From a virus: DNA of 36,326 nucleotides. The DNA lies in IMG/VR virus record IMGVR_UViG_3300023108_000076, positions 1-36,326 of that record. One strand, 5' to 3'. Under the pieces are notes generated by a model. That model had not been told where the DNA came from, made no database searches, and worked only from the letters and a program-made list of their open reading frames with translations. The position numbers were made by a program, and so were the translations under genes. Of the stretch, positions 1 to 36,326 are shown one piece after another (position 1 is the first letter of the stretch; every line of letters begins with the position of its first letter).

Positions 1-205
1 ATTTGAAATTAGTGTTTGAAAGATAAATTAATATATTTTTAGCAGTTAGCTTTTCTCTAGATTTTGTATAGTCTACCCACAAGACAAACTCTTTATCATT
101 TTCTTTTTGCTTGTATATATCAACTAGATCTTGTGGAGCTAATGGAAGAGCGTATGCTTTTTTATCTTGGTATTTTTTCTTTTGATTCACACTTTGTTCA
201 ATCAT
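1..205 (-). CDS. Partial CDS, unknown protein (N-terminal 68 residues)
   Basis: An open frame begins at the ATG at 205-203 and runs off the left edge without a stop. The visible protein starts MIEQSVNQKKKYQDKKAY and is rich in Lys, Gln and Asp, with no signal peptide or membrane segment. It continues through VLWVDYTKSREKLTAKNILIYLSN, written here in consecutive pieces: VLWVDYTKSR, EKLTAKNILI, YLSN. A Shine-Dalgarno-like AAGG lies about 8 bases before the ATG. The start is 14 bases after the stop of the 365-residue gene, so it is probably the next member of the same transcription unit as the radical SAM cassette. I do not recognise the family. The reading frame itself is likely real because of the spacing and ribosome-binding site; the function is unknown. 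Confidence 0.6.
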   Translation of the reverse strand, partial: MIEQSVNQKKKYQDKKAYALPLAPQDLVDIYKQKENDKEFVLWVDYTKSREKLTAKNILIYLSNTNFK

Positions 206-219
206 AATATTACCTTATT

Positions 220-1317
220 TTATAGTGGATATTTGTGAATTAAATATGGTATTCTGTTTTGTCTTTTACTGAAAAATTGTACATCAGTATTAATTAGTCT
301 TAAATCTTCAGACAATGTTTCTATATTATAATCACCTTGTAATACCATTTTAACAATAGGGAATACATTATTAATTTCTGTATATAAATCATTATATTCC
401 CAACCACTACTAGATTCAGCAACTTTAGCATCATGAGCAGCAATAAATGCTGGATCGTCTTTTACTTTATTCCAAAGTTCTTCTAATTTATAAAATGCTA
501 ATGTATAGTTACCAGTATTAGCAGCATTTACATATACTTCTTTAAAAAATTCTTTTTTGTCTGTAGCATAATTATTTGAGTCAGTTGCATGCTCGTTCAT
601 CCAATCTATTACTGATAATAAGTATGCAGTGTAATGACGTCTTGATGTGAAATGTTCCATAACATCTTGTGCTAAAACAGATGAATGAATTGTAAGCTTT
701 TCAATTATTAAATTTTTAACACCGTCGCATGGATAAGTATCATTTAAAAAGAATAATAAATCATAACTAAAATTCTTTCCATCTTGATATGTAATATCAA
801 AAGCTGGAGTATCAGAATCTGCTAGTGTATCTAAACAATGTTGTCTTGCGTCATTTAAAATAGTTGAATCACTCATAAATGATAGCACCAAGTCTGATTC
901 TACAATTGCTTCTATAAAATCAGCTGTAATTTCATTTATAGATGTATTTGAGTTTTCATAAAAGCCAGAAGCATCTAATAAGCCAGCAGTGTAACGAGAA
1001 AATACGTTAAGCATATCACTTTCATCAGTAAATGCAATGATATACTTATCACTATTTTGTAGAAATGCAGAGTTAGCAACATCTGTAAATTCACTAAACG
1101 CTATATAATCACCAGCACCAGTTCTTATACTTTCTGCTAAGGTTGTATATTCATCATTAATAATTGATACTTCGGTATTACTAGAATTAACTACTAAGAT
1201 ATCACGAGCATCACCTGTATGATAAAAAGAATTTAATTCAAAAACAACAGTTCCTATATTTGTTGTATTTGTAATATATTTCTTATTATTTAAATAATAT
1301 AAACTCTGTCCAATCAT
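220..1317 (-). CDS. Unknown 365-residue protein coupled to the radical SAM gene
   Basis: The product is a soluble-looking acidic protein of 365 residues with no signal peptide, membrane span or motif I recognise. The N-terminal third is mixed (MIGQSLYYLNNKKYITNTTN). The middle and C-terminal parts look helical, for example around DVMEHFTSRRHYTAYLLSVI and LAFYKLEELWNKVKDDPAF. It has two widely spaced cysteines (in DARQHCLDTL and TYPCDGV) and no obvious metal cluster. The ATG overlaps the TGA of the upstream radical SAM gene (TCAT on the plus strand, 1314-1317), and GGAGAGG stands a few bases ahead, so translation is probably coupled to the enzyme. This tight link suggests a partner in the same process: a recognition or scaffold protein, a second modifying enzyme of unknown fold, or a further structural protein. 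That role is inferred from position only. Confidence 0.75.
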   Translation of the reverse strand: MIGQSLYYLNNKKYITNTTNIGTVVFELNSFYHTGDARDILVVNSSNTEVSIINDEYTTLAESIRTGAGDYIAFSEFTDVANSAFLQNSDKYIIAFTDESDMLNVFSRYTAGLLDASGFYENSNTSINEITADFIEAIVESDLVLSFMSDSTILNDARQHCLDTLADSDTPAFDITYQDGKNFSYDLLFFLNDTYPCDGVKNLIIEKLTIHSSVLAQDVMEHFTSRRHYTAYLLSVIDWMNEHATDSNNYATDKKEFFKEVYVNAANTGNYTLAFYKLEELWNKVKDDPAFIAAHDAKVAESSSGWEYNDLYTEINNVFPIVKMVLQGDYNIETLSEDLRLINTDVQFFSKRQNRIPYLIHKYPL

Positions 1318-2489
1318 GAAGCCTCTCCTAATATTTCCATTGCGTCGTCATTCCATGTAAAATCAAATGGATTATAATAATCAAGTATATCTTTATTTAA
1401 TACACATCCATCAATACCCAAAGTTTCTTGGGCTTCAAATATTAATCTGCTAGCACAAGCAACAGAGTATTTACAATTAGAACAATCTTTTACTTTACTA
1501 GATTTATTTATACCTTTTGTTACTAATTGATTTTTTCTTTCTAATATTTCTTCAAATGATAAACCCGTTACATCTAAATTTTTATTTTGTAAAAAGAAAG
1601 CTTGTTCATGAAGCATTACATTTAAATGCGTTGTAGGCCCATCTTTACCAGGAATAACAGTTAATCCTATAAAATTAATAGAGTTACAATATAGATTAGC
1701 CATAGACATTGTAGCATTATAAGCATTATCTTCATCTATAACTTTACCTAAAAATTCGTTCCAACTATCTAAATTTCTTTTTTGAATAAAAGTAGATGGT
1801 GCTCTAGAAAAAGCAGGATTCATTTCTACAATTGTTTCGTATTCATTTAGAGATTTTTGTATAATTCTATTATATGTTTCTTTATCTATTTTTTTACCAA
1901 CAACGTTAGATGCTTGTAATGTCCAAGACCAATCCATTTTCTTTGGAGTTTCATTTTTAAAGAACTCTATTTTTTCCATTACATCATTAAAGTATTGATC
2001 GTCATCTAACATTTGATCTATTTTACTAATAGGCATAATAAATTCAATAATCATATCTCTTCTGAATTTATTTTCATCGTCTAATATAGAAAATATTTCT
2101 TTTACTTTTTCCATTGTTGCTAAATCAAATTTAGCAGGAGCAGCAATACGAGCACCTACATGCTCTCTCATTATTTCTTGTATTGTTTGATTATTTAGAA
2201 TTTCTTTTGTGTTATTTGCTGTAAAAAAATCTGTAGGTCCTATTACAAATTCTCTAAGATTTAATCCTGTTCTTTTTACGCCATCAGCTAATTCTTTTGC
2301 TCTATCTAATATTTGCTGATTCATGCTTTTATCAATATTTTTATTAACAAAACATCCTAAGCAGCCATGATCGCATCCAGATAAAACTTCTGTTTGAATA
2401 AGCACATCAAATTTCTGAGCATTCGAAGGTGGCAGGCTTTCAGGACCAGAATATCTCATTTGTTTACAATATGATTTTTGCATACTCAT
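1314..2489 (-). CDS. Radical SAM enzyme with SPASM-like C-terminal cysteine cluster
   Basis: This is probably a peptide-modifying radical S-adenosylmethionine enzyme of 391 residues. Near the N-terminus, C39, C43 and C46 form the canonical CX3CX2C motif (GCDHGCLGCF) that binds the catalytic 4Fe-4S cluster, and it follows a strand-like FDVLIQTEVLSG as in the TIM-barrel fold. The C-terminus carries C336, C339, C345 and C362 (CX2CX5CX16C), like the auxiliary-cluster cysteines of SPASM or twitch domains in RiPP maturases. It starts at the first of two close ATGs: the GGGAG ribosome-binding site is 9 bases from the first and 15 from the second. It follows the two small Cys/His-tailed proteins by 2 bases and overlaps the next gene by 4. 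Family knowledge plus context make those small proteins the natural substrates; this is inference. Alternatives are a radical SAM enzyme acting on another virion protein, or on a host target. Confidence 0.88.
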   Translation of the reverse strand: MSMQKSYCKQMRYSGPESLPPSNAQKFDVLIQTEVLSGCDHGCLGCFVNKNIDKSMNQQILDRAKELADGVKRTGLNLREFVIGPTDFFTANNTKEILNNQTIQEIMREHVGARIAAPAKFDLATMEKVKEIFSILDDENKFRRDMIIEFIMPISKIDQMLDDDQYFNDVMEKIEFFKNETPKKMDWSWTLQASNVVGKKIDKETYNRIIQKSLNEYETIVEMNPAFSRAPSTFIQKRNLDSWNEFLGKVIDEDNAYNATMSMANLYCNSINFIGLTVIPGKDGPTTHLNVMLHEQAFFLQNKNLDVTGLSFEEILERKNQLVTKGINKSSKVKDCSNCKYSVACASRLIFEAQETLGIDGCVLNKDILDYYNPFDFTWNDDAMEILGEAS

Positions 2490-2491
2490 TT

Positions 2492-2582
2492 TTATCTTCT
2501 CCCTCTAGAGCCGTGACAACTTTGGTGACAACTATTGTGACATAGATAAGCATTAACTGACCTATTACTTATTCTACCTTCA
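2492..2582 (-). repeat. Conserved 3' block of the tandem small genes (second copy at 2878-2968)
   Basis: The 3' ends of the two small genes are nearly identical at DNA level. Over the first 51 bases (2492-2542 and 2878-2928) I see a single change, a silent TGT/TGC cysteine codon. Similarity stays high to about base 91. Further upstream the copies diverge except for short blocks such as the one encoding YRRATQGQWSSTGT. This indicates a tandem gene duplication in which the tail is under strong constraint or is homogenised by gene conversion. Confidence 0.85.
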
Positions 2583-2875
2583 ATTACATCTACGGTTCTT
2601 CTTACTAAATCTTCTAATGTATCAACAATATCCTGAGCATACATTAAATTACCACTGGTAATACCACCATCTACATAATTATTATATATACTGTTTGATG
2701 CGTTTACATACTCAAATCTAGAATATGCATATGTTGTTCCAGTACTAGACCACTGACCTTGTGTAGCTCGTCTATATACATTAAGTGTCCATCGCATGGT
2801 TTTATCAAACGTTCTTAACTGTGCTCCTCCATACGACTGCACCCAAGAATTAATATCACCTCTATCTGCAGTCAT
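2492..2875 (-). CDS. Small protein with C-terminal Cys-His-x-Ser triple repeat, copy 1 (candidate modified-peptide precursor)
   Basis: The product is a 127-residue protein whose last residues are LCHNSCHQSCHGSRGRR, three consecutive CHxS units followed by a basic RGRR tail. The rest lacks cysteine. It contains QLRTFDKT, YRRATQGQWSSTGT, YNNY and LVRRTVDVIEGRISNRSVNA, all shared with the tandem paralogue upstream; I count about 70% identity over the last 109 residues. There is no signal peptide or membrane segment. The start codon lies 2 bases after the upstream copy's stop, behind a strong AGAGGGAGAAG ribosome-binding site. The layout of a conserved N-terminal region, a short C-terminal Cys/His/Ser-rich repeat and an adjacent radical SAM maturase resembles RiPP precursors, notably the HxsA proteins of His-Xaa-Ser systems. 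Alternatively it is a metal-binding fibre tip or adhesin, given its place next to the fibre gene. Function is inferred. Confidence 0.82.
   Translation of the reverse strand: MTADRGDINSWVQSYGGAQLRTFDKTMRWTLNVYRRATQGQWSSTGTTYAYSRFEYVNASNSIYNNYVDGGITSGNLMYAQDIVDTLEDLVRRTVDVIEGRISNRSVNAYLCHNSCHQSCHGSRGRR
2496..2506 (-). promoter_or_regulatory. Ribosome-binding site inside the RGRR codons, before the radical SAM gene
   Basis: On the minus strand AGAGGGAGAAG encodes the last residues (R-G-R-R) of the copy 1 small protein and ends at its TAA. The same bases form a strong Shine-Dalgarno sequence about 9 bases from the ATG of the radical SAM gene. Its strength relative to the second ATG (MSMQ...) favours the first ATG as the start. 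Confidence 0.7.
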
Positions 2876-2877
2876 AG

Positions 2878-3258
2878 TTATCTTCTCCCTCTAGAGCCGT
2901 GGCAACTTTGGTGACAACTATTGTGACACAAATAGGCATTAACTGTCCTATTACTTATTCTACCTTCTATTAAATCAACAGTTCTTCTTACAAGACTTGT
3001 TATAGAATCAGTAACATCAGCAGATCTAATAATACCGCCTGTATAAATTCCGCTATCTAAATAATTATTATATAAGGAATAAGCGGCATTTCTATATTCA
3101 AATCTATGATAAGAATAGTGCGTGCCAGTGCTAGACCACTGACCTTGTGTAGCTCGTCTATAAGTATTAACACTTAATAGTATGGTTTTATCAAACGTTC
3201 TTAATTGACTTCCTGCTTGACTTTGCATACTAGAATTTAATTGTGAATATGTTGGCAT
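2878..3258 (-). CDS. Small protein with C-terminal Cys-His-x-Ser triple repeat, copy 2 (candidate modified-peptide precursor)
   Basis: This 126-residue paralogue of the next gene has an identical last 21 residues, including CHNSCHQSCHGSRGRR. Its first 18 or so residues differ (MPTYSQLNSSMQSQAGS), which suggests that the N-terminus is free to vary while the tail and the QLRTFDKT and YRRATQGQWSSTGT blocks are held. It is the first gene of the putative cassette. Its ATG follows the stop of the 3194-residue fibre gene directly, and GAGG stands 11 bases ahead of the ATG. An exact TATAAATA late-promoter octamer lies about 70 bases upstream, inside the fibre gene. Co-expression with the fibre is therefore likely. 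The alternatives are as for its twin: RiPP-like substrate, fibre-tip or adhesin subunit, or metal-binding virion protein. Confidence 0.82.
   Translation of the reverse strand: MPTYSQLNSSMQSQAGSQLRTFDKTILLSVNTYRRATQGQWSSTGTHYSYHRFEYRNAAYSLYNNYLDSGIYTGGIIRSADVTDSITSLVRRTVDLIEGRISNRTVNAYLCHNSCHQSCHGSRGRR
2882..2892 (-). promoter_or_regulatory. Ribosome-binding site inside the RGRR codons, before small protein copy 1
   Basis: The identical AGAGGGAGAAG sequence at the 3' end of copy 2 precedes the ATG of copy 1 at about 9 bases. The duplicated unit therefore carries a built-in ribosome-binding site for whatever gene follows it. Confidence 0.7.
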
Positions 3259-6200
3259 TTATACTTTAACCTCAACTTCTCCATTACCATCGCAATCACC
3301 TACTGCAACGCCTATTATCTCAAAAGTATTTATATCTTTTGTGCCATAATCAACAGCTTTTCCTCTACCGTCTTTATCTGCAATGATCCATTGTCCTTTT
3401 TTAGCAGTACCATTAATTAATACTGGAATACGTCCTTTAAGAGCAATAAATGGATTCATCTTAGCTTTCTTAGATTTACTATCTGGTTTAATTCCCATAT
3501 CGTTCATTTGTACCGCAGGATTAGTAGAAACTGCACCGGCTAATGGCATACCAGGTTGGAAAAGAGTAACCTCTGAATCACCATCTAAGTTAATACCAAG
3601 TACAGTACCTGGCTCATAGATATCATCTGCTCTATAGCGCTCCGCCAAGTCAGCCCATCTTGCTGATGTTGCTGTACCAACATATAAACCGTTATTATCG
3701 ATATATGATCTGTTAGAACCATTACGACGGAACTGAACGATAAGTGATGAGTTACCACCAGATTCTAAATAGAAACGGTTTGAGTGGTATTCAAGTTTAC
3801 CAGCGTCGTTACCAATGTTACCAGTCCAAGATTCGTTACTAGATTCGATAAAGCGAAGAGTTGGTGAGTAACCATCTTGGTGGCGAGTTTGTAGCTGCCA
3901 TTGACCTGCCGCATTTAAGTCACCAGACCAAGTTCTATCACCATACATCCAACGACACATTGTACCATTATAAGCAGCTCTTAACTGTAAGCTCATTGAA
4001 GAACTGTTGTTGTTACCAGTTATAGCATAGTATTGGCCTTGATATGAATAAGCGTGTACACCAGTGCCTTGGTTGTAGATACCTTCACGAGAGTTATCAT
4101 TACGGAACCAGTTACGGGCGTAGATTTCGGTAGCTCTTATATAACTATTAAAATTAGATCCAGATGCTGGATTTACATAGTAACCAGTATTATCTGAATC
4201 ATAGAAGATAGGTGAACGCATACTTGACGAAGCATAAGCTACACCACCAACATGTAATCTATAAGAATCAGGTTCACCACCACTTAATGATAAGTTACCA
4301 TTGTGTTTAAGTTGGAAGTATTCGGAACCGTGCGATGTCCAATCTTGTGGGAATGGAGAATTATTACCCCAGCGAATAACAAATGAACCAACATAACGAT
4401 CATCTGCACCCAATGCCCAAACTTGGTCTTGCCCCGCAGAGTTGGTAGCGTCTGAGAACTCAATACACGGATCACCTGCATAACCAAACATGCGAATACG
4501 AGCATAACCATTACTAGCAGATTGCATCGTTAGCCAAGTGTCATTATTATCTCCATCTATTTGAATATAACCACGAAGACGAGCTGCTCTACCACTATCT
4601 GCTGGATTAATATAATATGTTGTATTATTTGAATCGTAGAAGATTGGTGCTCTTAATGAAGAACCAGCTTGTAGGCTGTTATTAACATAAACGTTATTAC
4701 CACCCAATGGATCAGTCGCGTTGTTAACCGACATGACCTGACCAGCCATGTTGTAATCATTATAGAAACGAATACCATTATAGTCAGCATTTGCACCAAG
4801 TTTAATACCAGTATGGAACGCAATACGTAGATCAGGATAACGATAAGACCAACCACCACCTTCACGGAAGATAGCGTAAGCTTCAGATCTACCAGAATCC
4901 CAGTATAAACCAAATCTATCGTCTGAAGAAACACTACCGTCGTTTGTAAAGTAGTTTGCACGAACTTGGTTCATTCGAGATGTACCGTTAGGATCTACAT
5001 AATAATTGGTATCATTAGAATCATAGAAGATCGGTGAACGTATATCTGAACTATGCCAGAGGTAATCAGTATTTAGTCTACCATATCGAGTACTACCTCG
5101 GTACCATTCCATAATTTCTGTATTATCAGAAGAGTATTGGTCTGCATCAACAACAGTACGTGCTTGCAATCTAATATAATCAGAAGAACCAGTACCGTCA
5201 TTTTCAGCACCAAGTACTAAAGCACCGTTTTCACCGGAATTATCATAGTCTGGATCATATGAAATATATGCAAAGTCAGATGGAGCATTTACACCAGATC
5301 TAAAGTAAATAGTAATAGGCTGATCATTTCCTGAATGGAATTCAGCAGCGGTATTATTAAGCATATCACGTAATTTACCGCCTAAATGCGATGGAGAGAT
5401 ATACGAAGAAGATCCTGCGGAATCTGCGTGGCGACCTTTGAAGTATAATTTACCTCGCAAATCAATATAATTAATTATAGAAGTACCACCAAAATCACCA
5501 TAATAATTAGTATCGTTTCGATCATAGTATTGTTGAGCATAATTAGATCCAAGAGTTAATACGTTACCATCACCACGAATAATCATATTCCATTGACCAC
5601 CGAGACCACCATCACGGAATGAAATATCTTCGCCACCCGATGTTGCAATAATTAGGTGAGCATCATTTGATTCAGTAGCTTGAATATAACCACGAATATT
5701 ACCACCCGAAGTTTGATACTCAGTATATCCACCAGAAGCATGTCTTGTAATATTCACTATTGAAGTACTAGCTGGATCCATATAATAACTAGTATTATTT
5801 TCATCATAATATCTTGAAGCATATAAGTCATTACCACTACCATCTGGATTAGAATTATATACAGCGATATTACTATAAGAAGAATATGCAGTGCTTGATC
5901 CCCAAGATTGTTGCCACAATCTCATTTGGCGACCAGATTTCTTAAACATTAATAAGTTATCTGAACCACCAGAAGCATCTGTGTAAGATCTTAAGTGTAA
6001 GTAATCAGCGTATGGCGAAGCGTTGTCGTTGTTCCAAGAAGTGAAACCAAACTTCAATTCACCAGCAGTGTCTTCACTTGGAGCAATAATGCGATTATCT
6101 CTTCTTCTTAGAGATCCTGAGCTTCCTGTAATACCAGGTGCAGTAATATCTTCAAGAACTGTTAGTCCGCGGAATCTTGATGTACTATTTGGATTCGCGT

Positions 6201-9200
6201 AGAAACCGGTATCGTTAGAATCATAGAAGATTGGAGCACGGTAAGAACCGCGGGCTTCCATGTATCCTGACGCTGTTCTTTCTTCCCAAGTACCGTTATA
6301 ATACAAATATACTCTAGCATCACGCTCGATGTAAACAGCCCATTCATTGCTTGGAGTTTTTAAACCAAAATGATTATCATCGTCAAAGTAAATGCGACCA
6401 CAATCAGTACTATCTGAGTCGCGGAAAATGATTTGACCATGATCACTGTTATTAGAACGAATATTTAATTCTTCACCATTAGTATCGTAAATATCCCAAC
6501 CGTTTGGAGTTTGGAATCTATTAGCTTGCATAACATTGGTAATAGAAGTACCAGCAAAATTACCATAATAAGATGTATCATCTTGATCATAGAAAAGAGG
6601 AGAACGCATAGAGTTAGGTGCATAACCATATCCTCCACGAGTACCTAATTGTTCTACGTTATCTGCATAAAGTTGTACAAAATGCGCATTACCATTACCT
6701 GGACCATTAGTATTGAATCGAGCGATATCAAAGGCACCAGCAGAACCACCTCGGATTCTAAGACCTTGATAAGTATTCCAATACATACCATCGAAGCCAC
6801 CAGAACCTGCAGCACCACGAGTAGTAGGACCACCATAATAATTGTTCCAAAGAACGTGGTTTGTATCTGTTCCAGAGTTAAACCAAATGGCATTTTCGTT
6901 ATAATCTCTTTGTAATTTAAGACCACCAGTTCTCAGATATAAATTAGCAAAGATGGATGAACCTGCTGGATCTGCATAGTAGTTTCCATCATTGGAATCA
7001 TAGAAACGCTGGGCTCGCATATAACGACCAGCCCAAACATCACCAACAGAATCAACACGCATGCGCATTGTACCATTGCCAGTTCCAGAAGTAAACTGTA
7101 GGTTACCACCTGAGTTTGTACTTAGGTTATCTGGTGATTCGTAAATCTTCCAATCATTACCGCCTTTCCAACGAATACCTTCTTGTGGACCTGGATCATT
7201 AAACGTTAAGTTGTTTAAGTTATCAATAGTACCATTGTTCCAATTCCAAGTACCCTGAACGTTACCGCCTGAAGCAGGATCCATATATCTTGCTGTATTA
7301 TCACGATCTCTAAAGTTGCTTGCATCAACTGTATTTAACTTAGATGTTGAAGCAGGATCTAAATAGAAAGTATTGTCATCTGAATCATAATAACGAGGTG
7401 CATACACATTAGATGTAGTACGTATATTAGCTCTTAATTGAGATCGTTTAAGAATTGGTGGACCAAATTCTCTAATAGCTCCACCAGCACTATAGTTCAT
7501 TAATAAAATTAAACGAACATATTTAACTGCTCCACCATCAGATCCATTATATGGAGTATGAGATGTTGGAAGTGTATGATGCCCACTAAATGTTCTCCAA
7601 TTAGTGTCTGTTAAATTATTACCACCTACAACAAAATATGTAATACCATCATTTGTTGCAATTGGCTTTTTATCTTTATCATATCGGCGAACACCCATGT
7701 ATAATAATCCGCCTGATCCTGAAATAAATCTGGCAGAAACTTCACCGTAAATTTCTTCACCTGGTTCTACAGCGATAAAGTCTGAATCAAATGTTCTATA
7801 TCCAGATGTTCTTAATGCATAACTAGCATTAAATGGACCATTATTATTTTTGGTATATTCTGATGTAGTTGTTGTAGGAGGATTTTCAATACCTGTTAAT
7901 GTTTGAATTACTCGTTTTTCCCAGTAATCGTTACCATCAAATAATGTATCGTCAGCAATACCAGTACCATATTGCTTTAATAGATTTAAGTTTTCATTAC
8001 CGCCAGATATTGCAAAACTTCCAGCACTAACTTCTCTCTTAAACCAAGCATCTCCGTTGTCTAAATCAATAGCTGCTTTAGGATCGCCTGCTCCAACAAA
8101 TATAACTTCGTTTGGATTAGCACTACCAAAATGACTTAATGATGATGTTGTTGTTGCCCAGAACATACCCCAGTTATTTGCTGGAGTCCAAACCCAATGG
8201 TTTGCATCTTGCGGTACAAGTAATTTATTTGTTGTTACATCTCCTGTAGCAAATCCATCTCGAACAATTTGTCCATTAACTTTCAGCGCTGTAGCAGTAT
8301 TTCCTGCAGCAAAATTTGCATAGTAATTACTGTTATCGCTATCATAGAAAATAGGTGAACGCATTGAAGTAGGTGCATAACCATATCCATTTTCAGCACT
8401 TAATTGATGTACACCATTAGAATATAATCTAGTAAAGTTATTATCTTGTGCGTATAGTACCCATTCGTTACGAGTATCATTATAGAGACCCATATTAGTA
8501 CTACCATCTGAAATAAATGCCCAGTCATTGCTAATAGCATAACCAGCATATCCATTAGTAGAACCTTCTACTTTAATAGTACCGTAATCTCCATTTGGTG
8601 AATCGATATATCTTGAAGCAGTATCCATTTCAAATCTACTACCTCTAACATTATTCATTACTGAAGTGCTAGCAGGATCTGTGTAGAATGAAGTATTATT
8701 ACTATCATAAAATATTGGTGCTCTAAAACTATCGCTTGCTAATACATAATTGTAATATGCAATTAAAGCATCTTTTGAAGTATATGGACTAGCACTTTTC
8801 TTAAGACGTAAACGAATTGATTCGTTAGCATCATAGTCATTTCCAGCTTCAAGAATTAATGCACCTGTACCTGTGCCTGCCGGTGATTCACCATAAATTT
8901 TCCATCCATCAGTGTCACCCATTTCTTGGCCAATGTAATAAGTAGGAAGATTAGCATTACCAAAATGACTAACACCAACCGTATTTTGCGGCATTGTAAT
9001 ACGAGCCATAACAGATGTACCAGCAAAATCACCATAGAAATTATTATCGTTGAAATCGTAATAAGTTGGGAAGTATGCATAATCATTTCCACTATAAGCA
9101 CTAATACCGCCACCATCAAATTTAGTAAACTTTTGGAAATAAAATTCTGGTCTATCTGTTTGGAACTGAACGAAACTTGCGTTCATAGAACCAATATCTA

Positions 9201-12200
9201 AAAATCCTGTAGGAGTTTGTAATCTAAATGCATTTGATGTATTAGGATCAATATAGAAATTATTATTTGATATATCACCAAATCTATCCGAATAAACATT
9301 TACAGCAAAATCTGCTGAATCATTATCAATGTTTAATCTTTGAGTATTGCCAGTCCAAACTCTAAATGTATCATTTGCAGCAAAACCAAAATAGTTATCT
9401 GTATCTCCGTTGTGCTGAATATAATCATCAATACCAATTCTATTAAGAACAGAAGTACCAGCTGGATCTAAATAATAATTCGCATCTGAATAATCGAGAT
9501 ATCTACCTGCTTGAATATCACCAGATGTATAAATTGTTTTATTGTTACTTACTCTTAAATAAGTAGAGTCGGTCATATACCAACCACCACCTTCACCAAA
9601 TGTAAGTTCATTGTGTTTTATAAATGAGCTAGTACCATTTCCAAATACAACTGCATCATCACTACCAGTTAATTGAACAGATCCATTAACATGTAATTTA
9701 TTAGGATTAATACTACCAATTATAGGAGTGGCATCTGAATTAGCATATGTAATAGATTGGTCACCAACAATAACATTCATGCTCGAATCTACTGTTAGAC
9801 CAAATGTTGCACCTGTATCAATAATACTCCATGCACCTGTTGATTCTATAACATTATAGAAATTATTAAGACCATCACCACGCTCACTTAAGATTTCTGT
9901 ACCATCTGCATAGTAAGATGTAAATTTATTGTTTGTTGATAAAGGATTATTTCCAATATCAATTCTATTTAAGTGACTTAATGCATAATTACCATTACCA
10001 CCAGATATTGCAAAAAGAGGATTACTTGTTGCTGCATGAGCGCCATAAGGTGATATTGTTATACCACCATTACCAGTAGTATCATCCCATCTATCAACAT
10101 CTGTTAAATTACCAAGTGCAATTCTACCACTAAGTGCTAATGCTGTAACTGTACTAGATGCACCAACATTCAAATAATTAGTTGTTCCTGTTGTTGCATA
10201 ATAATAAGGTGCTCTTACTGGAACAGATGCTGCAACATTAGAGCTAGTAATTGTTAATCTAGTTGCTGAGTCTGCATCAAATGCTATTTGATTATCAGTA
10301 AAAGAAAGTTTTGTATCAGTATCTCCATTATGGAATAAATCGCTATCAATACCAATAGAGCCTAAAGTTGAAGCACTACCTGGATCTAAGAAATAAGAAT
10401 TATTGTCAGAATCATAATAACGAGGAGCATAAACATTTACAGCAAAATCTGCTGAATCAGTATCTATATTAAATCTTTGTACTCCACCTGTGAAAATTTT
10501 GAATGTGTCATCAGCTGGAAAACCAATATAAGTATCTTCGTCACCAATATGACGAATGTAATCCGCAATATCAATTCTACTAAGAATAGAAGTTCCTGCA
10601 GGATCTGCATAGTAAGTATTATCGTTACTATCATAATAACGAGGAGCATAAACGTTTACACTAAAGTCTGCTGAGTCTAAATCAATACTTAATTTACTTG
10701 TATTATTTACAAATACTCTAAATCTTTGATTAGTATCAAATCCAAAGTATGTTGTAAGATCTCCTCTATGTCTAATATAATCATCAATATCAACGGTATT
10801 CATTTGAGAATTACCAGCTGCGTCTACAAAATATTGAGTATTATCTGAATCGTAATAGATAGGTGAACGCATTGCACCTGTTGCAAGAGCATAAGTACTT
10901 GTAATTCTGAATTCGTCATTTCCGCCAGCACTAAATCCAATAGTATCAGCACCATAACGATACATACCAGTATTATTATCTAATTCAAATGAGTATGTTG
11001 GTAAAGCTAAAGTACCAGCTGCTGCTGTAATTCTACCAGCAGTATTAATTGCGGTGCCTGTATTACTAAAGTCTCCAAAGTATGCTAAATTATCTGCATC
11101 ATAATAAATGCTTGCATATGATGAAGATACTGAAATAGTTCCACCAAGGAAGTCATTATTTCCAATATTTACATCAGCATTAAAATTAAATCTATTTAAA
11201 CCAAATCCACCAGATACTATTTCAAAGTTTACTGAATGATCTGTCGCATTTGTTTCATCTTGATAATAACGAATATATCCTTGACCGTCTGTTGATTGGA
11301 TTTGGAATCTTTCTGTTGCACTAGAACCAATACTAATTTGAGCATTAGCTGTACCAGTATAAACATTTAAATTATAAAGCTGTGAATTACCATCCGGATC
11401 AACTAAGTAGTTAGTATCTGCAGAAGAAATAAATGATGTACCTTTAATGTCATTAAAAGCATATACAAAATTATTATCGGCTTTTAATCTACTTGAACCA
11501 CCAGTTTGAATATCTATTGTATCGCCTAAGAACTGGATGCCTGTGTCTGAATCTCCATTATGCTTAATGTATTCATCTATACCAATTTGATTTAATACTG
11601 AATTTCCATCAGGATCTAACAAATAAGTATTATCTTCAACATCTACAAAACTTTTACCATAAACGTTTTCTTCTACAATCCAGTCATCATTTGTATCTAA
11701 TCTTGCGGCATAATTAAATGTAGTATCTAAAAAACCAATTTCACCAGCAGAAGAATAAATTGTTCTATTATTACCAGCGCCATCCATATAAATGTAAGCA
11801 CCACCTGTACCAGTACCAACAGTTAATGTACCTTGTACAGCATGATTTCCAGAAGTTACAGCACCAGTACTAGTTGCTCTTAATTTTGGACTTCCTCCAT
11901 AAAGTACCTCACCATAAGATACTCCAGACTGATTCCAAAATGATGCAATACCAGCGTCTGCAAATGTAGAACCTTGCTTACCAGAAAGATATACGGTACC
12001 ATTACCTACACCAGAAGCACCACCGGCCTCTATAGGAAACGAATTTGCAAAAGATGTAATTGTACCAGTTAAACTAGAAGAATCACCTATTAATAAACCT
12101 TGTGAGACACCACCAATTTGCCACTTATCAGAAGCTTCTATCCAAGTAAATGATGCGTTATCTAAAGTACCTCTTTCAACTTCGATACCAGCATTTTCTG

Positions 12201-12843
12201 ATGGAGTGCTTCCTGTATAATTACTATTAAGAGTAATAATATTATCAGCAAGTAAAATCTCTTCTGTATTAACAGTTGTTGTATTACCAGTTACTGTAAG
12301 ATCACCATTAATAACAAGACTACCATTCATAGTATCGTCTTGATCTGATCTTAAGAATTGTAATGAATCTAAACCATCAAGTAAGTCAGCGTCTAATCCT
12401 GAGTTAGCACCATCATTACCGGCATTCCAAAATACATTGCCGTTATAAGTTGGTTCGCGGAAAAATGTAATACCAGAAGAATCAAATGATATGTCAACAC
12501 TATTATTATATCCAATTTCGATACCATCAATATCGTTATTAAATTTAATAAAATTATCTTCATTACTTAATTTATAATCATTACCACCAGTATAAGTAAT
12601 TGTTAAACCATCTGCGTGGCTTGAAGATGATGTGAAATTAGCAATTGTAGCATTAACTCCACTAGTATTATTAATACTAATGCTTGCTGTATTAGATGTG
12701 GAATAGTTAACTTCAAATGTGCCGGTATATTTAGAATCACCGACTACTGTAAGTATTTCACTTCCGTAGGAAGATGTACCTATGACGACACTCTCTAAAG
12801 ACAAGAGTCCGTTCTTTACTCTGAACTTGTTATTGTTTGCCAT
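3259..12843 (-). CDS. Giant tail fibre-like protein (3194 residues) with about 21 YYDSDN...DPxxTS repeats
   Basis: This is a virion fibre protein, probably trimeric and exposed. The N-terminus (MANNNKFRVKNGLLSLESV) leads into beta-rich stalk sequence, with the DADLLDG and SENAGIEVERG motifs common in phage fibres. From about residue 390 to 2890 it repeats a unit of the form (R/Y)(S/A)P(I/R)(F/Y)YDS(D/N)(N/D)xxYYxDPAxTSxxN about 21 times, with variable inserts of 30-200 residues. The C-terminal 135 residues start ATSARWADLAERY, then EPGTVLGI, ALKGRIPVLING and KKGQWIIADKDG. This terminal module is widespread in phage fibres and resembles the Peptidase_G2-type autoproteolytic or trimerisation domains; which of these it is cannot be settled here. 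The ATG is preceded by GGGGAGAG and a late promoter. The two small Cys/His-tailed genes begin immediately after its stop. The C-terminal half (3.6-7.3 kb) is noticeably richer in GC than the rest. Confidence 0.9.
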   Translation of the reverse strand: MANNNKFRVKNGLLSLESVVIGTSSYGSEILTVVGDSKYTGTFEVNYSTSNTASISINNTSGVNATIANFTSSSSHADGLTITYTGGNDYKLSNEDNFIKFNNDIDGIEIGYNNSVDISFDSSGITFFREPTYNGNVFWNAGNDGANSGLDADLLDGLDSLQFLRSDQDDTMNGSLVINGDLTVTGNTTTVNTEEILLADNIITLNSNYTGSTPSENAGIEVERGTLDNASFTWIEASDKWQIGGVSQGLLIGDSSSLTGTITSFANSFPIEAGGASGVGNGTVYLSGKQGSTFADAGIASFWNQSGVSYGEVLYGGSPKLRATSTGAVTSGNHAVQGTLTVGTGTGGAYIYMDGAGNNRTIYSSAGEIGFLDTTFNYAARLDTNDDWIVEENVYGKSFVDVEDNTYLLDPDGNSVLNQIGIDEYIKHNGDSDTGIQFLGDTIDIQTGGSSRLKADNNFVYAFNDIKGTSFISSADTNYLVDPDGNSQLYNLNVYTGTANAQISIGSSATERFQIQSTDGQGYIRYYQDETNATDHSVNFEIVSGGFGLNRFNFNADVNIGNNDFLGGTISVSSSYASIYYDADNLAYFGDFSNTGTAINTAGRITAAAGTLALPTYSFELDNNTGMYRYGADTIGFSAGGNDEFRITSTYALATGAMRSPIYYDSDNTQYFVDAAGNSQMNTVDIDDYIRHRGDLTTYFGFDTNQRFRVFVNNTSKLSIDLDSADFSVNVYAPRYYDSNDNTYYADPAGTSILSRIDIADYIRHIGDEDTYIGFPADDTFKIFTGGVQRFNIDTDSADFAVNVYAPRYYDSDNNSYFLDPGSASTLGSIGIDSDLFHNGDTDTKLSFTDNQIAFDADSATRLTITSSNVAASVPVRAPYYYATTGTTNYLNVGASSTVTALALSGRIALGNLTDVDRWDDTTGNGGITISPYGAHAATSNPLFAISGGNGNYALSHLNRIDIGNNPLSTNNKFTSYYADGTEILSERGDGLNNFYNVIESTGAWSIIDTGATFGLTVDSSMNVIVGDQSITYANSDATPIIGSINPNKLHVNGSVQLTGSDDAVVFGNGTSSFIKHNELTFGEGGGWYMTDSTYLRVSNNKTIYTSGDIQAGRYLDYSDANYYLDPAGTSVLNRIGIDDYIQHNGDTDNYFGFAANDTFRVWTGNTQRLNIDNDSADFAVNVYSDRFGDISNNNFYIDPNTSNAFRLQTPTGFLDIGSMNASFVQFQTDRPEFYFQKFTKFDGGGISAYSGNDYAYFPTYYDFNDNNFYGDFAGTSVMARITMPQNTVGVSHFGNANLPTYYIGQEMGDTDGWKIYGESPAGTGTGALILEAGNDYDANESIRLRLKKSASPYTSKDALIAYYNYVLASDSFRAPIFYDSNNTSFYTDPASTSVMNNVRGSRFEMDTASRYIDSPNGDYGTIKVEGSTNGYAGYAISNDWAFISDGSTNMGLYNDTRNEWVLYAQDNNFTRLYSNGVHQLSAENGYGYAPTSMRSPIFYDSDNSNYYANFAAGNTATALKVNGQIVRDGFATGDVTTNKLLVPQDANHWVWTPANNWGMFWATTTSSLSHFGSANPNEVIFVGAGDPKAAIDLDNGDAWFKREVSAGSFAISGGNENLNLLKQYGTGIADDTLFDGNDYWEKRVIQTLTGIENPPTTTTSEYTKNNNGPFNASYALRTSGYRTFDSDFIAVEPGEEIYGEVSARFISGSGGLLYMGVRRYDKDKKPIATNDGITYFVVGGNNLTDTNWRTFSGHHTLPTSHTPYNGSDGGAVKYVRLILLMNYSAGGAIREFGPPILKRSQLRANIRTTSNVYAPRYYDSDDNTFYLDPASTSKLNTVDASNFRDRDNTARYMDPASGGNVQGTWNWNNGTIDNLNNLTFNDPGPQEGIRWKGGNDWKIYESPDNLSTNSGGNLQFTSGTGNGTMRMRVDSVGDVWAGRYMRAQRFYDSNDGNYYADPAGSSIFANLYLRTGGLKLQRDYNENAIWFNSGTDTNHVLWNNYYGGPTTRGAAGSGGFDGMYWNTYQGLRIRGGSAGAFDIARFNTNGPGNGNAHFVQLYADNVEQLGTRGGYGYAPNSMRSPLFYDQDDTSYYGNFAGTSITNVMQANRFQTPNGWDIYDTNGEELNIRSNNSDHGQIIFRDSDSTDCGRIYFDDDNHFGLKTPSNEWAVYIERDARVYLYYNGTWEERTASGYMEARGSYRAPIFYDSNDTGFYANPNSTSRFRGLTVLEDITAPGITGSSGSLRRRDNRIIAPSEDTAGELKFGFTSWNNDNASPYADYLHLRSYTDASGGSDNLLMFKKSGRQMRLWQQSWGSSTAYSSYSNIAVYNSNPDGSGNDLYASRYYDENNTSYYMDPASTSIVNITRHASGGYTEYQTSGGNIRGYIQATESNDAHLIIATSGGEDISFRDGGLGGQWNMIIRGDGNVLTLGSNYAQQYYDRNDTNYYGDFGGTSIINYIDLRGKLYFKGRHADSAGSSSYISPSHLGGKLRDMLNNTAAEFHSGNDQPITIYFRSGVNAPSDFAYISYDPDYDNSGENGALVLGAENDGTGSSDYIRLQARTVVDADQYSSDNTEIMEWYRGSTRYGRLNTDYLWHSSDIRSPIFYDSNDTNYYVDPNGTSRMNQVRANYFTNDGSVSSDDRFGLYWDSGRSEAYAIFREGGGWSYRYPDLRIAFHTGIKLGANADYNGIRFYNDYNMAGQVMSVNNATDPLGGNNVYVNNSLQAGSSLRAPIFYDSNNTTYYINPADSGRAARLRGYIQIDGDNNDTWLTMQSASNGYARIRMFGYAGDPCIEFSDATNSAGQDQVWALGADDRYVGSFVIRWGNNSPFPQDWTSHGSEYFQLKHNGNLSLSGGEPDSYRLHVGGVAYASSSMRSPIFYDSDNTGYYVNPASGSNFNSYIRATEIYARNWFRNDNSREGIYNQGTGVHAYSYQGQYYAITGNNNSSSMSLQLRAAYNGTMCRWMYGDRTWSGDLNAAGQWQLQTRHQDGYSPTLRFIESSNESWTGNIGNDAGKLEYHSNRFYLESGGNSSLIVQFRRNGSNRSYIDNNGLYVGTATSARWADLAERYRADDIYEPGTVLGINLDGDSEVTLFQPGMPLAGAVSTNPAVQMNDMGIKPDSKSKKAKMNPFIALKGRIPVLINGTAKKGQWIIADKDGRGKAVDYGTKDINTFEIIGVAVGDCDGNGEVEVKV
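3327..3334 (-). promoter_or_regulatory. T4-type late promoter octamer within the fibre gene, upstream of the small-protein cassette
   Basis: On the minus strand the sequence is TATAAATACTTTT. The octamer TATAAATA is the exact T4 late-promoter core, and the following bases resemble the extended T4 form (TATAAATACTATT). It sits in the codons for DINTF near the C-terminus of the 3194-residue protein, 69 bases before the ATG of the first small gene. Transcription would start a few bases downstream and leave a leader of about 60 bases. An A/T octamer is expected a handful of times by chance in 36 kb this AT-rich, so position is the main support. Confidence 0.5.
4140..11660 (-). repeat. Region of YYDSDN...DPxxTS coding repeats in the giant fibre gene
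   Basis: About 21 copies of a roughly 30-residue signature recur at irregular spacing, for example RSPIFYDSNDTNYYVDPNGT and YAPRYYDSDDNTFYLDPAST. Early copies (about 9.2-11.7 kb) are followed by a second repeated element of the form IDDYIQHNGDTDNYFGFAAN ... DSADFAVNV, present at least four times, with near-identical DNA around 9291-9330 and 10425-10465. Two weaker copies of the signature also occur in the neighbouring 1300-residue fibre protein, so the module is shared between genes. Confidence 0.85.
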
Positions 12844-12896
12844 TACGGTTCACTCTCCCCAGTTTGGCTATTAAATTAAATTTTTATATATCTTTT

Positions 12897-12904
12897 TATT
12901 TATA
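12897..12904 (-). promoter_or_regulatory. T4-type late promoter for the 3194-residue fibre gene
   Basis: An exact TATAAATA on the minus strand lies in the 68-base gap between the 846-residue and 3194-residue fibre genes, 54 bases ahead of the latter's ATG. The gap also holds the GGGGAGAG ribosome-binding site (about 12849-12857). Intergenic sequence totals only a few hundred bases in this window, so an exact match here is unlikely to be chance. Confidence 0.7.
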
Positions 12905-12911
12905 AAATTAC

Positions 12912-15452
12912 CTATGATGTAAGCAACGTTGCTTGTATTTTTATTTCTGTTGTTGTACCAAAAGCAGGTGTAACTAATAATTGGCAATCACTTCCTGAAA
13001 TAGTAACATCAAACTCTGCTAAAGAAGTTCCGGTAAATATTGTACCATATTCAGTTGCAATAGCTGTTGCTGAATCATGTGTTACTAATAATTTAGTAAT
13101 ATGTTTTTCAGTACCATTTTCTACTTGCACTAAAAATTCTCCGCCACCATAGTCTCCATAAAAGAACGAAAATGCTACTACTTGATTAGTACTTGCCGTT
13201 GATAAACTATTACTAGTATAAGTTACATTAGAACTTTGATTAATATCTGCATTAATATTTAAATCACCAGACATTGTATCGCCAGTTACATCTACAAATT
13301 TATTATCTGCTTCTGTTTCTGTATAATAACGACTATCTAATTGACCTGCATCCAGTTCTGCTTCTGTATAATATCTACCATCTAAATCGGTTGAAGAAAC
13401 AGATTGAGTATGACCAAATGTATCAAAAGTAATTCCTGTAACAACATTACCACCACTTAATGAAGTATTTGCTACAGATGATGTATCTGCATGCGAAATA
13501 GATATAACCGAGTTATTAGCATCGTTTAAATTGAAAGAACCTCCACCTGATATTCCAGTACCAGGATTTATAGATACTTCACCATTACCAATTAAGCTTG
13601 AGGCAGTATTAGCGGCTTCATCGAAAATACCAGATGCGTCATATCCATCTACTTTATCTGCATCTAAACCAGATCCAGGACCATCTAATGTTAATACTGC
13701 TGCAAATATTTCTGCCGCAGTTTGATCTGCTGTTGCTCCTGCTTCTATACCATCAAGTTTTGCTCCGTCAATTGCAAGATCTCTTCCATCAACTGTTCCA
13801 CCAACTCCAATATTACCAGAAACATTAAGAGCGCCTCCAATACCAACACCACCTGTAACAATTAATGCGCCTGTTGTAGTATTTGTAGAAGTTGTGGATG
13901 CTTTAATTTCTACTGATTCAGTAAAATCTTGTATAATAACATTATCGCCATGCGATCCTAATACGACTGGACCATCAGCACCAAATAATTGTACACCTTC
14001 TCCTGTACCAATACCATCACTGCTTGATGCAAATGGATATATAGATGTTGAAATAGTACCACCACTAATAATTGCACCACCATTATTAAATAGTTGAATA
14101 CCATTACCACCAATGGCTGAAGAATAAAAAGCATCTGGTGCAGGCGCTCCAGGATTGAGATACATATTACCACCAGGTGTTGCTATACCTCTATCGCCTG
14201 CTCCACTAAGTACTAATGAATTATATCCGTCACCAACTCTAACTTCTTGTGCAGCATTATCTGTTCTTAATATTGCAGTACCTGTACCAACAGTTAAATC
14301 GGTGTTAATACTAACATTAGAACCAAATGAAGAAATATTTACATCATAAACTGATCCATCGCCAGTTTCTAATTGTAATGTATTATTTGCACTTACCCAA
14401 CCAATATCATCAACACCAGCGACTGATGTTGTACTTGCTGCAGTTAATCTACCATCTTCATCTACTGTAATAACTGGAATTGCTGTTGCAGAACCATAAG
14501 ATCCAGCAGTAACACCAGTGTTAGCAAGCTCAGTTGCTAATGTCATTACACCAGTATTAGATGAAGCAGTACCTGTAACTTTACCGGTTAATGTAAGATC
14601 TAAACCATCTTCTAATAAATCAAGTTTAGCACCGTCTGCTGCTATATCACGACCATCTACTAAACCATTAACAATAATATCATTATTAACTGTTAAGTCT
14701 CCATTAACAGTAACATTATTTGCAGTTAAATCTGTTGTTGCCGCAGCATTAGTATCTTGACCTAAGATTGTTAGATCACCTCGAATTATAACGTTACCTT
14801 CGTAAACCGCTGTATTACCAGTAAATAAACCATCTACTGTTGCATCGCCTGTAACACTAATTTCGTCGAATGTATCAATTACAACTGGATATTCTGTACC
14901 ATCTCCAGTTTGTAATAATAAAGTACTATTGCTTGATGTCCAATAAAAGTCTTCAACACCTGCTACAGCAGTGTTTGACATTGATGTAATTCTACCATCA
15001 AGACCAACAGTAAGAATAGGAATTTGAGATGCGGATCCATATGATCCTGCTACTACACCTGAATTTGCAATATCAGTTGTAAGTGTCATTACACCGGTAT
15101 TTGAGAATGCGTTACCGGTAATGTCTCCTGCTAATGTGAGATCTAATGTTGCGGGAGGGACATTTGTAAAATTATTATAATCTAAGTAATACGCGCCTGA
15201 TTCACCATCTAATAAATCTGCATCTAATCCAGAGTTTGCTCCATCTACTGTTTTAAGCAGATCAAGAATTGCACTTGCATCTAAGTCTGCAGAAACATCT
15301 ATAATTGATTCTTGATTTGCAACGGGATCATATTTTTTGAAGTACAGCTTACCATCAGCTGTATTGATAGCGATTTCACCAAGTGCTAATTGTGATGTAG
15401 TCGGTACTCTGCCCGCTACAGAACTCCTGCGGAGTTTAATAGTTGTTGACAT
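12912..15452 (-). CDS. Tail fibre protein (846 residues)
   Basis: This is a phage fibre subunit. The N-terminus has the hallmark LRRSSVAGRVPTTSQLALGE followed by IAINTADGKLYFKK, a capping or attachment module found at the start of many T4-like phage fibre proteins. DADLLDGESGAYYLDYNNFT follows. Two similar stretches (roughly residues 100-170 and 290-370) each hold a (L/T)TGDITG...SNTGVMTL...AGSYGSA..IP..TVDEDGR unit. VDGRD(I/L)A(A/I)DGAKLD occurs twice and DLDGRYYTEAELD once, the latter a classic fibre repeat. The last 90 or so residues (FSFFYGDYGGGEFLVQVENG onward) form a beta-sandwich-like C-terminal domain common on phage fibres. The ATG follows an AGGG ribosome-binding site. It lies 54 bases after the 1300-residue fibre gene with no convincing terminator between, so the two are probably co-transcribed. 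Confidence 0.9.
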   Translation of the reverse strand: MSTTIKLRRSSVAGRVPTTSQLALGEIAINTADGKLYFKKYDPVANQESIIDVSADLDASAILDLLKTVDGANSGLDADLLDGESGAYYLDYNNFTNVPPATLDLTLAGDITGNAFSNTGVMTLTTDIANSGVVAGSYGSASQIPILTVGLDGRITSMSNTAVAGVEDFYWTSSNSTLLLQTGDGTEYPVVIDTFDEISVTGDATVDGLFTGNTAVYEGNVIIRGDLTILGQDTNAAATTDLTANNVTVNGDLTVNNDIIVNGLVDGRDIAADGAKLDLLEDGLDLTLTGKVTGTASSNTGVMTLATELANTGVTAGSYGSATAIPVITVDEDGRLTAASTTSVAGVDDIGWVSANNTLQLETGDGSVYDVNISSFGSNVSINTDLTVGTGTAILRTDNAAQEVRVGDGYNSLVLSGAGDRGIATPGGNMYLNPGAPAPDAFYSSAIGGNGIQLFNNGGAIISGGTISTSIYPFASSSDGIGTGEGVQLFGADGPVVLGSHGDNVIIQDFTESVEIKASTTSTNTTTGALIVTGGVGIGGALNVSGNIGVGGTVDGRDLAIDGAKLDGIEAGATADQTAAEIFAAVLTLDGPGSGLDADKVDGYDASGIFDEAANTASSLIGNGEVSINPGTGISGGGSFNLNDANNSVISISHADTSSVANTSLSGGNVVTGITFDTFGHTQSVSSTDLDGRYYTEAELDAGQLDSRYYTETEADNKFVDVTGDTMSGDLNINADINQSSNVTYTSNSLSTASTNQVVAFSFFYGDYGGGEFLVQVENGTEKHITKLLVTHDSATAIATEYGTIFTGTSLAEFDVTISGSDCQLLVTPAFGTTTEIKIQATLLTS

Positions 15453-15506
15453 ATCTATGTCCCTTAAATTTTAATTAACCTATATAGGCTTTATATTACT
15501 TATAAT

Positions 15507-18500
15507 TTAGAAGGTTCCACCATCTAATTCATTGACTGCAATATTTACTTTACCAGCAGAAATAGTTGTATCTACACCTTCTCCTGCTTCAAATGTTAAA
15601 GTACTTCCCAGTGCAATCACCTGGTTATTTCCGCTTTCTCCTGCTATAGTAATATTAGGATTAGCTAGTTTTGCGTTTTCTATATCACCATCTGTTATAG
15701 AAAATTCTGTTCCTGTAAGTGTTAATGCTTCTCCTGCAGTATATGTACCTGCTCCAGAGAATTGATACCAAACAATACTATCAGTACCTAATGTAAATGT
15801 TTCAGCATCTGAAACTGTTATTACCCAACCAGTACTTCCGTTTTCTGTACCGTCTGTAATAAATTGGAATGATCCTGGTATCTCACTTGTTTCATTAAAG
15901 TATTCACTTCTAGTAAGTACCCAAGGTGTATTTGTATCACCAACAGTTGTAACTTCATACGTTCCGTTTTCAAATAATGCAGTTTGATCTTTAACAAGAA
16001 TTAAATCACCGACAGAAATATTTGTTACGTCGTCAACTTCGAATGCACCATTTGCAGATGCTGTAATTGTTCCAGTTCCTGTATTATAACTACCACCTAA
16101 ATCTTCTGTTGTACCAGCAATAGCTTGAGGAATAACTCTTAGTCCTTGTGCAACTCCATCTACATAAGCTTTTGTTGCAGCATCATTTGTTGCTGTTGGT
16201 GTAGCAAGATTAATAATTTTTGAATTATCAACATCAACAATATTAGTCGATGGCGCTAAAGTTATATTTCCGCTAGTTCCTTCAAGAGTTAAAGAGGCAC
16301 CTCTAATTTTATTATTTCCAATACCTCCACCAATTTGTAAACCACCTGCTTCAAATCTATTTTCTACCTCTATATTCCATATTGTTGATGTTCCAGAAGG
16401 ATTAACTATCTTAGTGTTATCACTTATATCTATTAATGATGCAGCAGTTATGTTATTTGAAATCCATAAATTTCTAGTAGATCTTTCAAAATACATACCA
16501 AAATTATATGTATTATCAAGGAAACCAATTTTACCAGAACCTGAATATAATGTTGTATATGATCCTGGACCATCAAGCATTCTAATTTGAGCAGATGTTC
16601 CTGTACCAAAATCAACTCTATTAAGTTTAGAAGTTCCCGCTGGATCTAAATAGAAAAGATTATTATCTGCGTCTACAAATTTTGGTGCATAGATGTCACC
16701 ATTTGATGTACCACCAGAAGTTGTAATATATCTTGTATTTAATTCAGCGTAATCAACTTCAATCTCAGAATTTGAATCAGGACCTGCAGTATGTGTAATA
16801 ATAATACCGCTATTTGCATCTGTTACTACATTAGAAATATAATCAGCAGTAATTGTAGCATTAATAGTTGTATTAGAAAGATTTATCATTTGGCTACTGC
16901 CAGATAAATCTCCTCCCAAAGAAATGTATGGATCTTCAACTTCTATATATAGTTGGTTATTTAAATCATCATTGACTAAATATGCACCTTCATTCATATT
17001 ATTAGCCATACCATCAGAAATCATTAAACCAATAATATCTCGAGTTGTTTCTGTAAAGTTTGGAATAGCATTTGCTTGAAGCTCAACTGGAATATCAGTA
17101 GCAAAGTCAATACGACCATCTTCTGTAATACGAATACGAGGTACGAAGTTATCATTTCCGTAAATACCGGCTTGTACACCAGAGTTTTCAATGCCAATTG
17201 TGAATGAATTATTTGCTTGAGATATTTCTTCAATCTCAAGACCAGTGCCCATTTCTAATGTTGGGCTATTTAATAAATTGACTTCTGTAGAATAGGTATT
17301 TGCTCCATCTACAATTGTTAAATCAGAAGAAAATTCTCCTTCTAAGTATCCAAGATTAACCGCATCTCCAGGATTAACTGGACTTGCAAGATCTGTAAGA
17401 GTGTTATTAGCAACACTAATAACGCCAGCTGGATCTAAAACTAAATTATTATTTGCAGTAATCTTTGAATTAACTTCTAGATTACCAGTTGTATAATCAA
17501 CAATTAGTTTACCTGTTGATCCGAATACTGTATCACCATCAGAATTAATTTGCCAGCGCTTTGTGCCAGCAGTATAGAACATTAATTGATCGTTATCTGC
17601 ATTAGGACTTGTCTCAGCAATAATTTTTGTATCTTGGTCAATATCAATTACTGATCCAGAAATGCCTGCCCATTGAGTACCATCGTATCCTTCAAATCTT
17701 CCATCATCTGTATTGAAACGGAACATACCCGCTGAAGGAGTAGGTCTTAAACTTGTATTAGCTGTTGGAACTTTAATAGCACCAGTATCACTAAAGTTAA
17801 CTACTCTTGAATCATTTCCAATTTGTCCAATGAACATTTTGTTCCATTGAGAACCAGCTTTACCAAGATTATAAGTTAAATCTGTTTTAGGAATTAAATT
17901 AGATGTAAAGTCTGCAACTACTTGTACTTCATCAACTTCTTGATTACCAATAGTAAGTCTACCACCGATAGTAACATCACCATCGACATCTACATTACCA
18001 TAGAAATGAGCTGTGTTTGCTGCATTTAATGTTGCTGCAAGAGTACCTTTTGTATAAAAATATAAGGTATCTTCATCTTGTGATGGACCAGATTCAGCTT
18101 TAATGTAAGTATCTTGATCAACATCAATTACACCGCCAAGACCAGACCAAGCAATTCCATCATAACCTTCAAATTGATTTGCTTCTGTATTAAAGCGAAT
18201 CATACCAGTAGAAGATGTAGGTCTATCTCCATCCGTACCAACTGGTAAAATTATAGCACCATTACCACTAATTTGTTCAATATCTTGTATTTTATCTACA
18301 ACAAATTGAGTACCATTAAGTGTTAAACCTCTTCCTGCTGTAAATGTTCCTTCACCTTGGAATTGTTCCCAAGTAATATTATCATAATTTAGTCTAAATG
18401 TGCTAGCATCAGCAACTGTAATAACCCAACCAGTGTGAGCGTTTTCTGTACCATCAGTTACAAATTCATATGATCCAGGAATTTCTTCGTTTTGATCTTG

Positions 18501-19409
18501 GAATTGAGCTCTTTGCCAAACCCAAGGAAGTCCAGTAGAACCTTTTTGTATTAGATCATATGAACCATTTTGTCTTGGATCTGTTTGATCTTTAACAACA
18601 ATATTATCACCTTCTTCCCATATTCCAACGTCATCAATATATAAAACTGCTCTTGGAGTAAATGTTAATGTTGAAGCAAATGTTGTATTACCTGAATAAT
18701 AAGTAGCATCTAAATTTTCTGTTGTTGCTGCTTTTGCCGATCCTCTAACTACAAATCCTTGTACAAAATTATCTACATATCTTTTATTTGCAGCATCAGT
18801 AGGAAGAATAGGATCTTCTACTACTTTGAATTTTTCTTCTACACCTGCAATTGCAGTATCTAAAAATCTTTTATTAACACTATCTTGATCATTAACAGCG
18901 TCTGCGATATTTGTTATTCTAGTAGCATTAAAATCTATTGTATTATTAGCACCTGATATAACACCAGAAATTTGAGGAACACCAGTTAAACTGATTCCAT
19001 CTAAAGTATTTGTTGATTCACCAAGTGTAAGAGAAGTTGTTCCAAATGTAATATCATTTGGTGTAATAACTGTTGAATTTGCGGTAAAACTAGAAGTGGC
19101 TAATTGAGTATTATGTAATGCAGTAATATGACCAAAATTATCAATATCAACATTACTTACAAATTCTAAACCACCATTATTACTACTAACTTCTGTAGAT
19201 GTATTAGCATGAGAAATAACAATGTTTGCTGATTCAATATCACTTTCTGGGAATACAACAATACCTTGCCCACCATCAATACGAGCAATGTATTGACCGA
19301 CAGTATCTATACCTAAGGTAATTGAATCTGGTACAATTACAGGACGCTTTTCGCCAGATGCTACTACTCTTAGCTTATGCGGTTGACCAACTTTTACTTT
19401 AACACTCAA
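15507..19409 (-). CDS. Tail fibre-like protein (1300 residues), TTG start
   Basis: This is a structural fibre protein. Two homologous domains of about 150 residues sit near residues 200-360 and 1110-1250. Both follow the plan (V/L)R(V/G)...AATTENLDATY...GD.I.VKDQT...NG.Y......PW.. R...F......IPGSF.F.TDGTEN..TGWVITV, a domain widespread in phage tail fibres. Between them are beta-stalk repeats including two GMIRFNTEANQFEGYDGIAW-like units. Near residues 910-1010 are two weak copies of the DPAGTSKLN repeat that fills the 3194-residue protein. The start is TTG at 19409-19407. An in-frame TAA lies two codons upstream (it is also the stop of the 108-residue gene), GGAG stands 9 bases ahead, and the first internal ATG is hundreds of residues further on. 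The start 3 bases after the upstream stop implies translational coupling. Confidence 0.88.
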   Translation of the reverse strand: MSVKVKVGQPHKLRVVASGEKRPVIVPDSITLGIDTVGQYIARIDGGQGIVVFPESDIESANIVISHANTSTEVSSNNGGLEFVSNVDIDNFGHITALHNTQLATSSFTANSTVITPNDITFGTTSLTLGESTNTLDGISLTGVPQISGVISGANNTIDFNATRITNIADAVNDQDSVNKRFLDTAIAGVEEKFKVVEDPILPTDAANKRYVDNFVQGFVVRGSAKAATTENLDATYYSGNTTFASTLTFTPRAVLYIDDVGIWEEGDNIVVKDQTDPRQNGSYDLIQKGSTGLPWVWQRAQFQDQNEEIPGSYEFVTDGTENAHTGWVITVADASTFRLNYDNITWEQFQGEGTFTAGRGLTLNGTQFVVDKIQDIEQISGNGAIILPVGTDGDRPTSSTGMIRFNTEANQFEGYDGIAWSGLGGVIDVDQDTYIKAESGPSQDEDTLYFYTKGTLAATLNAANTAHFYGNVDVDGDVTIGGRLTIGNQEVDEVQVVADFTSNLIPKTDLTYNLGKAGSQWNKMFIGQIGNDSRVVNFSDTGAIKVPTANTSLRPTPSAGMFRFNTDDGRFEGYDGTQWAGISGSVIDIDQDTKIIAETSPNADNDQLMFYTAGTKRWQINSDGDTVFGSTGKLIVDYTTGNLEVNSKITANNNLVLDPAGVISVANNTLTDLASPVNPGDAVNLGYLEGEFSSDLTIVDGANTYSTEVNLLNSPTLEMGTGLEIEEISQANNSFTIGIENSGVQAGIYGNDNFVPRIRITEDGRIDFATDIPVELQANAIPNFTETTRDIIGLMISDGMANNMNEGAYLVNDDLNNQLYIEVEDPYISLGGDLSGSSQMINLSNTTINATITADYISNVVTDANSGIIITHTAGPDSNSEIEVDYAELNTRYITTSGGTSNGDIYAPKFVDADNNLFYLDPAGTSKLNRVDFGTGTSAQIRMLDGPGSYTTLYSGSGKIGFLDNTYNFGMYFERSTRNLWISNNITAASLIDISDNTKIVNPSGTSTIWNIEVENRFEAGGLQIGGGIGNNKIRGASLTLEGTSGNITLAPSTNIVDVDNSKIINLATPTATNDAATKAYVDGVAQGLRVIPQAIAGTTEDLGGSYNTGTGTITASANGAFEVDDVTNISVGDLILVKDQTALFENGTYEVTTVGDTNTPWVLTRSEYFNETSEIPGSFQFITDGTENGSTGWVITVSDAETFTLGTDSIVWYQFSGAGTYTAGEALTLTGTEFSITDGDIENAKLANPNITIAGESGNNQVIALGSTLTFEAGEGVDTTISAGKVNIAVNELDGGTF

Positions 19410-19412
19410 AGT

Positions 19413-19739
19413 TTAAATCTCCGTTACTGTAGGTACTACGAATGCTAGACCTTCAACAATCTTTGATAATTCTCCAGTTGGTTTTTTCATAAGCACATCA
19501 TACTTATATTTTCCTTCTTTTAAAATACTTGTAGTATCAGAACCTAAAACAAGTGTGATGTCATTGTTTGCTTTTTGTATCTCAAATTCAGCTGCTCTTT
19601 TTTCTGAGTACAGCTTTTTCATATCAGCATAAAATGTATAATAATCAATAGGTAGATCTAGATCTTCCTCGTCAAACAATTCTATTGTTAACCTGAAATC
19701 CGCATTCTTATCTATGTAAATATTTACTTGAGAACTCAT
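19413..19739 (-). CDS. Small baseplate/fibre accessory protein (108 residues)
   Basis: This short beta-rich protein has the plan of the N-terminal BppU-like family common beside phage receptor-binding genes. It opens NIYIDKNADFRLTIELFDEE, then DLPIDYYTFYADMKKLYSE, followed by NDITLVLGSDTTSILKEG and YKYDVLMKKPTGELSKIVEG, ending FVVPTVTEI. The family resemblance is by pattern only. It lacks a signal peptide and membrane segments. It is the first gene after a hairpin and late promoter, and it runs directly into the TTG-started fibre gene, so it probably connects to or supports that fibre. Confidence 0.75.
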   Translation of the reverse strand: MSSQVNIYIDKNADFRLTIELFDEEDLDLPIDYYTFYADMKKLYSEKRAAEFEIQKANNDITLVLGSDTTSILKEGKYKYDVLMKKPTGELSKIVEGLAFVVPTVTEI

Positions 19740-19760
19740 GTAATAATCTCTTTTTCTTTA

Positions 19761-19768
19761 TATTTATA
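19761..19768 (-). promoter_or_regulatory. T4-type late promoter upstream of the 108-residue gene
   Basis: An exact TATAAATA on the minus strand (context ATTATAAATATAAAGAAAAA) lies 22 bases before the ATG at 19739, in the 98-base gap after the collagen-like fibre gene and just downstream of a GC-rich hairpin. Position and exact match support a late promoter that starts the 108 / 1300 / 846-residue unit. Confidence 0.7.
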
Positions 19769-19774
19769 ATTTAA

Positions 19775-19796
19775 AGGGGGCAACTTTAGGCCCCCT
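19775..19796. terminator. GC-rich hairpin between transcription units
   Basis: A perfect 7-bp stem AGGGGGC/GCCCCCT (19775-19781 and 19790-19796) with an 8-base loop stands out in very AT-rich surroundings, after the stop of the collagen-like gene. Read on the minus strand it is followed only by TTTAAATTATAAATA, a weak U tract. Read on the plus strand it is followed by CTCTTTTTTA, a better one. It may terminate both directions or mainly block antisense transcription. Confidence 0.6.
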
Positions 19797-19837
19797 CTCT
19801 TTTTTATCCTAACAATTTGTTTTTAAAAGAATGAGGA

Positions 19838-22800
19838 TTAGTCAGACTTAAGCTGATCGATTTCATCTTTCAAATCCTTAATTGCTTCGATGAGAAGACC
19901 AACCATATTTCCGTAAGCAACACTCTTTGTTTTATTTTCATCATCAGCAGTATGTACTACTTCTGGTAAAATCTTTTCTACTTCTTGCGCAATAACACCG
20001 ATAGATCTTACATCTGGATTGTGTATCATATTATAATAAACACCTCTCATTTCCACTACTTTTCTTAAAGCATCTTTAACTGTTTCTATATTTTCTTTAT
20101 GTCTTTCGTCTGATAAAGATTCTACATCACCGGTTATTGTTAAGTTACCAGTTGAGATATCTAATGATAATCTATCAACACTAGTTTGACTATCAGTAAC
20201 AGTAAATGTGGTTGTTACTGCTGAATTTGCATCAAAAGTAAATTTAGTTCCTGTAGATTCCCAATAAGCTCGCACATATGGAGTTGCTTCTAAACCACCA
20301 AACGTCGCTGCTATATCTGATGTGAAATGTAAGTCATCACCTACACCACCAGCAAATGTGGTTGCATTTAAATCACCAGTAATTGTAATATTACCAGCAA
20401 CTTCTAAATTTTCGACTGTTAATGTATCTGCATCAGATGTATAATAGAAGTTAGATTCACCACCTGGATTAGGACCAGTTGTACCCATAATCGGTCTATG
20501 AGTTGCTCCACCTTCAAACATTGCAATAAATACTGGAGTACCTTGTAAACCAGTTTCGTGAATATTTTGTAGGTTAGGAACACCACCTTGAATACCAGGT
20601 CCTTGTAAACCTTGAATACCTTGGAAACCTAATAAACCTTGAACACCTTGGAATGCTTGTGTACCTTGCATACCTTGTACACCTTGTCCGGTAAATCCTT
20701 GGAAGCCATTTAAACCTTGTATTCCTTGTATTCCTTGTAAACCTTGAGCACCTGCACCAATAGGACCTTGGAAACCTAAATCACCTTGTAGACCTTGTAC
20801 ACCTTGGCCACCACCTACACCTGGATCACCAACCGAGCCTTGAATACCATAACTACCTTGGATGCCTTGCGGACCTTGGAAGCCTTCAGTTCCTTCCTCA
20901 CCTGTTATACCTTGTATACCTTGGAAACCACCTATACCTTGAATACCTTCGTCACCAATACCAGTAGGACCTTGGAAACCTTGTACACCTTGATTACCTT
21001 CTCCGCTAACACCTTGAGTACCTTGACCACCGGCGTCACCTTCAGTACCTTGAGAGCCTTGGAAGCCTTGTGCACCAGTTCCTAATAAACCTTGAACACC
21101 TTGAACGCCTCCATCACCACCTGTACCTTGGAAACCTTGCGCACCCTGTGGACCTTGATTACCAAATCCAGCAGGACCAGTATCACCTTGTACACCTTGA
21201 ATACCTTGATTAGATATACCTTGTAAGCCTTGGAAACCTTGTACACCAGTAGCACCTACACCACCAATACCTTGAGTACCTTGGAAACCTCCACCACCTT
21301 GGATACCTTGTGGACCAAAGCTACCTTGCAATCCTTGGAAACCTTGAATACCTTCGTCTCCGCCTTCACCTTGCTCACCTTGTAAGCCTTGAATACCTTG
21401 TGCACCATCTGTACCTTGTGTACCGTCGCCACCAACAAAACCTGCAGTACCTTGGAAACCTTGTGTACCTTGAATACTTTGTGTACCTTGAATACCTTGA
21501 ATACCAATTCCACTAACACCTTGTACACCTTGTCCACCATCTGTACCTTGAGGACCGGCCGGACCTGGATCACCAATATCACCAGTTCTAGCAAATGTAA
21601 TAATAATATCTTCGCCATCCGGGAATGAAGTAGTAGATCCACTTACATAACTACAAGTAACTGAAAAATAACCAGAAACTTCTGCTAAAGCGGTAATCTG
21701 GAATACTGCGAAAATTGCAGGATCGGCTTTTTCTGTAACCTTAAAGTGACCTTTCATTGTACTAGTTGAATCATCAATAGTTCTTAAGAAAGGTTGAATA
21801 TCTGTAAAGCTATCATCTCTATCATCAATATACATCGTAGTAGCTGAATTTAGAGCTGTGTTATTGAATTTTAATTTACCTACACCAGGATCTACGTTTT
21901 GAGTATCTGTACTAAATGTATAATCAAATGTTACACCACCAAATGAACCTGTTGCACCTTGGAAACCTGGACCACCTTGAATACCCGTAGCACCTTGAAT
22001 ACCTTGCGGACCAATTAATCCTGGAAAACCTTGTACACCTTGGAAACCACTAGCACCTTGTGTACCTAATGTACCTTGTGTACCTTGAAGACCTAAACCT
22101 TGAGCACCTTGTAAACCTAATGTACCTTGTAGACCTTGCGCACCGTCTGTGCCTTGGATGCCTTGAGGACCAGCATCACCAGCTCTCGAGAATGTAAAGA
22201 TTACGTTTGGATTATTTGTAAAATATGTAGATGTTGCACCACTAGCGCCAGTAACATAAGTAATGTTCATGTCAAAGTGGTTTGTAAACTGTGTTAATCC
22301 TGTTAAGTTATATAGTAAGAATACCTCAGGATTATCTATTGAAAGAATCTTAATAAATCCTTTAAAGTTACCAGCAGCATCATCTAAACTTGCTAACCAT
22401 GTTTCAATATTAGTTCCACCTGCTTCAACATCATTCATTCTTAATATTGTAGCATTAGAAGGAGCTGAATTATTAAACTTTAATAATCCTGAAGCTGGTG
22501 CTGATGGAGAAATATCAGGTGTATAATTATATTCAAATGATGCACCACCAAATGCTCCTGCAAAACCTTGAGCACCTTGAATACCGTTTATACCTTGAAT
22601 ACCTTGAATTGATTGAGGACCTTGAATACCTTGTGGACCAAAGTCACCTTGAATACCTTGAATACCTTGCGCAGCTTGAGCACCTTGAATACCTTGTGGA
22701 CCAAAGTCACCTTGAATACCAATAGGACCTTGAATACCTTGGAGACCATATGCAGCTGGGATGAAAGTAATATATGCATCTGACCCGTAAGTTGGAACAA

Positions 22801-25084
22801 CTCCTGTAGTCCAACTTGTTCCAGGATTTGAATCTGTTCCACCTAATAAACCTTGATCAATAAGAGTTACATCAAAATTACCCCAGTCTGGCGAAGTATT
22901 TGAACTCCAAGTCCAGTTATCATAACTATATAATAACCACTCATAATCTCCGCTAGCGTCTTTTTCTGTTCGAACAAAAATTTGACCTTTTGGATCTGCT
23001 GTATTATTAGCTAAGTAGTTATATAAATCATCAACTCTTTTACCGGTGTCTGTTAGATCATCAATCCAAAACTCAGTTACATTAGCAACGTCACTATTAT
23101 TTAATGACCAACCATTTAATCCAGGAAAACCGCCCGATGTACTTGAATTAAATGTATATTTGAAAGTCATTCCACCATCATAACCGATGCTACCTTGAAG
23201 ACCTTGGATACCAGTATCACCTTGAATACCTGTAGTACCTTGAATACCTTCTGGACCGGCTGGTGTAAATGTAATTAGTGTATTAGGACCATGATCATTT
23301 AATACATTATCCCAATCGTAAGATGCAACACCACCAGAAGCAATATACGTGACATCAAAAATACCATATGATTTAGTTCCGCTATCCCAACTAAATCCGT
23401 CTATTTGATAAACTACAAAGTGATGACCAGATGGACCATCATTATCTGCAGTACTTTCAATAAGCATTTGTCCTTTTGGATTGCCAGGTAAAGTAGCAAT
23501 ATAATCAAAGAATTCGTCTAATTCATTATTATATTGATTGTTAGGAATATCATCAATATAAATTGTGTTAGCAGTTCTAATATCTGTAGAATTATTTCTC
23601 CAATATTTTGCTGAAGCACCTGGAGTTTTGAAACTTTCATATTGCCATTCCCAAGTTAATCCACCGTGATCACCGGTATGTCCTTGTAATCCTTGGAAAC
23701 CTTGTACACCTCTAGAACCTTGTAAGCCTTGAATACCTTGCATTCCTTGAATGCCTTGAATACCTTGTACACTTTGCGTGCCTTGTACACCTTGAATGCC
23801 TTGAAGACCTTGAATGCCTTGTGTACCTTGAATGCCAGTTGTGCCTTGTGTACCTTTTTCGCCTTGTAAACCTTGTACACCTTGGAAATTACGAGGTCCT
23901 TGTACACCTTGAGTGCCTTGAATACCAGTTGTGCCTTGCATTCCTTGAACACCTTGAACACCTTGATCACCGGTAATATCAAATGATACTAATAAAGGAT
24001 TTTCTGTTGTGTTATAACTAAAGTCTCCTAAAACAGCATCGCCTGAAATATATTGTACATCAAATTCCCAATAAGTATTTGCACCTGGTTGGTTGGTCAT
24101 TCCATCGACACCAAATGTAACATAATTTGATGGATCACCCCTTTGAGTAACTTTCATATACATCTTTCTACTAGAAGATGTAGTTGCTGCAGCAGTAAAT
24201 AATCCTTCTAAATCTACATTATAAAAATCTAAATCGTCGATCCAGATTTGTGTAGTATTTGCAAAGTTTGCAGTATTACTTGTTGGTCCATCAATTAAGA
24301 ATTTACCTGCTGTTGGATCTTGTTTTGTATTTGAAGCTAATGATAATCTGTATTCATATACACTACCTGAATCATCGCCATTATAACCTTGGAGACCTAG
24401 TGTACCTTGTACACCTTGGAATGCTTGCGGGCCTTGAACACCCTGAACTCCTTGATCGCCTTGAATACCTTGTATGCCCTGTACTCCTTGTACACCCTGC
24501 ACACCTTGAATACCTTGTGTGCCTTGCATTCCTTGAATACCCTGAACACCTTGTGCTGCTTGAGTTCCTTGAATACCTTGAATACCTTGGAAACCAATAA
24601 AACCACGAGAACCTTGAATACCTTCGTCACCAAGAATACCTTGAACACCTTGAATTGCTTCACCTTGTAATCCTTGGAAACCTTGTACACCTCTAAATGA
24701 ACCAACATTAATCCAAAGATCAGAACCACCTACATAGATCCAAAGTGTATCATCTGATTGGTCAATTACACCATCACCAACACTTGATCCTGGAAATTCT
24801 GTTTCTAATACTGAAGTATTGCCATCTGCTGTTTCACCAACAATAGTAAAACCTGGTCCATAAGCACCTTGGATACCTTGAACACCTTGAATACCTTGAA
24901 CACCTTGTACTGTACCGTTAGCTTGACCAAGCTCAACCCATGAAGTACCATCTGAAAGATAGACTTTTCCGTCATCGCCATATACCAAAGATCCTTCGTA
25001 AGGACTTGGATCTAATGTAATAGGAGTTGGTTGTGGCTTACCACTACCAATTATCCTGCTACCACTTATAGAACGAAAAGCCAT
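19838..25084 (-). CDS. Collagen-like tail fibre (1748 residues) with C-terminal S74 intramolecular chaperone
   Basis: This is a large fibre or spike protein. The N-terminal head (about 57 residues) includes [20 protein letters not shown]. Then collagen-type Gly-x-Gln tracts ([16 protein letters not shown]) alternate with five homologous globular domains of about 120-150 residues, each with a conserved IDD(L/I/R)-type core and KG(Q/H/F) motif. They lie at about 23975-24385, 23260-23660, 22750-23190, 22190-22555 and 21575-21945. The longest collagen tract (about 20585-21570) leads to a beta stalk ([19 protein letters not shown]). The last 100 residues are a Peptidase_S74 chaperone: [10 protein letters not shown] with the presumed catalytic Ser and Lys, then [15 protein letters not shown], then a coiled-coil tail ([12 protein letters not shown]). 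In this family the chaperone trimerises the fibre and cuts itself off. A GGAG ribosome-binding site precedes the ATG. No prolyl hydroxylase is visible nearby, and the tracts are poor in proline. Confidence 0.93.
20585..24905 (-). repeat. Gly-x-Gln collagen-like coding repeats
   Basis: Seven tracts of 9-base repeats (plus-strand look ACCTTGAAT/ACCTTGTAC) encode G-(I/V/F/L/T)-Q triplets: about 24865-24905, 24390-24700, 23670-23970, 23195-23255, 22560-22745, 21950-22185 and 20585-21570. The tracts are separated by globular-domain coding sequence. The same DNA produces long spurious antisense frames rich in Thr-Leu. Confidence 0.9.
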
Positions 25085-25110
25085 TTATTTCTCCTTCAAA
25101 ATTTTATTCA

Positions 25111-25566
25111 TTAATCAACGTCATATTCTTCTGACTGGCCAATTGTATATGATATAGTTGCATCAAGTGCTAAATTAGTATCGCACTTCGCTTCCAAAAG
25201 ATCACCGGACGCAAAAAACTGTCCGTTAAGTGGAATTGGAATAGTATCATAAGCCGGCACAGGCATATTTCTAATTAGATAATAATTATCATTTTGCTCA
25301 AATCTATAGATTCTAACATCTAAATTAACAGTATTTGCAGTTTTATTACTAATAATAAATGGAGAGATTACCTCACCAACGCCCGGCTCAACTGTAGTAG
25401 ATCCACCAAATACAAGTTCTGGTACCTCAAATTTTGGAACCGTAATAACTTCTTGCCAATTGGTTGATAATTCTAAATTTTTTCCTATCGGCAACGCGTC
25501 AGGCGCTTGGGAAGTCTCAACGATTGTGATTCCTGTATTTGCCTCTATATAAGTTGTGTATGCCAT
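25111..25566 (-). CDS. Small beta-rich virion protein (151 residues)
   Basis: This is an unassigned structural protein. Its C-terminal half reads like an Ig-type or jelly-roll accessory domain seen in many tailed phages: ISNKTANTVNLDVRIYRFEQ, then NMPVPAYDTIPIPLNGQFFA, then GDLLEAKCDTNLALDATISY. No signal peptide or membrane span is present. It sits between two giant fibre-type genes, with AGGA as ribosome-binding site and 26 bases separating its stop from the next ATG. A role as a connector, collar or fibre accessory is plausible but is inferred from context. Confidence 0.75.
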   Translation of the reverse strand: MAYTTYIEANTGITIVETSQAPDALPIGKNLELSTNWQEVITVPKFEVPELVFGGSTTVEPGVGEVISPFIISNKTANTVNLDVRIYRFEQNDNYYLIRNMPVPAYDTIPIPLNGQFFASGDLLEAKCDTNLALDATISYTIGQSEEYDVD

Positions 25567-25603
25567 TTTAAATTTTTCCTATGTTTATAATCATTATCTA
25601 TGT

Positions 25604-25611
25604 TATTTATC
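25604..25611 (-). promoter_or_regulatory. Weak late-promoter-like site before the 151-residue gene
   Basis: GATAAATA on the minus strand is one base off TATAAATA and lies 38 bases ahead of the ATG. A second one-mismatch site (TATAAACA, 25582-25589) is too close to leave the ribosome-binding site in the transcript. The evidence is weak; the gene may simply be read through from the giant gene upstream. Confidence 0.25.
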
Positions 25612-25617
25612 TATTTT

Positions 25618-28600
25618 TTACAAGGCTGCTCTACTATTAGAAGCACGTCTCGCAAGTTTTCTCACTGAAGAGGTAAACGGTCTTCCTTCAATTCTACCCG
25701 TTCTACCATTAATTCTTAGTCCTCTTGCAAAGTATTGGTTGTTCAATTCATCTGCGCCAGACCATCTAATTCTACCACCATCTTCGGAAAGAACAGAAGC
25801 TGTTGCTGAAATAGCAGAACCTAAGTTTCTAAAGTTAAGTGGTAATGCGTTTCTATTAACACCTGCTGATGCACCGTTAAACTGGTGAGCAATTGATTCA
25901 ACTAACGAACCAAATGTTAAGAAATTAGGTCTTAATACACCCTGAATAAGTACATCATTAAATAATCCATTAACCATTTGTGTATGAGCTAAATTAGGAC
26001 TTAAATTACCAGTAATATAATCTCTCATTTGTTGCCAAGCAAAATAGAATGATTCTAAAAGATCTACATTATTATTACCTGCAGTTTCCCAAGATGTACC
26101 ATTCCAATAATGAATAACACCATCATATCTATTACCATTCCAGCTAGTTGGAATAATATAAGCATCGTTACGTTTCATACCAGTTAATGCATCTCTTTGT
26201 GTTTGAGATTGTACTGTACCCTTAAATCTTAAATCTTGCCATCCAGAGAATGAAGTAGGTGGATTAAATACTGGGAATACATGTTTAGAATCAATATTAA
26301 ATAATGCTGCTACTACTGATCTTGTACCTTGATCGCTACCTTCATCACCATTTGTTGGATTAGTATATTTGAAGTCATTAGCAATAAACTCAAGAATATT
26401 TCCAGCATCACGTCTAGTCTTAGGTAAGTCAATAAACTTATAAGTCATTCCAATAAATCTTTGTACTTCTTTTTGGAGATTAATTCTATTATTATTTAAG
26501 ATTAATCTAGCAAACTTAAATTCTTTATTATCATCGTAATCGAAGTTAGGCTCAACTAATGGACCTAAAGCGTTAACATCGTTATTTAAGAATGCTCTAT
26601 AGAAAATCATTCCTAACTCTTCTGCTTCTTCTGATAAAGCCTTAGTACTAACATCGGTTCTTACAACCTGACCAGGTAATTTACCAAGAACACAATCACG
26701 AGCTAATCTACCTAATACACGATATGCTTGTCCAGTTGGAACTTGCTGATCGGCTGGGATTCTAAAGATGTTATTCCAGAAGTAGAAATCTGCATTCCAT
26801 CTTGAAGCAGAATTACCACCGTAGTTAAGATCGAAACTAAATGCATCTAACAAGTAATGACCATCTCTATAACACTTAGACTTATCATAATCTAATACGT
26901 TATATTCTTTATTAATCCATGTAGTAACTTCATCTGATAATACATCTAAGTTATCATCAATTTCTTTACCAGCCCAAATTAAATCTTCATCAACCCATGA
27001 AGTATCAGGCTCTCTAATTTCTGGTACTGCATCTAAACTATCTCTTCTAATTGCTTCTTCGATAATTCTAACTAAGCTTGCTACTTCTTCACCAATTGCT
27101 GAAGTACTTGCTACACCTGAAACATCTTGTCCAGGAGCTAATTCTTGTACAATATCACTTACATAGTTTGCCATTTCAGCATAGAACTCTGCAGTTTGTT
27201 GTCTTTGATCGTATGGTAAAACACTTGTACCATAACTAAAGTACATGTTAGCATTTAATCTAGTAGCATAGTTAGTGTTATAGTTAATATCATGTGATAA
27301 TGCATCTACAATAATACCAACATCTCTTCTACATTTATCTTGAGGATAACTTAAACCTTTGTATTCTTTAGTAATAAAGTTAATCATATCCTTAGTTAAT
27401 GACTCGTTTGCACGATCAAGAATCTGTTTAGAATCTTTAAGATCTGCTGTAGCCCAATCAAGTAATGGCTCAACCTTATATGGTAATGCAGTAGGATTAT
27501 TTTCGTAAACTACATTTGCAATAATCATTGCTTTTTCTTTAGCTTCGTTAGCAATTCTTCTTCTAGCAACTAAACCTGATCTATCTTGTTTAATATGATT
27601 ACCAGTAATTTGAGTAACTGCATTCTTAGAAGCACTTACAAATGTATGAGCTCCATCATATCCTTTAGCAGAGCCAACATTAACTGTAATTGTATTTAAT
27701 CCAACTGATGTAATCTTTAATGGCTTATCAAATGCAGGATCGGTAGTTCTTGGATGAGAAATTTGAACTGCAGGAGAACCACAACTAAATGTTAAACTCT
27801 CTTTAGCAAGTTTGATATAATCACCTGCATTAAGAGTATGCTTACCAATTGTAAGAACTGCTTCACCAGTTGATACATCATAAGTTGCACTTGATGGTGT
27901 CCAACGATTACCTGTCTTAACAGTAATTTCTTCGTTTCTAATAATATCCCAAACAACGTCTGCCATATGAGTAAATGCTCTTCTTGTAGGTTCTCTTTGT
28001 GCTACAGGAAGTAAGTTAACTGCATTTACAAAATAAATTTGTGCTGCATTCCAAACTGCACTATTACCACCATATTGGATATCGTGTGATAATGCATCTA
28101 CCATATAACCAACATCTCTTCTACATTTGTTTTGGTTATATTCTAAATAATTGAATTGATCTTTTAAGTACTTAGTTACACCAGTAGAAAGAGTTGAAAG
28201 TCTTCCACCAATGATTGCTGCTTCTACATTATAATCGTAATCTGTTCCAAGAGTTGATTGAGCCTCTCTTGCTGCTGGAGCTGCATCAAATGTATTTGCT
28301 GCAATAACGTCTGCAACTAAATTCCAACCATCTTGTACATCTTGAGCAATACCTGCTGCAACAGGACCAAATCCTAATTTTTCTTGTGGAGTTGTATTAC
28401 CCGCAGTTGGAGTAACAGTTTGTTTAGTTACTAATAATTCTGAAACATTACCTAAGTGAGTATATAATTGTGATGTTGCTGATCTTTGATCTGCAGGTAA
28501 TATAGATAATCCATTTTCAAAATACATTCTTGCGACATCTAACATACCAACATTACAATCATGTTGAACGTCATATGAAATTGCGTCAACAATATATCCA

Positions 28601-31600
28601 ATATCTCTACGACACTTATCAGCGTCATAAGTTAAACCTGGAGCATTAATTGCTATCCAAGCAATTGCTTCTGACTTTAAGAAATCTTTATTTAATTGTA
28701 ATCCGGTTTGAGCATTAATATAATTACTACCTTGAGAACCGACACCATAAACGTATCCAACTGTTTCTGGATCGTAGTCATTAATCATTGCGTCTTTAAG
28801 ATTTTCAAACGCTGCTGTTGCTCTTGTTAATGCAGTACCTGTTAAACGTGATTCAATATCTTTTTGAATCCAATTAACAGCTTGAACAGTTTCTGCTAAT
28901 TGATCTTGTACTACAACTTCTGTTCCGGGATTACCTGATCTATAAACTTTACCAGCAATTAATGAATTATAATTAGCTCCAGTTTCTACATCTCTTCTAA
29001 CTGCATCTAAAATATAACCTGTATCTCTTGCGCATTTACCACTATCAAATGTGAAGTATTCGTCATTGATAAAGTTAATAATTTCTTCTTGAATAAATTC
29101 TTTATTATTTTGTAAAGCTTTTCTAGCAAATGTTCTACTTGGCATCATAGCAGGAGCACCTGATGATTCAGGTATTCCATTTGTTGAATTATCATCAACA
29201 ATTGCTGAAATAATATTTACAAGGTCTTTACCAGCAGCTGCTATAGTAGCAGATCCAGGTGTTCCAGACTTATCTTGTGTGCTCGAATTCCCTGATGTAG
29301 GTGTTACTGTAGTTTCTTCGATAATATCTTCAACTACATTGGCAAGATACTCATATGCTAATCTAGTAGGTTCTCTTTGATTTTCTGGTAAGATATTAAT
29401 AGCATTATTAAAGTAGTAAGTTGCAGCATTTACAGTTGCATCATTACCACCGTATTCTAAATCTTCTGAAACAGCGTCAACAATATATCCAATATCTCTA
29501 TAACAGAAATCAGTATTATATCCAAGACCATTATAAGTTTCTCTAATATAATCGATAATTTCTTGCTGATATTTAGCTGAGCTACCAGAAATTAATTGTG
29601 AATCTGTATCTAACGCAGAATCGTAACCTATGACTGTATCATCATACGCTGGTTCTTTAACTGCAGGTAATTCACCAAAGTCGCTATGTCTAATCATAGT
29701 AGCAACTGTACTTAATAGACTTTCTACTTTTTCTGATGTTGTTGGATTAGAAGCTTTCTTAACACAATTAACATTTGCACTTACAAATGTATGAACACCA
29801 GCATAACCATTTGGAGCAGCACCAACTTGAATCTTAATAGTTGAATCAGTTGTTTCTAATACTTCTACTGGAGTATTAAATGCCGGATCAGTTGCTCTTG
29901 GATGTGAAATAGTTGTTACAACACCTGTTGCAGTATTAGCACAACTAAATGTAATTGAATCTTGATCCATAATAATCCAATCACCTTTTTCTAATCTATG
30001 AGTACCAATAGTAAGTACTGAGATACCAGTAGTTGGATCGTAAGTTGCTGTTGATGGAGTATAAGCAGGAGCCATATTTGCTTTCTTAACTGCATTAGCA
30101 TCGGCTGATACAAAAGTATGAGCTCCGGTGTAACCACCTGCATCACCAACATCTATAGTAATTGTATTAGAGGTTGCTGAAATAATAGTAATTGGTTCAT
30201 TAAACTTAGGATCAGTCGCTCTAGGATGCGAAATATTAACTGTTGTATTTGCTACAGTATTAGCACATGAGAATGTAATTGATTCTTCAGCAAGAATAAC
30301 TCTATCACCTTCTCTTAAGTTATGAGTACCAATATCGATTGTTGAAATACCAGTAGTTGGATTGTATGAAGCATCAACAGGAGTATAGAAATCAGAAGAT
30401 CTAATACTTTCTGGTTCAGCACTTACAAAGGTATGAGCACCTGTGTAACCACCAGCATTACCTGAATTAAATGTAATTGTATTTGCAGTAACTTCTGTAA
30501 TTGTTGCTGGAGTATTTCCACCCATTGGATCTGTCGAACGAGGATGCGAAATTTCTACAGTTGTATTAGCAGCAGTATTAGCACATGAGAATGTAATAGC
30601 ACCCTCATCAATTGTAATTCTGTCACCAACAGTAAATTGATGTTTACCAACAGTAAGTACTGTATCACCAGTAACTGGATCATAAGTAGCATTTGTTGCA
30701 CTATATGTAGATCCTGCACTTCTTACTTGTTGATTTTCTGCTGATCTTACAGCTCCAGAGTCTGCACTTACAAAAGTATGAGCTCCGGTGTAACCACCTG
30801 CATCACCAACATCTATAGTAATAGAAGTTGGAGTAACACTTAATACTGTAATAGGAGTATTAAATGATGGATCAGTTGGTCTTGGATGTGAAATATTAAT
30901 AACAGTGTTAGAAGCAGTATTAGCACAAGAGAATGTAATTGATTCTTGATTTAATCTAATTCTATCACCTGGTTCGAAATCGTGTGAACCAATTGTTAAT
31001 GAAGAAATACCTGTAACTGGATCATAAGTAGCATTACTTACATCATACTCTGCATAATTTGCTGCATCTACAATTTCGTTTCTTACAATTTGTCCAGCAA
31101 CTTCTGCAACATGATCGAATGCTGCTGCTGTTGGATGTCTTTCTTCGATTGGTAATATTGCAACTGCATGATCATAATACATTCTTGAATTATGAACTGT
31201 AGCAGAATTAGAACCATGTTGAATATCCCAAGCTGCCGCATCAATAAACCAACCAACATCTCTTTCACACTTAGTTGAACTATAATCTAAGTTTGGATAT
31301 CTACCATTAATCCATGCTGTTGTTTCATCAATGATAAATTGTCTATTTGCTTGTAATGCTTTACTTGCTTCGTATGCTTCATCATTAACATATGAAGTAC
31401 CAAAGTCTTTAGCAGGATTAGCAGTTACTGCATCAGCAATTGCACTCACAAATGTATGAGCTCCTGTATAACCATTAGCATCTCCAACATTAACTGTAAT
31501 AGAAGTATTAGATGTTGCAGTAATTTCTAATGGAGCATTGAATGATGGATCAGTAGTTCTTGGATGAGAAATTTCAACTGCTGGAGAACCACAACTAAAT

Positions 31601-34600
31601 GTTAAACCTTCTTGTTTTAAGTAAATAGTATCACCAGTAGTAAATGTATGACTACCAATTGTTATTTCTGAAATACCTGTAACTGGATCATAAGTCGCAT
31701 TTGTTGGAGTATATGAACCGTGTTTAAGAGTTTGAATTGTAGCATCAAATGCATTATTAGCATATTGTTTAGCATCAGCATCTGAAAGCATATTCCAAAT
31801 TTCTTCTTTAAGCCATTCTAATGCACCAACTGTTTCTGTTAATTCATTTTCAACTACCGAATCTGTTGAAGCATTACCCGAACGATATGCTAATCCGTGG
31901 AATACACTATTAACATTTGAACCTGTTAATACATCTCTTGCAACTGCTTTTAAGATTAGATCAGTATCGCGTTTACATAATGCATCTTTATAAACAAAAT
32001 AATTATCTCTAATCCACGCGTCAATTTCATCCTGAATAAATTTCTTATTCGCTTGAAGTTGTCTACGCGCGTATGTTCCATCCTGAGTAGCAGAGACTTT
32101 CATTATAGCGTCTGCATCTGCACTTACAAACGTATGAGCACCAGTATAACCATTGGCCGCGCCAACGTTAACGGTAAATGTGTTTGTAGTTGCTGCTGTA
32201 ATCTCTAACGGTAGGCCGTATGCCATATCCCCGATTCTTGGGTTAGAAATTTCAACAGTCGTATTAGCAGCAGTATTAGCACAGCTAAATCTAAAGCTCT
32301 CAGGTTTGATCTCAATATGATCGTTTGTTGTTAAACCGTGTCCTGTAATTGTTACAACGAAGTCACCTGTTGCTGGATCATAAGTTGCTGTTTCAGGTGT
32401 ATGGAATGATTCAATCTTGGCAGCATCAGTCCAGTAAATAGCATTTGTATCGATACAATCATCGAGAGCACTCACAAATGAATGATCTGCTGAGTAACCA
32501 CCAGCATTACCTACATTAACAGTAATGGTAGTACCAGTCACATCTGTGATTCTGACAGGGCTATTATAAGCAGGATCTGTTGGTCTTGGATGTGAAATAG
32601 TTTCTACATATGAAGCATTTGCTGTATTAGCACATGTCATTGTAATACTTTCTGGTGCCATTGAAATCCATTTACCAATATTAAGATTATGATGACCAAT
32701 TACAAATGTCATATCACCAGTAACTGGATCGTAAATAGCATCTGTTGGTGTAACCTTACCACTATAAGCAGAGGTCTTAGTAATTGATAATGGTTTAGCA
32801 CTTATAAATGTATGAGCTCCAGTGTAACCACCAGCATTACCTACGTTAACACTAATTGTAGTATCGGTAACACTTAATACTGTAAGATCAGTATTGAAAG
32901 CTGGATCAGTTGATCTAGGATGAGAAATTTGAACTGCAGGAGAACCACATTCAAATGTTAGTGCTTCTTCAGCAATCTTAATAGTATCACCGGCTTTAAT
33001 TGAATGAGGACCAACTGTAATTACTGAAATACCAGTAAGAACATTATAAGTTGCATTTGTTGGAGTAAATTTATTATTCGGGAATCCAACAGTCTTAACA
33101 CAATTAGCATCAGCTGATACAAAAGTATGAGCTCCAGTGTAACCACCAGCGTCTCCACTAAAGAATGTAATAGTATCATCTGTAATACCAGTAATTTCTA
33201 CTAATGAATTATAATTAGGATCTGTAAATCTTGGATGTGAAATACTAACAACAGTATTAGAAGAAGTATTAGCACAACTAAATGTGATTGATTCTTTATT
33301 TAATACAATTCTATCACCAACTTTAATTCCATGTTCAGGAATAGTAAGAACGGTAATACCAGTATTTGGATTATATGTAGCATCAGTTGGAGTGTAAGAA
33401 TCATTTACACTAGTATATTGTTTAACACAATTTAATTTAGCTCTTGCAAATGTATGAGCACCTGTGTAACCATTAGCGCCACCTACATAAATTTTAATTG
33501 TATTATCTGTTGCTTCAAAAATAGTAATTGGACTTTCAAATGCTGGATCAGTTGATCTAGGATGAGAAATTTCTGTAATAACAGAAGCATTTGCTGTATT
33601 AGCACAAGAGAAAGTTAAACCTTCTTCGGAAAGAAGAATTTGATCTCCAACTTCGAAACCATGATTTTCAATAGTTAATTCTGAAACACCTGTTGATGGA
33701 TCGTATGTTGCATTAGATGGAGTAAACTCTCTACCATCATTTTGCATAATATTAATAAAGTTATCAAATGCTTCATTAGCATGATAGATTGCAATAGGAT
33801 CTGAAAGAGCATCTTCAACTTCACTCTTTAAGTGAGTAAATGCGCCAACCGTTTCTGTAAGTTGTGATCCAGGAACTGCAGTAGTAATACCTTGACGATA
33901 AGCAATACCTGATTGAATAGCATTAAAGTTAGAACCAGATACCATATCACGTTTAACAGCAGGAAGAATATATTCTTGAGTATCACGTTGACATTTTTCG
34001 CTATCGTATAAGAAGTAATTAGAATCTGCCCAATCCATCATGTAAGATTGGATATAATCTTTATTAGTTTGTAATTGCTTACGAGCATTTCTTCTATCTG
34101 CTGAAATAGAAGTTGAATCACTAAATGTGATTTCTGTACCAACTACTGATACTGAATCAAATTCTGCTTTAACAAATGTATGAACGCCTTTATAAGGTGT
34201 TGCACCAACATTAACTGTGAATGTTGTAGAAGTAACTGAAAGGATTGGAAGCGCTGAACTTGTAGCAGGATCTCCTAATCTTGGATGTGAAAATATTAAT
34301 GTATTATTATCAGTATCACAAGTAAATTGTAAACTTTCAGGCATTAAGTTAATGTATCTTCCTACAGTTAGTGAATGAGCACCAATTGTAAATACAGCCT
34401 CACCTGTTGCAGGATCATAACTTACATTTGTTGGAGTATACTTAGTTCCATTATTTTCTATAATATCAATAATTTGATTAAACTTATCATAAGCTCTTAC
34501 TGCACCTAATGCAGTGTTTGCTTCGATAATTCTGTCTGTTTCTTTTCTTAATTTTTTATAAGCACCAACTGTTTCTTCTCTTTGATTATCTAAAACAAGT

Positions 34601-36326
34601 TTTGCTTGATTAAAATAGTATGCATTACCAGCTGTTACTGAGTTATAATTTGTGTCAAGTAACATATCGTATTTGACTGCCGGTAAAATAAATTTCTCAA
34701 TATCTCTTTGACATGTTTTACTATCATATGCAAAGAAATTATCGTTATTATCAATCCAATCTATCATTCCTTGAATGATAAGTTCTTTATTATCTTGGAT
34801 TAATTCACGAGCATTTGTTCTTGCAACATCACCAGTATCTGCGAAGATAATATCACTTGCGTTTTCTTCGCCATTTTTAAGAATGTTTAATGTCTCATTC
34901 ATAGAAACATCAACACGATCATTAATTACAGTGTTAGCATTTCTAAATAGATATTTAACTTGATCTCTTAAATGCTCATTAGCACCAACTGTTTCTGTAA
35001 GTTGCTCATTTTTAACAACATATGAAATAGGAGATGAATAAGTAATACCATTCAAACGACCCCAGTAGTTTGTATTAAGAGCAACGTCATATCCAATATT
35101 ATCTGCAATAATACCAGAATCTCTATAACATTTATCTGCGTTATATCCTTGATAACCTGCTCCACCAGATGAAGTATTAGCAGTTAAGTAATCAATCATA
35201 TCTTCAATAATTACTTCTTTATTATCTAATAATTCCTCTGCAAAATCTGTATTTGATAATAATAAAGAACTATTAATATTATCAGGTAATACAATATTAG
35301 TAGAACCTTTAGCACGCATTGAAATATCACCGAACTGTGTACCTGAGTTGTTCAGTGTCATTTGACCGCCGTTTAATGCATAGAATGCAGTACGTACAAA
35401 GATTGATAGAGAACCAATACCGTTAACACCAGCACCGTCTCTTGCTACATAACCCACACCATTTTGAGTACGAGGTGTGAAACCGAAACATAATACGTAA
35501 GTATATAATGAGTCAGCATCTAGAACTCTTCTATCTGCTAATAGACAACCACCACCTCTACCAACTAATCTGTTAGGGAAGTCGTCAATACCAATTTCTT
35601 TAATTTGACCAGTACCACCTCTTTGTGCGTATAGATAATCGCCAACTTCTACATTACCTTTTAAGTTACGAACATAAATTTGATGATCTGAATCAATATT
35701 AGTAGTCCAACTAATAAATCCTGTAGCGCCTGATGAGAAAGTAACTTCATCACCATCTTCGAATAAAGCTTCTACTGAATGTCCAGTTTCTAAAATAAAT
35801 TCTTGACCAAGGTCTGCAATTGTACCTTTACTATTAAATGGAGATAAAGGCGGCTCAACATCTAAACGATTGAAGTTTGATAGTTGGGATGAGTCTCTAA
35901 TATATGGAGAACGTCTTAGTAATGCGTTTGGTCTATAAGCGATTGCGAAACCGCCTTCTGGATAATCAAAGTTATCTACTTCAAAGTTCATATAAGCAAA
36001 ACCTTGAACATAACAACCTGATCCAACTAGAATACCATTTGTTCTTTCCCAACCTGGCAGTTTACGAATAACTGTAGCATATTGACCAGCGGTTGAAGAC
36101 ATAGCACAATCATCTGGTAACCAGATTGGTTCATCAACCCAATAAACACCTGGACCTACTGAGATATGTACAGCATTATTGATATCGTTACGATCATAAG
36201 AACCACCTGCTTTTTCAAGTGCAATAGCTGCTGCTCTCTTAAGTGTTCTCACAGGTTGTAATATTGTACCTGGATATTCATCGTTACCATCTGATGCAAC
36301 ATAAACTTTAAGACTTTTTTCTGTAG
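25618..36326 (-). CDS. Giant modular virion protein, 5'-partial (3568 residues visible)
   Basis: The frame runs off the right edge. Codons before the GTG at 36252 continue in frame (KVYVASDGNDEYPGTILQPV), so that GTG is not the start. The first 350 or so residues resemble a right-handed beta-helix or pectin-lyase-like tailspike head (ASDGNDEYPGT...TLKRAA, VHISVGPGVYWVDEPIWLPD). Next come about 24 modules of two kinds. The helical A module carries N(K/R)xFIxxEixxWI...KCxRDxGxIxDAxxxD and occurs about 12 times. The beta B module, about 95-110 residues, carries TPTNATYDPxTG...FSCANT...ISHPRxTDP...GGYTGAHTFVSA and occurs 12 times. The last 220 residues are different (GWQDLRFKGTVQSQTQRDAL ...), probably an assembly or attachment domain. 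It is followed by structural genes. It is probably a fibre or baseplate-associated virion protein; its exact position in the particle is unknown. Confidence 0.88.
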   Translation of the reverse strand, partial: TEKSLKVYVASDGNDEYPGTILQPVRTLKRAAAIALEKAGGSYDRNDINNAVHISVGPGVYWVDEPIWLPDDCAMSSTAGQYATVIRKLPGWERTNGILVGSGCYVQGFAYMNFEVDNFDYPEGGFAIAYRPNALLRRSPYIRDSSQLSNFNRLDVEPPLSPFNSKGTIADLGQEFILETGHSVEALFEDGDEVTFSSGATGFISWTTNIDSDHQIYVRNLKGNVEVGDYLYAQRGGTGQIKEIGIDDFPNRLVGRGGGCLLADRRVLDADSLYTYVLCFGFTPRTQNGVGYVARDGAGVNGIGSLSIFVRTAFYALNGGQMTLNNSGTQFGDISMRAKGSTNIVLPDNINSSLLLSNTDFAEELLDNKEVIIEDMIDYLTANTSSGGAGYQGYNADKCYRDSGIIADNIGYDVALNTNYWGRLNGITYSSPISYVVKNEQLTETVGANEHLRDQVKYLFRNANTVINDRVDVSMNETLNILKNGEENASDIIFADTGDVARTNARELIQDNKELIIQGMIDWIDNNDNFFAYDSKTCQRDIEKFILPAVKYDMLLDTNYNSVTAGNAYYFNQAKLVLDNQREETVGAYKKLRKETDRIIEANTALGAVRAYDKFNQIIDIIENNGTKYTPTNVSYDPATGEAVFTIGAHSLTVGRYINLMPESLQFTCDTDNNTLIFSHPRLGDPATSSALPILSVTSTTFTVNVGATPYKGVHTFVKAEFDSVSVVGTEITFSDSTSISADRRNARKQLQTNKDYIQSYMMDWADSNYFLYDSEKCQRDTQEYILPAVKRDMVSGSNFNAIQSGIAYRQGITTAVPGSQLTETVGAFTHLKSEVEDALSDPIAIYHANEAFDNFINIMQNDGREFTPSNATYDPSTGVSELTIENHGFEVGDQILLSEEGLTFSCANTANASVITEISHPRSTDPAFESPITIFEATDNTIKIYVGGANGYTGAHTFARAKLNCVKQYTSVNDSYTPTDATYNPNTGITVLTIPEHGIKVGDRIVLNKESITFSCANTSSNTVVSISHPRFTDPNYNSLVEITGITDDTITFFSGDAGGYTGAHTFVSADANCVKTVGFPNNKFTPTNATYNVLTGISVITVGPHSIKAGDTIKIAEEALTFECGSPAVQISHPRSTDPAFNTDLTVLSVTDTTISVNVGNAGGYTGAHTFISAKPLSITKTSAYSGKVTPTDAIYDPVTGDMTFVIGHHNLNIGKWISMAPESITMTCANTANASYVETISHPRPTDPAYNSPVRITDVTGTTITVNVGNAGGYSADHSFVSALDDCIDTNAIYWTDAAKIESFHTPETATYDPATGDFVVTITGHGLTTNDHIEIKPESFRFSCANTAANTTVEISNPRIGDMAYGLPLEITAATTNTFTVNVGAANGYTGAHTFVSADADAIMKVSATQDGTYARRQLQANKKFIQDEIDAWIRDNYFVYKDALCKRDTDLILKAVARDVLTGSNVNSVFHGLAYRSGNASTDSVVENELTETVGALEWLKEEIWNMLSDADAKQYANNAFDATIQTLKHGSYTPTNATYDPVTGISEITIGSHTFTTGDTIYLKQEGLTFSCGSPAVEISHPRTTDPSFNAPLEITATSNTSITVNVGDANGYTGAHTFVSAIADAVTANPAKDFGTSYVNDEAYEASKALQANRQFIIDETTAWINGRYPNLDYSSTKCERDVGWFIDAAAWDIQHGSNSATVHNSRMYYDHAVAILPIEERHPTAAAFDHVAEVAGQIVRNEIVDAANYAEYDVSNATYDPVTGISSLTIGSHDFEPGDRIRLNQESITFSCANTASNTVINISHPRPTDPSFNTPITVLSVTPTSITIDVGDAGGYTGAHTFVSADSGAVRSAENQQVRSAGSTYSATNATYDPVTGDTVLTVGKHQFTVGDRITIDEGAITFSCANTAANTTVEISHPRSTDPMGGNTPATITEVTANTITFNSGNAGGYTGAHTFVSAEPESIRSSDFYTPVDASYNPTTGISTIDIGTHNLREGDRVILAEESITFSCANTVANTTVNISHPRATDPKFNEPITIISATSNTITIDVGDAGGYTGAHTFVSADANAVKKANMAPAYTPSTATYDPTTGISVLTIGTHRLEKGDWIIMDQDSITFSCANTATGVVTTISHPRATDPAFNTPVEVLETTDSTIKIQVGAAPNGYAGVHTFVSANVNCVKKASNPTTSEKVESLLSTVATMIRHSDFGELPAVKEPAYDDTVIGYDSALDTDSQLISGSSAKYQQEIIDYIRETYNGLGYNTDFCYRDIGYIVDAVSEDLEYGGNDATVNAATYYFNNAINILPENQREPTRLAYEYLANVVEDIIEETTVTPTSGNSSTQDKSGTPGSATIAAAGKDLVNIISAIVDDNSTNGIPESSGAPAMMPSRTFARKALQNNKEFIQEEIINFINDEYFTFDSGKCARDTGYILDAVRRDVETGANYNSLIAGKVYRSGNPGTEVVVQDQLAETVQAVNWIQKDIESRLTGTALTRATAAFENLKDAMINDYDPETVGYVYGVGSQGSNYINAQTGLQLNKDFLKSEAIAWIAINAPGLTYDADKCRRDIGYIVDAISYDVQHDCNVGMLDVARMYFENGLSILPADQRSATSQLYTHLGNVSELLVTKQTVTPTAGNTTPQEKLGFGPVAAGIAQDVQDGWNLVADVIAANTFDAAPAAREAQSTLGTDYDYNVEAAIIGGRLSTLSTGVTKYLKDQFNYLEYNQNKCRRDVGYMVDALSHDIQYGGNSAVWNAAQIYFVNAVNLLPVAQREPTRRAFTHMADVVWDIIRNEEITVKTGNRWTPSSATYDVSTGEAVLTIGKHTLNAGDYIKLAKESLTFSCGSPAVQISHPRTTDPAFDKPLKITSVGLNTITVNVGSAKGYDGAHTFVSASKNAVTQITGNHIKQDRSGLVARRRIANEAKEKAMIIANVVYENNPTALPYKVEPLLDWATADLKDSKQILDRANESLTKDMINFITKEYKGLSYPQDKCRRDVGIIVDALSHDINYNTNYATRLNANMYFSYGTSVLPYDQRQQTAEFYAEMANYVSDIVQELAPGQDVSGVASTSAIGEEVASLVRIIEEAIRRDSLDAVPEIREPDTSWVDEDLIWAGKEIDDNLDVLSDEVTTWINKEYNVLDYDKSKCYRDGHYLLDAFSFDLNYGGNSASRWNADFYFWNNIFRIPADQQVPTGQAYRVLGRLARDCVLGKLPGQVVRTDVSTKALSEEAEELGMIFYRAFLNNDVNALGPLVEPNFDYDDNKEFKFARLILNNNRINLQKEVQRFIGMTYKFIDLPKTRRDAGNILEFIANDFKYTNPTNGDEGSDQGTRSVVAALFNIDSKHVFPVFNPPTSFSGWQDLRFKGTVQSQTQRDALTGMKRNDAYIIPTSWNGNRYDGVIHYWNGTSWETAGNNNVDLLESFYFAWQQMRDYITGNLSPNLAHTQMVNGLFNDVLIQGVLRPNFLTFGSLVESIAHQFNGASAGVNRNALPLNFRNLGSAISATASVLSEDGGRIRWSGADELNNQYFARGLRINGRTGRIEGRPFTSSVRKLARRASNSRAAL
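30109..30162. repeat. 54-bp exact direct repeat, copy 1
   Basis: The bases TACAAAAGTATGAGCTCC onward to the end of this interval recur without change at 30769-30822. They encode the GDAGGYTGAHTFVS end of two B modules 660 bases apart. Confidence 0.85.
30769..30822. repeat. 54-bp exact direct repeat, copy 2
   Basis: This is identical to 30109-30162. The flanking module sequence differs, which points to a recent local duplication or gene conversion confined to this part of the module. Confidence 0.85.

Follow-up and report, generated by a model that had tools for sequence, protein, structure and literature searches.

The chemistry of DynA, a SPASM radical SAM maturase, engages a His side chain. 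Another radical SAM maturase, PapB, forms thioethers between Cys and Asp/Glu (PMC9413430), and in Bdellovibrio, S74-chaperoned trimeric adhesive fibers serve prey recognition (PMC10769870). Genuine Hxs loci, which we found for comparison in 10 of 299 genomes, encode HxsA proteins whose tails (e.g., HRSHSSHRSHSSHRSS and SHASHASHASHASHAS) are made of 3–8 contiguous H-x-S triplets with a period of 3 and no Cys.

On the prevailing view, virion proteins undergo proteolysis or simple chemical cross-linking. Radical SAM genes have been recorded as cassettes in the host-recognition cluster of pelagimyophages (PMC7029224), as eight genes, termed 'highly unusual', in the structural cluster of phage 332-Vera (PMC12390700), and in jumbo phages (PMC5468394, PMC11898562); they are also listed in PMC8066314. 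The accessible text of the first four reports ties these genes to no substrate and to no (CHxS)3 tail. Radical SAM goes unmentioned in the jumbo-phage reviews PMC7824862 and PMC13282480, and no description of a system combining such a tail with an enzyme cassette was found in the open-licence literature.

The window analyzed here is a stretch of 36,326 nucleotides of viral DNA (positions 1 to 36,326 of IMG/VR record IMGVR_UViG_3300023108_000076). On its minus strand follow, in order, a gene for a 3194-aa tail fiber, P0003, P0002, P0001, P0004, and the beginning of another gene. All neighboring genes from the fiber to P0004 abut or overlap, as in an operon. The features are as follows:

1..205, minus strand: 5' part of P239, a universal partner of about 240 aa, cut by the window end (complete copy at 8285-9073 of contig L001)
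220..1317, minus strand: P0004, conserved partner Y, which adjoins the tail gene in most cassettes
1314..2489, minus strand: P0001, radical SAM-like enzyme (family rX) with a GC-DHG-CLGC CxxxCxxC motif, an invariant PTD, and a C-terminal CxxCx5C...C
2492..2875, minus strand: P0002, tail protein of 127 aa with C-terminus LCHNSCHQSCHGSRGRR and a body that is diverse among homologs
2495..2545, minus strand: codons of the P0002 (CHxS)3-RGRR tail, preceding Leu included
2878..3258, minus strand: P0003, 126-aa paralog of P0002 with an identical tail
2881..2931, minus strand: codons of the P0003 (CHxS)3-RGRR tail, preceding Leu included
3259..12843, minus strand: 3194-aa tail fiber gene, directly upstream of P0003
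12912..15452, minus strand: 846-aa tail fiber protein (phrog_32829, 1.6e-33)
19838..25084, minus strand: 1748-aa collagen-like fiber ending in a Peptidase_S74 intramolecular chaperone (PF13884, 9.6e-15)

The C-terminal 170 aa of the 3194-aa fiber are conserved in fibers ahead of other cassettes. At the far end of the window, positions 25618-36324 encode an open-ended structural protein of 3568 aa in which a unit of about 90 aa recurs many times (TPTNATYDPxTGxSxLTIGxHxF...HPRxTDP).

Positions 2492-2545, on the minus strand, read LCHNSCHQSCHGSRGRR and then a stop codon. P0002 and P0003 both terminate in CHNSCHQSCHGSRGRR right at the stop codon, which bears out the CHNS-CHQS-CHGS series that a preliminary description of this DNA had noted in both paralogs; each series closes with RGRR. 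The final 54 nucleotides of the two genes (2492-2545 and 2878-2931) differ at only 3 positions, against a protein identity of about 66%; this points to gene conversion at the end that codes for the tail.

Conservation of the tail was analyzed in two sets of loci collected through their enzymes, with no tail required: 47 loci selected by P0001, and 80 selected by rS1, the SPASM enzyme of sister cassettes. One or two tail proteins were present in 46 of the 47 P0001-selected loci (two copies in 40), and the sole tail-less locus, L047, is a contig that ends inside the enzyme gene. The tail was likewise present in 76 of the 80 rS1-selected loci, the remaining four contigs stopping just past rS1. 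C1, H2, C5, H6, C9, H10, R13, R15, and R16 were invariant in the 63 and 68 distinct tail proteins of the two sets. Ser was retained at positions 4, 8, and 12 in 128, 117, and 122 of these 131 proteins, respectively, and H-x-S at about 93% of positions. Thus, the H-x-S that had been reported for each unit is present in both paralogs but is not invariant, since Ser is replaced in some homologs; the invariant core of the tail is the Cys-His pairs and R-x-R-R, not H-x-S. A proposed test was whether, among homologs, the number of repeats varies while the CHxS period is kept. The period is kept, but all 131 enzyme-selected proteins have three units, with no two- or four-unit tail among them. A pattern asking for just two units before RGRR retrieved at least 152 distinct proteins, each with three; counts from public-database scans are lower bounds throughout. 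Codons for the Cys, His, Ser, and Arg residues of the tail vary synonymously, with Ser using both AGY and TCN, indicating that selection acts on the protein. Conservation of the tail motif is far beyond chance.

The tail can be written as a 16-residue C-terminal module, CHxSCHxSCHxS-R[GSA]RR. The bodies ahead of it are highly divergent and 74-309 aa long, or from about 100 aa upward when only complete proteins are counted, and Cys is scarce in them (no extra Cys in 96 of the 131 tail proteins). A short tblastn search of phages with the tail alone returned nothing, which reflects a limitation of that method. Searching viral contigs for a pattern of four Cys-His units turned up unrelated repeats in a noisy list, which was discarded; in several viral contigs (L263, L222, L202, and others), tandem Cys-His-x-x units are numerous and have no relation to the RGRR tail.

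Gene families were clustered around 109 non-redundant tail genes by simple ORF calling and single-linkage BLAST, so that the resulting counts are approximate. A P239 homolog was found in 97 of the 109 cassettes and the second partner, Y (the P0004 position), in about 86; within the latter, the P0004-type families Y7 and Y5 were grouped by position plus a weak local profile match (29%). Canonical radical SAM enzymes of four subfamilies, rS1 (CNLNCxHCFT), rS2, rS3, and rS4, occurred in 82 cassettes, and P0001-type rX enzymes in 46 (161 genes; in the lineage of the window, these fall mostly into five groups of paralogs). Other recurrent genes encoded a cupin (53 of 109), 2OG-Fe(II) oxygenases (at least 20), and a B12-dependent radical SAM enzyme nearest to KedN5-type C-methyltransferases (13). 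A tail-fiber gene lay ahead of the cassette in 71, and no protease, exporter, or immunity gene recurred in the 109. The usual order is fiber, cupin, rS1, tail protein, P239, Y, and more enzymes, and that in the lineage of the window is fiber, tail, tail, rX, Y, P239, and four further rX genes. Both forms are present, with differing tail-protein bodies, on one 151-kb phage contig (IMGVR_UViG_3300025138_000014; loci L029 and L136). In the cassette of Burkholderia phage FLC6 (L063), two adjoining dihydrofolate reductase genes were observed at 14137-15350, among the radical SAM genes.

P0001 gave only weak matches to the radical SAM superfamily (Pfam, below cut-off; NCBIfam). C39, C43, and C46 of the CxxxCxxC motif are kept in at least 90% of its 34 divergent family members, in which C336, C339, C345, and C362 are also near-invariant, and 12 of the 34 matched NrdG weakly. 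In hhalign comparisons, P0001 and rS1 aligned around their N-terminal motif (2.6e-5). Judged by its motifs and profiles, P0001 appears to be a remote member of the radical SAM superfamily; given the weak Pfam and NCBIfam matches, its activity could be other than radical SAM. The rS1 enzyme is, as judged from its profiles, of the SPASM radical SAM peptide-maturase type: TIGR04085 (SPASM) was matched by 24 of 28 members, the anSME, PapB, and DynA models by all 28, and DarE by 20. HxsB was matched by 22 of the 28, never as the best model.

A relation to Hxs proteins had been proposed from the motif, and we searched the window with the corresponding profiles. HxsA (TIGR03979), HxsB (TIGR03978), and HxsC (TIGR03977) gave no match in the window at E<=0.001, the small tail proteins included, and the three were absent from the P0001 profile listing at E<=10. 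None of the 34 P0001-family members matched an Hxs profile. In hhalign comparisons, P0001 aligned with HxsB over the C-terminal cluster region only (86%, 4.7e-6) and did not align with HxsC (0.9%). The rS1 and HxsB profiles aligned over their full length (98.6%, 5e-16). This match is no stronger than that between rS1 and rS2 (99.1%, 4.5e-19) and so does not imply membership in Hxs.

AlphaFold2 models were obtained for P0003 (pLDDT 82; mostly 74-93 in the body and 52-60 in the tail) and P0004 (pLDDT 84). Neither had a significant fold match among PDB or viral structures, and the modeled P0003 monomer does not look like any known fiber tip. Profiles of the tail protein, P0004, and P239 likewise gave no significant match to sequences of solved structures.

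The cassette occurs in T4-like, podovirus-like, and jumbo phages. In L017 it lies next to genes for a T4-type major head protein and a tail tube, and in L037 its neighbors are podovirus-like head genes. Cultured carriers, all six of them jumbo phages, are Burkholderia phages FLC6, FLC8, and SURPRISE13, Pseudomonas phage DT01, Agrobacterium phage Atu_ph07, and Sinorhizobium phage Phosso. Two isolate-type phage genomes, L096 (222,888 bp) and L186 (223,932 bp), also carry the tail. In Atu_ph07, the tail protein is gp170 (YP_009611835.1), the first product of a virion-protein cluster that the accessible text of the published study gives as CDS 170-215; all three of its clusters are exactly 46 CDS wide, so that the edge may be arbitrary (PMC6102473). 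The CDS numbering was checked against gp198, gp204, and gp215. Because the clusters are of fixed width, we downgraded these proteomic data as an indication that the tail protein is present in the virion.

A stricter tail pattern matched at least 10 contigs in 84,980 genomes, and several of these ten are probably phage contigs within MAGs. Cassette contigs L066, L067, L069, L071, and L075 had been binned in Euryarchaeota, Rickettsiales, and Rhodobacteraceae MAGs but look phage-derived rather than like host DNA. Two cassettes lie on long Bdellovibrionota chromosomal contigs, where the surrounding genes include thiolase, acyl-CoA dehydrogenase, ABC-F, and FixG, and the tail was found in at least 9 of 369 Bdellovibrionota genomes. 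In four loci (L427, L429, L439, and L443), rS1 and the tail gene have as neighbors a protein that combines a prepilin-like N-terminus with Peptidase_S74 (PF13884) and a conserved protein of about 200 aa. PF07963 was found in the prepilin-type genes of three of the four, in one of these below cut-off. These prepilin/S74-chaperone proteins are distinct from the tail protein, and they may form a pilus-anchored, phage-like fiber. In these four loci and in L428, prepilin-like/Peptidase_S74 genes are followed, beside the cassette, by the protein of about 200 aa, which ends in GRHWVKVK. Homology of the latter to the phage fiber C-terminal domain was considered and set aside; an HMM alignment made it plausible, and the profile-profile comparison was unsupportive (1.9%). 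Five of six Bdellovibrionota rS1 enzymes fall in one clade apart from phage rS1 (94/99). The main clue to function, drawn from gene order, is that phages and predators have in common a fiber context around this tail.

Taken together, the tail and its radical SAM set look like an undescribed system modifying the tip of an attachment structure. We modestly favor a reading in which a dedicated radical SAM system modifies the tail protein, itself part of, or capped onto, the host-attachment fiber, the association with the fiber being suggested by gene order alone. In this scheme, a small body domain would bear the 16-residue module, of which the Arg-rich end and the Cys-His pairs would be the site of recognition and modification, because the bodies diverge beyond recognition and the enzymes and tail do not. 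We infer from the wide range of bodies that recognition by the shared enzymes lies in the tail, and we think, with good if indirect support, that the radical SAM enzymes act on its Cys-His portion, presumably recognizing it via R-x-R-R. Several such enzymes would modify the Cys and His side chains to give a rigid, cross-linked tip: four to five P0001-type paralogs in the lineage of the window, and in sister lineages SPASM enzymes near the PapB, anSME, and DynA profiles, the B12 radical SAM enzyme, the cupin, and the 2OG-Fe oxygenases. Side-chain cross-links are the most likely chemistry on the tail, for which thioethers like those of PapB and His-linked bonds offer the best precedents; the enzyme mix also suggests formylglycine, methylation, or hydroxylation as alternatives. 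The tip so formed, at or close to the fiber, may be rigid or metal-competent. P239 and Y would be accessory factors (carrier, recognition, or assembly proteins), and the finished tip would help to bind the target cell. Against a single target, the enzyme sets vary by lineage and the tail hardly varies, so that part of each set may have different residues or proteins as targets. A bolder and rather doubtful extension is that the three-fold Cys-His module is a non-standard prosthetic tip built by radical SAM enzymes, covalently cross-linked or metal-charged, by which the fiber grips or mimics a Gram-negative surface ligand (e.g., a metal-siderophore) and is shared by unrelated phages and predatory bacteria.

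The same module could instead bind metal unmodified, the Cys-His pairs of three chains or one holding Fe, Zn, or Cu while the radical SAM enzymes act elsewhere. Three invariant, regularly spaced Cys-His pairs on bodies with few other Cys would suit such a site, and iron-binding HxH motifs are known in T4 gp37 and marine phage fibers (PMC11705849). We consider it unlikely, as it accounts neither for the invariant R-x-R-R end nor for the suite of radical SAM enzymes and oxygenases that accompanies the tail in almost all untruncated loci. A heme-c type reading as CX3CH was set aside, cytochrome maturation genes not having been seen in the cassettes on informal inspection. Alternatively, the tail could be a released RiPP, with the body serving as its leader; once cleaved off, it would work during infection as an antimicrobial or to control the host. 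Such a peptide would fit the precursor-plus-radical-SAM layout, which resembles RiPP clusters, and the B12 radical SAM and SPASM maturase profiles. This is improbable in view of the lack of a recurrent protease, exporter, or immunity gene in the cassette and of bodies that, at their length and with a defined predicted fold, are large for leaders; moreover, the constant neighbor is a tail fiber or, in bacteria, a pilin-like fiber.

Two further explanations draw on the profile matches of rS1. The three Cys could be oxidized to formylglycine in the manner of anSME, and the resulting aldehydes would then form covalent bonds with amines of the target surface. Every rS1 member does match the anaerobic sulfatase maturase model (best 2.5e-17), but at about 41-60 bits against a curated cut-off of 349 bits; the tail lacks the classical C/S-x-P/A-x-R target, and rS1 is often missing near the tail in the P0001 lineage; we regard this chemistry as quite improbable. 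That the system belongs to the Hxs family proper, or branched directly from it, is highly improbable. H-x-S occurs in every unit and rS1 aligns with HxsB along its full length, but at a strength equal to that between any SPASM maturases and with other models always scoring better. HxsA differs in period, composition, and copy number, and the P0001 family lacks an HxsC match.

If the favored reading of a modified, fiber-linked tail protein is true, a multi-enzyme radical SAM pathway acting on such a protein adds a layer to cell recognition by phages and predators, and it explains the five to eight radical SAM genes of some jumbo phages and pelagimyophages. The prosthetic-tip extension, if true, would provide a first example of a chemical warhead that enzymes build onto the attachment organelle of a virus. 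The P0001 family, which is without a curated model, may be a source of new peptide-modifying enzymes, and the exact 16-residue candidate substrate is available in cultured phages.

Like Hxs, the cassette has a short C-terminal H-x-S repeat on a small protein beside radical SAM genes. The Hxs tail has a period of 3, no Cys, and a variable number of repeats, whereas the tail described here has a period of 4, invariant Cys-His, three units, and an R-x-R-R end; P239, Y, the cupin, and the 2OG oxygenases are absent from Hxs. The proposed link thus survives as a useful analogy (a C-terminal repeat beside radical SAM enzymes, with its period conserved), and membership, for which the window gave no profile match, is not supported. 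Ranthipeptide/CXXX-repeat maturases (PapB NF047865, TIGR04115) are the nearest or nearly nearest profiles to rS1 and share the four-residue Cys spacing, but rS1 scores far below their family cut-offs (50 versus 340 bits and 32 versus 350 bits). Ranthipeptide systems have one radical SAM enzyme; here there are several, with no Asp/Glu acceptor in the tail and with a fiber context. The dynobactin and darobactin maturases (DynA, DarE) are related SPASM enzymes, but their Trp/Asn/Tyr core motif is absent here and the cassette is not a secreted-antibiotic cluster. Bdellovibrio MAT adhesins have not been reported with radical SAM enzymes (PMC10769870). With the T4 gp37 HxH tip and S74-chaperoned fibers, the cassette has in common a fiber neighborhood, a His-rich, metal-capable motif, and nearby S74 chaperone genes; it differs from them in that the tail is on a separate small protein, with Cys and modification enzymes.
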